Below, in pieces: positions 1 through 64,000 of a stretch of 64,000 nucleotides of DNA (positions are counted from its first letter, which is position 1; each line of letters begins with the position of its first letter). This stretch comes from Ancylobacter defluvii. GTDB lineage: Bacteria > Pseudomonadota > Alphaproteobacteria > Rhizobiales > Xanthobacteraceae. The notes beneath the pieces were generated by a model. The model searched no databases and was not told the origin of the DNA. It worked only from the letters and a program-made list of their open reading frames with translations. The position numbers and the translations under genes were made by a program. Location of the stretch: the NCBI RefSeq assembly GCF_018390605.1, contig NZ_JAHBGD010000002.1:1-64000 (forward strand), read 5' to 3'.

Positions 1-50
1 CGTTCATCTCGCTGGCGCCATGATCTGGCTCAAATGAATGTCGATCCGAC

Positions 51-539
51 CTAGGCTTCCGCCAGTTCGGCCAGCATCTCCAGCGCCGTCATCACCGCCC
101 GCGCCCGCACGCCGGAGCGGTCCTCGCCGGCGAACACCTCGCGCCGCACGATCACCCGCCCATCGGCCTGCGCGGCGGCGAAATGCACCAGCCCGACCGG
201 CTTTGAAGCCGAACCGCCGCCCGGCCCGGCAATGCCGGTCACCGACACGCCGAGCGAGGTGCCGGCAACGCGCAGCAGCCCGGTGACCATTTCCCGCGCC
301 GTCTCCTCGCTTACCGCGCCATGGGCATCGAGCGTCGCCTCGGAGACCCCGAGCAGATCCATCTTGGCCTGATTGGCATAGGTGACGAAGGCCCGGTCGA
401 CCACGTCGGAGGAGCCGGCGATCTCGGTCAGCGCGCCGCAGACCAGGCCGCCGGTGCAGGATTCCGCCGTCGCCACGGTGAGGCCGCGCGCCCGGCACAG
501 CGCCAATACGCGGGTGGCGAGTTCGTCGCGCGCGCTCAT
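51..539 (-). CDS. pncC: Nicotinamide-nucleotide amidase (PncC, CinA C-terminal domain family)
   Basis: Encodes 162 residues, the size of a stand-alone CinA C-terminal domain. Members deamidate nicotinamide mononucleotide to nicotinate mononucleotide in pyridine nucleotide salvage. The family signature AESCTGG lies near residue 22, followed by [12 protein letters not shown] in the second half. I chose the ATG at 539 because it forms a 4-bp ATGA overlap with the stop of ispDF, so the two genes are probably translationally coupled in one minus-strand unit. A longer in-frame extension upstream is simply an out-of-frame reading of ispDF. A CinA N-terminal-type protein is encoded separately at 51612-52352, so the two halves of classical CinA are split in this genome. 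Identity is clear from motifs; enzymatic activity is inferred from the family. Confidence 0.9.
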
Positions 540-1738
540 TGTTCGTCCTCGCTCCAGGGCAGCCGCACCGTGGCGGTGGCCAGCGCGGCGATGCCCTCGC
601 GCCGGCCGGTGAAGCCGAGCCGCTCGCTGGTGGTCGCCTTCACGCTCACCCGAGCCAGTGGCAGGCCGGCTATGGCGGCGATGCTCGCGCGCATCGCCTC
701 GCGGTGCGGGCCGATCTTCGGCTCCTCGCAGACGATGGTGGCATCGAGATGCGCCACGCGCCCGCCCTTGGCCGCCACCAGTTCCACCGCATGGCGCAGG
801 AACTGGTCGGAGGCGGCGCCTTTCCACTCAGTCTTGGAAGGCGGGAAATGAAAGCCGATATCCTGCGCGCCGATGGTGCCGAGCAGCGCGTCGGTCAGCG
901 CGTGCAGCACCACATCGGCGTCGGAATGGCCGGCGAGGCCGCGCCCATGCGGAATGGCGATGCCGCCGAGCATCACATGGTCGCCCTCGCCAAAGGCGTG
1001 CACGTCATAGCCGGTGGCGGTGCGCACATCGGCCAGATCCTGAAGCTCGCGTGCGAAAACCCGTTCGGCGCTCACGAAATCCTCCGGCGTCGTCAGTTTG
1101 AGATTGGCGGCATCGCCGGCGAAGCTCGCCACCCGGTGCCCGGCGGCATCGGCCACGGCGGCGTCGTCGGTGAGGTCGTCGCGCCCGGCGAGCGCGCGAT
1201 GCGCCTCGCGAATCAGCGCGTATCGGAAGCTCTGCGGCGTCTGCACGCTGCGCAGCAGGTCGCGGTCGGGACCGGAGATCACGAAGCCTTCCGCCTCGCA
1301 GCGCTTTACCGTGTCGACCAGCCGCAGCACCGGCACCGCCGCCCCATGCTGCGCTGCGGCCGCCAGCGCGTCGGCGACGAGGCGCGCGGTGACGAAGGGG
1401 CGGGCGGCGTCGTGGATCAGGACCAGCTCCGGGGGAGCGTCCGCCAGCGCCTCCAGCCCGGCGCGCACCGAGGCTTGGCGCGTCGCCCCGCCGGCCACCG
1501 GCGCCGCCAGCCGGTCCGCGCCGAAGCTGTCGGCGAGGCCTTGCGTGGCGTCGGCGTAGAGCGCGGCATGGGCAGGATCGATCACCGTCACCACCCGGCG
1601 GATGCCGGGCTGGCCAAGGAAGCGCTCCAGCGTATGGCGCAGCAGCGGGCGTCCCCCCACCGGGCGATACTGCTTCGGCAATCCGTCGCCGGCACGGGTT
1701 CCGCGCCCGGCGGCGACCACGATCACGTCGGCGCGCAT
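536..1738 (-). CDS. ispDF: Bifunctional IspD/IspF isoprenoid biosynthesis enzyme
   Basis: Fuses two non-consecutive steps of the MEP isoprenoid pathway: 4-diphosphocytidyl-2-C-methyl-D-erythritol synthase and 2-C-methyl-D-erythritol 2,4-cyclodiphosphate synthase. The IspD half begins with the nucleotide-binding loop [17 protein letters not shown]. The IspF half starts around residue 235 with TGYDVHAF and carries the metal-binding [11 protein letters not shown] and the C-terminal [13 protein letters not shown]. The fusion is usual in alphaproteobacteria. The ATG at 1738 gives 400 residues. An in-frame GTG at 1762 has a better-spaced purine-rich GGGAG and would add eight residues (a repeated Q/R-ADV stretch), so the start is uncertain. 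It is transcribed divergently from dusB and overlaps pncC by 4 bp. Confidence 0.93.
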
Positions 1739-1898
1739 GTCGGCCCGCACATCCGCCTGCACTTCCGCTCTCCCGAAACCCGCCGGCACCCGGCGCCGCC
1801 TCTCCCAGGGTACTGCCCCAGGGTCTTGCCCCAGCCCCCCGTTTAGCGCAAAAGCGGCGCGGCGGTGCAAAAGTTTCGAACTATCCCATGCAGGAGAC

Positions 1899-1926
1899 TT
1901 GATGACGGGCGCCGTCTGTCTATTAT
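1899..1926 (+). promoter_or_regulatory. Candidate sigma70-type promoter for the dusB-ntrBC unit
   Basis: TTGATG (1899-1904) and TATTAT (1921-1926) are separated by 16 bp in the divergent ispDF/dusB spacer, about 50 bp upstream of the dusB start. Both boxes are close to the vegetative consensus. This is a visual match only; no transcription start is known here. Confidence 0.45.
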
Positions 1927-1975
1927 GTAGGCACCGCCCGCTGGGCTCATTTCCTGTGCACCGAGTGATCATCGC

Positions 1976-3019
1976 TTGATCGTTGCTGCCTTTCCGAACG
2001 CCACTCTGACCGTCGGGCCACTGACGCTGCCGAATCGCGTCGTGCTGGCGCCGATGGCGGGCATCACCGATGCGCCGTTGCGGCGCATGGCGCATCGCTA
2101 CGGCGCCGGGCTGGTCATATCGGAAATGGTGGCGTCGGAGGCACTGGAATCCGGCCATGCCGAGACCACGCTGCGGGCCGAGGCGGCCGGCGTGCCCGTG
2201 CATGCGGTACAGCTCGCCGGCAACCAGCCGGCGTCCATGGCCCGCGCCGCCATGATGGCGGAGGCATCCGGCGCGGCATTGATCGACATCAATATGGGCT
2301 GCCCCGCCAAGCGCGTCACCACCGGCCTCGCCGGGGCGGCGCTGCTGCGCGACCTCGATCTCGCCACCGCCATCATCGCGGCGGTGGTCGGCGCGGTGAA
2401 GGTGCCGGTGACGCTGAAGACCCGCCTCGGCTGGGACGATAGCGGCCTGATCGCGCCGGAGCTGGCGCGAAGGGCGGCGGATATCGGCGTCCAGCTGGTC
2501 ACCATTCACGGCCGCACCCGCTGCCAGTTCTACACCGGCAGCGCCGATTGGCGCGCGATCGCCAGCATCGCGTCGGCCGTCGATCTTCCGGTGCTCGCCA
2601 ATGGCGATCTGGTGGCGGCGGAGCAGGTGCCGGCCATGCTGGCGGCCTCGGGCGGGGCGGGGGTGATGATCGGGCGCGGCGCCCAGGGGCGTCCGTGGTT
2701 CCCGGGGCAGGTGGCCGCCTATCTCGCCCAATCTCCCGACGCCCGCCACGTGCCGGCCGATCCGAGCCTCGCCGAGCAGTGCGATGTGCTCCTGGAACTC
2801 TATGAGGACTGGCTGTCGCATTACGGCGTCGATCTCGGGCGCCGGCAGGCGCGCAAGCATATCGGTTGGGCACTGGAGGCGGCCGCGGTCGCTGCCGGCC
2901 GGGCACCGGATGCGCTCGCCCATTGGCGCAAGCGCATCCTCACGCAGGATGCGCCGCGTGAGGTCCGCACCGGCATTCGCGCCGCCTTCGACGAATTGTC
3001 ATGGAGTGCCGCAGCATGA
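1976..3019 (+). CDS. dusB: tRNA-dihydrouridine synthase DusB (NifR3 family)
   Basis: FMN-dependent reductase of uridines in the tRNA D-loop. The TIM-barrel protein of 347 residues shows the N-terminal [13 protein letters not shown], the active-site [10 protein letters not shown] with its catalytic cysteine near residue 110, and [12 protein letters not shown]. Its position immediately before ntrBC is the classical nifR3-ntrB-ntrC arrangement of alphaproteobacteria. The only reasonable in-frame start before the first conserved segment is the TTG at 1976; its ribosome-binding site is weak. The stop overlaps the ATG of ntrB (ATGA at 3016-3019), which argues for translational coupling. Family assignment is secure. 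Any regulatory link to nitrogen control is inferred from position only. Confidence 0.92.
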
Positions 3020-4227
3020 AGACGCTCAAGCCCGATGCAGGGGCCAAGTCTGCAGGGGCCACTTCTGCAGGGGCCAAAACCACGGCGGGCAAGCCACCGT
3101 CTGGCCAGTCTTCCCCGGCGCTGGAAGCCGGCAGCCCGGCGATGTCGGATGCGGTGGTCAATGCGTTGCCGCACCCGGTGTTCACCGTCGCCGACGACGA
3201 CCGCCTGGTCGATGCGAATGTGGCGGCCGAGGCGTTCTTCGAGGCCGGGCACGCCGTGCTTGCTCGCCATCGGCTGCAGGAATTCATTCCTTTCGGCAGC
3301 CCGCTGCTGGCGCTGGTCGAGCAGGTGAGGGCGACCAATTCGGCGGTGAACGAGTATCGCGTCGATCTCGGAACCCCGCGCAACGGTGGCGAGCGCATCG
3401 TCGACATCCATGTCGCGCCGCTGACGGAGGCCGCCGGCCATGTGGTGGTGATGCTGCAGGAGCGCACCATTGCCGACAAGATGGACCGCCAGCTCACCCA
3501 TCGCGGCGCCGCCCGCTCGGTCACCGCGCTCGCCTCGATGCTGGCGCACGAAATCAAGAACCCGCTGTCCGGCATTCGCGGCGCGGCCCAGCTGCTGGAG
3601 CTCAACGCCAGCGACGACGACCGCTCGCTGACCCGGTTGATCACCGACGAGGCCGACCGCATCGTCAAGCTGGTCGACCGCATGGAGGTGTTCTCCGACG
3701 AGCGGCCGATCGAGCGCGAGCCGGTGAACATCCATGCGGTGCTGGAGCATGTGCGCACGCTCGCCTCCAACGGCTTCGCCCGCGGCATCCGTTTCGTCGA
3801 GGAGTACGACCCGTCGCTGCCGCCGGTGCTCGCCAATCGCGACCAGCTGATCCAGGTGTTCCTCAATCTGGTGAAGAACGCCGCCGAAGCCATTGGCGAC
3901 AGCCCGGATGGCGAGATCATGCTCACCACCGCCTTCCGCCCCGGCGTACGGCTCACCGTGCCCGGCTCGGCGACGCGGGTCAGCCTGCCGCTGGAATTCT
4001 GCGTCCGCGACAACGGCCCCGGCGTGCCCGAGGACCTGATGCAGCACCTGTTCGACCCGTTCGTGACCACCAAGCCCACCGGCACCGGCCTCGGCCTCGC
4101 TTTGGTCGCCAAGATCGTCGGCGACCATGGCGGCATCATCGAATGCGACAGCCAGCCGCGCCGCACCACCTTCCGAGTCCTCATGCCTATGTATCGCGGT
4201 GCCGCCCGCGGCACTGAGAAGAATTGA
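3016..4227 (+). CDS. ntrB: Nitrogen regulation sensor histidine kinase NtrB (GlnL)
   Basis: Soluble kinase/phosphatase that controls NtrC, under PII in the known systems. The order is an N-terminal low-complexity segment (residues 8-22, from a 15-bp repeat), a PAS-like domain (about 40-150), the HisKA box [11 protein letters not shown] with His178, and an HATPase domain with N-box [10 protein letters not shown]1 DNGPGVPE and G2 GTGLGLALV. There are no membrane segments, as expected for NtrB. I chose the ATG at 3016 because it forms the ATGA overlap with dusB; another ATG at 3001 lies inside dusB and adds only five residues. The ntrC start follows after 7 bp. The protein has 403 residues. Confidence 0.94.
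3037..3081 (+). repeat. In-frame 15-bp triplication inside ntrB
   Basis: Three near-identical 15-bp units begin at 3037, 3052 and 3067, each opening with GCAGGGGCCA. They encode [15 protein letters not shown] at the start of NtrB, before the PAS domain. Copy number can change without breaking the frame. Confidence 0.8.
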
Positions 4228-4234
4228 GAGCGCC

Positions 4235-5677
<1,443 letters not shown>

Positions 5678-5706
5678 TGGCGTGCTGACCTTCAAGTGAT
5701 GTGGAT

Positions 5707-5730
5707 GCCGGCCGATTAAATGCGGCCGGC
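5707..5730 (+). terminator. Stem-loop between ntrC and ntrY
   Basis: GCCGGCCG (5707-5714) and CGGCCGGC (5723-5730) form a perfect 8-bp stem around an 8-base AT-rich loop, 29 bp after the ntrC stop. No T-run follows, so it may be a weak or Rho-assisted terminator or an RNA-processing site separating ntrBC from ntrYX. Confidence 0.45.
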
Positions 5731-5819
5731 TCTGGCGCATGTCACATTTTTGCACCAGTGTCGTTTCATTGCATCAGTCGCGTCGGACCGAATCGAACCG
5801 TCCGTCGCCACGGTGAGGC

Positions 5820-8084
5820 ATGACGGACACAGACAGAGCACGAGACACGGAAAGCCGCGATATCCCCGACCTCGGGGGTATGGGCTTTCGATTCTCGCTC
5901 TGGGGCCTGGCGCCGCTGGCGGTTCTGACCGCACTGGTCACCTCACTGGTCAGCTTCATCATCCTGATCGGCATCACCCCGCTGGTGCCGTCGCAGGAGA
6001 TCGTGGTCGTCGTCCTCTGCATCAACGGCGTGATGTCGCTGATCCTGCTGGGGATCATCGGCCGCGAGGTCTGGCGCATCGTCAAGGCCCGCCGCAGAGG
6101 CCGGGCGGCGGCGCGCCTGCATGTGCGGATCGTCGGCCTGTTCGGCATCGTCGCCGTGGTTCCTGCACTATTAGTAGCGCTTTTGGCGAGCATCACACTA
6201 GATCGTGGGCTGGATCGTTGGTTCTCGGTGCGCACCCGCGCCATCGTCGACAACGCGGTATCGGTGGCGCAAACCTATGTTCGCGAGCATGCCTATTCGA
6301 TCCGTGGCGACGTCATGGGCATGGCGCGCGATCTCCAGCGCATCCGCCCGCTCTGGGACACCGACCGCAGCCGCTTCCGCCAGGCGATGACGGCGCAAGC
6401 GGTGGTGCGCGGCCTACCGGTGGCGATGGTGATCCAGCGTGATCTCGCGGTGGTCGACCGCACCACGATCCGCACCGGCCGCGAGTTCGTCGTGCCGTCC
6501 AATCTCGCGGTGAAGGACGCCACCGATGAGCAGCCGCTGATCTACCTGCCGACCGATGCCGACTTCGTCGGCGCGGTTATCCCTTTGAAAGAATTCGGTG
6601 ATTTGTTCCTTTACGTGGCGCGGCCTATCGATCCGCGCGTAATCAATTATCTCAAGGAGACGCAGGCCGCAGTTGCCGACTACCGCAACCTTGAGCAGCA
6701 ACGCATCGGCGTGCAGGTCGCCTTCGCGCTGCTCTATGCGGTGATCTCGCTTACCGTGCTGCTCTGCGCGGTCTGGCTCGGCATCCATTTCGCCAACCGC
6801 CTCGTCGCCCCGATCCGCCGGCTGATCGGCGCCGCCGACCTCGTGGCGGCCGGCAATCTCTATGTCGAGGTGCCGGTGCGCCGGACCGAAGGCGACCTGT
6901 CGAGCCTCGCCGAAACCTTCAACAAGATGACGCAGGAGCTGCGCACCCAGCAGAACGACCTGGTGCAGGCCCGCGACCAGATCGATACCCGCCGGCGCTT
7001 CACCGAGGCGGTGCTATCGGGAGTGGGTGCCGGCGTCATCGGCGTCGATTCCTCCGGATCCATCACCATCATCAACCGTCCCGCCGAGAAGATGCTGGGC
7101 GTGAGCGAGGATGACGCTCTCGGCAAGCCGCTCGGCGACATCGTGCCGGAGATCGCGCCGATGCTCGTCGAAGCGATGGGCGCCGGCCCGCGCACCGTCC
7201 AGGGCAACACTTCGCTGTCGCGCGACGGCCGTGACCGGGTGATCGCCGTGCGCTTCACCACCGAGCAATCGCGCGAGGCCGATCACGGCTGGGTCGTCAC
7301 CCTCGACGACATCACCGAACTCGTCGTCGCCCAGCGCTCCTCTGCCTGGGCGGACATCGCCCGCCGCATCGCGCATGAAATCAAGAACCCGCTCACCCCG
7401 ATCCAGCTTTCCGCCGAGCGGCTGCGCCGGCGCTACGGCAAGGTGATCGGCGAGGACCGGGAGGTGTTCGACCAGTGCACCGACACAATCATCCGCCAGG
7501 TGGGCGACATCGGCCGTATGGTGGACGAGTTCTCGTCCTTTGCCCGCATGCCCAAGCCGGTCGTCGAGGAGCATGACGTCGCCGAGACGGTGCGGCAGGT
7601 GGTGTTCCTGATGCGGGTTGGCAATCCCGAGATCGACATCCGCTTCGATGCGCCCGAAGGCCCGGTATCGGCGCGCTTCGATCGGCGACTTATCTCGCAG
7701 GCGCTTACAAATATCGTGAAGAACGCGACCGAAGCCCTTGAAGGCATTACGCCGGAAGATCGGGTAGAGCCACCGCGAATCAAGGTCGAACTTGCATCCG
7801 ACGAGCGCAATGTCACCATCGACGTGATAGACAACGGCAAGGGTCTGCCGACCGAGAACCGCGCAAGACTACTCGAACCTTATGTGACGACACGCGAAAA
7901 GGGCACCGGCCTAGGCCTCGCCATCGTCGGCAAGATCATGGAAGAACATGGCGGCGGCATCGAGCTTGCCGACGCCCCCGAAGGCCGCGGCGCCTGGATT
8001 CGCCTGCGCTTCCTGCGCTCGGGCGCCGGCCTTCCCCACCTCGTAACCAGCGATAAGACCGCGCCTGCACCGCAGGCCGGCTGA
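5820..8084 (+). CDS. ntrY: Membrane sensor histidine kinase NtrY
   Basis: Partner kinase of NtrX, linked in other alphaproteobacteria to nitrogen, redox and envelope control. The 754-residue protein has three N-terminal membrane segments (about residues 25-55, 60-80, 105-125), an extracytoplasmic region, a fourth segment near 300-325, then a HAMP domain, a PAS domain (about 390-490), the HisKA box [12 protein letters not shown] with His519, and an HATPase domain with NIVKNATEAL, DNGKGLP and GTGLGLAIV. This is the standard NtrY layout and length. The 13-bp spacing to ntrX indicates co-transcription. The start ATG at 5820 is close to the purine-rich GGTGAGG. Confidence 0.94.
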   Translation: MTDTDRARDTESRDIPDLGGMGFRFSLWGLAPLAVLTALVTSLVSFIILIGITPLVPSQEIVVVVLCINGVMSLILLGIIGREVWRIVKARRRGRAAARLHVRIVGLFGIVAVVPALLVALLASITLDRGLDRWFSVRTRAIVDNAVSVAQTYVREHAYSIRGDVMGMARDLQRIRPLWDTDRSRFRQAMTAQAVVRGLPVAMVIQRDLAVVDRTTIRTGREFVVPSNLAVKDATDEQPLIYLPTDADFVGAVIPLKEFGDLFLYVARPIDPRVINYLKETQAAVADYRNLEQQRIGVQVAFALLYAVISLTVLLCAVWLGIHFANRLVAPIRRLIGAADLVAAGNLYVEVPVRRTEGDLSSLAETFNKMTQELRTQQNDLVQARDQIDTRRRFTEAVLSGVGAGVIGVDSSGSITIINRPAEKMLGVSEDDALGKPLGDIVPEIAPMLVEAMGAGPRTVQGNTSLSRDGRDRVIAVRFTTEQSREADHGWVVTLDDITELVVAQRSSAWADIARRIAHEIKNPLTPIQLSAERLRRRYGKVIGEDREVFDQCTDTIIRQVGDIGRMVDEFSSFARMPKPVVEEHDVAETVRQVVFLMRVGNPEIDIRFDAPEGPVSARFDRRLISQALTNIVKNATEALEGITPEDRVEPPRIKVELASDERNVTIDVIDNGKGLPTENRARLLEPYVTTREKGTGLGLAIVGKIMEEHGGGIELADAPEGRGAWIRLRFLRSGAGLPHLVTSDKTAPAPQAG

Positions 8085-8097
8085 AGGAGACCCGACC

Positions 8098-9465
8098 ATG
8101 GCGACCGACATTCTGATTGTCGACGACGAGGCCGACATCCGCGGGCTGGTTGCCGGCATTCTCGAGGACGAGGGCTACGGCGCACGCACCGCCAAGGACA
8201 GCGACGAGGCGCTTGCCGCTATCGAGGCACGCCGCCCGCACCTCATCTTCCTCGACATCTGGATCGAGCGCTCGAAGCTCGACGGCCTGCAACTGCTCGA
8301 GGTGATCAAGCGCCAGCACCCGGATGTGCCGGTGGTGATGATCTCCGGCCACGGCACCGTCGAAACCGCGGTAGCCGCGATCAAGCAGGGGGCCTACGAC
8401 TTCATCGAGAAGCCGTTCAATTCCGACCGACTGATCCTCGTCGCCAACCGGGCCATGGAAACGCTGCGGCTGAAGCGCGAGGTGCGCGACCTCAAGCAGC
8501 GCGCTCCGGTTGCCCAGCAGTTGATAGGCAAGTCCTCGGTAATGAACCAGTTGCGCCAGACCATCGAGCGGGTGGCGCCGACCAACAGCCGCATCATGAT
8601 CGTCGGCCCCTCCGGCTCCGGCAAGGAGCTGACCGCGCGCATGCTGCACGCCGCCTCGGCCCGCGCCAACGGTCCCTTTGTGGTGATCAACGCCGCCGCC
8701 ATCACGCCCGAGCGCATGGAGGTGGAGCTGTTCGGCGTCGAAGCGATGTCGGGACAGGGACGGCAGGTCGGCGCGCTGGAAGAGGCGCATGGCGGCACGC
8801 TGTTCATCGACGAGATAGCCGACATGCCGCGCGAGACGCAGAACCGCATCCTGCGGGTGCTGGTCGACCAGAACTTCATGCGCGTCGGCGGCACTACGCG
8901 CGTCTCGGTGGATGTGCGGATCATCTCCTCCACCGCTCGTAATCTGGAGAAGGAAATCGCCGAGGGCCGCTTCCGCGAGGATCTTTATCATCGCCTCGGC
9001 GTCGTGCCGATCCGGGTACCGCCGCTGGCCGAACGCCGCGATGATGTGCCGGAGCTGGTGGAATTCTTCCTCGAGCAGATCTCCCAGGGCACCGGACTGC
9101 CGCGCCGGCGCATCGCCGACGACGCACTCGCCGTGCTGCAATCACATGATTGGCCGGGCAATGTGCGCCAGCTGCGCAACAACATCGAGCGGCTGCTGAT
9201 TCTCGCGACCGGCGAGCCCGACGCACCGGTGACGGCGGGCATGTTGCCGCCGGATGTCGGCTCCCTGGTGCCGAACCTGCCCAATGGCAGCGGCGGCGAG
9301 CACCTGATGGGCCTGCCGCTGCGCGACGCCCGCGAGGTGTTCGAGCGCGAATATCTGGTGGCGCAGATCAGCCGTTTCGGCGGCAATATTTCACGGACCG
9401 CCGAGTTCGTCGGCATGGAGCGCTCGGCGCTGCACCGAAAGCTGAAGGCGCTCGGCATCGGCTAA
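8098..9465 (+). CDS. ntrX: Response regulator NtrX
   Basis: Receiver (1-120, phospho-acceptor Asp53 in IFLDIW), AAA+ domain and C-terminal Fis-type helix-turn-helix (TAEFVGMERSALHRKLK) total 455 residues. The AAA+ domain has Walker A GPSGSGKE and Walker B LFIDEIADMP. The place of the sigma54-contact GAFTGA loop is occupied by a non-matching GVEAMSGQGRQVG. That loop is needed to remodel sigma54 holoenzyme in classical enhancer-binding proteins, so this regulator probably acts in another way. Similar loss is a recurring feature of alphaproteobacterial NtrX. It follows ntrY by 13 bp with an AAGGAGA ribosome-binding site. Confidence 0.94.
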   Translation: MATDILIVDDEADIRGLVAGILEDEGYGARTAKDSDEALAAIEARRPHLIFLDIWIERSKLDGLQLLEVIKRQHPDVPVVMISGHGTVETAVAAIKQGAYDFIEKPFNSDRLILVANRAMETLRLKREVRDLKQRAPVAQQLIGKSSVMNQLRQTIERVAPTNSRIMIVGPSGSGKELTARMLHAASARANGPFVVINAAAITPERMEVELFGVEAMSGQGRQVGALEEAHGGTLFIDEIADMPRETQNRILRVLVDQNFMRVGGTTRVSVDVRIISSTARNLEKEIAEGRFREDLYHRLGVVPIRVPPLAERRDDVPELVEFFLEQISQGTGLPRRRIADDALAVLQSHDWPGNVRQLRNNIERLLILATGEPDAPVTAGMLPPDVGSLVPNLPNGSGGEHLMGLPLRDAREVFEREYLVAQISRFGGNISRTAEFVGMERSALHRKLKALGIG

Positions 9466-9540
9466 GCTGTTCCGCGCGAAGCGCCGATGGCGCGGCGGGT
9501 GGAATGATATAGTGTCCGGCGTGAGAGTTTGGGGGGAGCG

Positions 9541-10917
9541 ATGAAGGTCGTCATCTGCGGTGCGGGCCAGGTAGGTTTCGGCATCGCCGAACGTTTGGCG
9601 GCCGAGCAGAACGACGTGTCGATCATCGACACGTCGCCACGCCTTATCCAGGCGGTGACCGATACGCTGGATGTGCGCGGCTTCGTCGGCCACGGCTCGC
9701 ATCCCGACGTGCTGGAGCGTGCCGGTCTGGAAGCCGCCGACATGCTCATCGCGGTGACGCTGCACGACGAGGTCAACATGGTCGCCTGCCAGGTCGGCCA
9801 TGCATTGTTCGACGTGCCGACCAAAATCGCCCGCGTGCGCGCCCAGAGCTACCTCCACGGCCACTGGCGCGACCTGTTTTCGCGCGACCACCTGCCGATC
9901 GACGTCGTCATCTCGCCGGAGATTGAGGTCGGGGAGATGGTGCTGCGCCGCCTGTCGCTGCCCGGCGCGGTCGACACGGTGAGCTTTGCCGAAGGTGCCG
10001 CCGTGGTGGTGGGCGTGCGCTGTGCCGACGATTGCCCGGTGCTCGACACGCCGTTGCGCCAGCTCACCGACCTGTTTCCGGATCTGCGCGCTGTGGTGGT
10101 GGCCGTTAACCGGAAGGGGAGGGTGTTCGTGCCTCGCAGCGCCGATGCGCTGATTGCCGGCGACCTGGTCTATTTTGTCGCCGGCACCGACCAGGTGACC
10201 CGTACCCTGTCGATCTTTGGCCATGACGAACCACCCGCGCAGCGGGTCGTCATCGGCGGCGGCGGCAATATCGGCCTCTACGTGGCGCGGGAACTGGAGC
10301 GGCGGAATCCCCGCGCCCGGGTGAAGCTCATTGAGGAGAATGCCGAGCGCGCCGAGGCTATTGCACAGGAGCTGTCCAAGACGGTGGTGCTGCGCGGCAG
10401 CGCGCTCGACCGCTTGATCCTCGAGGAGGCCGCAGTCGGCGATGCCGACATGATGATCGCCGTCACCAATGACGACCGCGTCAACATCCTGTCCTGCCTG
10501 CTTTCGCGCGAGCTCGGGGCTCATGGCATGCTCTCGCTGTTGAACGATCCGAACTACCCGGCCTTCGCCCGCGGGCTCGGTATCGACGCTTACGTCAATC
10601 CGCGGCAGATCACCGTCTCCAAGATCCTGCAATATGTCCGCAAGGGACGTATACGCGGCGTGCATTCGCTACTGAACGGCGCCGGGGAGGTGATCGAGGC
10701 GGAAGCGCTGGAAACCTCGCCTTTGGTCGGCAAGCCACTGCGCAAACTGGATCTGTTCGATGGCATGCGCATCGGCGCCATCATGCGCGGTGGGCAGCTG
10801 ATATTGCCGCGTGGCGATGTCGTCATCCACGCGCGCGATCGGGTGATTCTGTTTGCGCTCGCCGACCGGGTAAAGCGGGTGGAGCAGATGTTCCGGGTCA
10901 GCCTGGAATTCTTTTGA
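9541..10917 (+). CDS. trkA: Trk system potassium uptake regulatory protein TrkA
   Basis: Cytoplasmic NAD(H)-binding regulator of the Trk potassium channel. It has two tandem RCK units. The first opens with the Rossmann loop VVICGAGQVGFGIAE at residue 3. The second opens with VVIGGGGNIGLYVARE near residue 238. Each is followed by a TrkA-C domain. The length of 458 residues matches the family. I chose the ATG at 9541 because GGGGGGAG lies just upstream; a start 12 bp earlier would sit on that ribosome-binding site. Association of trkA with ntrYX is common in rhizobia. Here the channel subunit trkH follows after 13 bp, so both components of the transporter are probably co-expressed. Confidence 0.94.
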   Translation: MKVVICGAGQVGFGIAERLAAEQNDVSIIDTSPRLIQAVTDTLDVRGFVGHGSHPDVLERAGLEAADMLIAVTLHDEVNMVACQVGHALFDVPTKIARVRAQSYLHGHWRDLFSRDHLPIDVVISPEIEVGEMVLRRLSLPGAVDTVSFAEGAAVVVGVRCADDCPVLDTPLRQLTDLFPDLRAVVVAVNRKGRVFVPRSADALIAGDLVYFVAGTDQVTRTLSIFGHDEPPAQRVVIGGGGNIGLYVARELERRNPRARVKLIEENAERAEAIAQELSKTVVLRGSALDRLILEEAAVGDADMMIAVTNDDRVNILSCLLSRELGAHGMLSLLNDPNYPAFARGLGIDAYVNPRQITVSKILQYVRKGRIRGVHSLLNGAGEVIEAEALETSPLVGKPLRKLDLFDGMRIGAIMRGGQLILPRGDVVIHARDRVILFALADRVKRVEQMFRVSLEFF

Positions 10918-10930
10918 GAGGCGCAGACAG

Positions 10931-12379
10931 ATGATCGCGCTCGCCCGCTACGGAGCCGCCGCCGCCTGCGTGGTGACGGTGTTCTTGCTCGCCGCAGCGA
11001 TGGGCGCGCTGCTGCGGCACGAGGACGGTGCGGCGGCGTTCCTGGCGACTGCCCTGCTCACCGTATTCGGCGCCGGCGCCGTCTATCTGGGACTGCGCAA
11101 CGTCAAGGCCCAGCTCGGCCGCCTGTCGTCCTTCGCGCTGCTGCTCGTGCTCTGGCTGGGCATTCCGGCGATTGCCGCCTTTCCCATCTACGCGACCACG
11201 CCGTTCACTTTCGCCCAGTCCTGGTTCGAGGCGATCTTAACCTTCACGACTACCGGTGGCGGAGCGATCCACGACGTGGATGCGCTGCCGCGGGCGACGC
11301 TGGGCTGGTTGCTGACCCTGCAATGGACCGGCGGGTTGCTGACCCTGGTCGGCTTTGTCGCGGTGCTGGGGCCGGCCGGCGTCGGCGGATTGCCGGATCA
11401 CGCCGAGCGCAGCCATCTGCTGCGTCGGAGCGGGGCGACCTCCCTTTCCGACGCCCTGCGGCAGGTTCTTCCTTTCTATTTTGGCGCCACGGTGGTCTGC
11501 ACGGTGATGCTCTATGCGGTCGGTCTGCGGGTGTTCGACGCCCTCGGCCTTGCCGGTGCCGCGCTATCGACCGGCAGCGTGCTGCCGGATGCCGACGGCA
11601 TGGCGGCCTATGGGCATTTCGCCGTCAAGCTGGTGATGATGCTGTTCATGCTGGTCGGCGGCACCAGCATTCTCTGGCATCGCATGCTCCTCACCCGGCG
11701 ATTTCGCCTGGCGCTCGGCCAGCAGGAAAATCTCGGCGTGGTGCTGGCGAGCCTCGTTATCGGCATCCTCGCCGCCGCCGGCTGGTACGCGACGCCGATC
11801 GGCCACCAGTCGCTACCGCTGGCACTGGAGGACGGCCTGTTCACCGGCATCGCGCTGGTGACCACCACCGCCATCGAGCCGCATGCCGGCGCTTTCGCGG
11901 TCCTGCCACTGGTCCTGGTGCTGGTGGTCGTTTTTGTCGGCGGCGCGAGCTTTTCCTCGGCGGGCGGCATCAAGATGTACCGTGCCGCCGCCATGGCCGT
12001 GCAGAGCTCGCTGGAGCTGGAACGGCTGGTGCACCCCAATGCGGTGCATCCGCGCCGCCTCGGGCAGCAGAGCATCACCATGCAGATGATGAAGGCAATC
12101 TGGCTGTGCTTCGGCGTGGCTTGCTGTGTGGTCGTGATGTTGACCGCGGCCATCGCGCCGGCAATGCCGAGCTTCGAGTCGGCTCTCGTCGCCATCGTCG
12201 CCGCGATCAGCAATGCCGGACCGATTTATTCTGCCGGCTGGACGGAAGGCGTCGTCTGGCCGGATTGGATCGCGCTGCCGACCTACGCCCAGCTTATACT
12301 GGCGATCGCCATGATTCTCGGACGGCTGGAGATCCTCGTCGTCGTGGGATTGGCGCATTTCGCCTTTTGGCGGCGGTAA
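10931..12379 (+). CDS. trkH: Trk-type potassium transporter membrane subunit TrkH
   Basis: Integral membrane subunit of the Trk potassium uptake system, 482 residues with about ten hydrophobic segments in the four-repeat M1-P-M2 layout. Pore-loop filter sequences are recognisable as TTTGGGAI (repeat 1), LSTGSV (repeat 2), VTTTAIEPH (repeat 3) and ISNAGPIYS (repeat 4). In repeat 3 the position usually held by the filter glycine reads Ala314, which is odd because these glycines are normally conserved. The gene follows trkA by 13 bp and precedes the aminotransferase gene by 13 bp, so it belongs to the same transcript. The family is clear; transport selectivity cannot be read from sequence. Confidence 0.88.
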   Translation: MIALARYGAAAACVVTVFLLAAAMGALLRHEDGAAAFLATALLTVFGAGAVYLGLRNVKAQLGRLSSFALLLVLWLGIPAIAAFPIYATTPFTFAQSWFEAILTFTTTGGGAIHDVDALPRATLGWLLTLQWTGGLLTLVGFVAVLGPAGVGGLPDHAERSHLLRRSGATSLSDALRQVLPFYFGATVVCTVMLYAVGLRVFDALGLAGAALSTGSVLPDADGMAAYGHFAVKLVMMLFMLVGGTSILWHRMLLTRRFRLALGQQENLGVVLASLVIGILAAAGWYATPIGHQSLPLALEDGLFTGIALVTTTAIEPHAGAFAVLPLVLVLVVVFVGGASFSSAGGIKMYRAAAMAVQSSLELERLVHPNAVHPRRLGQQSITMQMMKAIWLCFGVACCVVVMLTAAIAPAMPSFESALVAIVAAISNAGPIYSAGWTEGVVWPDWIALPTYAQLILAIAMILGRLEILVVVGLAHFAFWRR

Positions 12380-12392
12380 CCTTGAGGAAATC

Positions 12393-13253
12393 ATGTCGCG
12401 CGTGGCTTATGTAAACGGTCTGTATGTCCCGCATGCCGAAGCCGCCGTGCATGTGGAGGATCGCGGCTACCAGTTCGCCGATGGCGTCTACGAGGTCTGC
12501 GAAGTGCGTGGCGGCCGGATGATCGACGAGCGCCGCCACATGGGCCGCTTGCAACGCTCGCTGCGCGAGTTGCGGATCGTGATGCCGATGTCGCTCGGCG
12601 CGCTCGGCGTGGTGCTGCGCGAGACCATCCGGCGCAACCGCGTGCGCGACGGCATCGTCTATCTGCAGGTGACGCGCGGCGTCGCCCGGCGCGATCACTA
12701 TTTCCCTGCGCCCGATACGCCGCCGTCGATCGTCGTCACCGCCCGCGCGTCGATTCCGGCGAAGGTACCGGCACCGGCAATCAGCGGAGCAGCCGTCATC
12801 ACGGTTCCCGACAACCGCTGGGATCGCGTGGACATCAAGACCGTCGGCCTGCTGCCGAACGTGCTCGCCAAGCAGGCGGCCAAGGAGGCCGGCGCGCGAG
12901 AGGCGTGGTTCGTGCGGGATGGCGTGGTCATGGAGGGTGGGTCGACCAATGCCTGGATCGTCACTCAGGCCGGCGCCATCGTCACCCGACCGGCGGAATC
13001 CGGCATTCTGCGCGGAATCACCCGCACCGTGCTGCTGGAAGTCGCGAATCGACTTGGCCTGACAGTGGATGAGCGCGATTTCACGCTCGACGAGGCTTTC
13101 GCCGCCCGAGAGGCTTTCATTTCCTCGGCCAGCAATGTGGTGGTGCCGATCGTCAGCATCGACGGAAAGACCATTGGTGACGGCAAACCGGGGCCCGTCG
13201 CGCGTTCGTTGCGCGATTCTTTCTACGATGTTGCGGAATTTGCCCGGAAATAG
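12393..13253 (+). CDS. dat: D-amino-acid aminotransferase (class IV PLP enzyme)
   Basis: Fold-type IV pyridoxal-phosphate aminotransferase, 286 residues, most like D-alanine transaminases, which interconvert D-amino acids and 2-oxo acids and supply D-glutamate or D-alanine. Visible are the N-terminal VEDRGYQFADGVYEV, the PLP lysine Lys149 in DIKTVGLLPN, the MEGGSTNAW loop, and the C-terminal FISSASNVVVPI. Branched-chain aminotransferase and aminodeoxychorismate lyase share the fold. The DRGYQFADG and SSA motifs favour D-amino-acid transaminase, but substrate choice is inferred. It sits between trkH and hfq. Confidence 0.85.
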   Translation: MSRVAYVNGLYVPHAEAAVHVEDRGYQFADGVYEVCEVRGGRMIDERRHMGRLQRSLRELRIVMPMSLGALGVVLRETIRRNRVRDGIVYLQVTRGVARRDHYFPAPDTPPSIVVTARASIPAKVPAPAISGAAVITVPDNRWDRVDIKTVGLLPNVLAKQAAKEAGAREAWFVRDGVVMEGGSTNAWIVTQAGAIVTRPAESGILRGITRTVLLEVANRLGLTVDERDFTLDEAFAAREAFISSASNVVVPIVSIDGKTIGDGKPGPVARSLRDSFYDVAEFARK

Positions 13254-13288
13254 CGCAAGACCCCTTCACAGACGAATGCATCTTGCGC
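13253..13288 (+). terminator. Stem-loop directly after the aminotransferase stop
   Basis: GCGCAAGA (13253-13260) pairs perfectly with TCTTGCGC (13281-13288) across a 20-base loop, starting on the last base of the stop codon. There is no T-run. It may be an attenuating structure before hfq rather than a true terminator. Confidence 0.35.
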
Positions 13289-13402
13289 GATAGGCTTGGT
13301 GTGCGATGTTAAAAGAGCATGCTGCCATTGCCGATCCCCGGACGGGAGAGGTAAAGGCGGCAGCCGCGCCGGCGCACCACACAAACAACGGATCAAAAAA
13401 TC

Positions 13403-13654
13403 ATGGCCGCGGAACGTACCCAAAACCTTCAGGACACTTTTCTCAACCACGTCCGCAAGAACAAGACGCCACTTACGATCTTCCTCGTTAATGGCGTGAA
13501 GCTGCAGGGAGTTGTCACCTGGTTCGACAATTTCTGCGTCCTGCTGCGGCGGGATGGACACTCGCAGCTGGTCTACAAGCACGCGATCTCCACCATCATG
13601 CCCGGTCATCCCGTCCAACTTTTCGAGCCTGACGAGACCGGCGAGAAGGGTTGA
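13403..13654 (+). CDS. hfq: RNA chaperone Hfq
   Basis: Sm-like hexameric RNA chaperone of 83 residues that pairs small RNAs with target mRNAs. The Sm1 motif region [20 protein letters not shown] and the Sm2 motif [10 protein letters not shown] are both intact, as is the N-terminal NLQDTFLN. It lies downstream of ntrYX and upstream of hflX, as in many rhizobia. The 149-bp spacer upstream, with an AT-rich stretch just before the ATG, could hold its own promoter. The stop overlaps a TTG start of hflX (13651-13654), implying coupling. Confidence 0.97.
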
Positions 13655-15057
13655 GCTTGGAAAGCAGGAACTCCCGGCGCTCGCCCGCCGGTTCCGGCGA
13701 GGGCCCCGTACCGACCGACGACCACAACGGCAACGCCACCCGCGTCGTCGTGCTGGTGCCTCATGTCTCGCGACGGCCGGGCGAGGAGGGGGAGCGCAGG
13801 CGCTCGCCTGACGCCCGGCTCGACGAGGCGGTCGGCCTCGCCGGCGCCATCGACCTCGATGTCGTCTCTGCTCATATCGTCGGCCTTTCCGCCGTGCGGC
13901 CCGCTACCTATCTGGGCAGCGGCAAGGTCGAGGAAATCGCAGAAGACGTGAAGGCGCACGAGGCGGGCCTCGTCTTTGTCGATGCGCCGCTCAGCCCGGT
14001 GCAGCAACGCAACCTCGAAAAGGCCTGGTCCGCCAAGGTGATCGACCGGACGGCTCTGATCCTGGAGATTTTCGGCCAGCGTGCCCGCACCAAGGAAGGC
14101 GTGCTCCAGGTCGAGCTCGCGCATTTGAATTATCAGAAGAGCCGGCTGGTCCGCTCCTGGACCCATCTCGAACGCCAGCGCGGCGGCTTCGGCTTCCTCG
14201 GCGGTCCCGGCGAGACCCAGATCGAAGCCGACCGCCGCGTCATCGGCGAGCGCATCTACAAGATCGAGCGCGAGCTCGAGCAGGTGAAGCGCACCCGCGC
14301 GCTGCACCGTGCCAGCCGCAAGAAGGTGCCTTACCCGGTGGTTGCCTTGGTCGGCTATACCAATGCCGGCAAGTCGACGCTGTTCAACCGGCTCACGGCC
14401 GCCAGCGTCATGGCGCAGGACCTGCTCTTCGCGACGCTCGACCCGACGCTGCGCTCGGTGAAGCTCGATACCGGCGACCAGATCATCCTTTCCGACACGG
14501 TGGGCTTCATCTCCGACCTGCCGACACAGCTGGTGGCGGCCTTCCGGGCGACGCTGGAAGAGGTGATCGAAGCCGACATCATCCTGCATGTACGCGACGT
14601 CTCGCATGAGGACACACAGGCGCAAGCCGCCGACGTCGCCGATGTGCTGCGTGGCCTCGGCGTCGATCCTGAGGACGACCAGCGGCTGATCGAAGTATGG
14701 AACAAGATCGATCGCCTCGACGAGGACGGGCGTACCCAGATCTTCAATTCCGCCGCCCGCCTCACAGGCGATGCGCATCCGATTCCGGTTTCGGCACTGA
14801 CCGGCGAGGGACTTGATGAGCTCAAGCTGGCCATTGCCCACCGGCTCTCGCGCGATCGGGTGACGCTGACGCTCGATCTCGACCCGGCGGACGGGGAGGG
14901 GCTCAGCTGGCTCTACCGCCACAGCGAAGTGCTGGACCGCCGAAACGGCGAGAGCGGCACGCTGCATCTGGTTGTACGGGTTGCGCCGGACCGGGCCGAG
15001 AATATCGAACGCCGCTTCGGCGCCCGCCGCATCGCCGGGCGGCGCGGTGCCGCCTGA
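13651..15057 (+). CDS. hflX: Ribosome-associated GTPase HflX
   Basis: GTPase that splits or rescues stalled ribosomes under stress in the family. The N-terminal HflX domain (about 20-200) includes [12 protein letters not shown] and [10 protein letters not shown]. The glycine-rich linker is [15 protein letters not shown]. The G domain has G1 [13 protein letters not shown]3 DTVGF and G4 NKID. Length is 468 residues. I assign the TTG at 13651 because it overlaps the hfq stop (TTGA); another TTG lies at 13657. No closer ATG exists before conserved sequence. The hfq-hflX pair is typical of proteobacteria. Confidence 0.93.
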
Positions 15058-15103
15058 GAGCCGCCCCCTTCTTCACCGATACCTCCGCCCGAGATCCCCA
15101 GAG

Positions 15104-16441
15104 ATGACGACGCCCACCCTCGCCGAGCTCGAAACGCTGTTCCATACGCGCCGGGCGACCATCGGCATCATCGGCCTCGGCTATGTCGGCCTGCCTTTGG
15201 CGCTGGTTGCCGCCGAGGCAGGCTTCTCCGTGATCGGCTTCGACATCAATTCGCGCCGCGTCGACGCGATCAACGCCGGCGAGCAGGTGATCCGCTATAT
15301 CCCGGCGACGCGCATGGAGGCGGCGCTGGCCGGCGGGCGTTTCAAGGCCGCCACCGACTTCTCCGGGCTCGGCGACTGCGACGCCATCATCATCTGCGTG
15401 CCGACGCCGCTGACGCGCCAGCGCGAGCCCGACCTCTCCTTCGTTGCCGACACGACCAGGACCATCGCGATCACCCTTAGGCAGGGCCAGCTCGTGGTGC
15501 TGGAATCGACGACCTGGCCCGGCACGACCGTCGAGCTGGTAAAGCCGATCCTGGAAGCAACCGGCCTTGTCTCCGGCCGGGATTTCTTCCTCGCCTTCTC
15601 GCCGGAGCGCGAGGATCCCGGCAATCCCAGCTACTCCACCGCCACCATCCCCAAGGTGGTCGGCGGCGACGGGCCGGAGGCGGGCACGCTGGCGCAATTG
15701 CTCTACGGCCAGTTTATCAGCGCCGTGGTGCCGGTTTCGTCGACCCAGGCCGCCGAGGCGGTTAAGCTCACGGAGAACATCTTCCGCTCGGTCAACATCG
15801 CTCTGGTGAACGAGCTGAAGACCGTCTACGCCGCCATGGGCGTCGATATCTGGGAGGTGATCGAAGCGGCAAGCAGCAAGCCGTTCGGCTTCATGCCCTT
15901 CTATCCCGGCCCCGGCCTCGGCGGGCATTGCATCCCGATCGACCCGTTCTACCTGACCTGGAAGGCGCGGGAGTTCGACATCGAAACCCGCTTCATCGAG
16001 CTCGCCGGCCAGATCAATACCCGCATGCCCTATCTGGTGGTCGACCAGCTCGCCGAGGCGCTGGACCGCTATTTCGGCCATGGCCTTGCCGGCGCGCACA
16101 TCCTGGTGCTTGGCGTCGCCTACAAGAAGAACGTCGACGACGTCCGCGAGAGCCCGGCACTGAAGCTGATGGAGCTGATCGACGAGCGCGGCGGGCTGTG
16201 CGAATTCCATGATCCACAAGTGGCGGCGCTGCCGCCGACCCGCCGGCATCCGCGCCTCAGCGGCAAGCAATCGATCCCGCTCGACGCCTCGACGCTTGCC
16301 GGATTCGACGCGGTGCTGGTCGCGACCGATCATGACGGCGTCGACTATGCGCTGGTGGCGGCGCAGGCCAAGCTGGTGGTCGATACCCGCAACGTCTTCG
16401 CGCGGCTTGGTCTTTCGCCGCAGCGGCTGGTCAAGGCCTGA
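15104..16441 (+). CDS. UDP-N-acetyl-hexosamine 6-dehydrogenase family protein (WbpA/TviB/WecC-like)
   Basis: Nucleotide-sugar dehydrogenase that would oxidise C6 of a UDP-sugar to a uronic acid with NAD, feeding surface polysaccharide synthesis. The N-terminal Rossmann loop IGIIGLGYVGLPLA begins near residue 16. The catalytic cysteine is in GPGLGGHCIPIDP. The C-terminal NAD-binding part has LGVAYKKNVDDVRESPA. At 445 residues and with this C-terminal motif, it resembles UDP-GlcNAc or UDP-ManNAc dehydrogenases more than UDP-glucose dehydrogenase; substrate is inferred. I chose the ATG at 15104 because upstream codons overlap the end of hflX. It is the first gene of the accessory block. The four glycosyltransferase genes at 29047-34705 are possible pathway partners. 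Confidence 0.85.
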   Translation: MTTPTLAELETLFHTRRATIGIIGLGYVGLPLALVAAEAGFSVIGFDINSRRVDAINAGEQVIRYIPATRMEAALAGGRFKAATDFSGLGDCDAIIICVPTPLTRQREPDLSFVADTTRTIAITLRQGQLVVLESTTWPGTTVELVKPILEATGLVSGRDFFLAFSPEREDPGNPSYSTATIPKVVGGDGPEAGTLAQLLYGQFISAVVPVSSTQAAEAVKLTENIFRSVNIALVNELKTVYAAMGVDIWEVIEAASSKPFGFMPFYPGPGLGGHCIPIDPFYLTWKAREFDIETRFIELAGQINTRMPYLVVDQLAEALDRYFGHGLAGAHILVLGVAYKKNVDDVRESPALKLMELIDERGGLCEFHDPQVAALPPTRRHPRLSGKQSIPLDASTLAGFDAVLVATDHDGVDYALVAAQAKLVVDTRNVFARLGLSPQRLVKA

Positions 16442-16455
16442 AGCGGTTTGGCCGC

Positions 16456-17415
16456 TCAGCCGCCGATCTTCGCGCAGATCGCGGGATCGGCGACATCCGT
16501 GCAGGCAGGCCCCCGGCGGAAATCGTCGTAATAGAGCCGCCAGACATTGCCGTCGCCGCCGCGATAAGGACCGAACTTGAAATACATGTGGTCGCCGAGC
16601 TGTGGCCCCTCATGGCCGATCTTGCCTTCGATCGTGACGATCCATTCGCCATTGGCAACGACGTCGATCCGTCCGTCACCCTTGGGGCCGGGCTTCACCA
16701 TGAAGACGTAGTCGATCCAGCCCGACCCGGCTGCCGGCAGCATACCGCGCGGCGTTACTCTGATATCCGGCGTGCAGCCGGTAAAGCCGGCCTCTTCCGG
16801 TCCCATCGCCCCCGGCTCGATGGCGATCAAGGTGCGGAATTGATTGAACTCGTCCGGCGGCGCGGCGATCGCCTCGCCGGGCTTGCAGCCGGTCGGCCGC
16901 TCCGGCGTGCCGATGGGAGCAAACTCGCCGGTGTCGGTGTCGACGGTGATCGCGACTCGCCCCTCCATAAGGCGCAGGGCAAGCAACGGGCTGTAGTCGC
17001 CCATCGCGCCAGGATCGATCTCGCGTTTCCACTGCATCATCACGTAGCGGTGGCGCTCGGTTGAAATCGGCTGGGCAAGCTGCATCGACAGCCCGTACCA
17101 TGTCGGCTGGCCGTAGGGCACCAGCACCTCGGGCTTCTCCCAGATCTCTGCGCGCTCGCTGCACAGCTCGTTCTCTGGCTTGCACAACGGCCGCACCGAT
17201 AGGTCGAGCGCCTGCTGGCCGCTGCGAACCACCTGAGACTGGAACACCACGGTTCCGGCGCTCTGCTCGCGGTTGTGCTTGTAGTAGAGGCCTCCTGCCG
17301 GCGTGAAGTCCTGTCCTTCGAACCCGTCGATGAGGGGAACATTCCTGGCCGGGTCGGCCATGCCCTGCGAGGTGAGCAGGGTTGCGAGCAGGGCAAGGGT
17401 CGTGGCAGTGCGCAT
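16456..17415 (-). CDS. Secreted polysaccharide-lyase-like (heparin lyase I type) protein
   Basis: 319 residues with a signal peptide (TTLALLATLLTSQGMA, cleavage near residue 20). The mature part looks like a beta-jelly-roll lyase of the Polysacc_lyase/heparin-lyase-I group: YYKHNREQ, a RAEIW strand, MQWKRE, and the C-terminal YFKFGPYRGG and YYDDFRRG. Four cysteines pair plausibly (CKPENELC, plus CTDVADPAIC at the end). The ATG at 17415 places the hydrophobic core correctly; an upstream TTG at 17430 adds five residues. It is convergent with the nucleotide-sugar dehydrogenase (14-bp gap) and divergent from the ABC-like gene. It may trim or release an exopolysaccharide; substrate unknown. Confidence 0.6.
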   Translation of the reverse strand: MRTATTLALLATLLTSQGMADPARNVPLIDGFEGQDFTPAGGLYYKHNREQSAGTVVFQSQVVRSGQQALDLSVRPLCKPENELCSERAEIWEKPEVLVPYGQPTWYGLSMQLAQPISTERHRYVMMQWKREIDPGAMGDYSPLLALRLMEGRVAITVDTDTGEFAPIGTPERPTGCKPGEAIAAPPDEFNQFRTLIAIEPGAMGPEEAGFTGCTPDIRVTPRGMLPAAGSGWIDYVFMVKPGPKGDGRIDVVANGEWIVTIEGKIGHEGPQLGDHMYFKFGPYRGGDGNVWRLYYDDFRRGPACTDVADPAICAKIGG

Positions 17416-17536
17416 GTCACTCGGACTCAATTGTCATGCTAAGATCATAAAGTGGTGAGGCCCTCGGCAAGCGGGCGGCGAGCACACCATTTGTAGCCGT
17501 CAGAGTACCCTTCAGCGAGAGAAGGCGCCAAGCGCG

Positions 17537-20254
17537 TTGTCGGTAAATTTTTTTCGTTACGTCTGGATGTACAGCCGGCGTGAGCAGCTCATTGTGCTGT
17601 TCTACGTGGTGGCGTCGCTGCCCTTCTATTGGTGGTCGCTCGACGTCCCAAAACGCATCGTCAATGAGGGCATTCAGGGCAGTGTCTTCGAGCATGGCGT
17701 AACCCAGGCCCGCCTGTTCGCCTTCACGATCTCGCTGCCCGATTTTCTCGGCGGCGGCAGCTATGTGATCTCCGACGGGCTGATGCTGGCCCAGCTGCCC
17801 TACCTCTTCGCGCTGAGCCTGGTCTTCCTCGCCCTCACGCTGATCAGCGGCTGGTTCAAATACGTCATCAATATCCGCAAGGGCGTGCTCGGCGAGCGCA
17901 TGCTGCGGCGGTTGCGCTTCGACCTGTTCGGCCTGGTGATGCGCTTCCGTCCCGAGGACATCCGCACGACCAAGTCGGCAGAAGTCACCAGCATGATCAA
18001 GGACGAGGTCGAGCCGATCGGCGGCTTCTTCGGCGAGGCCTTCATCACGCCGGCGTTTCTCGGCACCCAGGCGCTTACCGCCATGGCGTTCATCCTGGCC
18101 CAGAACCTGTGGCTCGGCACGCTGGCCATCGGCCTGATTCTGGTGCAGGGCGTCGTCATCCCGCATCTGCGCCGCGAACAGATCCGCCTTGGGCGGGAGC
18201 GGCAGATCGAATCGCGTATCCTGGCGGGACGTATCGGCGAGATGATCGAGGCGGCACCGGCGCTGCACAATTTTGGTGTCACCGGCCACTCTTCAGCAGA
18301 GATCGGCCACCGGCTCGGCACGCTGTTCGATATCCGGTTGCGGCTCTATCGCCGCAAATTTGCGGTCAAGTACCTCAACAACCTGCTCGCCCAGCTCACC
18401 CCCTTCGTCTTCTACACGCTTGGCGGCTATCTCGCCCTCCAGGGCCAGCTTGACATCGGCCAGCTGGTAGCTGTCATCGCCGCCTATCGCGACCTGCCCA
18501 CGCCGATCAAGGAGCTGATCGACTGGGACCAGCAGCGGGCAGACGTCACCGTCAAATATGAGCAGGTGGTCAGCCAGTTCTCCAAGGACACCCTGCTGCC
18601 GAAGGAAACCACAGAGCCGCCGCCGGTGATCCCTGCCGATGCGCCGATTACCGTGGTCGGCCTGCGGGTGGTCAATGGCCGCGGCCTGGTCCAGCTGGAT
18701 CGGATGTCGGTCGCCCTCGACAGGCCCGGCCGGATCGCCTTCGCCGGTCCCACCGGAGGCGGACGCGACGTTCTGGCAAAGGTGATCGGACGTCAGGTTA
18801 CCGACTATCAGGGCAGCGTGACGATCGGCAGGCACGAGCTCGCCGCGATGTCCGACCGCGAGGCCAGCAGCCTCATGCTTTACGTATCCAGCGAGCCATT
18901 CATCATGTCGGGCTCGATCCGCGACAACCTGACCCTGGCCTTGCGCCGCGCAACGCCGCGGCTGGATGAGCGGGCGCAGCTCTCCGCCAAGCAGCGCTAC
19001 TGGCTCGAAGAAGCGCGCATGACCGACAATCCGCTGGTGTCGCCCGACGCCGACTGGATCGACTATGCTGCCATCGGCGTCTCAAGTCCCGCCGAAGTCG
19101 ATACTGCCATCAGCAATGCGTTGCGCGTCGTGCGCGGCTATGACGAGATCTTTCGCGTCGGCATGTCGAGCCGCCTCGGCGACAATGTGCCGCCCGAAAT
19201 CGCGGAGCAACTGCTGGCGGCACGGCCGGCAATGATCGAGCGCTTCAGGGAACAGGGCCTCGCGCAGTATGTGGAGGCTTTCCAGCCCGACACCTTCAAC
19301 ACCAGCGCGAGCATTGGCGAAAACCTGCTTTACGGCGTGGCGGTCGGCAACCGCTTCGCGCCGGAAAACATGGCCGCCGAACCCTTCATGCGTTCGATCA
19401 TCGCGGCAGAAGCTCTTACGGCACCGCTCACCACGATCGGTATCAAGATGGTGGAGACAGTGGCGGATGTCTTTCAGGATCTGGCCCCTGACAACCCGCT
19501 GCGCGAGCGCTACTCCTTCATCGACAATGCCGAGATCGAGGCGGTGTGGCCGGAGGTGCGTTCGGCCTGGAATCGCGGCCAGCGGCGGCATCTGAGCGCA
19601 CAGGTGCGCGACAAGCTGATCGGCTATGCGCTGATGTATGTCGAGCCGCGGCACCGCCTGAACCTGATCGACGATCGGCTGGTCGCCCGCATATTGCGGG
19701 CGCGCACCAGCTTCCGGCAATTCTTGCCGGCATCGGACGCCAAGGACGTGGAGTTCTACGACGAGGGGCGGCTGATGCCAGCGGCGTCGATCCGCGACAA
19801 TTTGATATTCGGCCGCATGCGTTACGGGAAGGCGCATATGCGCGACAAGCTGCTCGCCGAGGTGGCCGAAGTGCTGAACCAGCACGGCCTGGAGAGCTTC
19901 GTGGTCTCGAAGGGCCTGGACCAGGAGGTCGGGCCGGGCGGGCGTTTGATCTCGGTGCAGCAGCGCGTGACGGTGCAATTGGCCCGCGCGATGCTGCGCC
20001 AGCCGGATATTCTCATTCTAGACGATGCTCTATCTAGCTTCGCGCCGTCGGAAGGCCATATGATCCTTCAGAACATCATGGATGCCATGCCGGGGCGGAC
20101 CATCATCGTGACCCAATCGAGCGAAGACGAACTGTCGAGCTTCGACATGGTACTGAAGTTCGAGGGTGCTAAGTTCACTGGCCTGCAGCGAAAAGACAGT
20201 GCTCAGGCCGCTTCCGAAGCGGTGGAGCCGGTGCCGGCGGTGGCATCTGCATAA
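17537..20254 (+). CDS. ABC-exporter-like membrane protein with degenerate nucleotide-binding domain
   Basis: 905 residues. Residues 1-340 are an exporter-type membrane domain with about six hydrophobic segments. The nucleotide-binding domain starts near 380 and departs from consensus at every catalytic site. Walker A reads GPTGGGRD (404-411, Lys and Ser replaced). The Q-loop glutamine is absent before PFIMSG. The signature is SVQQ (806-809). Walker B ends Asp829-Asp830 instead of Asp-Glu, and the switch histidine is Gln860. About 300 residues are inserted between Q-loop and signature, containing two further copies of the X-loop-like SIRDNL motif (592-596 as SIGEN, 751-755 as SIRDN). The start is a TTG at 17537; no earlier ATG is in frame. 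It heads the unit with the cyclic-nucleotide-binding and cyclase genes. ATP hydrolysis looks unlikely; function unknown. Confidence 0.8.
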   Translation: MSVNFFRYVWMYSRREQLIVLFYVVASLPFYWWSLDVPKRIVNEGIQGSVFEHGVTQARLFAFTISLPDFLGGGSYVISDGLMLAQLPYLFALSLVFLALTLISGWFKYVINIRKGVLGERMLRRLRFDLFGLVMRFRPEDIRTTKSAEVTSMIKDEVEPIGGFFGEAFITPAFLGTQALTAMAFILAQNLWLGTLAIGLILVQGVVIPHLRREQIRLGRERQIESRILAGRIGEMIEAAPALHNFGVTGHSSAEIGHRLGTLFDIRLRLYRRKFAVKYLNNLLAQLTPFVFYTLGGYLALQGQLDIGQLVAVIAAYRDLPTPIKELIDWDQQRADVTVKYEQVVSQFSKDTLLPKETTEPPPVIPADAPITVVGLRVVNGRGLVQLDRMSVALDRPGRIAFAGPTGGGRDVLAKVIGRQVTDYQGSVTIGRHELAAMSDREASSLMLYVSSEPFIMSGSIRDNLTLALRRATPRLDERAQLSAKQRYWLEEARMTDNPLVSPDADWIDYAAIGVSSPAEVDTAISNALRVVRGYDEIFRVGMSSRLGDNVPPEIAEQLLAARPAMIERFREQGLAQYVEAFQPDTFNTSASIGENLLYGVAVGNRFAPENMAAEPFMRSIIAAEALTAPLTTIGIKMVETVADVFQDLAPDNPLRERYSFIDNAEIEAVWPEVRSAWNRGQRRHLSAQVRDKLIGYALMYVEPRHRLNLIDDRLVARILRARTSFRQFLPASDAKDVEFYDEGRLMPAASIRDNLIFGRMRYGKAHMRDKLLAEVAEVLNQHGLESFVVSKGLDQEVGPGGRLISVQQRVTVQLARAMLRQPDILILDDALSSFAPSEGHMILQNIMDAMPGRTIIVTQSSEDELSSFDMVLKFEGAKFTGLQRKDSAQAASEAVEPVPAVASA

Positions 20255-20284
20255 AGGGGATCGTGTTCCTCAGGAGGTTGGAAA

Positions 20285-20794
20285 ATGACCATCGAGGACG
20301 AAGTCAGGTCGCTGCAGAAATTTCGCATGTTCCATCATGTGGAAGCGTCCAAGCTGAAGCTGCTGGCCATGGTCAGCGACCGGATCACCTTCCAGCGCGA
20401 CGAGGTGATTTACGAGCAGGGCGCCGAGTCCGATGCGGTCTATATCGTGCTCGAAGGCCAGTTCACGGTATCGCTGCGCACGCCGGCCGGGGTGATCAAC
20501 TTTGCCCAGCATGTGCGAGGCGCCATTCTCGGCGAGGCGGGCGTACTATGCGATCAGGTGCGCATGGTGACGATCACCGCCGAAACCCCGGTGGTGGCCC
20601 TGCGCATCGACCGCGACATCTTCCTTCAGCTGCTGAAAGAATCCCCGCCGTTCAATTTCGCCGTCATGCGTGAGCTGGGACGGCAGATCATGGACCTCAA
20701 CAACATCTGCGCCCAGCTCGTGCAGCAACTCCCGCCGGGAGCGCCGGCAGTGGATGCCGGACGTAGCGTTGCCGAGCCGCAGCACACGCACTGA
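20285..20794 (+). CDS. Stand-alone cyclic-nucleotide-binding domain protein
   Basis: 169 residues consisting of one Crp-like cyclic-nucleotide-binding beta-barrel (about 10-125) plus a short helix and a Pro/Ala-rich tail. The phosphate-binding cassette is recognisable: GEAGVLCDQVR with Glu84 and Arg93, the residues that hold the ribose and cyclic phosphate in cAMP receptors. There is no helix-turn-helix, so it is not a classical Crp/Fnr transcription factor and more likely acts by protein contact. It has a near-perfect AGGAGG (20272-20277) seven bases before the ATG, stronger than that of its neighbours. It sits 30 bp after the ABC-like gene and 8 bp before the cyclase gene, which makes it the obvious candidate receptor for the cyclase product. 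Confidence 0.85.
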   Translation: MTIEDEVRSLQKFRMFHHVEASKLKLLAMVSDRITFQRDEVIYEQGAESDAVYIVLEGQFTVSLRTPAGVINFAQHVRGAILGEAGVLCDQVRMVTITAETPVVALRIDRDIFLQLLKESPPFNFAVMRELGRQIMDLNNICAQLVQQLPPGAPAVDAGRSVAEPQHTH

Positions 20795-20802
20795 CCCCTC
20801 AG

Positions 20803-22545
20803 ATGGCCTCCCTCACCACGACCACCGGCAAGCCGGCACCCGAGAAGGTGCAGCGGGAATTCCGCGACCATCCTTGGGCGTGCCATGCGCGGTTGTGGTC
20901 GGGGATCATCCTTTTCACTTTCGTGCTGACCCATCTCGTCAACCATGCGCTCGGCATATTCGGGCTTGAGGCGATGGAGGTCGGGCAGCAATGGCGATGG
21001 CTGCTGTGGAAGTCGCTTCCCGGCAGCGTCCTTCTCTATGGCTGCTTTCTGACCCATATGGTCCTCGCCAGCCAGCGCATTCTGCGTCGCCACACCTGGC
21101 GCATGCCGCGCGACGAGGCCTGGCAGATCGTCTCGGGTCTGGCGATTCCGCTGCTGGCGGCCGGCCATGTGCTGGAAACCCGGGTGGGCGGCACCTGGTT
21201 TGGCGCGGATGAAACGTATCGCGCCGTCCTGTCACGGATGTGGCCCACGCTGGCCCTGTGGCAGACCATGCTGCTGCTGGTCGCCTGGACGCATGGCGTG
21301 GTCGGAATCCATCATTCCCTGCGCTATCAGAGCTGGTATCCGCACTGGCGGGGCACGGCCCTGATCGCCGCTATCATCGTGCCCTTGCTGGCGCTGGCCG
21401 GTTTTGTTGCTTCGGGGCGCGAGGCGGCGGCGAAATTCGTGAACCCGACCCCGATGAGCGCCGAACAGCGAGCCGGCCTCGATCGCGCACGGATGATGCT
21501 CGACAGCGGTCTCGGAGCGTTTGGCATCGGGCTCGCCGGCCTGATCAGCTTCGCTTATGTGCGGCGGCGCTCGCGTGCCACGGTGACCATCACCTATCGC
21601 GGCTTCGGGCCCGTGCAGGTGCCGCGCGGGGTCTCCGTGCTGGAGGCGAGCCGTATGCATGGCATTCCGCATCCTTCGACCTGCCGCGGGCGGGGGCGAT
21701 GCTCGACTTGCCGGGTGCATATCCTGTCGGGTGCGAAGGGCCTGCCGGATATGTCGGGGCCGGAGCGGCTTCTGCTTTCCCATATCGGTGCACCCGAGAA
21801 TGTACGGCTCGGCTGCCAGTTGCGCCCCGATCACGACATCGGCGTGAGGGTGTTGATGCCGGTGCTCGGTCGCCCCACCGCCGACGTCGATGGCGATGCG
21901 AACGAATGGGCACTGGAACGGAGTGCCACGGTCCTGTGCCTCGACCTGAGGGCGTTCAGCACGCTGACACAGAACCGGCTTCCCTATGAAATCGCCGTGC
22001 TGATCAATCGATTCGCTGCCGAAATGACCCAGGCGGTGGAGAGCCATGACGGACATGTGGACTTGATGTATGGCGACGGGCTGCTAGCGGTGTTCGATGC
22101 CGACGAGCATCACGTCGGCGCCGGTGCGCGGGCCGCCTTGAGTGCGGCGCGCGACATGAGCCGGGTGCTCGACCTGCTCAACTCGGAAATGCGCGGGGCC
22201 CTGCCGATTCCGATCCGGGCCGGCATCGGCATCCATACCGGACCGGTTGTCCTTGCTCGCATCGGCGACGGTTTGCAGAACTCGGTCATGCGTGCCATCG
22301 GCTCGACCGTCGCCTTCTCCGTCGGGCTGGAGGCGGCTTCCAAGGAATTCCTGGCGGATTACGTGATCTCGACCTCGACCGCTGAAGCGTCCGGCTATGA
22401 CTTTACCGATCACAGCGTTCGCGACGTGGTGGTCGACACGCACAACACGACAGTGCCGGCCTATGCCATTTCCGACCGCGCGGCGCTGGACAAGATCATG
22501 GCGCGCCCTGCTATGCTGAGGGTATTGAACAAGGCCGGAGTATAG
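20803..22545 (+). CDS. cyaC: Membrane class III cyclase with tetra-His anchor and ferredoxin domain (CyaC-like)
   Basis: 580 residues in three modules. First, a six-helix membrane anchor carries one conserved-looking His in each of four helices (His44, His85, His122, His164), like diheme-b quinone-oxidoreductase anchors. Second, a plant-type 2Fe-2S domain (about 265-350) has Cys294, Cys300, Cys303 and Cys338. Third, there is a class III nucleotide cyclase domain (about 375-550). This matches CyaC of Sinorhizobium meliloti, described as a quinone-responsive diheme, 2Fe-2S adenylate cyclase. Both metal-binding aspartates are present (Asp381, Asp425). The purine-specifying Lys and Asp align with Leu421 and Arg497, and the transition-state Asn and Arg with Ala504 and Gly508, so cyclase activity is uncertain. 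It is probably coupled to the CNB gene, 8 bp upstream. Confidence 0.85.
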   Translation: MASLTTTTGKPAPEKVQREFRDHPWACHARLWSGIILFTFVLTHLVNHALGIFGLEAMEVGQQWRWLLWKSLPGSVLLYGCFLTHMVLASQRILRRHTWRMPRDEAWQIVSGLAIPLLAAGHVLETRVGGTWFGADETYRAVLSRMWPTLALWQTMLLLVAWTHGVVGIHHSLRYQSWYPHWRGTALIAAIIVPLLALAGFVASGREAAAKFVNPTPMSAEQRAGLDRARMMLDSGLGAFGIGLAGLISFAYVRRRSRATVTITYRGFGPVQVPRGVSVLEASRMHGIPHPSTCRGRGRCSTCRVHILSGAKGLPDMSGPERLLLSHIGAPENVRLGCQLRPDHDIGVRVLMPVLGRPTADVDGDANEWALERSATVLCLDLRAFSTLTQNRLPYEIAVLINRFAAEMTQAVESHDGHVDLMYGDGLLAVFDADEHHVGAGARAALSAARDMSRVLDLLNSEMRGALPIPIRAGIGIHTGPVVLARIGDGLQNSVMRAIGSTVAFSVGLEAASKEFLADYVISTSTAEASGYDFTDHSVRDVVVDTHNTTVPAYAISDRAALDKIMARPAMLRVLNKAGV

Positions 22546-22549
22546 ACGC

Positions 22550-24442
22550 GTGGCGCCTACGACGCCTTCCGATGTCCTGCGCATCGAAGATCTACGCATC
22601 TCCTTCGAGATGCATGGCCATCTCAACGAGGTGGTGAAGGGCGTCTCGCTGCGCGTGCCGGCCGGACGAACGGTCGCTCTCGTCGGGGAATCGGGATCCG
22701 GCAAGACCGTCATTTCTCAGGCCATTATGGGGCTGCTGCCGCGCAACGGCGTCATCACGCAGGGTCGTATCCTGTTCAGCGATCCGATCAAGGACGGCAA
22801 GACCCTTGATATTGCCCAATTGCCGGCCGACGGCACCAAGATGCGCAAGCTTCGCGGCGGGCGCATCGGCATGATCTTCCAGGAGCCGATGTCGTCGCTT
22901 TCGCCGGTGCACACCGTCGGCAGCCAGATCGAGGAGGCGCTTCAACTTCATCGCCCGCATCCGCGCAAGGAGGCGAGGGCGGTCACCGAGAAGATGCTCG
23001 GCCTGGTCGGTTTCCGTGACCCGTCGCGCTCCTATGACCGCTACTCGTTCGAGCTTTCCGGCGGCCTGCGCCAGCGTGCCATGCTCGCCATGGCGCTCAT
23101 CTGCCATCCGGCCCTGCTCATCGCCGACGAACCCACCACCGCGCTTGATGTCACCATTCAGGCGCAGGTGCTCAAGCTGATGAAGGAGCTTCAGCGCGAT
23201 ATCGGCATGGCGATCCTGTTGATCACCCATGATCTCGGCGTGGTCGCCAACATGGCCGATGAGGTGGTGGTGGTCTATCGCGGCGAACTGATGGAGGCCG
23301 GAACGGTCGACGACATCTTCCGTCGGCCATCGCACCCCTATCTCAAAGCCCTTCTGAAGGCGTCGCCGGACTTCGACATGAAGGAAGGCGAGCGCCTGGT
23401 GGCGCTGCGCGAGGTCGCGCCAGTGGTTCCGACCCGGAAGAAGCCGAGCTACGAAGGCAACAGTGCGCCGTTGCTGAGCGTGCGCCATCTGCGCAAGACC
23501 TATGGCTCCAAGAGCGGCGGCAGCGTGTTGGCGGTCGACGATGTGAGCTTCGACATCGGCCGCGGGGAATGCCTCGGCCTTGTCGGGGAGAGCGGATCTG
23601 GCAAGACCACCGTCGGCAACATGATCATGCGGGCGCGCAAGGCGGATGCCGGCGAGATCGTCTTCCATGGCGAGAAGGCTCCGGTGGATGTGCTGGGTCT
23701 GGATTCCCATACGCTGAAGGCCTTCCGCCCACATATGCAGATGATCTTCCAGGACCCGGTCAGCTCGCTGTCGCCACGCATGACCGTGCTCGACATCATC
23801 CGCGAACCGATGATCATCCAGGGCAAGGGCGACGCCGCTACCCAGAAGCAGCGAGCGGTCGAACTCATGCACGCCGTCGGTCTCGACCCCCGTTTTCTCA
23901 ACCGTTATCCGCACAGTTTTTCCGGCGGCCAGCGTCAGCGCATCGGCATCGCCCGTGCTCTGGCGCTCGACCCGGACCTCATCATCTGCGACGAGCCGGT
24001 CTCGGCGCTTGACGTCTCCGTGCAGGCACAGATCCTGAATCTTCTCAAAGACTTGCAAGCATCTCTTGGGCTGACGTACCTGTTCGTTTCGCACAATCTC
24101 GCCGTAGTGCACTATATGGCCGAGCGCATCGCTGTGATGGCGCGCGGCCGCATCGTCGAGATCGGGCCGCGGCAGGAACTGTTCCGCAACCCGGCACATC
24201 CCTATACGCGGTGCCTGCTGAAGGCTGTGCCGCTCCCGGATCTCGACCGGAGGCTCGATTTCGATGTCGCCATGGCCGGCGGCACCGCTTCAGATCCGGC
24301 GAGCTGGCCAGCCGAGTTCCGGGACGTCGAGGGCGGCTCCCTTCGCATGATCGATCTCGGCAACGGACACAGCGTGCTGGCAGCGGAGCGCTGCACCGCC
24401 CACGATATCGCTGTGCATAGGGGGCATCATGCGGCGCAGTAA
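22550..24442 (+). CDS. Peptide-type ABC importer, fused double ATPase subunit
   Basis: Two complete ABC ATPase domains in one chain of 630 residues, as in YejF or GsiA of oligopeptide importers. Domain 1 has Walker [12 protein letters not shown], signature LSGGLRQR and Walker [12 protein letters not shown]. Domain 2 (from about residue 305) has [19 protein letters not shown] and [10 protein letters not shown]. Each ends with the oligopeptide-transporter C-terminal segment ([16 protein letters not shown]). The start is a GTG at 22550, with GGAG nine bases before it and only 4 bp after the cyclase stop. The end overlaps the binding-protein gene by 14 bp. It would power the two permeases encoded downstream. 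Confidence 0.9.
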
Positions 24443-26345
24443 CATACTGGCTCTGATGCTGCTCTTGGTTTGTAGCAGCGTCGCTGTGGCGGCACCGGGG
24501 CGGTATCCGCCGGAACCGCCTTTGCTGCGTACCGATGTCGACATCAACCAGATGCCGGCCCTTGCCGACCGGTTGCCGGATCATCCGCGGGTCATCGACG
24601 TCGCCGGCATGGGCCGCGAGCCCGGCCGTTACGGCGGCACCATGCGCATGCTGATGGGCGACCAGCGCGACATCCGCGCCATCAGCATCTACGGCTACAC
24701 CCGGCTGGTAGTGTTCGACACCGCCGGCAAGATCGTCCCCGATATCTTGGAGAAGGTCGACGTCGAGGATGGCCGTATATTCACCCTGCATCTGCGCAAG
24801 GGGCACAAATGGTCGGATGGCTGGCCCTTCACCAGCGAGGATTTCCGCTATTTCTGGGAGGACATGGCGAATAACGAGCGGCTGAGTCCGGGCGGCCCGC
24901 CTATGCAGCTCTATGTCGACGGGGAGATCGCCAAGTTCGAGGTTGTCGACGAGACGACCGTGCGCTTCAGCTGGAGCAAGCCCAATCCCTCGTTTCTGCC
25001 GGCACTTGCCGGTGCGCAGCCGCTCGAAATCTTCGTGCCGGCGCATTATCTGCGCCAGTTCCACCAGCGGTACGCCGACCCGATACGTCTCGGCGCCATC
25101 ATTCGGCAGGAGCGGGTAAAGGACTGGGGGGCACTGCATGATCGTATGGCACGCTCCTACCGGCCGGAGAACCCGGAGCTGCCGATGCTAGGTCCCTGGA
25201 TCCCGCGCACCAAGCCACCGGCAGAATTCTTCGTCTTCGACCGCAATCCCTATTTCCATCGCGTCGACGAGCGCGGATGGCAGCTGCCCTATGTGGATCG
25301 GATCACTATCTCCATCGGCACCTCCTCGCTTATCCCGGCGAAAGTCGGCGCGGGCGGATCGGACCTTCAGGCGCGCTATCTGCGGTTCGACAATTACACC
25401 TTCCTGAAAGAGGGCGAAGAACGCGGCAACTACACCGTTCGCCTGTGGGAGCGCGGGGAGGGCTCCTATGTCGCCATCTTCCCCAATCTCAACGTGAAGG
25501 ATCCGAGCTGGCGGGCCGTATTGCGCGACGTTAATGTCCGGCGCGCATTGTCGGTCGGCATCAATCGGCGCGACATCAATCAGGTGATCTTCTTCGGGCT
25601 CGCCCACGAGGGGGCCAACACCATCATCCCTGGCAGTGCGTTGTATGATTCAAAATACGACGGCGCCTGGGCGCAATATGATCCGGCGCTCGCTAATCAG
25701 CTTCTCGATGCCGCGGGGCTGGCCAAGCGCGATGATGACGGCATTCGCCTGCTGCCGGACGGCCGACGCGCCGAGATCACCATCGAGACCGCCGGCAACA
25801 GCACCGAAGAGACCGACATTCTCGAGCTCGTTGCCTATGATTGGGAAAAGATCGGCATCAAGCTGTTCGTGCGCGCGACGCAGACCGATCTCTTGAGGCG
25901 TAGCGTCAGCTCCGGCAATGCGATGATGTCGGTGTGGCCTGGCATTGATAACGCCATTCCGGGGCCGGACATGGCGCCCGACGGCCTCTCTCCTTCGAAC
26001 TCCATGCAGTTTCAGTGGCCGCAATGGGGCCAGTTCGTCGAAACCGGCGGCCAGGTGGGCGAGAAGCCCGACCTCCCGGCGGCGCAGGAATTGATCGACC
26101 TGCAGCAGCGCTGGCGTCAATCGGTGACGACCGAGGAGCGGCAGGCCATCTGGCAGCGCATGCTACAGATCAATGCCGACGAGGTATTCACCATTGGCAT
26201 CGTCAACCGCGCCTCGCAGCCGGTGGTGGTGTCGAACCATCTGAAGAACGTTCCCGAAGTCGGTATCTTCAGTTTCGAGCCCGGCGCCTATTTCGGAGTC
26301 TACATGCCGGACACCTTCTGGTTCGACAATGCCGGTAAGGAATAA
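24429..26345 (+). CDS. ABC transporter periplasmic substrate-binding protein, family 5
   Basis: 638 residues with a clear signal peptide (hydrophobic ILALMLLLVCSSVAVA, cleavage near residue 22). The mature protein has the family 5 (DppA/OppA-like) architecture: an early YGYTRLVVFD, then FTLHLRKGHKWSDGWPFTSE, which is the SBP_bac_5 hallmark, and a C-terminal lobe ending in FEPGAYFGVY. At this length it belongs to the long oligopeptide or opine-type binding proteins. The ligand cannot be deduced. The ATG at 24429 overlaps the end of the ATPase gene; the first permease follows 3 bp after its stop. Its co-location with a redox cyclase is unusual. Confidence 0.88.
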   Translation: MRRSNILALMLLLVCSSVAVAAPGRYPPEPPLLRTDVDINQMPALADRLPDHPRVIDVAGMGREPGRYGGTMRMLMGDQRDIRAISIYGYTRLVVFDTAGKIVPDILEKVDVEDGRIFTLHLRKGHKWSDGWPFTSEDFRYFWEDMANNERLSPGGPPMQLYVDGEIAKFEVVDETTVRFSWSKPNPSFLPALAGAQPLEIFVPAHYLRQFHQRYADPIRLGAIIRQERVKDWGALHDRMARSYRPENPELPMLGPWIPRTKPPAEFFVFDRNPYFHRVDERGWQLPYVDRITISIGTSSLIPAKVGAGGSDLQARYLRFDNYTFLKEGEERGNYTVRLWERGEGSYVAIFPNLNVKDPSWRAVLRDVNVRRALSVGINRRDINQVIFFGLAHEGANTIIPGSALYDSKYDGAWAQYDPALANQLLDAAGLAKRDDDGIRLLPDGRRAEITIETAGNSTEETDILELVAYDWEKIGIKLFVRATQTDLLRRSVSSGNAMMSVWPGIDNAIPGPDMAPDGLSPSNSMQFQWPQWGQFVETGGQVGEKPDLPAAQELIDLQQRWRQSVTTEERQAIWQRMLQINADEVFTIGIVNRASQPVVVSNHLKNVPEVGIFSFEPGAYFGVYMPDTFWFDNAGKE

Positions 26346-26348
26346 GCG

Positions 26349-27347
26349 ATGCTGCGCTATATCGCTCGCCGCATCCTGATCATGATACCGACGCTGCTGA
26401 TCACCAGCGCGTTGATCTTCACGGTGATGCAACTACCGCCCAGCGACTATTTCGAGACCTATGTCGCGGAAATGGCGGCGCAGGGCGAAAAGGCCGACAT
26501 GAGCCGCGTCGAATTCCTGAAGAAGGAGTACGGCTTCGACAAGCCTTTGATAGAACGCTATTTTCTCTGGGTGACCGGCTTCGTGCAGGGCGATTTCGGC
26601 TATTCGTTCGAATATGAAATGCCGGTGAGCGATGTCGTGGGCGAGCGTCTCGCGCTCACCGTGCTGGTGTCGTTCTGCACCATCCTTATGACTTGGGTCA
26701 TCGCCTTCCCGATCGGCATCTATTCGGCGACGCATCAGTACAGCTGGGGCGACTACGGACTGACCTTCATCGGCCTGATCGGCATCGCCGTGCCGCATTT
26801 CCTGCTGGCGCTGATCTTCATGTATTTCGCCAATGTGTGGTTCGGCCTGTCTATTGGCGGCCTGATGGACCCGGTCTATTTCAACCAGCCGATGAGCTGG
26901 GCCAAGGCGCAGTCAATCCTCGCCCATCTGTGGATCCCGGTGCTGATCATCGGTGCCGGCGGCACCGGCTCGATGGTACGCGCGATCCGGGCCAATCTGC
27001 TGGATGAGCTGCAAAAGCAGTATTATATTACTGCGAAAGCCAAGGGGCTGCCGCCGGGCAAGGCCTTGGTGAAGTACCCGCTGCGGATGTCGCTGAACTT
27101 CTTCGTCTCCCACATCGGCGACGTGTTGCCCTCCATCGTCTCGGGCTCGGAACTCACGGCCGTGGTGCTGTCGCTCCAGACTACCGGCCCGCTGCTGCTG
27201 CGCGCCCTGCAAAGCCAGGACATGTATCTCGCCGGCTCGTTCCTGCTGTTCCTCTCCTGCCTCACTGTGGTCGGGGTGCTGATCTCCGACATCCTGCTCG
27301 GTTTCCTTGATCCCCGCATCCGCCTGCAGGGAGGTCGCACGAAATGA
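26349..27347 (+). CDS. Peptide-type ABC importer permease (DppB-like)
   Basis: 332 residues with six membrane segments. The N-terminal RRILIMIPTLLITSALIFTV is typical of DppB/OppB proteins. The EAA loop that docks on the ATPase reads YYITAKAKGLPPGKALVKY. A long extracytoplasmic loop lies between segments 1 and 2. It starts 3 bp after the binding-protein gene and its stop overlaps the next permease start by 4 bp (ATGA at 27344-27347). With the DppC-like partner it forms the channel. The substrate, probably an oligopeptide or other oligomeric solute, is unknown. Confidence 0.9.
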   Translation: MLRYIARRILIMIPTLLITSALIFTVMQLPPSDYFETYVAEMAAQGEKADMSRVEFLKKEYGFDKPLIERYFLWVTGFVQGDFGYSFEYEMPVSDVVGERLALTVLVSFCTILMTWVIAFPIGIYSATHQYSWGDYGLTFIGLIGIAVPHFLLALIFMYFANVWFGLSIGGLMDPVYFNQPMSWAKAQSILAHLWIPVLIIGAGGTGSMVRAIRANLLDELQKQYYITAKAKGLPPGKALVKYPLRMSLNFFVSHIGDVLPSIVSGSELTAVVLSLQTTGPLLLRALQSQDMYLAGSFLLFLSCLTVVGVLISDILLGFLDPRIRLQGGRTK

Positions 27348-28525
27348 ATCAGTCGGTCTCCCTGCCGCCGGCCGGCGCGCCACTGCCGCATTTCGTCGCC
27401 GAGGGTGTCTTCGATCCCCAACAGGCCGACAAGCTGACCAAGGCGCAGGAGCGGGTCTATCTCGCCTCGCAGCTGACGCTGATGTGGTGGAAGTTCCGCA
27501 AGCACCGGCTGGCGCTCGCTTCCGGCATCTTCCTGATACTGCTCTATGCCTCGATCCTGATCAGCGAATTTCTGGCGCCGTATAACTACCAGACGCGGCA
27601 TACCGACTTCATCCGCACGCCGCCGCAAAGCGTGCACCTGTTTCACGAGGGACAGTTCATCGGGCCGTTCACCTATGGATTGAACGCCACGCTCGATATG
27701 AGCAACCTGAAGCGCAACTACAGCGAAAACACGCAACAGATTTTTCCGGTTCGCTTTTTCTGTCGCGGTGACAGCTATCGCTTCTGGGGCTTGTTCGAAG
27801 GAAATCTCCACCTCGTCTGTCCGAGCGAGGGCGGCACCCTGTTCCTGCTCGGCACCGATCGGTTGGGGCGAGACATGCTCTCGCGCATCATCTTTGGTGC
27901 CCGAATCTCGCTCACAATCGGGCTGATCGGCATAGCGGTCAGCTTCACGCTCGGCATCGTGATTGGCGGCCTTGCCGGTTATTATGGCGGCCTGTTCGAT
28001 CTCCTGGTGCAGCGGACCATCGAGGTCGTACAGTCGCTGCCAACCATTCCGCTCTGGCTGGCGCTCTCCGCCATCATGCCACCGAGCTGGAGCCCGATCC
28101 TGGTCTATTTCGGCATCACTGTGATCCTCGGCCTGATGGACTGGACCGGCCTTGCCCGCGCCGTCCGCTCCAAGCTGCTGTCGCTGCGCGAGGATGACTA
28201 TGTCGTCGCCGCCCAATTGATGGGAGCGGGTACGCCGCGCGTCGTGTTCCGCCATCTCGTGCCTGGCTTCATGAGCCACCTGATCGCATCGGCCACCATT
28301 GCGATCCCCAGCATGATCCTCGGCGAAACCGCCCTCAGCTTTCTCGGCCTCGGCCTGCGGCCGCCGATCACCAGCTGGGGCGTGATGCTGAACGAGGCGC
28401 AGAACATCAATATCGTCGTGCTGTATCCTTGGCTCATACTGCCGGTGGTGCCGGTGATCGCCGTGATCCTCGCCTTCAACTTTCTGGGCGACGGGTTGCG
28501 TGATGCCGCAGATCCTTACCGGTAA
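27344..28525 (+). CDS. Peptide-type ABC importer permease (DppC-like)
   Basis: 393 residues. After a cytoplasmic N-terminal arm (about 1-55) comes one membrane segment and a long extracytoplasmic region of about 110 residues. The usual DppC core follows with GTDRLGRDMLSRIIFGARIS and the EAA loop YVVAAQLMGAGTPRVVFRHL. The C-terminal LGDGLRDAADPY is standard. It is longer than the usual 290-300 residues because of the extra loop between segments 1 and 2; YejE-type permeases also have this. It is coupled to the preceding permease by an ATGA overlap and is followed 8 bp later by the methyltransferase gene. Confidence 0.9.
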   Translation: MNQSVSLPPAGAPLPHFVAEGVFDPQQADKLTKAQERVYLASQLTLMWWKFRKHRLALASGIFLILLYASILISEFLAPYNYQTRHTDFIRTPPQSVHLFHEGQFIGPFTYGLNATLDMSNLKRNYSENTQQIFPVRFFCRGDSYRFWGLFEGNLHLVCPSEGGTLFLLGTDRLGRDMLSRIIFGARISLTIGLIGIAVSFTLGIVIGGLAGYYGGLFDLLVQRTIEVVQSLPTIPLWLALSAIMPPSWSPILVYFGITVILGLMDWTGLARAVRSKLLSLREDDYVVAAQLMGAGTPRVVFRHLVPGFMSHLIASATIAIPSMILGETALSFLGLGLRPPITSWGVMLNEAQNINIVVLYPWLILPVVPVIAVILAFNFLGDGLRDAADPYR

Positions 28526-28533
28526 GTCGGCCT

Positions 28534-29034
28534 ATGGCTGGACCGTCTCGCCTGGAGAAAACCCTTTTTCGGCTGCAGTCGCAGCACGCCTGCCTTGCCT
28601 GGGCTTTCGAGGAAATTTCCGGGCGCGCAGGCCCGGTGATCGAGCTCGGCCTCGGCCTCGGACGGACCTTCGATCACTTACGCAGAAACCTTGGCGACCG
28701 AGCCATCTACGTGTTCGATCGGGTCAATGCGGCCTATCCGGAGTGCCAGCCTGATCCTGCTCTCCTCTTCCTCGGGGAGATCGAGGAGACCCTTCCAGCC
28801 CTGCACCAAAGCCTGGCGGGCAAGGTTGTGCTGGCCAATTCCGACCTTGGTTCCTTCGACAGGGAATCAAACCACCGCGTCGCCGACATGTCCGGGCGCT
28901 TGCTGCCGTCGGTCATGGCGCCCGGGGGCATCATCATGTCCGACCTGCCGCTGAATCTTGGTGGTTTCGAAGAGGTGGACCTTCCACCCGGGGCTCAACA
29001 GGGCTGCTACTATCTCTACCGCCGGGCCGGCTGA
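28534..29034 (+). CDS. Small SAM-dependent methyltransferase family protein
   Basis: 166 residues resembling the short Methyltransf_17 type family of alphaproteobacteria. A methyltransferase motif I is seen as GPVIELGLGLGRTFDHL near residue 35, an acidic residue ends the next strand (IYVFDRVNA), and a later strand reads GGIIMSDLPL. The substrate is unknown. It is the last gene of the plus-strand unit, 8 bp after the permease, and converges on the glycosyltransferase operon with only 12 bp between the stops. Whether it belongs functionally to the transporter cannot be judged. Confidence 0.7.
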   Translation: MAGPSRLEKTLFRLQSQHACLAWAFEEISGRAGPVIELGLGLGRTFDHLRRNLGDRAIYVFDRVNAAYPECQPDPALLFLGEIEETLPALHQSLAGKVVLANSDLGSFDRESNHRVADMSGRLLPSVMAPGGIIMSDLPLNLGGFEEVDLPPGAQQGCYYLYRRAG

Positions 29035-29046
29035 GGCACAGCAACT

Positions 29047-30966
29047 TCAGCCCTCGGCAAGCATCTCCGGCATGCCGACGAAGCGGACCGTGCCGGAAGC
29101 GAGCAGCCGGCCGACGATCTCGTCGAGGAAGCGCTCGATCCAGCCCTCATGCACCAGATGATGGGTAAGCAACCCGATCGGCTCCAATGTTCCCGCTTCG
29201 GCGGCCAGTTCCTCCTCGACCAGGCTCGCCAGACGATCCAGCAGAATGCCCTCGTCCACGAGGCCGCCGCCATCCCGCCAGGCGATCGGATCGAAATGGG
29301 TATTGATCTGCAGCAGCTGAGGGCGCGCATAGCGTGCCTTCCGTCTTTGATAGGTCGATAGCGCGCGAAAGCCACAGCCGGGCAGGGCGGTCACGAAGCC
29401 TGGATCCACCCGGTTCCAAGGCGGCACGAAGACCGGTGCCGCCTTGCTGCCGAACAGCGCTTCCACGCGCTTCAAACTTTCTCCCACCTGCGCCGCCATT
29501 ACGGCGACCGGGCGATGCCCGCCGAACTCCGCCTTTTTCTCACCGGCGGGAGCGTAGCTCCTGTGGCTCCAGCCATGCACCAGCACATCGACCATGCCGA
29601 GGGGCTCGACATGACGCACCAGTTCCAGCGTTGCGCGCGTCGGTATCGTTGCCAGCGCAATGGGTATGTTGAGGTCGATCGCGCGGCCGAGCAGGCGATC
29701 CAGCGCGGCGCTGGGCACACCGGCATCGTCGTCGCGCCACCAGAAGCGCAACTGCCGCTTCATCGTCTCGGCACGAAGCAATGCGGCGTCGAGTCGATCA
29801 AGCGCCTTGCTGCGGGCGGTCGCGCGCCCGGCGAATTCGTCGACCAGCTCCACTGCGCGGGTGGCGCCATGACGCGCGATTCCGGACCAATCCGGGCGGG
29901 GTTGCCCCAGCAAATCCGCGGCCGTCGCCGCCAAGCGATCGCCGTCGATCTCTTCGGTTGGAATGACACGCGCAAGGCCGCGCCGCTCCAGTTCGGAAGC
30001 GCGCAATGTCTGCTCGCGTTCGCCCCCTTCGGCAAAGGGCACCAACAATGCGCGAGCCCCGGCAGCCGCAAGGTCCAGCACCGTGTTGTAGCCGGCCTGG
30101 CTGATCGATAGCGCCGCCCGGCGCAGCAGCAACGGAAAATCCGGGCGCGCACGCTCGACGATCAGATTGGCCGGCGCTGCGGCCCTGAGTTCGGTGAAAT
30201 CCACCTCGGGAACACCTTGTCCGACCAGCAGGCGCCAGCGCCGTGCCGGCAGCTTGGCGGCGCCGGCGAGCGTGGCCCGTGCCAGCGGCAGGCCGGCCGT
30301 CGAACCGCCGCCGGATACCAGGATTTCGTCGCAGCCATCCGTGCCTTCATCTTCAGAAAGACGGCCTACATCATGGAGATAACCAGTATCTGTGACGCGT
30401 CGCATCAGGTCCTTCGTGGCAGGCCACGAGGCCGAAAGTGGCACGATATCGCCGTCGCCATGGAACAGCACACCGTCATAGTAGGCCGTCAGCCTCGTCA
30501 GCGCGCTTTGCGCCTTTTCCGGCTTCGATGGCGGGTTGAGCACGTCACGGATCGAGCAGAGCACCGCCGGACGCGGAAGCTGTCCCTGGGCCCTTTGCAA
30601 CACCGCTTCGAATTCGGCCGTCAGGCTGCGGCGACCGAACGGAAACAGCTCGGTGATCAACACATCCGGACGCGCCCGGTCAAACGCATCGATCAGTACC
30701 TCGGTGCGGCGGGCAAGATAGGCGTCGTCGACCGGTCGGCCGTCCGGCATCAGCAACCTACCGAAATCGGCACCGATGCAATGTAGAGGCGGCAACTGGA
30801 CGACATCGCAGCCATCGATGCGCACCGTCGAATTAGGTCGCCCGCCCGACGCCACCACTGTCCGCCATCCCTCCGCCGCCAGCGCCCGGCCGAGCGCCGC
30901 CATCCGCGCCAAATGACCGACGCCGAGCAGGTGGGTGACCACGATGAACGCCGTGCGGCCGGTCAT
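29047..30966 (-). CDS. Fused glycosyltransferase and polysaccharide-deacetylase-like protein
   Basis: 639 residues in two parts. Residues 1-395 look like a GT-B (MurG-like) glycosyltransferase: an N-terminal glycine/histidine loop THLLGVGHLARMAAL, the central SGGGSTAGL, and the C-terminal donor site LSISQAGYNTVLDLAAAG. Residues about 410-639 resemble a NodB-fold deacetylase: WWRDDDAG, then VHGWSHRSY and a late HHLVHEGW. The reading frame is continuous through the join. It is the last of four overlapping minus-strand genes; its ATG overlaps the preceding stop by 4 bp. It probably modifies a surface glycan, perhaps transferring and then deacetylating an N-acetyl sugar. Neither activity has been shown. 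Confidence 0.7.
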   Translation of the reverse strand: MTGRTAFIVVTHLLGVGHLARMAALGRALAAEGWRTVVASGGRPNSTVRIDGCDVVQLPPLHCIGADFGRLLMPDGRPVDDAYLARRTEVLIDAFDRARPDVLITELFPFGRRSLTAEFEAVLQRAQGQLPRPAVLCSIRDVLNPPSKPEKAQSALTRLTAYYDGVLFHGDGDIVPLSASWPATKDLMRRVTDTGYLHDVGRLSEDEGTDGCDEILVSGGGSTAGLPLARATLAGAAKLPARRWRLLVGQGVPEVDFTELRAAAPANLIVERARPDFPLLLRRAALSISQAGYNTVLDLAAAGARALLVPFAEGGEREQTLRASELERRGLARVIPTEEIDGDRLAATAADLLGQPRPDWSGIARHGATRAVELVDEFAGRATARSKALDRLDAALLRAETMKRQLRFWWRDDDAGVPSAALDRLLGRAIDLNIPIALATIPTRATLELVRHVEPLGMVDVLVHGWSHRSYAPAGEKKAEFGGHRPVAVMAAQVGESLKRVEALFGSKAAPVFVPPWNRVDPGFVTALPGCGFRALSTYQRRKARYARPQLLQINTHFDPIAWRDGGGLVDEGILLDRLASLVEEELAAEAGTLEPIGLLTHHLVHEGWIERFLDEIVGRLLASGTVRFVGMPEMLAEG

Positions 30967-32099
30967 GACGGAACTCCGGACGGGGAAGCAGGCAGGGAAA
31001 TTCCGACCTCGATGAAGGCCTGCCGAACCGCTGTCATTGCCGGGGCGAGGTTGCGCTCATTCGCGACGAAATGCGCGGCGGCAACTCCCATCAAGGTACG
31101 ACGCCCCGGATCATCGATCAGTTCGATGAAGCAGGCCGCCAGCGCCGCAATATCGCCCGGCGGCGCGAGGCGGCCGGTCTTGCCGTCGCTTATCACGTCG
31201 GGAATGCCGCCATAGCTGGCGGCTACGCAGGGCAGACCATGCGCCTGCGCTTCCAGATAGACGGCACCAAAGGCCTCGTTCACTCCCGGCCAGATGAAGA
31301 GATCCGACTCGGCCAGCAAGCGGCTGAGCACCGGCCGCTCGGAAACCGCCCCTAGGAAGCGCACGCGGTCGCCGAAGGCCGCGAAGAGAGCCTCGACCTC
31401 GCCGCGCGCTGGTCCATCGCCGACCACGGCCAGGCGCCATGGACGATCCGCCACCCGCGCCAGCGCATCGGCAAGCTGGCGATAGGAGGCGAGTTTGTCG
31501 CCCTCGCGCATCATCGCCACGGTGATCAAACGAATTTCTTGCGAAGACGCTGTCGGACGTGGAGCCCCAGCCAGCGGCCACTCATCGAGATCAAGAAAGG
31601 GGCGTAGATCGACGAGGCGTTGATGCGACGGCCGCAGGGCCTCGAGCATCGCACGATCATGTCGGGTCGGGGTAAGTACGAGATCGGCGCGATCAATCGC
31701 CGCCTCGCTGAGCCGATGCCCCTCGGCATAGAGCCCATCGGCCCTTTTCGGGGCCCGCGAGGCTTCTGCGATGACATAGGGCACGCCGAGTGTCTCGGCG
31801 AGGGCAGGGCCGATCAGGTCCGGCGCCTTGTAGTAGACGTGGTAGGTAAAGACGCAGGCGACCGGGTCGGCGCCGGTTTGTTCTGCGAGAATGCGCTCGA
31901 CCTCACGGCCGGCCTTCTTGCGCAGGCTATCCCAGGCAACCGATGATGGGGGTACTGTGAGAGTTCGGAGGCCGGAAGCCAACTGCACCTCATAGCCCAG
32001 CCGTCCCAGCAGCTTCAGGAATAGCCGCGCCACCGTCCGCTCGCCCGACGGAACCAGATGATCGGGCGGCTTCAGCGGCGCGAGGAACAGGATCCTCAT
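30963..32099 (-). CDS. Glycosyltransferase family 4 protein
   Basis: 378-residue GT-B retaining glycosyltransferase. The N-terminal MRILFLAPLKPPDHLVPSGE carries the acceptor-side glycine-containing loop. The C-terminal half has the nucleotide-sugar site with the E-x7-E pattern in NEAFGAVYLEAQAHGLPCVA and a preceding LAESDLFIWPG strand. It overlaps both neighbours by 4 bp, so the four glycosyltransferase genes are transcribed and translated as a unit. Donor and acceptor sugars are unknown. Family assignment is confident. Confidence 0.85.
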   Translation of the reverse strand: MRILFLAPLKPPDHLVPSGERTVARLFLKLLGRLGYEVQLASGLRTLTVPPSSVAWDSLRKKAGREVERILAEQTGADPVACVFTYHVYYKAPDLIGPALAETLGVPYVIAEASRAPKRADGLYAEGHRLSEAAIDRADLVLTPTRHDRAMLEALRPSHQRLVDLRPFLDLDEWPLAGAPRPTASSQEIRLITVAMMREGDKLASYRQLADALARVADRPWRLAVVGDGPARGEVEALFAAFGDRVRFLGAVSERPVLSRLLAESDLFIWPGVNEAFGAVYLEAQAHGLPCVAASYGGIPDVISDGKTGRLAPPGDIAALAACFIELIDDPGRRTLMGVAAAHFVANERNLAPAMTAVRQAFIEVGISLPASPSGVPS

Positions 32100-33409
32100 G
32101 ACCGCGGGCGAGCGGCGGCGAACGGCCCCATTAACTCGTCCAGCCGCGAAATGCCGGCCTCGAAGGAAAAAGCGGAGATCAGGCGTTGATAGGCCGCCTG
32201 TCCCAATCGCTGCCGCTCGGCGGGATCGGCGATGAGCGTCGCGAGAGCCTCGGCTAGTTCCACCGGGGCCTTGGGCTGCACCAGCACACCATTGACGCCG
32301 TTCTCGATGAATTCCGGTACGCCGGCGAAATCGGTAGAGATCGCCGGCAAGGCCTGCGTCGCCGCCTCCATCAGCACGTTGGGCAGGCCATCCCGATCAC
32401 CATCGCCGGCCGGACGGCTAGGCAGCACGAAAAGGTCGGCTTGCCGCATCGCCTCGACGACGGCACCCTGCGCCTGGCTGCCGCGCCACTCGATGCGCTC
32501 GGTGAGACCAAGCTCGGCAGCCCGCGCCTTCAGCGTGTCAAGCAATTCGCCGCCGCCGATGTGAACGAGCTGCCAGTGCAGGGCAGGGGGCAATCGCCCC
32601 AATGCAGCGAGAAGGTCGTCGAACCCCTTCTTTTCCACCGCACGGCCAACCGCCAGCAGTTGAACCGGCCGCGTGGGGTCGCTGCCATCAACCGGCTCGC
32701 GGCTATCCGGCGGCTGGGGAAAGCGCGCGAGGTCGAGGCCGTGATAGACGAGTTCCACCCGCTCACGAGTGCCGGGCTCGGCCACGCGTCGCAGCTCCGA
32801 CCAGCCGTCACGGGTGCAGGTCACCCCCCACCGCGCGCCGGCGATCTTCTCGCGACGCTCCCAATCGGGCGTCGTCCAAATATCCTTGGCATGCGCGGAA
32901 AACGAGAAGGAGCGGTCGGTCAGGATGGCCGCGTAGCGGGTCACCGAAGCAGGCGTGTGCAGGAAATGTACATGCAGGTGGCGGATGGCGGGATCGACCT
33001 CGCGCGCCAGCACCAGCGCCTGGCCGAGGCGACGGACACGGCTTGCCGAAAAATCGCGGGCAAGATCACGCAGGAACACCGGCAGCAACGCCCGCCAGTT
33101 CAGCCGCCACAGAACATGGCCAAGCCCGCGCATCACCCGGCGCGGATCGTCGCGCAGATATTCCGGCAGATAGAACAGTCGCGCCGTGATCTGCTCGTGC
33201 ATGGGATGACGGTAGCGATCGGTCGGACGCCGCAGCGACCAGATGTCGAAGACATAACCGGCCTGTTCCAGCGCTAGAATTTCCTGGGCGATAAAAGTTT
33301 CCGACAGACGCGGATACCCCTTGAGAACGATGGCTAGGCGAGGGGAGGTGCCCTCCCCGTGCGAAACCGGCGCCAGGCCAGCGCCGTCTTCACGCAACCG
33401 TGCCTGCAT
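32096..33409 (-). CDS. Glycosyltransferase family 4 protein
   Basis: 437 residues. The N-terminal domain begins after a short tail with LAIVLKGYPRLSETFIAQEI, a hallmark of exopolysaccharide glycosyltransferases of this group. The C-terminal domain has the donor-site pattern MRQADLFVLPS followed by GLPNVLMEAATQALPAIST. An HAKDIWTTPDWE segment near residue 175 is also typical of the family. It overlaps the downstream GT4 gene by 4 bp and follows the first gene of the operon by 3 bp. The product sugar linkage is unknown. Confidence 0.85.
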   Translation of the reverse strand: MQARLREDGAGLAPVSHGEGTSPRLAIVLKGYPRLSETFIAQEILALEQAGYVFDIWSLRRPTDRYRHPMHEQITARLFYLPEYLRDDPRRVMRGLGHVLWRLNWRALLPVFLRDLARDFSASRVRRLGQALVLAREVDPAIRHLHVHFLHTPASVTRYAAILTDRSFSFSAHAKDIWTTPDWERREKIAGARWGVTCTRDGWSELRRVAEPGTRERVELVYHGLDLARFPQPPDSREPVDGSDPTRPVQLLAVGRAVEKKGFDDLLAALGRLPPALHWQLVHIGGGELLDTLKARAAELGLTERIEWRGSQAQGAVVEAMRQADLFVLPSRPAGDGDRDGLPNVLMEAATQALPAISTDFAGVPEFIENGVNGVLVQPKAPVELAEALATLIADPAERQRLGQAAYQRLISAFSFEAGISRLDELMGPFAAARPRS

Positions 33410-33412
33410 GCG

Positions 33413-34705
33413 TCAGATCCCGATGCCGAGAGCCGGCTCGCTGTCGCGCTCCGGTTTGCGGATATGCGGCTCCAGGTGCCGGGTAATTCGTCCCAGCCCA
33501 TCGAGCAGCCCCGGCATTTGCACGCTGGAGGGGGAGGGCTGGTCGCACAGGGCAGTCAGCGCCTCAGCCATTTGCAGAGGGTCGCGAGAGGTCCCGCCGT
33601 GCTCCATCGGGTCCTCCAGCATCCGCATCAGTCCCAGTTCGGCGGCGCGGGCAGCCCGAATGGTCTGTTCGAGACGCGGGCGCGAGCGCGGCACCAGCAG
33701 TCCCGGTTTGTCGAAGGACAATATCTCGCAGAAGGTGTTGTAGCCGCCCATGGCGACCACGGCGGACGCCCGGCTCATCAGCCGTTCGATCTTGGGATCG
33801 AACACGATGGCATCCACCTTGGCGAGGCGGTCGATACGCTCCAGGAAATGGCCACGCTGGGTGTTCGACAGGAACGGCCCGAAGGCGACCACCGCGGGCA
33901 GGGGAATATAGGGGTCCGCCTCATAGGCCGATATCACCCAGTCGATCAGCCCGGCGCCATCGGCACCGCCGCCCGTGGTGACCAGGATGAACGGCCCCTT
34001 GGTCGCGCGGGGGTAGCGCATTGTGGCGAGCCCACCGGGAACCGAGCGGCGCAGATAGCCGGTATAGACGAGGCGGGAACGCAGTTCGGCCGGCAGTGGA
34101 ATGCCGTCCAGCGGGCGGTAGAACTCCTCGAGACCATAGACCAGCACGTCGTCATAGTGTTCGGTCAGGGCACGGATCGCACCCTTGTCGTGCCATTCCG
34201 TACGGATCGCCTCCGGCCCGTCGAGCACGTCCCGGATGCCGACCACGCGCCGCGTGCCCATATGGCCCATCAGCTTGAGCGTCGGCAGCAACTCGCCGCG
34301 AAATCCGGCCGGCTCCTTGTCGGCGATGAAGATATCGGGGCGGAAGGCTTCCGCGGTCTGGCGGATCAGCGCCTCGCGGATAGTGGTGACCTGGGGTAGG
34401 CTCAGGCGCAGATTCGCGCTGGCATACTCGCCGTCCTCGCTCTTGGCGACGCTCGGCACGTGAACGAAATCGATGCCGGGGGCGAAATTGAAGCTGCCGG
34501 CGAGGGCGGAGCCGCAGATAATCAGTACCGACAGGTCGTCGTGGGCCCCGACCAGCGCATTGGCGATTGCGCGGGTGCGACGGATATGACCCAGCCCGTA
34601 GGTGTCGTGGCTGTACATCAGGATGCGGGGCGTGGCCCTGCCCGGCCGGCTAGCCTCCGCGATCGACGGCGCCGGCATACGAGGAAATTCCATCAAATCA
34701 TCCAC
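33413..34705 (-). CDS. Predicted GT-B glycosyltransferase (COG4671-like)
   Basis: 430 residues. The N-terminal ILMYSHDTYGLGHIRRTRAI is the signature of a predicted glycosyltransferase family common in rhizobia. FILVTTGGGADG and the MGGYNTFCEILSFDKPGLLV donor-site region follow. It is the first gene of the four-gene glycan operon. The start is either the GTG at 34705, used here, or an ATG at 34693; neither has a strong ribosome-binding site, and conserved sequence begins well after both. A role in surface polysaccharide assembly is inferred from neighbours. Confidence 0.78.
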   Translation of the reverse strand: MDDLMEFPRMPAPSIAEASRPGRATPRILMYSHDTYGLGHIRRTRAIANALVGAHDDLSVLIICGSALAGSFNFAPGIDFVHVPSVAKSEDGEYASANLRLSLPQVTTIREALIRQTAEAFRPDIFIADKEPAGFRGELLPTLKLMGHMGTRRVVGIRDVLDGPEAIRTEWHDKGAIRALTEHYDDVLVYGLEEFYRPLDGIPLPAELRSRLVYTGYLRRSVPGGLATMRYPRATKGPFILVTTGGGADGAGLIDWVISAYEADPYIPLPAVVAFGPFLSNTQRGHFLERIDRLAKVDAIVFDPKIERLMSRASAVVAMGGYNTFCEILSFDKPGLLVPRSRPRLEQTIRAARAAELGLMRMLEDPMEHGGTSRDPLQMAEALTALCDQPSPSSVQMPGLLDGLGRITRHLEPHIRKPERDSEPALGIGI

Positions 34706-34795
34706 TTGCGAACGTCCGCCAGACTCATGCTAGGCGAGGCCTTCGCCCTGCGCCATCCCCGGGTGGCCTACCGGAGAAATCGTAAAGCCGAGATA

Positions 34796-34813
34796 TCCGC
34801 TCTGTCGAGCGGA
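34796..34813. other. Small hairpin in the glycosyltransferase/mazG spacer
   Basis: TCCGCTC and GAGCGGA form a perfect 7-bp stem with a TGTC loop, inside the 229-bp spacer (34706-34934) between the glycan operon start and the mazG stop. No further gene is visible in the spacer, which must hold the glycan operon promoter. The hairpin may end mazG transcription, but it lacks a T-run. Confidence 0.35.
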
Positions 34814-34934
34814 CTTCAATGTGCCTAGCCGAGATTCGATCAAAAGTAGATGCCGAAAAGCACGGCTTCCTCTTTCATATCAGCCACAGGCGCATCGTTG
34901 GTTTGGATGCGAAAGAACGCCATAACGGAATGAC

Positions 34935-35759
34935 TTAGCGAAACGACTTGGCTTCCTGCCACAAGGCTTCCATCTCGTCGAGGCTGGCATCCGACGGTCG
35001 TCGATCCTGTTGCGCCAGCGCATCCTCTATATGGGCAAACCGGTGAATAAACTTGTCGTTGGTGCCGCGCAGCGCCGCTTCAGGATCCACGCCGAGATGG
35101 CGCGCGAGATTGGCGACGGCAAACAGCAGATCGCCAACCTCGGCACCCGCCGCCGCACGATCCCCGATAGCGATCTCGGCTTCGACCTCGCCGATTTCCT
35201 CACGGATCTTGGCAATTACCGGGCCGGCATCTGGCCAGTCGAACCCAACCGTGGCAGCCTTCTGTTGCAGCTTCACCGCGCGGGTGAGGGCAGGTGCCCC
35301 AACCGGCACGCCCGACAGAATGCGTTCACCCTTGCCTTCGGGCGCAAGGCCGTGCTTCGCTCGCCGCTCGGCGCGGAGGCGCTTTTCCTCCGCCTTGATC
35401 TCGGCCCAGGCCTGGTTGACTGCCACGACGTCGCGGCCACCTTCGGTTCCAAACACATGCGGGTGACGACGGATCATCTTCGAGGTGATCGCGGTGACCA
35501 CGTCGCCAAAATCGAACAGCTCACGTTCGCGCGCCATCTGCGCATGGAACACGACCTGCAGCAGCAGATCGCCAAGCTCGTCGCACAGATCCTCGACATC
35601 CTCACGCGCAATGGCGTCGGCGACTTCGTAAGCCTCTTCGATCGTATAGGGAGCGATGGAGGCGAAGTCCTGCTCCAGGTCCCACGGGCAACCGGAACCC
35701 GGCGTGCGGAGCGCTGCCATGATCTCGAGGAGACGTTCAATGTCGCGGGAGGGGGTCAC
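34935..35759 (-). CDS. mazG: Nucleoside triphosphate pyrophosphohydrolase MazG
   Basis: 274-residue protein with two MazG folds that hydrolyses (d)NTPs to monophosphates and pyrophosphate. Domain 1 has the GCPWDLEQ entry and the metal-binding EEAYEVADAI plus EDLCDELGDLLLQV. Domain 2 has KIREEIGEVEAEI and EVGDLLFAVANLARH. I prefer the GTG at 35759, which has GGAG upstream; a TTG at 35789 would add ten residues with no ribosome-binding site. In several rhizobia mazG lies next to hflX; here about 20 kb separates the two. Confidence 0.93.
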   Translation of the reverse strand: MTPSRDIERLLEIMAALRTPGSGCPWDLEQDFASIAPYTIEEAYEVADAIAREDVEDLCDELGDLLLQVVFHAQMARERELFDFGDVVTAITSKMIRRHPHVFGTEGGRDVVAVNQAWAEIKAEEKRLRAERRAKHGLAPEGKGERILSGVPVGAPALTRAVKLQQKAATVGFDWPDAGPVIAKIREEIGEVEAEIAIGDRAAAGAEVGDLLFAVANLARHLGVDPEAALRGTNDKFIHRFAHIEDALAQQDRRPSDASLDEMEALWQEAKSFR

Positions 35760-35856
35760 GGTTTCGATAGCTCCGTCATTGCGCAGCAAGTCGCAGAAGA
35801 CATATTATGGAAAATACAAACTCAAGATCGGCTGAGCACCCGGGCCCAACCTCCTA

Positions 35857-36660
35857 TCAAGGCAGCGATATTTGCATGCCATCATAGGCCGGCACGATGT
35901 CGACGGGCAGTTCGGCGGCGAGCCGGTGATAGTCAAGGTCGGTATGCAAATTGGTCAGCACAGCGTGACGCGGCTTCATTCGCTCAATCCAGCCTAGCGC
36001 CTCGCTCACGGACAGATGTGTCGGATGCGGCGTATAGCGCAGGGCATCGATGATCCAGGTGTCGAGCCCTTCGAGATAAGGCAGGCTTTCCGCCGGGAGG
36101 TCGTGCAGGTCCGGGCAATAGGCCAGGTCGCCGAAGCGGAAGCCATAGGCAATGATCCCCCCGTGAAACATGCGGAACGCCGTGGCCTCGATCGGCCCGC
36201 CGGGGCCGTCAACGCGGATCGTGTCGCCATGCTCGAAACGGTGCTCGTCGAGGATCGGCGGGTAATCGCTGCCGGGCGGCGACTGGAAGCAATAGCTGAA
36301 GCGGGCATTGAGGATCGCCGAGGTCTCGGCATCCAGAAACACCTTCATCCGCTTGCGGTGCAGGATGGTGAGCGGACGTAGATCGTCGATGCCGTGGGTA
36401 TGGTCCGCATGCTCATGAGTGAACAGCACACCATCCAGCCGGTCGATCCGGGCATCGATCAGTTGCTCGCGCAGGTCAGGGGAGGTGTCCACCAGCAGCC
36501 GGGTCACCGGCTTGCCCTCCCCGTCGGAGCGCTCCACCAGTAGCGAGCAGCGTCGGCGCCGGTTGCGCGGCTCGGCAGGGTCACAGGCTCCCCAGCCCTG
36601 CCCCACCCGCGGCACGCCGCCGGAAGAGCCGCAGCCGAGGATGGTGAAGGTCAGGACCAT
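35857..36660 (-). CDS. MBL-fold metallohydrolase (PhnP-like)
   Basis: 267-residue metallo-beta-lactamase-fold phosphodiesterase-like enzyme. The first strand is LTFTILGCGSSGGVPRVGQG. The metal-binding motif is FTHEHADHTHGIDD, followed by a downstream His in MFHGG, an Asp in AYCPDL and a final HLSVSEAL/NLHTDLDY region. The sequence resembles the PhnP or tRNase-Z-related small hydrolases usually encoded next to tatD in alphaproteobacteria, which is the case here (19 bp apart). The natural substrate is unknown. Confidence 0.85.
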   Translation of the reverse strand: MVLTFTILGCGSSGGVPRVGQGWGACDPAEPRNRRRRCSLLVERSDGEGKPVTRLLVDTSPDLREQLIDARIDRLDGVLFTHEHADHTHGIDDLRPLTILHRKRMKVFLDAETSAILNARFSYCFQSPPGSDYPPILDEHRFEHGDTIRVDGPGGPIEATAFRMFHGGIIAYGFRFGDLAYCPDLHDLPAESLPYLEGLDTWIIDALRYTPHPTHLSVSEALGWIERMKPRHAVLTNLHTDLDYHRLAAELPVDIVPAYDGMQISLP

Positions 36661-36679
36661 GGGCGCGGGCGGCTCGCTT

Positions 36680-37453
36680 TCAGTGGGCGCGGGAGAACAG
36701 GCGGAAGAAGTTCTCGGTGGTCAACTCGGCGACGGTCTCGGCAGTGATACCACGCGTTTCCGCCAATATACGCGCCGTCTCGACGACATATGAAGGCTCA
36801 TTGCGCTTCCCCCGCCATGGGTTGGGCGCGAGATAGGGCGCATCCGTCTCCACCAGCAGCCGCTCGGCCGGCAGCGTCGCGGCGATCTCGCGCAACGGCG
36901 CACCGCTCTTGAAGGTCAGGATGCCCGAGAACGACACATAGCCGCCAATGGCCACCGCCCGGCGCGCCAGCTCGGCACCGGCGGTGAAACAGTGCAGCAC
37001 GAAAGAAAAGGCGCCCTTGGCGTATTCTTCCTCGAGAAGCTGGGCGACATCGCCATCCGCCTCGCGGGCGTGAATCACCAGCGGCAGGCCGGTCTGCCTT
37101 GCCGCCGCGATGTGCAGCCGGAAGCCATGCATCTGATCATCACGCGGAGCCGTGTCGTAGTGATAATCGAGCCCGGCTTCGCCGATGGCGACCACCTTGG
37201 GGTGATCGGCCGCTGCGAGCAGTTCGGGGAGGGTGACGTCACGCTCCTCGCCGGCATTGTGCGGATGGGTGCCTACCGAGCAGAAGATATCGTCGAAACG
37301 CTCGGCGATCGCCCTCACCTCGCCAGCGCGACGCACGCGGGTGCCGATGGTCACCATGCGGCCGACGCCCGCCGCACGAGCGCGCGCGACCACCGCATCG
37401 AGCTCGGAAGCGAAGTCCGGGAAGTCGAGATGGCAGTGGCTGTCGATGATCAT
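36680..37453 (-). CDS. tatD: TatD-family metal-dependent DNase/hydrolase
   Basis: 257-residue TIM-barrel hydrolase. The first metal site is [12 protein letters not shown]. The central part has [11 protein letters not shown] and [11 protein letters not shown], and FVLHCFTAG holds a further metal-binding His. The last is [20 protein letters not shown]. These are all the TatD motifs. Family members are 3'-5' exonucleases or D-aminoacyl-tRNA-deacylase-like hydrolases. Its start overlaps the metG stop by 4 bp (37450-37453). The metG-tatD order is widely conserved. Confidence 0.93.
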
Positions 37454-39003
37454 GCGTTCGGCGTTTCAGGCTCGACATAGCGCGGGAAAACCGGCACCGG
37501 AGCGGGCAGGAGGGTACCAGCCACCAGGCGGCCGCCCTCCCCCAGAGTGGTGAAATCTCGCCGGTCAGCCGGCACCGCCAGCAGATCCAGCAGTTTGCCG
37601 GCGCTATCGGGAACGAAGGCCTGCGCAAGCACCGCCACCTGCCGGATTACTTCGGCAGTGGTCCACAGCACGGTACCAAAGCGGTCTGGCGCGCTCTTGC
37701 GCAGTTCCCACGGCGCCGAGGCGGCGAAATAGCGGTTGGCATCGGCCACCACCGCCCAGATCACTGCCAGCGCCTGGTGGAGTTGCTGCTCATCCATCGC
37801 ATTACGGGCCGCCGACAGCATGGCATCGGCGCTCGCCAGTATGGTGGCGTCCTCCGGCGACAGCACGCCGCGCTCCGGCAGCACACCGCCGAGATTCTTG
37901 GCGATCATCGATAGCGACCGTTGGGCGAGGTTGCCGAGATCATTGGCGAGATCGGCATTGGTGCGGTTGACGATCGCCTCGTGGCTGTAGGAGCCGTCCT
38001 GGCCGAACGGGATCTCGCGCAGCAGGAAATAGCGCAGCGCATCGACGCCATAGGCCTGGGCGAGGTCGAAGGGGTCGATCACGTTGCCGACCGACTTCGA
38101 CATTTTCTCCCCGCGATTATGGATGAAGCCGTGCGCGAACACAGTCTTCGGCACCGGCAGGCCGGCAGACATCAGGAAGGCTGGCCAGTAGACGGCATGG
38201 AAGCGGATGATGTCCTTGCCGATGACGTGCAAATCCGCTGGCCAGAAGCGCTCGAAGGTTTGGCTGGCATCGTCCGGGAAGCCGACGCCGGTGATGTAGT
38301 TGGTGAGCGCATCGACCCAAACATACATCACATGCGTCGGATCGTCCGGCACTGGCACGCCCCAGGAGAAGGTGGTGCGGCTGATCGAAAGATCCTGAAG
38401 CCCACCCTTCACGAAGCTCAGCACCTCGTTGCGCCGGCTTTCGGGACGGATGAAGTCCGGATGCGCCTCGTACCAGGCGAGCAGCTTTTCCTGATAGGCC
38501 GAGAGGCGGAAGAAATAGCTGTTCTCCTCGGTCCACTCGACAGGCGTGCCCTGCGGGCCGAGGCGGACGCCGTCGGCATTCACCGTGGTCTCGTCCTCGG
38601 CGTAATAGGCCTCGTCGCGCACCGAGTACCAGCCGGTATAGGCGCTGAGATAGATGTCGCCATTGACCGCCATGCGCCGCCAGATTTCCTGGCTCGCCGC
38701 GATGTGGTCATCGTCGGTTGTGCGGATGAAACGATCATATTCAACACGCAAAAGACCGTCCATCGCCTTGAAGCGATTGGAGTTCTTCGTCGCCCACTCG
38801 AACGGCGTCAGCCCCTGCTTTTCCGCCGTCTGCGCCATCTTGAGCCCGTGCTCATCGGTGCCGGTGAGGAAGCGCACGTCGTAGCCATCCAGCTTCTTGA
38901 AGCGGGCAATGGCGTCGGTGGCAATCTTCTCATAGGCGTGGCCGATATGCGGCGAGCCGTTGGGGTAGTCGATGGCCGTGGTGATGTAGAAGGCGGGTTT
39001 CAC
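37450..39003 (-). CDS. metG: Methionyl-tRNA synthetase
   Basis: Class I synthetase of 517 residues charging initiator and elongator tRNA-Met. The HIGH-type motif is in [12 protein letters not shown] and the KMSKS loop is in [19 protein letters not shown] is typical. The short type without the C-terminal dimerisation domain fits the length. I favour the GTG at 39003, which gives VKPAFYITT and has AGGA at suitable spacing; the longest frame would start at a GTG at 39021. It overlaps tatD and lies 58 bp after holB. Confidence 0.95.
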
Positions 39004-39061
39004 AAGGCGCAATCCTGGCACGATCCTGCGGCGGCCGGACCCAGCGGGCTGCCTCGCGCGG

Positions 39062-40096
39062 TCAGGGCCTTACCGCCTCGTGAAGCGACGCGAAGATCCG
39101 GAAGACGAACGTCTTGCGATCGAGATTATAGACATCCGCGTCGATCGCGGCGCGGCGAACCTTCTCCCACACCTCCGGCAGGCGTGCAAGGCGCACGCCC
39201 GGGCTTTGCACCCTGCCGGTCGCGCGGTCGGATATCCAGTTTTCCACCGCGGCCATGAAGCTCTCGGCACCGCCCTCGCGGTCCGCCTGCAGCTTGTCGC
39301 CGAGGCTGTGCAGAGCCTTCGGGTCGATATGGGGAAGCTGCGCCAGCAGGTCGTTGGTGGCGCGACGCACGGCGAGGCGATCAGCCGAGAGCAGGGCCAG
39401 CGCCTCGCGGACGCTGCCCTCGCAGGCCTCCGCTGCCTCGGCGAAGCGTGCGCGCGCGAGATCCGGCATGTGACCGGCGAGATGATCGAGCGCCTGCATC
39501 ACCTGCTCCTGCGACAACGCACGTAATGGCAGGGCGCGACAGCGCGAGCGGATCGTCGGCAAAAGACGGCCCGGCGCGTGGCTGATCAACAGGAAAAGCG
39601 CATTTTCCGGCGGCTCCTCAAGCGTCTTCAGCAAAGCATTGGCGCCCTGCGCGTTCATCTCGTCGAGCGTGTCGACCACGCAGACCCGCCAGCCCCCCAG
39701 CGCCGCCGTCGAGCCAAAAAAGCTGCGGACCTTGCGCACCACCTCGGCGGGAATCGCCGTTGGCAGCTTGCCGGCATCGTTCGGCACCCGCCGCAGCACG
39801 AGGAGATCGGGGTGCGAGAGCGCGGTCACCTGTCGCGAAACCGGATGATCGACGCCGATCTCCAGCGTTCCGGCAGGGGCGCGGCCGCCGGACAGCGCGA
39901 AACGGGCGAGGCGATAGGCGAAAGTCGCCTTGCCGATGCCCTCGGGCCCGCCGATCAGCAACGCATGCGGCAGGCGACCGGCGTCCCATGCCTCGCGGAC
40001 CGAGGTTTCTGCCTCGGTATGGCCGATGAGAAGATGATTGGCGCGCGGGGTGGGCGCGGTGCCGAAGCGATCCGCTTCAGCGATAGCTTCGCTCAT
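39062..40096 (-). CDS. holB: DNA polymerase III subunit delta'
   Basis: 344-residue clamp-loader subunit. The Walker-type loop [17 protein letters not shown] begins near residue 43. The sensor-1 and arginine-finger region is seen as [14 protein letters not shown] followed by [10 protein letters not shown]. This SRC motif is the conserved feature of clamp-loader subunits. The start ATG overlaps the tmk stop by 4 bp, and the tmk-holB-metG order is typical of Hyphomicrobiales. Confidence 0.93.
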
Positions 40097-40815
40097 CGCA
40101 CACTCCTTGACGGGCCTTGGTTCGCCGATCGTTCCAGCCGCTCACCCACCACGCGCCATACATCGGCGGCAACGGTCTCGATGTCGCGCTGTCCGTCGAT
40201 CACCACGCAGCGCTCCGGCTCCTCGCATGCGAGAGCGAGAAATGCGTCACGCAAGTGCTTGTGAAAGCTCAAACCTTCGCGCTCAAAGCGGTCGGCCCCG
40301 ACACCCGATCGCGCCGCGGCACGGCCAAGGCCCTCATCCGCCGGCACGTCGAGAATGATGGTGAGGTCAGGCCGGGTCTCACCCACCGTCACCGCCTCAA
40401 GTTCCCGCAGCAGACCGGTATCGATCTGGCCGAGCGCACCCTGATAGACGCGGGTGGAATCGGCGAAGCGGTCGCAGATCACCCATTGCCCGGCTGCGAG
40501 AGCCGGACGGATGGTGGCATCGAGATGATCGACGCGGGCAGCGGCGAACAAGGTCGCTTCCGCCAATGGTCCCAAGGGCTTGGCCGCGCCGGAGAGGATG
40601 ACGTGGCGCAGGATTTCCGCGCCCGCCGAGCCGCCCGGCTCGCGGGTGGTGACAACCGCGATGCCGTCCTGCCGCAGATGCTCGGCGAGCAGGCGGACCT
40701 GGGTCGACTTGCCGGCGCCCTCCCCGCCCTCGAAGGTGATGAAGCGCCCCGGCGTTACCGGGAGGACGCTGCGTCGCCGCGGCGCCCGCCGCTTAAGTGG
40801 CTCGGGCATAAGCAT
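40093..40815 (-). CDS. tmk: Thymidylate kinase
   Basis: 240-residue dTMP kinase that makes dTDP. The P-loop FEGGEGAGKSTQVRLLAEHL lies near residue 30, after a basic N-terminal extension. The DRFADSTRVYQGA segment holds the conserved DR and catalytic loop, and a lid region follows. The frame starts at the ATG at 40815. A second ATG at 40809 has a better-spaced GAAGA and may be the true start. The 5' end overlaps the 3' end of dacC by 23 bp and the 3' end overlaps holB by 4 bp. Confidence 0.94.
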   Translation of the reverse strand: MLMPEPLKRRAPRRRSVLPVTPGRFITFEGGEGAGKSTQVRLLAEHLRQDGIAVVTTREPGGSAGAEILRHVILSGAAKPLGPLAEATLFAAARVDHLDATIRPALAAGQWVICDRFADSTRVYQGALGQIDTGLLRELEAVTVGETRPDLTIILDVPADEGLGRAAARSGVGADRFEREGLSFHKHLRDAFLALACEEPERCVVIDGQRDIETVAADVWRVVGERLERSANQGPSRSVR

Positions 40816-42070
40816 TCTTCAGCTTGCTGAAACCCTCGCGGGCGAGGCCCACGACCAGTTCATAGGCGCCGTCGAGCGCCCGGCGCCAGAGCGGCCCCTT
40901 GCCAACATCCTCCGCCGCGACGAGGGGCACTTCCAGCGCCAGCTGATCGCCCCGCATCACCCGCAGCCGGGCAAGCTCGGTGCCGGCGGTCACCGGCGCG
41001 TCGATCGGGCCTTCGTAAAGGATGCGGGCATTGATCCGCTCGGTACCGTTGCGCGGTACCAGAAGGCGTATAGAAGACGTGCCGACCAGCGGCACACCGC
41101 CGCGCGCACCGCCATAAAGCGTTGCTTCGCCAACCACTTGGCCCTTATCGAACAGTAGCTTCGACTCGAAGGCGCGGAAGCCCCATTCAAGCAGCTTGCG
41201 CGCGTCGTCGGCGCGTTCCTTGTCGCTCTTGGCGCCCAGCAGCGCCAGGATCAGGCGCTGGTTATTCTGAACCGCCGAACCGACGAGGTTGAAGCCGGAT
41301 TCCTTCAGATAGCCGGTCTGGAAGCCGTCGGCACCCAGGCTCATGCCGAGCAAGGGGTTGCGATTGTTCTGGCGGATCTTGTTCCAGAGAAAGTCGCTCT
41401 CGGCATAGATCGTGTAATATTGTGGATACTTGCGAATGATGTGCGTTGCCAGCCGCATCATATCGCGCGCCGTGGTCTGCTGAGTCGGATCGGAAAGGCC
41501 GCTTGCATTGGCGAAGACAGAGTCGGTCAAGCCGATTTTCTTCGCCTCTTCATTCATTTTCTGGACGAAGGCCAGTTCGTTTCCGGAAATACCTTCCGAC
41601 AGAATGATGGTCGCGTCGTTGCCGGAGGGGATAATGGCGCCGCGCAACAGGTCGGAGACCTTGATCGAGGTGTTGATGCCGGCGAACATGGTAGCGCCGC
41701 CGGACGGCGCACCGCCGCGCCGCCAGGCATATTCGCTGACCTTGAATTCGGTATCGGGCGTCAGACGCCCCTCCGTAAGCTCTTGAAAAACCACGGCTGT
41801 GGTCATCATCTTGGCGATGCTGCCGGGAGCGGACGGGGTGTCCGCCGCGCGCTCGAACAGCACGGTGCCGCTCTCATAATCGACCAGAATCGCCTGCGGC
41901 GAGGCAATGGCCGGCGGCTGGATCTGGGCATGGGCGGGCAGCGGCGAAAGGCCGAAAAGCAGCGTCACCGCCGGTACGATGAGGTGTACGGTGAGACCGA
42001 TGCGGGGCCAGATCCGTTCGATCCGGCCGGGTCTGGCGGCGATATGTGATGACCGCTTGCCCGAAGACAT
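40793..42070 (-). CDS. dacC: D-alanyl-D-alanine carboxypeptidase (DacC/PBP5 family)
   Basis: 425-residue low-molecular-weight penicillin-binding protein that trims the terminal D-Ala from peptidoglycan stem peptides. It has an N-terminal export segment with a signal-peptidase-type end (SPLPAHAQ, about residue 48). The catalytic Ser84-Lys87 is in GSIAKMM and the SGN motif is in IIPSGNDA. The third motif, normally KTG, reads QTG here (Gln251 in DGFQTGYLKESG), a notable change. A C-terminal PBP5-type domain follows, with an amphipathic end. I chose the ATG at 42070 for its GGAGGG ribosome-binding site; a longer frame upstream lacks one. It lies between rlpA and tmk. Confidence 0.9.
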   Translation of the reverse strand: MSSGKRSSHIAARPGRIERIWPRIGLTVHLIVPAVTLLFGLSPLPAHAQIQPPAIASPQAILVDYESGTVLFERAADTPSAPGSIAKMMTTAVVFQELTEGRLTPDTEFKVSEYAWRRGGAPSGGATMFAGINTSIKVSDLLRGAIIPSGNDATIILSEGISGNELAFVQKMNEEAKKIGLTDSVFANASGLSDPTQQTTARDMMRLATHIIRKYPQYYTIYAESDFLWNKIRQNNRNPLLGMSLGADGFQTGYLKESGFNLVGSAVQNNQRLILALLGAKSDKERADDARKLLEWGFRAFESKLLFDKGQVVGEATLYGGARGGVPLVGTSSIRLLVPRNGTERINARILYEGPIDAPVTAGTELARLRVMRGDQLALEVPLVAAEDVGKGPLWRRALDGAYELVVGLAREGFSKLKNAYARAT

Positions 42071-42171
42071 GCTCGACGACCCTCCGCGCATGTCGGAACA
42101 GTTAGCAGCCGTCGCCGCCAGGGGCAATCAGACCCTTGCGGCGACGCGCGGCAACCCAACCGCAAAGGAGA

Positions 42172-43359
42172 TCAGTAGAGGCCCTGGCCGCTGGTCGCGC
42201 CCTGGGAGGAGTAGCTCATCGCCGGCTGCGCGCCGACCACCCAGCCGGCAGCGGCGAGCGACTGCTGCCGGGTCGGCTGCGGCGCCATCTGGGCGACCGC
42301 CGCCGGAGCGGTGGCGGGAGCGGCACGGACGGGAGCCGGCTTGGCGACGGGAGCCGCCGCGGCGACCGGCCGCTGAGCCGCAACCGGGGCAGCCGCCACC
42401 GGCCTGGCTGCCGGCTTCGGAGGTAGCGGCGCGAAGGCAACCTGCTGCGGCGCCGGAACGGGCGGGGCCACCACGGCCGCCGCCTGCTGCGCCGGGCGGG
42501 CGGCGACGCGCACCGGATTGACGGAATAGGCGCTGGCCACCACCGGCCCGGCGACCGGGGCTTCGGCGACATCCTCGGCGCTCGGCTCGCCGAGCTCGAA
42601 CGGACGGCTCGGCGGCAGCGGAACATTGGCGACCGCCACACGGGTCGGCGCCGGCGCGGCCATGCGGGGCAGCACAGAACCAGCCGAGGCCAGCATGGTG
42701 GTGGGGATGACCTGCTTGCCGTTCTCGCGCAGCGTCGACGCCAGCTGGATGTCGTCGGAGCCTTCGAGCGGCGCGCGGCCGACATATTCCACCCGCACGC
42801 GGGCGGTGCCGGAACGCTTGAAGCCGAGCAGGTCGGCAGCACGCGAGGAAACGTCGATGACGCGGTTGCCGTGATAGGGGCCGCGATCGTTCACGCGCAC
42901 CACCATCGAGCGGCTATTGGCGAGATTGGTGACCTTCACATAGCTCGGCATCGGCAGCGTGGGATGCGCCGCGGCGATGGAGTGCATGTCGAACACTTCG
43001 CCATTCGCGGTCAGGCGACCGTGGAAATCGTCGCCATACCAAGAGGCGAGACCCTCGGAGCGGTATTTGCTGTTCTCGGCGGGGGTATAGACGCGCCCGG
43101 CGACGGTGTAGGGCTTGCCGACGCGATAGGCACCGCCACCCTTGGGAACCGGATCACCCGGCTTCACCACGCGCGGGCTGGCGGCCACGCCATATTTGGG
43201 ATCGATCTTGCTGGTGAGCTTGTTCTCAGCCGTGCAGTTCGCGACCAGCAGGCCGGCCCCGACAAGCACCGCGACGCGGCAGACCCCCGAAAGGCCCGAT
43301 GAAACCACCCGCACCGACGACTTGCCGGCAACTCGATCCAGAGCCGATTCCTGCCCCAT
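42172..43359 (-). CDS. rlpA: RlpA family septal-ring lytic transglycosylase
   Basis: 395 residues. The hydrophobic N-terminus ends in VANC (Cys42), an atypical lipobox with Asn before the cysteine. The double-psi beta-barrel domain (about 95-200) has GLASWYGDDFHGRLTANGE and VRVNDRGPYHGNRVIDVS, including the catalytic-type Asp. The remaining half is rich in Pro, Ala and Val with no recognisable SPOR domain. I chose the ATG at 43359 because it places the signal sequence properly; the frame stays open to 43470. RlpA proteins cleave naked glycan strands at the septum. It heads the minus-strand operon toward dacC and tmk. Confidence 0.85.
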   Translation of the reverse strand: MGQESALDRVAGKSSVRVVSSGLSGVCRVAVLVGAGLLVANCTAENKLTSKIDPKYGVAASPRVVKPGDPVPKGGGAYRVGKPYTVAGRVYTPAENSKYRSEGLASWYGDDFHGRLTANGEVFDMHSIAAAHPTLPMPSYVKVTNLANSRSMVVRVNDRGPYHGNRVIDVSSRAADLLGFKRSGTARVRVEYVGRAPLEGSDDIQLASTLRENGKQVIPTTMLASAGSVLPRMAAPAPTRVAVANVPLPPSRPFELGEPSAEDVAEAPVAGPVVASAYSVNPVRVAARPAQQAAAVVAPPVPAPQQVAFAPLPPKPAARPVAAAPVAAQRPVAAAAPVAKPAPVRAAPATAPAAVAQMAPQPTRQQSLAAAGWVVGAQPAMSYSSQGATSGQGLY

Positions 43360-43776
43360 GCACCCGACCGTTCTGTTGGCAGCCGCGGCGACACCGATTG
43401 AGGCGGGCGCCGAATACTCGCGGATGCAAACCCACATTCGGGACACCGGGCCATTCACCCGATCCCCCACTCCTTATGCCACAGGAGGCTGTCCGAGTAC
43501 GGCGGAAATGCGGCGCACATTACAATATGGTAAACAAACGGTAAGCTGCCGTTCAGGGAAGCCTTGTGTTTTCAAGGCTGAGCGGCCACCAGCTGACAGG
43601 CTGACGGCAGGAACGCGGCAACATCGTGAAAGAGCCGCCGGGCGTTGCCAATGGCGTTTCGCGCGTATCCACAGCGGACACGCGCCGTGGGCAGCGGGGA
43701 ACTGCACGCTACGGAGAGGCAGGGATGGCAGGGCACAGTCCGCACCACCCTCCCCCCTTGTCCTGTCTCGTTCAGG
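43360..43776. other. 417-bp spacer upstream of rlpA
   Basis: No supported gene. The part nearest rlpA probably carries its promoter. An AT-richer patch (about 43520-43550) is the most promoter-like stretch. A hairpin AGCCTTG/CAAGGCT with a TGTTTT loop lies at 43560-43579. The remainder up to the L,D-transpeptidase stop shows no coding signature on either strand. Confidence 0.5.
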
Positions 43777-44454
43777 TCAGGCGACGCCGGCGGCTCCGGC
43801 CGGCAGCACGATTACCCGCGAGCCGGTAGGCACCCGGCGGTAGAGATCGATGATGTCCTGGTTGAGCAGCCGGATGCAGCCGGAGGAGACCATGGTGCCG
43901 ATCGACCACGGCTCGGTGGTGCCATGCAGGCGATACAGCGTGTCGCGGCCGTCCTTGTAGAGGTAGAGCGCACGCGGACCGAGCGGGTTGGTCGGCCCGC
44001 CGGCCAGGCCGTCGCGATAGGGGCCGTAGCGCTCCGGCTCGCGGGCGATCATCGCCGGGGTCGGCGTCCAGCGCGGCCACTGGGCCTTGCGGGCAATGGT
44101 CGCCTCGCCCTGGAAGTTGAAGCCTTCCTGCTTGCCGACGCCGACGCCGTAGCGGATCGCCCGGTTGCCCTCGCGCACCAGATAGAGGAAGCGCCGGTTG
44201 GGATCGACCACCAGCGTACCGGCCGGCTCGGCGCCGCGATAGGCCACCTCCTGCCGCAGGAACTGCGGATCGATCTCGGAAATGTCCACCGCCGGCACCG
44301 GGAAGGGCTCTCCCTCCACCGGGCCATACATGGCCGCCCAGCGCGGATCGATGGAAGGGGTCGCGGCGGTCGGGGCCGGCAGACGACCCTGCGTCGCGCA
44401 GCCGGCGAGAAACAGGGGGGCACCAATGAGCGCGGCACGACGGGTAAGCGGCAT
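43777..44454 (-). CDS. L,D-transpeptidase (YkuD domain) lipoprotein
   Basis: 225 residues. The N-terminus has a basic start (PLTRR), a short hydrophobic stretch and a good lipobox LAGC, so it is probably a lipoprotein. The YkuD domain (about 95-220) has LYRLHGT, then the catalytic SSGCIRL with its cysteine. Such enzymes make 3-3 peptidoglycan cross-links or attach proteins to peptidoglycan. I chose the ATG at 44454 directly before the signal sequence; the long open frame upstream overlaps the divergent lysR gene and is not coding. It is divergent from the LysR gene with 121 bp between. Confidence 0.9.
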   Translation of the reverse strand: MPLTRRAALIGAPLFLAGCATQGRLPAPTAATPSIDPRWAAMYGPVEGEPFPVPAVDISEIDPQFLRQEVAYRGAEPAGTLVVDPNRRFLYLVREGNRAIRYGVGVGKQEGFNFQGEATIARKAQWPRWTPTPAMIAREPERYGPYRDGLAGGPTNPLGPRALYLYKDGRDTLYRLHGTTEPWSIGTMVSSGCIRLLNQDIIDLYRRVPTGSRVIVLPAGAAGVA

Positions 44455-44524
44455 GATTCTCGAGAACCTCGACTGAGCTGATGCGAGGCAGAAAGCCTCA
44501 TGGTCGCAGCCATGTCCATATGCT

Positions 44525-44543
44525 ATGATGCGATTGTGATCAT
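44525..44543. promoter_or_regulatory. Possible LysR-type operator
   Basis: ATGAT (44525-44529) and ATCAT (44539-44543) form an inverted repeat with 9 bp between, in the spacer shared by the divergent L,D-transpeptidase and lysR genes, 32 bp before the lysR start. LysR regulators often bind such sites and repress themselves. This is pattern recognition only. Confidence 0.35.
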
Positions 44544-44575
44544 AACTTTCGGATATGACACTCCCCGGGAGAACG

Positions 44576-45478
44576 ATGGACCTGTCTCTGGCCCTGCGCG
44601 CCTTCATCCGCACCGTCGAGAAGGGATCGGTAACCGGCGCGGCACGCGATCTCGACATATCGCAGCCGGCGGTGACCAAGCATCTGCGCAATCTCGAACG
44701 ACATGTGAACGCACGATTGCTTGAACGCTCGGCGCGGGCCGTGCGCCCGACGGCGCAGGGACAGGCACTGTTCGAGGTCTCGCGCGCGGCGCTGGCCTCC
44801 ATCGACGCCGCGCTGGAGGGCGTGCAGCGTGACAGCGGCCGGATCGAGGGCACGCTGCGGCTGTTCGCGCCCGCCTGCATCGGCGCCCAGTGCCTGCATC
44901 CGCTGCTGCTCGAATTCCAGCGCGCGCATCCCGGCATCGGCGCCGACCTGGTGCTGGACGGCCGGACGGTCGACCTCGTCTACGAGAATTTCGACCTCGC
45001 TTTGCGCTATGGCCGGCCGGAGGGAACGGACATCGTGGCCCGCCGGATCGGCACGGTTCGTCGGGTGCTGGTCGCCTCCCCCGCCTATCTCGCGGCGGCC
45101 GGCCCGATCGACACGCCGGAGGAACTGGCGGCGCGGCCGCTGGTGGCAACGGCCGGTGCGCTGTCGGAACGCGACCAGCTGATGCTGATCAAGGACGGCC
45201 ATATCCAGGAGCTGGCCGTGCGCCTGCTGCTGCGCACCAATGTGGCGCAGGTGCTGGTGAGCAGCCTCAAGGCCGGGCACGGGCCCGGGCCGGTGCAGAC
45301 GCTGCTGGTGCCCGACGAACTCGCGCGCGGCGAGCTGGTCCGCATCCTGCCGGACTATGAGGCGAGGCCGAGCGAGCTGTTCATCAGCTTTCCCTCGACC
45401 CGCTTCCTGCGCCCGGCGGTGCGCGCCTTCATCGACTTCATCGTGCCGCGGCTGAAGGCGGTGGACGGGATCGACTGA
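44576..45478 (+). CDS. LysR-family transcriptional regulator
   Basis: 300 residues. The N-terminal winged helix-turn-helix reads GSVTGAARDLDISQPAVTKH, and the LysR substrate-binding domain follows from about residue 90. It is of the CrgA/AaeR-like subgroup without recognisable ligand residues. I chose the ATG at 44576, which gives MDLSLALRAF and has CGGGAG just upstream; an ATG seven codons earlier lacks this. It is divergent from the L,D-transpeptidase gene, which may be its target, and convergent with the HAD gene. Confidence 0.87.
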   Translation: MDLSLALRAFIRTVEKGSVTGAARDLDISQPAVTKHLRNLERHVNARLLERSARAVRPTAQGQALFEVSRAALASIDAALEGVQRDSGRIEGTLRLFAPACIGAQCLHPLLLEFQRAHPGIGADLVLDGRTVDLVYENFDLALRYGRPEGTDIVARRIGTVRRVLVASPAYLAAAGPIDTPEELAARPLVATAGALSERDQLMLIKDGHIQELAVRLLLRTNVAQVLVSSLKAGHGPGPVQTLLVPDELARGELVRILPDYEARPSELFISFPSTRFLRPAVRAFIDFIVPRLKAVDGID

Positions 45479-45501
45479 GCCCCTCGCCGGCTCCCGGCTG
45501 T

Positions 45502-46197
45502 TCAGCGCGAGGCCGGCCCCTTCCCTGCCCGGTCGCCTGCGGTGTGGCAGGTGAGGCGCAGGGAGCCGTCGGCGGCGACGGTCGCGGCGAGGCCGAGATA
45601 GTCGTGCACCGTCGCGTGTGTGGTCTCGAGCGGCTGGTGATGGGTCTGGGTGATCACCAGCACCGTGCCGCCGGCCGCCTCCCCCGCGGCGATGCCCGCC
45701 GGGGCATCCTCGAAGATCAGGCAATCCTCGGGGCGGACGCCGAGCCGCTCGGCGGCGAGCAGATAGCCGTCCGGCTCCGGCTTGCCGCGCGTGATGTCCT
45801 CGGCACACACCATCCGTGCCGGCGGCGGCAGGCCGGCCGCCCTGAGCCGGGCTGCCGCCAGTTCGCGCGTCGCCGAGGTGACGATGGTCCAGCGTTCCGG
45901 CGGCAGCGCGGCCAGGAAGGCGACGGCGCCGGGGATCGGCGCGATGCCGTCGACATCCTCGATCTCGGCCTGCGTCACCCAGGCGGTCTCGGCCGCGATG
46001 TCGATGCCGGGAAGGTTCGGCGCCTGCCGGCGGACGGTGTCGACCGCCTGCACGCCGTGAATGGTCGGCAGGAAGCGCGCGACGTCGAGGCCATGGCGCT
46101 GCGCCCAGCGCGTCCACACCCGCTCGGCCGCGGCGATGGAGGTGAGCACGGTCCCGTCCATGTCGAAAAGGAAGGCGCCGAAATTCCGGTCGAACAC
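45502..46197 (-). CDS. HAD-superfamily phosphatase, subfamily IA
   Basis: 231-residue haloacid-dehalogenase-like hydrolase. Motif I is FLFDMDGTVL with the nucleophile and acid/base aspartates. Motif II is IVTSAT, motif III is the Lys in RGKPEPDGYL and motif IV is LIFEDAPAG. A helical cap lies between motifs I and II. It resembles sugar-phosphate phosphatases such as GPP or YniC types; substrate not determinable. The GTG at 46197 has AGGAG eight bases upstream, better than a GTG three codons earlier at 46206 that overlaps that site. Confidence 0.85.
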   Translation of the reverse strand: MFDRNFGAFLFDMDGTVLTSIAAAERVWTRWAQRHGLDVARFLPTIHGVQAVDTVRRQAPNLPGIDIAAETAWVTQAEIEDVDGIAPIPGAVAFLAALPPERWTIVTSATRELAAARLRAAGLPPPARMVCAEDITRGKPEPDGYLLAAERLGVRPEDCLIFEDAPAGIAAGEAAGGTVLVITQTHHQPLETTHATVHDYLGLAATVAADGSLRLTCHTAGDRAGKGPASR

Positions 46198-46271
46198 TCC
46201 AGGCACTCCTGTGCGGGCCGCAGCGCGCGATCAAAATGGGGACACCCGCCGGACGGCGCCGGCGCGATGAG

Positions 46272-46358
46272 TGGTGCGGACGACGGGACTCGAACCCGTA
46301 AGCCTTTAAGGGCGCAAGATTTTAAGTCTCGTGCGTCTACCAGTTTCGCCACGTCCGC
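46272..46358 (-). tRNA. tRNA-Leu (anticodon TAA)
   Basis: Reading the minus strand gives a 7-bp acceptor stem GCGGACG/CGTCCGC, discriminator A, and an encoded CCA at 46272-46274. The D-arm contains AACTGGTAGACGC, the anticodon loop is CTTAAAA with anticodon TAA, a long variable arm is present, and the T-arm is GGGTTCGAGTCCC. The long variable arm and the 87-nt length fit leucine. It lies between fhs and the HAD gene. Confidence 0.95.
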
Positions 46359-46360
46359 CG

Positions 46361-46391
46361 AAAACGCCAGCCCGGCATCGCTGCGCCGGGC
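46361..46391 (-). terminator. Rho-independent terminator of fhs
   Basis: On the minus strand, just after the fhs stop, GCCCGGC (46391-46385) pairs with GCCGGGC (46376-46370) around an 8-base loop. A GTTTTC tract follows within about five bases, ahead of the tRNA gene. Confidence 0.6.
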
Positions 46392-46396
46392 CGGCC

Positions 46397-48106
46397 CTAG
46401 CTCAGGCCGGCGATGAAGCCGGTCTCGTCGACATAGATGTTCTCCGCCGCTGGATGCGACGGCAAGCCGGGCATGGTCATCACATCGCCGCACAGGGCGA
46501 CGACGAAGCCGGCGCCGGCCGACAACCGCACGTCGCGCACCGGCAGCACGAAGCCGGACGGGGTGCCGCGCAGGCCCGGATCGGCAGAGAAGCTGTAGGG
46601 CGTCTTCGCCATGCACACCGGCAGGTCGCCATAGCCCATGCCCTCGAAATCGGCCAGCTTCTTCAGCGCGGTGGATTCGAAGGCGACCGAGCCGGCGCGG
46701 TAGATGCGCCGGGCGATGGTCTCGATCTTCTGCACCAGCGGCAGGTCGTCCTTGTACAGCACCTTGAAATCGGACGGGCCGTCGGCGAGCCGCACCACCG
46801 CCTCGGCGAGGCCGACGGCGCCGGCCGAGCCTTCCGCCCAATGGCTGCACAGATGCACCTCGGCGCCGACGGCGGCGCAGGCATGCTCGATCTCGGCGAT
46901 CTCGGCCGGGGTATCGGAGGTGAAGCGGTTGATCGCCACCACCACCGGCAGGCCGTAGGACTTCATGTTCTCGATATGGCGCACCAGATTGCCGGCCCCG
47001 GCCCGGACCGCCGCCGGGTTTTCCGGGCCGAGGTCCTTCTGGGCGATGCCGCCATGCATCTTCAGCGCCCGCACGGTGGCGACGATCACCACCACTGATG
47101 GGGCGATCTCGCCCTGGCGGCACTTGATGTCGAGGAACTTCTCCGCCCCGAGATCGGCGCCGAAGCCGGCCTCGGTCACCACATAGTCGGCGAGGCCGAG
47201 CGCGGTGCGGGTGGCGACCACCGAGTTGCAGCCATGGGCGATATTGGCGAACGGGCCGCCATGCACGAGCGCGGGCGTGCCCTCCAGCGTCTGCACCAGA
47301 TTGGGCTGGAAGGCGTCGCGCAGCAGCGCCACCATCGAGCCGGTCACCTTCAGCTGGGCAGCGGTGACCGGGTGGCGGGCGCGGGTGTGCGCCACCACCA
47401 TGCGGCCGAGCCGCTCCTCCAGATCGTCGAAGGAGCGGGCGAGGCAGAAGATCGCCATCACCTCGGAGGCGACGGTGATGTCGAAGCCATCCTCGCGCGG
47501 GAAGCCGTTGGGCGGGCCGCCGAGGCCCACCGTCACATGGCGCAGCGCGCGGTCGTTGAGATCGACGACGCGGCGCCAGTTGATGCGGCGGGCGTCGATA
47601 TCGAGGGCGTTGCCCCAGTAGATATGGTTGTCGATTGTCGCGGCGAGCAGATTGTGGGCGGCGCTGATGGCATGGAAGTCGCCGGTGAAATGCAGGTTGA
47701 TGTCCTGCATCGGGATGATCTGCGCCCGCCCGCCGCCGGTGGCGCCGCCCTTGGAGCCGAACACCGGGCCGAGGCTCGGCTCGCGCAGCGCGATGGCGAC
47801 GTTCTTGCCGATGCGCGCCAGCGCGTCGCCCAGGCCGATGGTGGTGGTGGTCTTGCCCTCGCCGGCGGGGGTCGGATTGATGGCGGTGACCAGAATGAGC
47901 TTGCCGTCGGCCTTCGCCTCGGCGGGATGCACCGCCTCCAGCGCGATCTTGGCCTTGATGTGCCCGTAGCGGAACAGGACGCGCGGATCGAGCCCCAGCC
48001 GGGCGCCGACCTCCTCGATCGGCTGTGGGGTCACCGAAGCGGCGATCGCCGCGTCGCTTTTGGGATCGACCTTACGTGCGCCGCGCTCCATCGCCGTTCC
48101 TGCCAT
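46397..48106 (-). CDS. fhs: Formate-tetrahydrofolate ligase
   Basis: 569 residues. It makes 10-formyl-tetrahydrofolate from formate, tetrahydrofolate and ATP, joining formate and C1 metabolism. The ATP loop [18 protein letters not shown] lies near residue 80, and the family sequences [17 protein letters not shown] and [13 protein letters not shown] are intact. I chose the ATG at 48106, which has AGGA seven bases upstream; a GTG one codon earlier is possible. It is monocistronic with its own terminator. Methylotrophs and autotrophs of the Xanthobacteraceae commonly carry this gene, which fits the suspected lineage. Confidence 0.95.
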
Positions 48107-48216
48107 CACCGTTCCTGCTCACTCAGTTCCGCGCCTTAGAGCATGTCCAGGCCGGCCGGCTCAAGGCCGTCGAACGAAAGGCCGCCCGGTTCCTGCTCCG
48201 CGATCGCCGGCACCGC

Positions 48217-48627
48217 CTAGGCGGCACGGGTGCGCTCGCCGAGGATGGCGACGAGGATCATGCCGCCGATGAGGGCGATGTGCTCCACCACGAAGAAGAA
48301 CTCCATCTGCGCCTGCATGCCTTCCATCGTCCAGAAATGATGGGCGATCGGGATGGTGAGCGCGGTGAAGATGCCGAACGCACCGGCGCCGAGCCAGGTC
48401 GCGCGGTTGAGCAGGATCAGTACCGAGCCGCCCAGCTGGGTGATTATGGTGGCCACGGCATAGAGCCAGGGCGGGTTGAGGCCGAAATGCGCCATCTCCG
48501 CCACCGCGCCGGGAAAATCGACCAGTTTGGCGATGCCGCTGCCGAGGAAGGGCACCACCAGCAGCACGCGCGCGAACAGGAAGGTGGCCGGCGACCGGAG
48601 GATCGCGGAAACGAGGGCAGGCGTCAT
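48217..48627 (-). CDS. DoxX-family membrane protein
   Basis: 136 residues with four predicted membrane helices. The first holds LFARVLLVVPFLGSGIAKLV, whose arginine and GSGIAKL are typical of the DoxX family. The third region LLNRATWLGA and the C-terminal ALIGGMILVAI fit as well. DoxX proteins are small membrane oxidoreductase partners of poorly known function. I chose the ATG at 48627 as the methionine just before the first helix; the open frame extends 16 codons further upstream. Confidence 0.8.
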   Translation of the reverse strand: MTPALVSAILRSPATFLFARVLLVVPFLGSGIAKLVDFPGAVAEMAHFGLNPPWLYAVATIITQLGGSVLILLNRATWLGAGAFGIFTALTIPIAHHFWTMEGMQAQMEFFFVVEHIALIGGMILVAILGERTRAA

Positions 48628-48707
48628 GGGAGAGGCTCTATGGCATAGGTTGTGAAACACCTCCGCATACCGCAACCACCCGCGGTTTGCGAGATGCCAC
48701 GCCGGCT

Positions 48708-49235
48708 TTATTGGCGACGGGGAAAGGCGCGCGCGCCGGTGAGTGCCGCGGTCTTCTCCGGCGAAGCGGCCGTCTCGGCGCTCTCCGCCGCGACCTCGGG
48801 GACCTCCTCGGCGTCGGCCTCGGGCTCCGGCACGGTGGTCTCGCCTTCCGCCGCCAGGCCTTCCGCAACCTCGCCTTCCGCAGCCTCGCCTTCCGCCGCG
48901 GCCTCCGCATCGCGGGCGGCCTTGGCCTCGGCGATGAACTCACCGGCGCCCTTCTTGGCCTCTCGCACGGATTCGCCCATCTCGCGGGCATAGCGATCGA
49001 GGTCGAGCCGCAGCCCGCCGACCGAGGGGCGCTCGGTCTCGGCCGCATAGGCGACCATGCGCAGCGACAGGCCGAGATCGGAGACGAGATCGGACAGGAA
49101 GCCGTCGGCGAGGTCGTGCTGGTCGGCATAGGCCATCAGCATGTCCCACAACGCGGCACGATGGGCCTCATAGGCCTCGTCATAGCCCTCGTCGCCGTCC
49201 TCCGGCGGGTTTCCGTGGAAATCATTGCCGCTCAT
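48708..49235 (-). CDS. Hypothetical acidic protein with C-terminal repeat
   Basis: 175 residues, not recognised. The first 100 residues are predicted helical and soluble, with an acidic start (EDGDEGYDEAYEAH) and the conserved-looking RAALWDMLMAYADQHDLADG. From about residue 105 the chain is almost only Ala, Glu, Gly and Pro, built from a 15-bp DNA repeat that gives AAEGE-type pentapeptides. It ends in a basic FPRRQ. The gene is 11 bp from gpt and probably co-transcribed with it. The N-terminal half suggests a real conserved protein; the tail is likely disordered. Confidence 0.65.
   Translation of the reverse strand: MSGNDFHGNPPEDGDEGYDEAYEAHRAALWDMLMAYADQHDLADGFLSDLVSDLGLSLRMVAYAAETERPSVGGLRLDLDRYAREMGESVREAKKGAGEFIAEAKAARDAEAAAEGEAAEGEVAEGLAAEGETTVPEPEADAEEVPEVAAESAETAASPEKTAALTGARAFPRRQ
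48840..48899 (-). repeat. Four 15-bp repeats in the hypothetical gene
   Basis: Units start at 48840, 48855, 48870 and 48885, each with the core GCCTTCCGC on the plus strand. They encode five-residue AAEGE-like units on the minus strand. The length keeps the frame, so copy number could vary. Confidence 0.75.
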
Positions 49236-49246
49236 CGCAGTTCTCC

Positions 49247-49750
49247 TCAGGCGACGCCGTCGCGGATGGGCGGCTGGAAGGACAGACCCATGTCCCAGGG
49301 GAAGTAGATCCAGGTATCCTGGCTCACTTCGGTGATAAAGGTATCGATGACGTCGCGCCCGAGTGGCTTGGCGTAGACGGTGGCGAAATGCGCCTTGGGC
49401 AGCATGGCGCGCACCAGCCGCGCGGTCGAGCCGGTATCGACAAGATCGTCGATGACCAGCAGGCCCTTGCCGCCCTCGCCCGCCGCATCCAGCACCGACT
49501 GGGCGATGGGCTTCAGCACCAGCGTTTCACCCTGGTTCTTGTAGTCGTGATAGGAGGCGATTGAGACGGTCTCGATCAGCCGCAACCCCAGCTCGCGAGC
49601 GACGATGGCCGCCGGCACCAGCCCGCCGCGGGTGATGCAGACCAGTCCTTCATACGGGCCGAAGCCGGACAGACGCCAGGCGAGTGCGCGGGCGTCGCGG
49701 TGGAACTGGTCCCACGAGACGGGAAACGCCTTCTGGCGCTCATCGGACAT
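49247..49750 (-). CDS. gpt: Xanthine-guanine phosphoribosyltransferase
   Basis: 167-residue type I phosphoribosyltransferase salvaging xanthine and guanine. The PRPP-binding loop [16 protein letters not shown] lies near residue 95. The N-terminal strand [16 protein letters not shown] contains the conserved RGG, and the C-terminal WIYFPWDMG matches the Gpt family base-binding end. It is transcribed from a 314-bp spacer shared with the divergent DUF1254 gene; the hypothetical acidic protein follows. Confidence 0.92.
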
Positions 49751-50064
49751 GATCGTGCCTCCTGAGGCGGACCGCCTGTCCGCCGCCTCGGCGCGATCAA
49801 TAGCCGGTGCGGAGGCGGGGATGAAGGGGGAATCGTGGGGAGCTCAACAGGATAGGAGGGCAGAGGCGGACGGTATCGCCGGCGAAGCCGATCCGAGGAC
49901 GGTCATCAAGCCGTGCCCCCGGTCGACGACATCGGTGGATGGCGGACATTCAAGCGGGGCTCTCTCGGCCGCTGCAGTGTCAATCCTCGGAGAGGCCGGG
50001 TACTCTTCTGCTACCACACTACCAGCGCTCGATCACAAGCTGCCAATCCAAGGAAGTTGTTCAA
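49751..50064. other. 314-bp spacer between gpt and the DUF1254 gene
   Basis: No gene recognised. Near the gpt start, an imperfect GC-rich inverted repeat GAGGCGGA/TCCGCCGCCTC lies around 49765-49790 and may be regulatory. The right-hand end carries the AAGGAAG ribosome-binding site for the DUF1254 gene. Divergent promoters must lie here, but no clear boxes are seen. Confidence 0.4.
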
Positions 50065-51507
50065 ATGCTTACAAAGCGCGATCTGCTGCGGTCTGCCGCG
50101 GTGGCTGCACTCGCCGCCACGGCGGCGAAGTCCGCCCCGGCAATGGCGCAGGACAAGGCTGAATGGCCCAACCTGCTGGAGGCCAAGAATATCGCCGAGG
50201 AAGGGTTCATCTATGGCCTGCCGCTGGTGATGAACTATGCGGTTATGCAAGAATTCGCCGTCGACAGGAATTCCGGGCAGTTCAAGGCTCCGTTCAACGA
50301 AATCAACAACCAGCACCACGTCGCCACCCCCGAAGATACGGCCGTCATCACGCCGAACAGCGACACTCCGTACTCGTTCGTCTGGCTGGATTTGCGCGCC
50401 GAACCTATGGTCGTCTCGGTGCCGACGGTCGAAAAGGGCCGCTACTACGCCGTCCAGCTCATCGACGGCAACACCTATAATTTTGGCTATATCGGCACGC
50501 GCGCCACCGGCACCGAGCCGGGCGATTATCTGGTGGCCGGCCCCGATTGGAAAGGTGAAATCCCCACGGGAATCCGGAAGGCCTTCCGATCGACGACGCC
50601 GTTCGCGCTCGCTCTTATCCGCACTCAGCTCTTCAATCCCGACGACATGTCCAACGTCGAGAAAATTCAGGCCGGCTACAAGGCGCAGCCGCTCTCCGGC
50701 TTTCTTAAGCATTCGGCACCCCCCGCCGCGCCGAAGATCGAGTTTCTTCCTGCCACCACCGCCGGGATCAAGGATAACTTCTTCCAGTATCTCGACGCAG
50801 CCCTGCAATTCGTCCCGGCGACCGCGAGGGACGAGCCCGTTCGCGCGAAACTTGCGAAGATCGGCATCGGTCCCGGCAAGACCTTCGCGTTCAAGGATCT
50901 GCCGCTGGAACACAAGGCCGAAATCCTGGTGGGGATGAAGCAAGGTGACGAGAAGGTCGTAAAATGGCTGGACAGCGGAAACAAGAACATTAACGGCTGG
51001 AATGTCGGCTCGTTCTTTGGTGACGAGGCCTTCTACAACGGCGATTGGCTGATGCGGGCCGGTGCTGCAAAGGGCGGCCTTCTGGGGAACGATGCCGTGG
51101 AGGCCATGTACCCCTATACCCGAACGGACGCGACCGGCGAACCTCTCGATGGCAGCAAGCACAAATACACCATCACCTTCGCGCCTGGTCAGTTGCCGCC
51201 GGTGAATGCGTTCTGGTCGGTCACGATGTACGATGCCAAGAGCCAGTTCCTGGTCAAGAATCCGATCAATCGCTACCTGATCAACTCTCCGATGCTGCCG
51301 GCGATGAAGCAGGACGCCGACGGCTCGCTGACGCTGTACATTCAAAAAGACAGCCCCGGCGCGGATAAGGAAGCAAACTGGCTGCCGGCGCCGGATGACA
51401 AAATCTATCTCGTGATGCGACTATACTGGCCAAAGCCTACGCCGCCTTCGATCCTGCCGCCGGGCGAAGGGACATGGCAACCGCCGGGCGTGAAGCAGGC
51501 GTCGTAG
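50065..51507 (+). CDS. Exported DUF1254/DUF1214 domain protein
   Basis: 480 residues with an N-terminal export signal (KRDLLRSAAVAALAATAAKS, cleavage near AMAQ at about residue 29). The DUF1254 part has GFIYGLPLVMNYAV and ITPNSDTPYSFVWLDLR. The DUF1214 part has the C-terminal FWSVTMYDAKSQFLV and MRLYWPKPTPPSILPPGEG. Function of these exported proteins is unknown; they are widespread as single genes. I chose the ATG at 50065, preceded by AAGGAAG. Codon use looks less GC-biased than in the neighbours (for example more AAA, AAT, ATT codons), which may indicate recent acquisition. Confidence 0.85.
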   Translation: MLTKRDLLRSAAVAALAATAAKSAPAMAQDKAEWPNLLEAKNIAEEGFIYGLPLVMNYAVMQEFAVDRNSGQFKAPFNEINNQHHVATPEDTAVITPNSDTPYSFVWLDLRAEPMVVSVPTVEKGRYYAVQLIDGNTYNFGYIGTRATGTEPGDYLVAGPDWKGEIPTGIRKAFRSTTPFALALIRTQLFNPDDMSNVEKIQAGYKAQPLSGFLKHSAPPAAPKIEFLPATTAGIKDNFFQYLDAALQFVPATARDEPVRAKLAKIGIGPGKTFAFKDLPLEHKAEILVGMKQGDEKVVKWLDSGNKNINGWNVGSFFGDEAFYNGDWLMRAGAAKGGLLGNDAVEAMYPYTRTDATGEPLDGSKHKYTITFAPGQLPPVNAFWSVTMYDAKSQFLVKNPINRYLINSPMLPAMKQDADGSLTLYIQKDSPGADKEANWLPAPDDKIYLVMRLYWPKPTPPSILPPGEGTWQPPGVKQAS

Positions 51508-51611
51508 CAGAGGCAGGTTGCGTGCGCCTCACCCCTCGCGTGGTCGAGGCGGGAACGTCGCTGGTTCCGCTGATGTCCGCAGTCGGTCGAAAAGCCACTG
51601 CGGGCATCCCC

Positions 51612-52352
51612 TCACCCGGCCTTCCGTGCCGCCAGCATCGCCTGCACGTCCGCCATCGCCGCCGCCAGCAGAGCGGGCTCGCGGGCGCGCACCACCAGGT
51701 TGGTGTTCGGCCGGCCGAGTTCGTCGGCGAAGGGGTAGGAGCCGATCGACACGCCGGGATGCGCCTTGGCGATCTCGCCGAGCGGGCCGCCGACATCGCC
51801 TTCCTTGGCATCCGCCCGCACCGTCTCCGACAGCATCACCTGGCCGGTCTTCAGCTGCGGCGCCACTTCGTCCAGCATCGCCTGCATGATCGAGGGCACC
51901 CCGGCCATGACGATGACATTGCCGATCCAGAATCCCGGCGCCTTGGAGATCTTGTTGGCGACCAGAGCCGCGCCGTGCGGGATGCGCGCCATGCGCAGCC
52001 GCGCCTCGTTGAGGTCGGCCTCGGGGATACGCTCCAGCAGCATGGCGCGCGCCTGCGCATTCACGGAAATCTCGACGCCGAACGCCTTCGCCACCGCATC
52101 GGCGGTGATGTCGTCATGGGTCGGCCCGATTCCGCCGGTGGTGAACACATAGGTGTAGCGCGCGCGCAGCGCGTTCAGGGCGGCGACGATCTCGTCCTCG
52201 ATGTCCGGCACCACCCGCACCTCGGCGACGTCGACGCCGATGGCGGTGAGATATTCGGCGATGTAGCCGATGTTCTTGTCCTTGGTGCGCCCGGACAGGA
52301 TCTCGTCGCCAATGACCAGAATGCTCGCCGTGACCGCTTCCTGCGTGCTCAT
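51612..52352 (-). CDS. CinA N-terminal-type (molybdopterin-binding fold) protein
   Basis: 246 residues of the MoCF-biosynthesis fold found in CinA N-termini. It has ILVIGDEILSGRTKDKN, the central FTTGGIGPTHDDITADAVA and IVMAGVPSIMQAML. There is no amidase domain; that activity is encoded separately by pncC at 51-539. CinA N-terminal domains have ADP-ribose pyrophosphatase or pyrophosphatase-type roles in NAD repair. I chose the ATG at 52352, which has GGGGAA upstream. It is convergent with the DUF1254 gene and divergent from the ATP-grasp gene. Confidence 0.87.
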   Translation of the reverse strand: MSTQEAVTASILVIGDEILSGRTKDKNIGYIAEYLTAIGVDVAEVRVVPDIEDEIVAALNALRARYTYVFTTGGIGPTHDDITADAVAKAFGVEISVNAQARAMLLERIPEADLNEARLRMARIPHGAALVANKISKAPGFWIGNVIVMAGVPSIMQAMLDEVAPQLKTGQVMLSETVRADAKEGDVGGPLGEIAKAHPGVSIGSYPFADELGRPNTNLVVRAREPALLAAAMADVQAMLAARKAG

Positions 52353-52558
52353 CCACCGATTCCCCGTCCCTCGCGCCGCAGCGGGCGTCGCCATTGCCGC
52401 ACATGCGCGCAAAGCTCGCTTGAGGCAAGGGCACGACGCCTGCGTTTTGGGCAAAAGGAAACCATTCCGCGCAATATCGCCATAGCGACTTCACCCCCTC
52501 TTCCGCTGGCACGGCGTTTGTAGCTAACTTGCCTGAGTTGGGGAGTGAAGCTTTCACG

Positions 52559-53980
52559 ATGACCGTCGCGTTCGACGAAATGACCAATGCGGACGGCTCA
52601 GTCCGCGCCGCCTACACCGCCCTCGCCCGCTGGCTGAGCAACGTTCCGCCCGACGTGCTGGACCATCGCCGCAAGGAAGCGGAGTTCATCTTCCGCAAGA
52701 TCGGCATCACCTTCGCCGTCTATGGCGACAGCGATGCCCAGGAGCGGCTGATCCCCTTCGACATCATCCCGCGCGTGCTGACCGGCGGCGAATGGGCCCG
52801 GCTCTCCAAGGGGCTGGAGCAGCGCACCAAGGCGCTGAACCTCTACATCAAGGACGTCTATTCCAAGCGCGAGATCCTGCGCGCCGGCATCGTGCCGGAG
52901 GACCTCGTCTACCAGAACCCGGTGTTCCGCCCGGAGATGAACGGCCAGAAGGTGCCGCACGATCTCTATGTGCACATCGCCGGCATCGACGTGGTCCGTA
53001 TAGACGCCGAAACCTTCTACGTGCTCGAGGACAATGCCCGCACGCCCTCCGGCGTCTCCTACATGCTGGAGAACCGCGAGATCATGATGCGGCTGTTCCC
53101 CGAGCTGTTCGCGGAGAACCGCGTCGCGCCGGTGGAGAACTATGCCGACGAGCTGCTCGCGACGCTGAAATCGCTGGCGCCGACGACCGCCACCAGCGAC
53201 CCGGTGGTGGCAGTGCTGACGCCGGGCATCTTCAACTCGGCCTATTACGAGCACTCCTTCCTCGCCGACAAGCTGGGCGTCGAGCTGGTGGAGGGGCGCG
53301 ATCTCTTCATCAAGAACGACATCGTCTATATGCGCACCACCGAGGGGCCCAAGCGCGTCGACGTGATCTATCGCCGGCTCGACGACGATTTCATCGACCC
53401 CCTCGCCTTCCGCCCCGACAGCGTGCTCGGCGTGCCCGGCCTGATGAGCGCCTATCACGCCGGCAACGTCACGCTGACCAATGCGGTAGGCACCGGGGTG
53501 GCCGACGACAAGGCGGTCTACAGCTACATGCCGGAGATCGTGCGCTTCTATCTCGGCGAGGAGCCGATATTGAAGAACGTGCCGACCTGGCGCTGCCGCG
53601 AGGCCGACCACCTGAAATACGTGCTCGACAACCTCCACGAGCTGGTGGTGAAGGAAGTGCACGGCTCAGGCGGCTACGGCATGCTGATCGGCCCGCGCGC
53701 GGACAAGGCGCAGATCGAGCTGTTCCGCGCCAAGCTGAAGCAGGATCCGAACAACTTCATCGCCCAGCCGACGCTGGCGCTGTCCACCTGCCCGACCCTG
53801 GTCGAGGAAGGCATCGCGCCGCGCCATGTCGACCTGCGCCCCTTCGTGCTGACCGGCTCGGACCGGGTTCGCATCGTGCCGGGCGGGCTGACGCGGGTGG
53901 CGCTGCAGGCCGGCTCGCTGGTGGTGAATTCCAGCCAGGGCGGCGGGACCAAGGACACCTGGGTGCTGGAGGAGAGCTGA
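52559..53980 (+). CDS. Circularly permuted ATP-grasp protein (predicted peptide ligase)
   Basis: 473 residues of the CP_ATPgrasp type-2 family. It has QRTKALNLYIKDVY near residue 92, VLEDNARTPSGVSYMLENRE, the central PGIFNSAYYEHSFLAD, and the nucleotide-binding KEVHGSGGYGMLIGP near residue 365. The C-terminal NSSQGGGTKDTWVLEE is also typical. ATP-grasp enzymes of this group are predicted amidoligases that form peptide or amide bonds. It is encoded with alpha-E, transglutaminase and Anbu genes, an association known in many bacteria. I chose the ATG at 52559, which is the first in the frame; a TTG ten codons earlier is less likely. The substrate is unknown. Confidence 0.85.
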   Translation: MTVAFDEMTNADGSVRAAYTALARWLSNVPPDVLDHRRKEAEFIFRKIGITFAVYGDSDAQERLIPFDIIPRVLTGGEWARLSKGLEQRTKALNLYIKDVYSKREILRAGIVPEDLVYQNPVFRPEMNGQKVPHDLYVHIAGIDVVRIDAETFYVLEDNARTPSGVSYMLENREIMMRLFPELFAENRVAPVENYADELLATLKSLAPTTATSDPVVAVLTPGIFNSAYYEHSFLADKLGVELVEGRDLFIKNDIVYMRTTEGPKRVDVIYRRLDDDFIDPLAFRPDSVLGVPGLMSAYHAGNVTLTNAVGTGVADDKAVYSYMPEIVRFYLGEEPILKNVPTWRCREADHLKYVLDNLHELVVKEVHGSGGYGMLIGPRADKAQIELFRAKLKQDPNNFIAQPTLALSTCPTLVEEGIAPRHVDLRPFVLTGSDRVRIVPGGLTRVALQAGSLVVNSSQGGGTKDTWVLEES

Positions 53981-54044
53981 GACGGCGGCAGGCCCATCGC
54001 GGTAAGGGGTTCGGCCGGATCGGCGAACGGTGAGCCCCCTTACC

Positions 54045-54075
54045 CTACCCCTCTCCCCGTCGGGGAGAGGGGTAG
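54045..54075. repeat. Perfect 15-bp palindrome between ATP-grasp and LysE genes
   Basis: CTACCCCTCTCCCCG at 54045-54059 is the exact reverse complement of 54061-54075, with one base between. It would fold to a very stable hairpin. Such CCCTCTCC/GGAGAGGG palindromes are frequent intergenic repeats in alphaproteobacterial genomes, and it may partly terminate transcription before the lysE gene. Confidence 0.75.
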
Positions 54076-54104
54076 AAGGCAAGACGGATCGGGGAGGCAC
54101 GGAT

Positions 54105-54728
54105 ATGAGCATCGAGACCTGGCTAGCCTTCGTCGCCGCTTCGGCGGTGCTGCTGCTCATTCCCGGGCCGACCATACTGCTCGTCGTCTCCTATGCGCTC
54201 GGGCAAGGGCGCAAGGTCGCCCTTCCCGTCGCCGCCGGCGTGGCGCTCGGCGACTTCACCGCGATGACGCTGTCGATGTTCGGCCTCGGCGCGCTGCTCG
54301 CCACCTCGGCGACGCTGTTCACCGTGCTGAAATGGATCGGCGCGCTTTATCTGATCTGGCTCGGCATCAAGCTGTGGCGCGCCGGCGCCAGCCCGCTGGT
54401 CGCTCCGGCGCAAGGCGGCGGCCGCGCGCTGAAAATGCTCGCCCATGCCTGGCTGGTGACCGCGCTCAACCCCAAGAGCATCACCTTCTTCGTGGCGTTC
54501 CTGCCGCAGTTCCTCGACACCTCGCGGCCGATGCTCGGCCAGATGCTGGTCTTCGAGACCACCTTCCTGGTGCTGGCGGCGGCGAACGCCTTCGGCTACG
54601 CACTGGTGGCCGGGAAACTGCGCGGCGCCATCTCCAATTCCTCGGTCGTCGTCGCGGTCAACCGCATCGGCGGCTCCCTTCTCATCGGGGCGGGCCTTGC
54701 CACGCTCGCCTGGCGCAACGCCAAATAA
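54105..54728 (+). CDS. LysE/RhtB-family amino-acid exporter
   Basis: 207 residues with six predicted membrane helices. The N-terminal LLIPGPTILLVVSYALGQGR carries the family signature PGP, and TALNPKSITFFVAFLPQF is the second conserved segment. These proteins export amino acids such as lysine, threonine or homoserine lactone. I chose the ATG at 54105, with GGGGAGG eight bases upstream. It lies inside the ATP-grasp/alpha-E/transglutaminase/Anbu cluster, 12 bp before the alpha-E gene. That is not its usual context, so its link to the system is inferred. Confidence 0.88.
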   Translation: MSIETWLAFVAASAVLLLIPGPTILLVVSYALGQGRKVALPVAAGVALGDFTAMTLSMFGLGALLATSATLFTVLKWIGALYLIWLGIKLWRAGASPLVAPAQGGGRALKMLAHAWLVTALNPKSITFFVAFLPQFLDTSRPMLGQMLVFETTFLVLAAANAFGYALVAGKLRGAISNSSVVVAVNRIGGSLLIGAGLATLAWRNAK

Positions 54729-54740
54729 GGCGCGGGTCTC

Positions 54741-55685
54741 ATGCTGTCACGTACCGCCGACAATCTTTACTGGCTCGCCCGCTACATGGAGCGCGCCGAC
54801 TGCCTTGCCCGCCTGCTCGACGTCACCCAGCGCCTCGCCCAGCTGCCCGTCGCCTATGGCGGCTCGACCAATGAGTGGCGCTCGGCGCTGCTCACCGCCG
54901 GCTGCGCCGAGCAGTTCAAGCAGCTGCACGGCGAGGATGCGACGGAGCAGAACGTCATCAACTTCCTCGCCTTCGCGCCGGAAAACCCCTCCTCGATCCG
55001 CAACTGCTTCGAGATCGCCCGGACCAATGCCCGCTCGGTGCGCACCGCGCTGACCATCGAGATGTGGGAGACCATCAACACCGCCTGGCTGGAGCTGAAG
55101 CGCTATTCCACCAAGGACATGACCCGCGAGGAGCTGGCGCGCTTCCTCTCCTTCGTGAAGGAGACCTCGCTACGCTTCGACGGCGCCGCCTACCGCACCA
55201 TGCTGCGCAACGACGCCTTCTGGTTCTCGCGCGTCGGCATGTATGTCGAGCGCGCCGACAACACCGCCCGCATCCTCGACGTGAAGTATCACGTGCTGCT
55301 GCCGGACAGCGAGCATGTCGGCGGGCCGCTCGACTACTTCCAGTGGTCGTCGATCCTGCGCTCGGTCTCGGCGCTGACCTCGTTCCACTGGGTGTACCGC
55401 GAGAGCGTGAAGCCGTGGCTGGTGGCGGACCTCTTGATCCTCAACGCGCAGATGCCGCGCTCGCTGACCAGCTGCTACCAGAATATTTCGCGTTATCTCG
55501 ACGACATAGCCGCCTATTATGGACGGCAGGGAACCGCGCAGCGGCTCGCCCGTTCCACGTTTACCCGCCTGTCCAACAGCCGGATGGACGACGTGTTCCA
55601 GACCGGCCTGCACGAATATATCGAGATCTTCGTTTCCGAGAACAACCGCCTCGGCGCGACGGTGACCGAGCAGTATCTGCTGTAG
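54741..55685 (+). CDS. Alpha-E domain protein (COG2307)
   Basis: 314 residues, almost wholly helical. The N-terminal MLSRTADNLYWLARYMERAD is the diagnostic start of alpha-E proteins, and FWFSRVGMYVERADNTARIL repeats the pattern at about residue 155. Members are nearly always encoded with CP-ATP-grasp and transglutaminase genes. A role as substrate-binding or scaffold partner of the ligase has been predicted but is unproven. The gene follows lysE by 12 bp and ends 69 bp before the transglutaminase start. Confidence 0.88.
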   Translation: MLSRTADNLYWLARYMERADCLARLLDVTQRLAQLPVAYGGSTNEWRSALLTAGCAEQFKQLHGEDATEQNVINFLAFAPENPSSIRNCFEIARTNARSVRTALTIEMWETINTAWLELKRYSTKDMTREELARFLSFVKETSLRFDGAAYRTMLRNDAFWFSRVGMYVERADNTARILDVKYHVLLPDSEHVGGPLDYFQWSSILRSVSALTSFHWVYRESVKPWLVADLLILNAQMPRSLTSCYQNISRYLDDIAAYYGRQGTAQRLARSTFTRLSNSRMDDVFQTGLHEYIEIFVSENNRLGATVTEQYLL

Positions 55686-55754
55686 CGGAGGCCGCCCGCC
55701 CCGCCCGTGCCTGCCGCCTTCTGTGCTCGCCTTCCGCGCCGCAACGGTGTTTCC

Positions 55755-56591
55755 ATGCGTATCCATGTCAGCCATGCAACCGTCTATCGTTATGATCCGC
55801 CGGCCAACGGCGCCATCCAGATCCTGCGGCTGACCCCGCGCAGCCATGACGGGCAATATGTCGTCGCCTGGCGCATCGACGTCTCGGAAAGCTGCCGGTT
55901 GCAGGCGCATGAGGACGCCTTCGGCAACCTCACCCATACCTTCGCCATCGATGGGCCGCTCTCCGAATTGCGGGTGACGGTGGACGGCGAGATCGAGACG
56001 CAGGACACCTCCGGCGTGGTACGCGGCACGGTGGAACGCTTCCCGCCCAGCCTGTTCCTGCGCGACAGCGAGCTCACCGCCTCCAGTGCCGAGATGCGGA
56101 AATTCGCCGAGGCGGCAACCGGCGACGAGCCGGATCGCCTCACCCGGCTGCACAAGCTGATGAGCGGGCTGGCGCAGGAGATGGCCTACGATCCCGATCC
56201 GACCATCGTCTCCACCAAGGCGGCCGAGGCCTTCGCGCTGAAGCGCGGCGTCTGCCAGGACTTCGCGCATGTGTTCATCGGCTGCGCCCGCCATCTCGGC
56301 ATTCCGGCCCGCTACGTCAGCGGCTACCTGGTCGGCGACGGCGCCCATGCCGAGCAGGGCGCCGGGCACCAGGCCGGCCACGCCTGGGCGGAGGTGCATA
56401 TCGAGGGGCTGGGCTGGGTAGGATTCGACGCCGCCAACGATCTCTGCCCGACCGACGCCTATGTCCGCGTCGCCGTCGGCCTCGATTATCTGAGCGCCGC
56501 GCCGGTACGCGGAAACCGCTATGGCGGCGGCGACGAGGTGTTGTCGGTAGCGCTCACCGTCGATCAATCCAGCCGCCAGATCCAGGGCTGA
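55755..56591 (+). CDS. Transglutaminase-like cysteine peptidase family protein
   Basis: 278 residues. A beta-rich bacterial transglutaminase N-terminal domain (RIHVSHATVYRYD, then LRLTPRSHDGQY) is followed by the papain-like core. The triad is visible as Cys in RGVCQDFAHVFIG, His in AGHAWAEVHIEG and Asp in WVGFDAAND. Members may cleave or form isopeptide bonds. It is co-directional with the alpha-E gene upstream and the Anbu gene downstream (80 bp). I chose the ATG at 55755 because it begins exactly at the conserved N-terminal strand. Confidence 0.9.
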   Translation: MRIHVSHATVYRYDPPANGAIQILRLTPRSHDGQYVVAWRIDVSESCRLQAHEDAFGNLTHTFAIDGPLSELRVTVDGEIETQDTSGVVRGTVERFPPSLFLRDSELTASSAEMRKFAEAATGDEPDRLTRLHKLMSGLAQEMAYDPDPTIVSTKAAEAFALKRGVCQDFAHVFIGCARHLGIPARYVSGYLVGDGAHAEQGAGHQAGHAWAEVHIEGLGWVGFDAANDLCPTDAYVRVAVGLDYLSAAPVRGNRYGGGDEVLSVALTVDQSSRQIQG

Positions 56592-56671
56592 TATTGCCCG
56601 CCCATGAAGCGTCCCGCTATAAGGACGCGCCATAAACATGCGCCGCGCGTGCGCCGGGGGACGTGCCTGAA

Positions 56672-57409
56672 ATGACCTATTGCTGCGGAATCCTGGTGCG
56701 CGACGGTCTCGTCATGATCGCCGACACCCGCACCAATGCGGGGCTCGACAATGTCTCGACCTTTCGCAAGCTGCACATTTTCGAGGAGCCGGGCCGGCAC
56801 GTGATGGCGCTGTCGACCGCCGGCAATCTCTCGATCTCGCAGGCGGTGATCTCGACGCTGCAGGAAGGGCTCGAGAATCCGGAGACCGGCGAGAAGGACA
56901 CACTGGTCGGCGCCTCCAGCATGTTCCGCGCGACGCAGCTGGTCGGCCGCGCCATCCGCCATGTCCACGACCTCTATGCCGAGGGCCTGAAGGAAGCCGA
57001 TGTGCGCTTCGACGTGTCGTTCCTGTTCGGCGGCCAGGTGAATGGCGGGCGGCTGCGGCTGTTCATGATCTACGCCGCCGGCAATTTCATCGAATGCACC
57101 GCGGACACGCCGTTCCTGCAGATCGGCGAGCACAAATACGGCAAGCCGGTGCTCGACCGCTCGGTCACCTACAACACCGATCTCTATGATGCGCTGAAGC
57201 TCGGGCTGATATCGATGGATTCGACCATGCGCTCGAATCTCGGGGTCGGCATGCCGATCGACATCCTGCTGGCGCGCCGCGACGCCGGGCAGTCGGAACT
57301 CAATTACCGCATCGAGCCGGGCGAGCCGTATTTCCACGATCTGCGCGAGCGCTGGTCGGCGGCGTTGCGGGCGGCGCATAACAATATTCCGCGCCCGCCC
57401 TACCGCTGA
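56672..57409 (+). CDS. Anbu-type proteasome-like protease
   Basis: 245 residues of the Ntn-hydrolase fold. The start Met-Thr-Tyr-Cys fits the Anbu family, in which the residue after Met, Thr2, becomes the N-terminal nucleophile. This favours the ATG at 56672 over a GTG at 56663. It continues with LVMIADTRTNAGLDNVSTF and the lysine in FRKLHIF. VSFLFGGQVNGGRL and the C-terminal IDILLARRDAG follow. Anbu proteins assemble into helical or ring-like self-compartmentalised particles. The neighbouring ligase and transglutaminase suggest a modified-peptide substrate; this is inference. Confidence 0.88.
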   Translation: MTYCCGILVRDGLVMIADTRTNAGLDNVSTFRKLHIFEEPGRHVMALSTAGNLSISQAVISTLQEGLENPETGEKDTLVGASSMFRATQLVGRAIRHVHDLYAEGLKEADVRFDVSFLFGGQVNGGRLRLFMIYAAGNFIECTADTPFLQIGEHKYGKPVLDRSVTYNTDLYDALKLGLISMDSTMRSNLGVGMPIDILLARRDAGQSELNYRIEPGEPYFHDLRERWSAALRAAHNNIPRPPYR

Positions 57410-57416
57410 CCACATG

Positions 57417-57454
57417 GAAAGGCCCGGCGACATTTGGTGCCAGCCGGGCCTTTC
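57417..57454. terminator. Stem-loop after the Anbu gene
   Basis: GAAAGGCCCGGC (57417-57428) pairs perfectly with GCCGGGCCTTTC (57443-57454) around a 14-base loop, 8 bp after the anbu stop. A short T-run is part of the right arm, and the symmetry could also stop transcripts coming from the small minus-strand gene. Confidence 0.65.
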
Positions 57455-57487
57455 TGACGCGATGTAAAGTGTACCGATCGTCTACGA

Positions 57488-57559
57488 TCAGGTGAGAAGA
57501 TAGAGAAGGATGATGATCGGGATCGGAATGCCGATCAACCACATCAGAATAGCAGGCAT
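57488..57559 (-). CDS. 23-residue predicted membrane peptide
   Basis: A tiny gene between anbu and the SDR gene. A strong GGAGG (minus strand, about 57570-57566) lies upstream of the ATG at 57559. The frame encodes 23 residues: a short start MPAILMWL, a central GIPIPIIILLYLL, and then TGA at 57488. It is one hydrophobic segment with a proline kink. The ribosome-binding site, the hydrophobic composition and the position in its own 267-bp spacer make it a credible single-pass membrane peptide. Function is unknown, and no homology search could be run. Confidence 0.6.
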   Translation of the reverse strand: MPAILMWLIGIPIPIIILLYLLT

Positions 57560-57676
57560 TGCTTGCGTCCTCCGTAAAATTTAACCCGTCTTGCCGTAAT
57601 AACGACCACGGAAGCCTTAGGGTTCCATGTCTCCTGTAGAGAAACAGGCCCGACGTCCGGTTGAACGAGGAAAGCC

Positions 57677-58438
57677 ATGATCGCCATCCCCGCCGCTCCC
57701 CAGAAGATCGCCCTCGTCACCGGCGCCGGCACCGGCATCGGCAAGGCCGCGGCCCTGGCGCTCGCCGCCGATGGCTGGACGCTGGCGCTGACCGGGCGCC
57801 GGCGCGAGCCGCTGGAGGCGCTGGCCGCGGAGATCGGCGCGGCCGCCCACGTGCTTCCCGCCGACATCAGCGACAAGCCAGCGGTCGACGCGCTGTTCGC
57901 CGAGGTGGCGGCGCGCTTCGGCCGGCTCGACCTGCTGTTCAACAATGCCGGCGGCTGGTCGCCGGGGGCGCCGATCGAGGACGTGCCGTTCGAGGACTGG
58001 CAGCGGGTGGTGAACGTCAACCTCACCGGGGTGTTCCTGTGCACCCAGGCGGCGATCCGGCTGATGAAGGCACAGCAGCCGAAGGGCGGGCGCGTCATCA
58101 ATAACGGCTCGATCTCGGCGCATGCGCCTCGGCCGCTGACCGCGCCCTACACCGCCACCAAGCATGCGGTGAGCGGCCTCACCAAGCAGGTGGCGCTGGA
58201 GGGACGTACCCACAACATCGCCTGCGGCCAGATCGACATCGGCAATGCCGACACCGACATGGCGGCGAAGATGAAGTCGGGCATCCTGCAGGCCAACGGC
58301 CAGATCATGGTCGAGCCGGTATTCGATCCCGTCCATGCCGGGCGGGCGGTCGCCTATATGGCGAGCCTGCCGCTCGACGCCAACGTGCTGACCATGACGG
58401 TCATGGCGAGCGCCGCTCCCTTCGTCGGGCGCGGCTGA
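57677..58438 (+). CDS. Short-chain dehydrogenase/reductase
   Basis: 253-residue classical SDR. The cofactor loop [14 protein letters not shown] lies near residue 14. NNAGG and the Ser in INNGSIS are present, and the catalytic Tyr-Lys is in YTATKHA. NADP preference is suggested by TGRRREPL after the second strand. The substrate is unknown. The ATG at 57677 has GAGGAAAG upstream. The stop lies within the first copy of a 17-bp tandem repeat, and the Lrp-type gene converges from the other side. Confidence 0.88.
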
Positions 58439-58512
58439 CCTGGGAGCGCGACTGACCTGGGAGCGCGACTGACCTGGGAGCGCGACTGACCTGGGAGCGC
58501 GACTGACCTGGG
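58435..58512. repeat. 17-bp tandem repeat, 4.6 copies
   Basis: CTGACCTGGGAGCGCGA is repeated exactly at 58435, 58452, 58469 and 58486, with a partial fifth copy from 58503 (CTGACCTGGG). The first copy overlaps the SDR stop codon, and the array ends 2 bp before the convergent Lrp-gene stop at 58515-58517. The copies are identical, which suggests recent slippage. Confidence 0.95.
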
Positions 58513-58514
58513 CG

Positions 58515-59042
58515 TCAGCCGCCGCGACGCTGGCGCGGCGGCTCTTCCGCCTCCAGGGAGACATCGAGAAGCTCGGCAATCGGGTAGCCCTCGAAGCGCT
58601 TCACCGTCTTGGTCACCACATAGGTGAAATAGACGGAGATGCCGATCTCGCGGGTTAGCAAATCGTCTATTATTTCCTGGTAATGGGTTATGTTAAGCGC
58701 GATGACGTGTAGGATGTAGTCGATACCGCCGCCCACCGCGTGACAGGCCAGGACCTCGGGGATGGTCTTCACCACCTGCTCGAAGCGGGCAAAGTGCGCG
58801 CTGGTATGGTGCTGCAATGTGAGGGTGGTGAAGATGAGTTCTGTCTTGACCAATCGGCCGAGATCGATCTCGCCGCGATAGCCGCGCACATAGCCGGCCT
58901 GCTCCATCTTCTGGAGCCGGTCCCAGCAGGAACTCAGCGAGAGGCCGATGGCGGAGGCGAGCTCGACCTTCTTGATTCGCCCATTCTTCTGAAGCAAGGC
59001 GAGGATACGTACATCCACCGCGTCCAGCTTGTCGCTCGCCAT
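58515..59042 (-). CDS. Lrp/AsnC-family transcriptional regulator
   Basis: 175 residues. The N-terminal helix-turn-helix is seen as LDAVDVRILALLQKNGRIK followed by ELASAIGLSLSSCWDRLQKM. The C-terminal RAM domain has PEVLACHAVGGGIDYILHV. These proteins sense amino acids. I chose the ATG at 59042, which has AAGGGGAAG just upstream. It is downstream of the DmpA-type peptidase gene (33 bp) and in the same orientation as the deacetylase and Liv transporter genes, so it may control peptide or amino-acid uptake here. The N-terminal extension of the open frame is not needed. Confidence 0.87.
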   Translation of the reverse strand: MASDKLDAVDVRILALLQKNGRIKKVELASAIGLSLSSCWDRLQKMEQAGYVRGYRGEIDLGRLVKTELIFTTLTLQHHTSAHFARFEQVVKTIPEVLACHAVGGGIDYILHVIALNITHYQEIIDDLLTREIGISVYFTYVVTKTVKRFEGYPIAELLDVSLEAEEPPRQRRGG

Positions 59043-59075
59043 GGCTTCCCCTTTCTTTGGCGCCCAGCGCCGCAA

Positions 59076-60185
59076 TCAACCGTAACTACGTTTCAACCAA
59101 TCCTTCGGCAAAGCCGGTACAAAATTACCGTCGCGCCCCGTCATATCGTCGTTGGCGACCATCGCGTTGAGGATCGCTTCTTCAATGCTCTGCACCAATG
59201 CGTCAAAAAACGGATCGATGTCGGATTCCGGCACGAAATCCACTGTGAGCCGCCGCCCGCGCGCGCCGGCGGCCGCCGCGCCATTGGCAGTGGAGAAGGC
59301 GAGGAAAATGTCGCCGGAAGAGTGGTAGCCCAGCCCGCCGGTCCAGGCGACGCCGAGCGGCACCCGGCGGGCCAGGCGCTTGAGCTGGTGCGGCAGGAAG
59401 GGCGCATCGGTGGCGACCACCGCGATGATCGAGCCCTTCTCCATGCGCGGCGTGCGCTCGACCATGGCCGGCTCGGCCAGTTCGTCACCGACGCGGCGGC
59501 CGCGAATCATCAGATTGCGGCGCTGGCCGAAATTCGCCTGCACGAAGGCACCGACCGTGAAGATCTCCCCCGCCCATTCGACGCGGCGCGAAGCGGTGCC
59601 GGAACCGCCCTTGAAACCGAAAGCGATCATGCCGGTGCCGCCGCCGACACTGCCCTCTTCGATCGGCCCCTCGACGGCGCTGTCGATGGCGGCGAAGACG
59701 TGCTCCTGCTTCACATGGAAGCCATTGATGTCGTTAAGGAAACCATCATAGGTTTCGGCAGCGACCGGCAGACCCCAGGCCTCCTCCATCACGCCCGGCG
59801 CGCGGGCATTCATCCAGGCAAGGGTAGCGTCGCGGGTGAGACCGCAGCTATGGGTGTTGGTGATGGTGAGCGGAAAGCTGAAGGCGCCGATCTCCTCGAT
59901 GATGTGCGCCCCCGTCATCTCGCCATTGCCATTGGCACTGAACACTCCGGCAAATACCGGCAGCGCCAATTGATCGCGGGAACGCGGCAGAATAGCGGTC
60001 ACGCCGGTCCGCACCGGCCCTTGCCCGACCGATAACGGTCCCTCGCCCTCGATCAGCGTCGCGTAACCGACGGAAACGCCGGGCACATCGGTGATGGCGT
60101 TGTTCGTCCCCGGCACGCCATCGAAAGCTATGGCGTAGCCGCGCGCGCGCGGCCGACCCGAGGGGGTGAAATGGTATGAATTCAT
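59076..60185 (-). CDS. P1-family aminopeptidase (DmpA/BapA-like)
   Basis: 369-residue Ntn-type hydrolase that autoprocesses into two chains. The probable cleavage and nucleophile site is GFKGGSGTASR, with the new N-terminal Ser, preceded by EGSVGGGTGM. The N-terminal NNAITDVPGVSVGYATL and the later TDAPFLPHQLKRL are typical of L-aminopeptidase D-Ala-esterase/amidase (DmpA) and beta-aminopeptidases. Substrates could be D-Ala- or beta-amino-acid-containing peptides. The ATG at 60185 lies at the start of conserved sequence; a TTG at 60191 is possible. No strong ribosome-binding site is seen. Confidence 0.88.
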   Translation of the reverse strand: MNSYHFTPSGRPRARGYAIAFDGVPGTNNAITDVPGVSVGYATLIEGEGPLSVGQGPVRTGVTAILPRSRDQLALPVFAGVFSANGNGEMTGAHIIEEIGAFSFPLTITNTHSCGLTRDATLAWMNARAPGVMEEAWGLPVAAETYDGFLNDINGFHVKQEHVFAAIDSAVEGPIEEGSVGGGTGMIAFGFKGGSGTASRRVEWAGEIFTVGAFVQANFGQRRNLMIRGRRVGDELAEPAMVERTPRMEKGSIIAVVATDAPFLPHQLKRLARRVPLGVAWTGGLGYHSSGDIFLAFSTANGAAAAGARGRRLTVDFVPESDIDPFFDALVQSIEEAILNAMVANDDMTGRDGNFVPALPKDWLKRSYG

Positions 60186-60194
60186 AGACAACTA

Positions 60195-60259
60195 GTAGAC
60201 GAAATCTACGCAATATGAAATGCGCCGCAGCATAAGAAACTCCTATGCAATCAATAGGA
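60195..60259. promoter_or_regulatory. Palindromes upstream of the DmpA-type gene
   Basis: The AT-rich 84-bp spacer holds two inverted repeats: GTAGA-N5-TCTAC (60195-60209) and TCCTAT-N7-ATAGGA (60241-60259). They lie 10-24 and 56-74 bp upstream of the peptidase ATG. Lrp/AsnC regulators bind imperfect palindromes in such places, and an Lrp-type gene is two genes away. Binding is inferred. Confidence 0.4.
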
Positions 60260-60269
60260 TAGACCTAAA

Positions 60270-61157
60270 TTATTCAAGAATGTTTCTAATGTGAAATGGG
60301 GTTTTCTCGATGCGGGGCGACCATGTGCCGGCGGCTTCCAGCGCGCGAACGTGGCCGGCAACCTCCGCGAGTGTCGCGAACCAGACGTCCCCCTTGGCCT
60401 GCATGTGCTCGATGAGGGCGCGGATGGCGAGCGCCTGCGCCGGGCGACCGCTGACCGCCGGGTGCCAGACCGTCACAAACAGGCCGCCGAGCTCCCAGAA
60501 CGCGTCGAACTCCTCACGGAACACCGCCAGCGCCTGCGAGGGCGGCGAGATCTTCATCAGATAATCGAAGGCACGGGCAGAAACGTACTGGTTGTAATCG
60601 TCGACCGAAGCGGGCACCGGCAGCTCGACGAGGCTACCCCGGCCATTGTCGAGCAGGATCGGGATATCGTCGGCGAACAGCGAGGAATCATAGGCGAATC
60701 CCTCCTCGATCAGGAGATCGAAGGTCGCGCGGGACAGGCCGTAATAGGGCGCGCGGTAGCCCTTCGGCTTTGCACCGCAAAAGCGCTCGATGGCCTCGCT
60801 GCCGCGCCGCAGCGTGGCAAGCTCCTCGTCCCGCGTCTGCTTGCTCGGCCATTCGTGGAAATGGCCGTGATGGCCGAGCTCGGCACCGGCCTTCAGCAGC
60901 GTCTCGATGGCAGCCGGATAGGTTTCGATCACCCAGCCCGGCACGAAGGCGGTCAGCGGCACGCCGGCGCGGGCGAACATGTCGGCGAGACGCGGCGTAC
61001 CGACGAAGGGGTCGTAGCGCATATGCGCCAGCGCCTGCGGCAGATCGCGCGCGCCGGCGCGGTGCGCGGCATGCACGACGCTGTCGGCGTCGACATCGAA
61101 GCTGAAGGCGACGGCGCAGCGGGCGCCATTCGGCCAGGGGGGCGGATTGGCGATCAT
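60270..61157 (-). CDS. Polysaccharide deacetylase family protein (PgdA/PuuE-like)
   Basis: 295-residue NodB-fold hydrolase. The first catalytic motif is FSFDVDADS and the metal-binding motif is ELGHHGHFHEW. RAPYYGLSRATFDLL and GGLFVTVWHPAVSGRP are typical of the group that includes HpPgdA and allantoinase-like PuuE. There is no signal peptide, so a cytoplasmic substrate (a purine-degradation or amide intermediate) is at least as likely as peptidoglycan. It follows livF by 9 bp in the same orientation, which suggests a catabolic role. Confidence 0.82.
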   Translation of the reverse strand: MIANPPPWPNGARCAVAFSFDVDADSVVHAAHRAGARDLPQALAHMRYDPFVGTPRLADMFARAGVPLTAFVPGWVIETYPAAIETLLKAGAELGHHGHFHEWPSKQTRDEELATLRRGSEAIERFCGAKPKGYRAPYYGLSRATFDLLIEEGFAYDSSLFADDIPILLDNGRGSLVELPVPASVDDYNQYVSARAFDYLMKISPPSQALAVFREEFDAFWELGGLFVTVWHPAVSGRPAQALAIRALIEHMQAKGDVWFATLAEVAGHVRALEAAGTWSPRIEKTPFHIRNILE

Positions 61158-61166
61158 CGCGGCTCC

Positions 61167-61898
61167 TCAGCTGGTGCGCACGCCACCGTCGAGGAACAGC
61201 GCATGCAGGTCATGGGTATCCACCTCGGCGACCGGCGCGTCCAGCGCCTCGCGCCCGCGCACCAGCACGCAGACGCGATTGGCCAGAGTGAGCGCCTTGG
61301 TGACGTTCTGCTCGACCAGCAGGATCGGGATGGCAAGCCGCTTGTGCACATCGGCGATCGCCTCGAAGACGAGGTCGACGGTGGCCGGGGCGAGATCGCT
61401 GCTGGGTTCGTCGAGCAGCAGCACCGAGGGATTGAGCAGCAGGGTCGAGCCGATGGCGAGCATGCGGCGCTCGCCGCCGGAGAGGTTGCCGGCAAGCGCG
61501 CGGCGACGCTCCTTCAGGCGCGGGAACAGGGCGAAGACCTTCTCCACCTCCTGCTCGAAGGTCCTGGGGCGCAGATAGGCACCCATGCGCAGATTATCGG
61601 CGACGCTCATATCGGCGAAGACGTTGCGCGTCTGCGGCACATAGCCGAGGCCGGCGCTCGCGCGGCCATGCGCCGGCAAGCGGGTGACGTCGCGGCCGGC
61701 GAGGGTGATCGAACCGGAGCGGACCTTGGTCAGCCCCATCGCGGTCTTTAGCACCGTCGACTTGCCGGAACCGTTGGCGCCGAGCACGGCGACCACCTCT
61801 CCGGCGCGCAGGGTGAGCGAGAGGTCGTCCAGCACGGTGACCGGGCCGTAGCCGGCGGTGAGATTGGAGAGGATCAGCACATCGGTCATCGCGGTCAC
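61167..61898 (-). CDS. livF: Branched-chain-amino-acid-type ABC transporter ATPase LivF
   Basis: 243 residues. Walker A is GANGSGKSTVLK, the signature is NLSGGERRMLAIG and Walker B is VLLLDEPSSDL. The early part has YVPQTRNVFADMSVADNL, typical of LivF. The GTG at 61898 overlaps the livG stop (GTGA), so it is preferred over the ATG at 61889. It is the second ATPase of the livHMGF set; the deacetylase gene follows after 9 bp. Substrate may be amino acids, amides or urea-type solutes. Confidence 0.9.
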   Translation of the reverse strand: MTAMTDVLILSNLTAGYGPVTVLDDLSLTLRAGEVVAVLGANGSGKSTVLKTAMGLTKVRSGSITLAGRDVTRLPAHGRASAGLGYVPQTRNVFADMSVADNLRMGAYLRPRTFEQEVEKVFALFPRLKERRRALAGNLSGGERRMLAIGSTLLLNPSVLLLDEPSSDLAPATVDLVFEAIADVHKRLAIPILLVEQNVTKALTLANRVCVLVRGREALDAPVAEVDTHDLHALFLDGGVRTS

Positions 61899-62650
61899 GC
61901 CGGCATGCCGAGATAGGAGCGCACCACCCGCTCATTGGCGCGGATCTCCGCGGGAGTGCCGGAGGCGATCAACTCGCCGGCGTCGAGCACGAACACCCGG
62001 TCGCAGACATTGGCGATCATCTCCATATTGTGCTCGATCAGCAGCACGATGCGCCCTTCCGCCTTCAGCTCGTGCAGCAGCGCCGCCTGCTGCTCGATGA
62101 GCACCGGGTTGACGCCGGCCGCCGGCTCGTCGAGCAGCAGCACGGCGGGATCGGACATCAGCAGCATGCCCATGGTGAGCAGCTTCTGCTGGCCGCCGGA
62201 GAGGCTGCCGGCATAATCGTTTGCCTTGTGGGCGAGGCCGAGGCGCTTCAGCATCGCCTCGGCGCGGGTGGCGATCTCCGCCTCGCGGGAGGCCACCGCG
62301 GCGGGGCGCAGGAACAGGTTGAACACCCCCTCCCCGGCCTGGTCGCGCTCGCCGGCCATCATGTTCTGAAACACGGTGAGCCGGTGCGCCAGCCGCGGCA
62401 CCTGGAAGGTGCGGCCGATGCCGGCCGCCGCCACCAGCTCCGGCCTGCCATAGGCGAGCGGGCGGCCGTTCAGCGTCACCGCGCCAGCATCCGGCACATA
62501 GACGCCGGCGACGATGTTGAGCAGCGTCGACTTGCCGGAACCGTTCGGCCCGATGATGCCGGTGATGCTGGCCGGCGCCGCTTCGAGCGACACCGCGCGC
62601 AGCGCCTGGAAGCCGCCGAAGGACAGCGAGACGTCAGTGACGCTCAGCAT
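61895..62650 (-). CDS. livG: Branched-chain-amino-acid-type ABC transporter ATPase LivG
   Basis: 251 residues. Walker A is GPNGSGKSTLLN, the signature is SLSGGQQKLLTMG and Walker B is VLLLDEPAAGVNP. GRTFQVPRLAHRLTVFQNMM is the LivG-type stretch after the Q-loop. The C-terminal VFVLDAGELIASGTP is typical. The 5' end overlaps livM by 17 bp, and the 3' end overlaps livF by 4 bp, so the set is tightly coupled. Confidence 0.91.
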   Translation of the reverse strand: MLSVTDVSLSFGGFQALRAVSLEAAPASITGIIGPNGSGKSTLLNIVAGVYVPDAGAVTLNGRPLAYGRPELVAAAGIGRTFQVPRLAHRLTVFQNMMAGERDQAGEGVFNLFLRPAAVASREAEIATRAEAMLKRLGLAHKANDYAGSLSGGQQKLLTMGMLLMSDPAVLLLDEPAAGVNPVLIEQQAALLHELKAEGRIVLLIEHNMEMIANVCDRVFVLDAGELIASGTPAEIRANERVVRSYLGMPA

Positions 62651-63506
62651 CGCGGACCTCCTTGGTCTCGGGAATGAGACCCTGCGGGCGGAACAGGAAC
62701 ATCAGCACCAGCACCAGGCCGAACAGCGCCAGCCGGCCATTGGCCAGCACGTCGGCCGGCAGGTCGATCCAGCCGGCGACGAAGCGCGAGGAGACGCTGA
62801 GCAGCTGCACCGCCGCCGCGCCGATGACCACGCCGAGAGTGCTGCCCGGCCCACCGAGGATCAGCGCCGTCCAGACGATGAAGGTCTCGGTGACGGTGAA
62901 GCTGCTGGGCGACACATAGCCGACGATGTGGGCGTAGAGCACGCCGGCCGCCGCCGCCATCGCCCAGCCGATGATCGACACCGTCCGCTGGTAGGTGACC
63001 GGGTTGCGCCCGAGGGTGGCGGCGAGCACCTCGTCCTCGCGCAGCACCTTCAGCATGCGCCCGAACGGCGAGCGGGCGATGCGGTGCGCCATAAACCAGG
63101 CGGCGGCCATCAGCGCCAGCGCGCAGGCGAGCGCCAGATGCGGATCGGCGAAGCGCGGCACGGTGAGGCCGTCGGCGCCGCCGAGGGCCGGCGCGTTCAG
63201 CGCGGTGAGGCGGAACAGCTCGCCGGCGCCCAGCGTGATCAGCGCCCAGTAGTCCTGCGACAGCCGGCGCGCCGGCAACAGCACCAGCAGCGAGACGACC
63301 ACCGCGAAGGCGAGGCCGAGCGCGGCGCCGGCCGGCCACGGCATGCCCGCCTGCGCGGCGAGCGCAGCGGCATAGGCGCCGAGGCCGAAGGGCAGGATCT
63401 GGCCGAAATTGACCAGGCCGGTAAGGCCGAACTGGATGTTCAGGCTGAGGCCGAGCACCGACCAGACGGCGACGATGGTGAGGCAGTAGATGGCGAAATC
63501 GAGCAT
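62634..63506 (-). CDS. livM: Branched-chain-amino-acid-type ABC transporter permease LivM
   Basis: 290 residues with about eight membrane segments. LSLNIQFGLTGLVNFGQ and GRMLKVLREDEVLAATLGRN are the LivM/LivH core and cytoplasmic coupling regions. LILGGPGSTLGVVIGAA is another conserved stretch. The C-terminal FLFRPQGLIPE is standard. I chose the ATG at 63506 because it begins at the first membrane segment and follows livH by 4 bp; longer frames read into livH. Confidence 0.9.
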   Translation of the reverse strand: MLDFAIYCLTIVAVWSVLGLSLNIQFGLTGLVNFGQILPFGLGAYAAALAAQAGMPWPAGAALGLAFAVVVSLLVLLPARRLSQDYWALITLGAGELFRLTALNAPALGGADGLTVPRFADPHLALACALALMAAAWFMAHRIARSPFGRMLKVLREDEVLAATLGRNPVTYQRTVSIIGWAMAAAAGVLYAHIVGYVSPSSFTVTETFIVWTALILGGPGSTLGVVIGAAAVQLLSVSSRFVAGWIDLPADVLANGRLALFGLVLVLMFLFRPQGLIPETKEVRDAERH

Positions 63507-63510
63507 GCCC

Positions 63511-64000
63511 TCACCTCCCCGCCAGCGGCGACAGGCGCGGGCGCAGCAGCAGCACCACGACCAGCGCCAGCACGGCGACATAGTCGCGGAACTGGGTGGG
63601 GATCTGCCAGCTCTCGCCGCCGAGCAAGGCGCCGAAATCGATGTAGATCAGCAGGTTCTGCGCGAGCGAGAGGATCAGCGCGCCGAGCACCGCGCCGAAC
63701 ACGTTGGACAGGCCGCCAATGGTGACGGCGGCGAACACCGGCAGGAGAATGATCAGGTCCATGTTCGGCTGCAGCCGCGTCTCGAAGGCGAGCAGCGTAC
63801 CGCCGATGGCGGCGAGCGCGCCGGAGAGGAACCACATCAGCTTGATCAGCCGGTCGCCGGGAATGCCGCGCGTCACCGCGAGATCGGCATTGGAGGCAAG
63901 CGCGCGCAGGCCGGAGCCGACACGGGTGAAATTCAGGAACAGATGCAGCAGCAGCATCAGCACCGCCGCCACCACCACCACCAGCGCATCGAGGGTGGTG
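63511..64000 (-). CDS. livH: Branched-chain-amino-acid-type ABC transporter permease LivH (5' end outside window)
   Basis: The minus-strand frame is open to the window end, so the N-terminus is missing; 162 codons remain, plus the stop at 63511. The visible part has the coupling loop GSGLRALASNADLAVTRGIP, then LSGALAAIGGTLLAFETRL and FAAVTIGGLSNVFGAVLGAL, all LivH features. It ends with LLLRPRLSPLAGR. A periplasmic binding protein gene is expected further upstream, outside this window. Confidence 0.88.
   Translation of the reverse strand, partial: TTLDALVVVVAAVLMLLLHLFLNFTRVGSGLRALASNADLAVTRGIPGDRLIKLMWFLSGALAAIGGTLLAFETRLQPNMDLIILLPVFAAVTIGGLSNVFGAVLGALILSLAQNLLIYIDFGALLGGESWQIPTQFRDYVAVLALVVVLLLRPRLSPLAGR

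Follow-up and report, generated by a model that had tools for sequence, protein, structure and literature searches.

A candidate contact-signalling redox complex of a degenerate ABC exporter, a cyclic-nucleotide-binding protein and an altered CyaC-like cyclase in Ancylobacter

Results

Organization of the trio locus

The window analysed here, a 64,000-nucleotide stretch of an Ancylobacter defluvii contig (NZ_JAHBGD010000002.1), carries three plus-strand genes with intergenic gaps of 30 and 8 bp that encode an ABC-exporter-like protein, a free cyclic-nucleotide-binding-domain (CNB) protein and a CyaC-like redox protein, a tight packing that a preliminary description of this DNA had reported correctly. 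The operon extends past this trio into a four-gene SBP_bac_5 importer ending at 28525, after which lies a glycosyltransferase block (29047-34705). The genes are as follows.

17537..20254, plus strand: pseudo-ABC exporter, 905 aa, TTG start, with a conserved transmembrane domain (TMD) and a degenerate nucleotide-binding domain (NBD) plus an insert of ~260-280 aa
20285..20794, plus strand: free CNB protein, 169 aa, without a DNA-binding domain (Pfam cNMP_binding)
20803..22545, plus strand: CyaC-like redox pseudo-adenylate cyclase, 580 aa
22550..24442, plus strand: oligopeptide-type importer dual ATPase, starting 4 bp past the cyclase gene
24429..26345, plus strand: SBP_bac_5 solute-binding protein, kept next to altered-cyclase trios
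26349..27347, plus strand: OppB-type permease
27344..28525, plus strand: OppC-type permease
29047..30966, minus strand: GT28-like glycosyltransferase, its C-terminal part resembling, by eye only, c10, a small gene that stands on its own at other loci
30963..32099, minus strand: glycosyltransferase, Glycos_transf_1 family
32096..33409, minus strand: glycosyltransferase, Glycos_transf_1 family
33413..34705, minus strand: GT28-like glycosyltransferase

The same order and strands of the trio recur in other genera, with reading frames that remain open, which is more than chance would give. This kept order and the natural ABC-CNB fusions present in six genomes support the earlier proposal that the three genes form a unit. 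Members of the ABC family occur in 58 of 190 alphaproteobacterial genomes, and a CNB gene lies immediately downstream on the same strand at 130 of 140 loci, so that a scatter of unlinked homologues was rejected for this pair. The co-occurrence of all three families that had been put forward for checking held for ABC and CNB genes and not for the full trio, as a CyaC-like gene adjoins the pair in only 2 of the 58 ABC-bearing genomes of the class (the window genome and G042). CyaC-type cyclases with all four catalytic residues stand at ABC-CNB loci of Chelatococcus and two MAGs (five rows), and at nine more ABC-CNB loci the retrieved stretch includes some other class III cyclase that keeps the catalytic Asn and Arg. 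The flanks contain two or more glycosyltransferase genes at 38 of 60 loci of the class and 52 of 80 named loci, and the importer binding protein (SBP_bac_5) accompanies 33 of 34 named altered-cyclase trio loci. On the ABC tree (55 of 147 rows, quick method) L103, which lacks a CyaC-like gene, pairs with L133, and the altered trios therefore need two changes. We found no description of the ABC-CNB pair or the trio in the titles and abstract openings of open-licence papers. The importer operon, the glycosyltransferase block, the widespread ABC-CNB unit and the altered cyclase active site described below all go beyond the preliminary description.

An ABC-exporter fold with a degenerate ATPase

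Pfam assigns ABC_membrane and ABC_tran to the window ABC protein, and the PF00664 score of 40.1 bits against a cut-off of 28 establishes homology of the TMD. The profile A1 matches the chains of ABCB1 and BmrA, with SUR2B among the weaker listed matches, while the insert (approximately aa 486-766) falls outside the coverage of the best profile matches. The degenerate ABC proteins with a CNB partner reached no NCBIfam cut-off in the 25 best matches that were listed for the window. The NBD contains the following features, the extra copies of the Q-loop segment having been detected by HMM-HMM comparison.

18737..18784, plus strand: degenerate Walker A, aa 401-416, core GPTGGGRD
18854..19261, plus strand: internal repeat 1, Q-loop/helical segment, invariant Asn464
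19250..19741, plus strand: internal repeat 2, invariant Asn596
19724..20002, plus strand: internal repeat 3, invariant Asn755, running into the degenerate signature
19937..20038, plus strand: degenerate signature (ISVQQ for LSGGQ) and Walker B (ILILDD)

The degenerate state of the ATPase noted earlier was upheld and proved to be family-wide: two of nine canonical positions are kept in the window protein, and Walker A, signature and Walker B were together canonical in 0/145 distinct family members when the expected stretches were searched without an alignment. Singly, Walker A was canonical in 1/145, LSGG[QE] in 2/145 and Walker B (hhDE) in 16/145 of these proteins, a set obtained from 151 rows by removing four short or duplicate rows (leaving 147) and the duplicates L206 and L207. 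Each of the three motifs was canonical in 28/28 MsbA-like controls, a set that leans towards signature-bearing proteins because it was picked from 30 rows by a loose signature pattern, which L291 and L296 lacked. As the Walker A columns of the alignment are partly unsure, the statements on motifs are based on these counts; by alignment, the Walker A Lys is kept in some members, the H-loop His in 21/147 rows, and the Q-loop Gln in 3/36 and 17/111 rows. Asn464, Asn596 and Asn755 are present in all 147 rows, two of which are duplicates, and invariant residues also occur in the TMD. Mean entropy was 1.34 for the TMD and 1.66 for the NBD in the ABC family (n = 30), compared with 1.66 and 1.04, respectively, in the MsbA-like control (n = 28). 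The pattern of conservation is thus inverted relative to the control, the TMD being more conserved than the NBD. A reciprocal Mg2+ swap, pairing Walker A Glu/Asp with Walker B Asn, was considered and dropped when L045 was found to have a Walker B Asp and also a Walker A Glu.

The window protein shares the TMD and NBD of Type IV-fold ABC exporters (MsbA, BmrA, ABCB1) and differs from them in lacking an intact ATPase motif set, in its repeated Q-loop segment and in having a CNB partner or fusion. Departures from the canonical motifs are common to this family and to heterodimeric exporters with one degenerate site. Those heterodimers keep one consensus site, whereas the canonical set is missing from all 145 proteins compared here and the window ABC gene has no exporter gene beside it. 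A regulatory rather than transporting role for an ABC-exporter fold is known for SUR (ABCC8/9), which acts on a channel and whose nucleotide sites work; the likeness to SUR lies in the possible regulatory role of the window protein, the difference in the channel target and the working sites.

A CNB protein with an altered pocket

The CNB fold of the 169-aa protein is well supported (PF00027, E 5.6e-18), and Pfam gave no match to a CRP/FNR-type DNA-binding domain, in agreement with the preliminary description. The fold is common to CRP/FNR regulators and Clr, from which the protein is set apart by the missing DNA-binding domain and, in the trio lineage, by an altered pocket. TIGR03896, a CNB protein of bacteriocin-type transport, is likewise tied by name to a transporter, but the window protein scores 29 bits against its cut-off of 161. 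The phosphate-binding cassette of CNB domains comprises a Glu, an Arg and the R-[ST]-A motif.

20531..20569, plus strand: phosphate-binding cassette in altered form, aa 83-95, GEAGVLCDQVRMV; most family members have a cassette ending R-[ST]-A

In the window protein Glu84 and Arg93 are kept and R-M-V replaces R-[ST]-A; the protein may still bind a nucleotide. The R-[ST]-A motif was found in 0/35 altered-trio rows as against 88/91 rows outside trios and 5/5 at intact-cyclase loci (9 of 140 CNB rows, comprising duplicates and the family-search loci L202-L208, were left out). Similarly, the pocket Arg is kept in 13/35 altered-trio rows, Bosea being among those that have lost it, and in 90/91 rows outside any trio, where the single exception sits in a trio that the end of its contig truncates.

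A CyaC-like protein with kept redox ligands and an altered cyclase site

The third protein has a Fer2 domain (E 8.3e-9) and a Guanylate_cyc match slightly below the Pfam cut-off.

20875..21447, plus strand: membrane anchor with haem-type histidines H44, H48, H85, H122 and H164
21613..21828, plus strand: 2Fe-2S ferredoxin domain, Cys294, 300, 303 and 338
21922..22482, plus strand: altered class III cyclase domain, with metal Asp381 and Asp425 kept and Lys, Thr, Asn and Arg replaced by L421, R497, A504 and G508

The histidine anchor and the 2Fe-2S domain of the preliminary description have their ligands in place: His44/85/122/164 and Cys294/300/303/338 are present in 36/36 trio rows, the window among them, H48 is present in most homologues, and both domains hold invariant residues. 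The histidines point to haem binding, and redox sensing may be predicted likewise. In the cyclase domain Asp381 is kept in 36/36 and Asp425 in 35/36 trio rows, while the catalytic Lys remains in 0/36 and the Thr in 2/36. The Asn+Arg pair is kept in 0/36 trio rows, in 106/110 free-standing homologues (the other four have His in place of Asn) and in the five intact cyclases at ABC-CNB loci; as these five and the 36 altered rows were split by sequence, the one informative comparison is that with the free rows. The Arg alone is found in 4/36 trio rows and 110/110 free rows. These comparisons used 133 rows minus four (L170, L171, L200 and L201: two duplicates, and two ending before the active site, which were supplied by L315 and L318). 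Of 119 CyaC matches a further 29 were read (28 loci), and six whose catalytic region could not be read (L344, L354, L355, L356, L357, L359) were left out.

The altered trio cyclases form one clade (SH-aLRT 97; 21 altered among the 52 of 129 rows in a quick-method tree). Cyclase-domain dN/dS values of 0.03-0.23 across 10 hand-picked pairs indicate purifying selection, and no domain in any of the compared pairs reached a dN/dS of 1, the maximum being 0.55 (Fer2, L092-L093).

Two Ancylobacter genomes that carry the trio yielded neither an intact class III nor an intact class I cyclase: at E <= 0.001, the single class III cyclase of G486 is the altered one, and G445 has two, both altered, the second lacking Asn. 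In the window genome one cyclase domain (L308; Lys to Ser) keeps Asn and Arg, so that a supply of cyclic nucleotide is possible there, judging by these residues.

The nearest described system is S. meliloti CyaC, which shares with the window protein a membrane anchor, a 2Fe-2S domain and a class III cyclase domain and is described as redox-sensitive and as binding two haem B (PMC10463352). It is active and has K410, T484, N491 and R495, all four of which the window protein lacks; its gene adjoins the TetR-type CycR, whereas the window gene sits with the pseudo-ABC and CNB genes. The same source reports that CyaC interacts with Clr, that two-hybrid interaction with Clr and CycR was still scored for the K410A/T484A and N491A/R495A variants, which served as inactive forms, and that CyaC-Clr binding in vitro depended on ATP and was abolished or reduced for the K410/T484 variant (PMC10463352).

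Discussion

We propose that the pseudo-ABC, CNB and CyaC-like proteins would assemble into one inner-membrane complex whose core is an ABC-exporter-fold protein predicted to be incapable of a normal ATPase cycle. The CNB protein would be the cytoplasmic regulatory subunit of this core. In the wider family the ABC-CNB pair would bind cAMP or cGMP and serve a surface-glycan locus, a role suggested by the gene neighbourhood; control by cAMP or cGMP is plausible there, 88 of the 91 rows having a canonical pocket. A CyaC-type redox sensor would have joined the pair in the trio lineage and would afterwards have lost its cyclase active site, with a change in the CNB pocket. The haem/2Fe-2S module would still sense the quinone pool, and the signal would reach the CNB protein and the pseudo-ABC by direct contact via the pseudo-cyclase dimer, without a diffusible nucleotide. 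That the bodies of sensor, receptor and transporter seem to be kept while their defining active sites are altered suggests such signalling, and we regard this contact-signalling complex as the best explanation of the whole, with moderate confidence. The two-hybrid scores of the S. meliloti CyaC variants that served as inactive forms offer a precedent for contact signalling; the need of CyaC-Clr binding for ATP in vitro counts against it, as do the activity that non-canonical class III cyclases can have, the retention of both metal aspartates, the four free homologues without Asn, Glu84 and Arg93 of the window CNB protein, the possible nucleotide supply from L308 in the window genome, and the two changes on the ABC tree.

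The preliminary description had instead proposed that the CyaC-like protein makes cAMP or cGMP according to quinone redox state and that the CNB protein, on binding this nucleotide, acts on the pseudo-ABC. The intact Chelatococcus-type cyclases, the class III cyclases at nine further loci, the canonical pockets outside trios and at intact-cyclase loci, and the quinone-responsiveness ascribed to S. meliloti CyaC (PMC10463352) all speak for such a route. It is nonetheless unlikely in the trio lineage, and direct redox coupling through the pseudo-cyclase likelier, because both cyclase and pocket are altered there, with no member of the clade keeping Asn+Arg, and because the two Ancylobacter trio genomes yielded no intact class III or class I enzyme. 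In mammalian adenylyl cyclase the catalytic residues are divided between C1 and C2, the C1 half holding the metal-binding aspartates. The window protein, with its aspartates kept and its other residues replaced, might by analogy be a metal-Asp half that shares one active site with a partner giving Lys, Thr, Asn and Arg, for which L308 would be a candidate in the window genome; G486, in which no second class III cyclase turned up at E <= 0.001, and G445, whose second lacks Asn, make this improbable, as does the altered pocket. The pseudo-cyclase domain could also bind, without turning it over, a different ligand such as a metal-nucleotide or pyrophosphate, making the trio an allosteric nucleotide-and-redox sensor. 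The conserved metal aspartates and the purifying selection on the domain are consistent with this reading, which from sequence we give a minor share of credence, the catalytic Lys and Thr being almost wholly lost.

Equally, the ABC protein might still move a glycolipid or oligosaccharide by an unorthodox or residual ATPase, with the CNB and CyaC-like proteins regulating transport. Conservation of the TMD above the NBD, the frequent glycosyltransferase neighbours and the Walker A Lys aligned in some members favour transport of this kind, and we judge it rather doubtful given that no family member has the full canonical motif set and the window protein so few of its positions. That the trio consists of decaying, functionless remnants, as altered active sites in all three proteins might imply, is very improbable and was rejected on dN/dS; frames stay open across genera, and the TMD, anchor and Fer2 retain invariant residues.

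Returning to the contact-signalling complex, a bolder statement can be made only tentatively: the module may have given up its second messenger, with canonical active-site features gone from synthase, receptor and ABC motor alike while the sites for the redox cofactors, the folds, the order of the genes and the selection on them are retained, the quinone redox state passed by contact to a glycan-serving ABC-fold protein, and the importer co-recruited. Pseudoenzymes are well known among kinases. Here a second-messenger synthase and its putative receptor change together in one bacterial lineage, and close relatives span the loss, from intact Chelatococcus-type loci to altered Ancylobacter and Bosea loci. 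The trio opens a test of whether signalling domains may work by contact once the messenger chemistry is gone, and it reveals a large degenerate ABC family with a CNB partner, often near a conserved glycosyltransferase block.

Gene organization of the trio

The three genes lie where the preliminary description placed them, in the same direction and separated by gaps of 30 and 8 bp, and the operon extends through an oligopeptide-type importer:

14972-16441, UDP-glucose/GDP-mannose dehydrogenase, upstream of the trio
16456-17430, minus strand, polysaccharide lyase, upstream of the trio
17537-20254, plus strand, ABC-exporter-like (pseudo-ABC) protein
20285-20794, plus strand, cyclic-nucleotide-binding (CNB) protein
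20803-22545, plus strand, CyaC-like cyclase
22550-28525, oligopeptide-type importer
29047-34705, four glycosyltransferase genes, beyond the importer

Pfam assigned ABC_membrane and ABC_tran to the first protein, cNMP_binding as the sole domain above cut-off to the second, and Fer2 (2Fe-2S) to the third, together with a Guanylate_cyc match that, at 20 bits, falls just short of its cut-off of 21.9.

A degenerate exporter family linked to CNB proteins

ABC homologues (E <= 1e-60) were found in 58 genomes of a 190-genome sample spread evenly over the class, and the strong matches in a phylum-wide draw (15/200 genomes) all fell within the class of the window. We examined 60 loci from the class sample and 80 named loci, the latter biased towards the trio because they were chosen as the best 80 of at least 578 close relatives; within that choice the closest are Ancylobacter species, with 93% identity in the ABC protein. 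Some loci from metagenome-assembled genomes (MAGs) are possibly misbinned, such as L113, labelled Asaia. At 51/60 class loci and 79/80 named loci, a CNB gene immediately follows the ABC gene in the same orientation. Among the nine class loci without such a match, two carry an ABC-CNB fusion (L083, L084), in two a small gene belonging to the same cluster adjoins the ABC gene (L039, L078), two stop at a contig end (L086, L088) and three show no CNB (L043, L079, L081). Six genomes encode such fusions: that of the window (a paralogue, on C25), G445, Candidatus Raskinella (L163), G040, G105 and G154. On the ABC tree, from which the G154 fusion was left out, the first three group together and G040 groups with G105; the fusions therefore represent at least two, perhaps three, lineages.

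The ATPase is degenerate throughout the family. In an alignment-free count over the expected stretches of 145 distinct members, a canonical Walker A was present in one, an LSGG[QE] signature in two and a hydrophobic-DE Walker B in 16, with no member carrying all three, whereas each motif was present in 28/28 MsbA-like controls. The usual conservation pattern is inverted: entropy was 1.34 bits in the membrane domain versus 1.66 bits in the ATPase domain (30 rows), compared with 1.66 and 1.04 bits in the controls (28 rows). The best solved-structure matches of the ABC profile span the membrane domain and both parts of the ATPase domain, and an insert at about residues 486-766 lies outside them. 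Between the Q-loop and the signature are three related segments (repeats 2/3 matched at 98% probability, 1/3 at 95% and 1/2 at 82% over 22 columns), each with one Asn invariant in 147/147 rows.

Loss of catalytic residues and retention of redox ligands in the cyclase

Replacement of K410/T484 or N491/R495 gave the inactive forms of S. meliloti CyaC used in the published work (PMC10463352); in the window's protein the corresponding residues are L421, R497, A504 and G508. At pseudo-ABC loci, 36 CyaC-like rows lack the Asn+Arg pair (altered) and five keep all four residues (intact: three Chelatococcus, a Microvirga MAG and another MAG). Since these rows were sorted by the sequence itself, the informative contrast is with homologues having no pseudo-ABC gene within fetched flanks of about 1.5-2 kb, where the pair is present in 88/88 and 18/22 rows (106/110); the four exceptions have His for Asn and keep Arg (G033, G162 and G260, of one genus, and G014). 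Lys and Thr are more variable among these free homologues (Lys, for example, in 78/88).

The altered rows all retain His44/85/122/164 and the four Cys (36/36), as well as the metal ligands Asp381 (36/36) and Asp425 (35/36). Their cyclase domain is under purifying selection, with dN/dS of 0.03-0.23 across ten pairs; the maximum over all domains was 0.55, for Fer2 in L092-L093. On the CyaC tree, the 21 altered rows included form one group (SH-aLRT 97); the intact L135 adjoins it and the other four intact rows adjoin free homologues. The ABC tree matches the CyaC tree except in pairing L103, where a CyaC-like gene is absent, with L133, where it is present. These two loci, from one Hyphomicrobiaceae MAG (PRO8), are complementary: L133 has the ABC and CyaC-like genes without a CNB match, and L103 the ABC and CNB genes.

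At three Chelatococcus loci (L121, L123, L168), a second cyclase-like stretch, in which the Asn-x3-Arg motif is absent by pattern, lies between the CNB gene and the intact CyaC-like gene. Separately, three proteins of 381-430 aa encoded away from contig ends (L355, L356, L359) carry the CyaC anchor histidines and Fer2 cysteines with no readable cyclase region, and the redox module may thus also exist without a cyclase.

The CNB pocket

The pocket Arg is present in 13/35 altered trios, 5/5 intact trios and 90/91 remaining rows, and the R-[ST]-A motif in 0/35, 5/5 and 88/91, respectively. The sole remaining row without Arg is L101, where a contig end cuts the start of the CyaC-like gene. The window CNB keeps Arg, with R-M-V in place of R-[ST]-A, and in Bosea proteins Tyr, Phe, Thr or Asn replaces the Arg; loss of the Arg thus concerns part of the lineage, not the window itself.

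Genomic surroundings and other cyclases

An importer binding-protein relative (>=200 bits) flanks 33/34 altered-trio named loci, 0/46 other named loci and 2/60 class loci (L078, L080); L044, an altered trio of the class sample, has none in its flanks. Relatives of at least two of the four glycosyltransferases flank 38/60 class loci and 52/80 named loci, counts that are lower bounds because the Ancylobacter genes sit beyond the 6-kb flank. A gene of neighbour cluster c6, whose single domain-scanned member is a PF12692 methyltransferase, lies near ABC-CNB in 19/60 class loci (for example L048, L055, L063).

A search of the window's genome at E <= 1 gave three class III cyclase domains: that of the trio and, close to the ABC-CNB fusion on C25, two more, of which L308 has Asn and Arg with Ser for Lys and L307 has no Asn. 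At a threshold of E <= 0.001, the only class III cyclase of G486, a trio-carrying Ancylobacter, is the altered one, and the two in G445 are both altered; G406 and G467, Ancylobacter genomes without the ABC gene at E <= 1e-60, have none. Our search covered classes III and I, and all five genomes were negative for class I. Across the taxonomic family, class III cyclases occur in 90/119 genomes and the ABC gene in only 7/119, so cyclases as a whole can do without this pseudo-ABC protein. The seven ABC genomes hold ten class III domains (3, 2, 1, 1, 1, 1, 1), all located no more than about 8 kb from a pseudo-ABC gene; for G456 and G496 this placement relies on the one cyclase observed at the ABC locus of each.

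The C25 locus (L031, 252000-268000) encodes a second pseudo-ABC protein whose fused CNB domain has a canonical pocket; two class III cyclase genes flank it, and adjoining YcaO, TfuA and SLT-domain genes suggest a peptide-modification cluster.

Proposed mode of signalling

The sequences show the gene linkage, the fusions, the pattern of lost and retained residues and the selection; on this basis we propose that the CNB protein would be a subunit of the pseudo-ABC protein, that the trio would read quinone redox state and that the signal would be handed on by protein contact. Contact signalling has precedent in the S. meliloti experiments described in PMC10463352, where each of the inactive CyaC variants gave a positive two-hybrid result with Clr and with CycR, and CyaC-CycR binding did not require nucleotide. 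An argument against it is that CyaC bound Clr in vitro only with ATP, and that this binding was abolished or reduced in the K410/T484 variant.

Fourteen ABC-CNB loci neighbour a class III cyclase with Asn and Arg, five of CyaC type and nine others, of which four come from one genus and three lie on the opposite strand. In four genomes of genus g316 (L202-L205), a class III cyclase that keeps Lys, Asn and Arg, in L202 a CHASE2-cyclase, immediately precedes the ABC-CNB genes in the same orientation. For the wider ABC-CNB family, the canonical pockets and neighbouring Asn/Arg class III cyclases are compatible with ordinary cyclic-nucleotide control.
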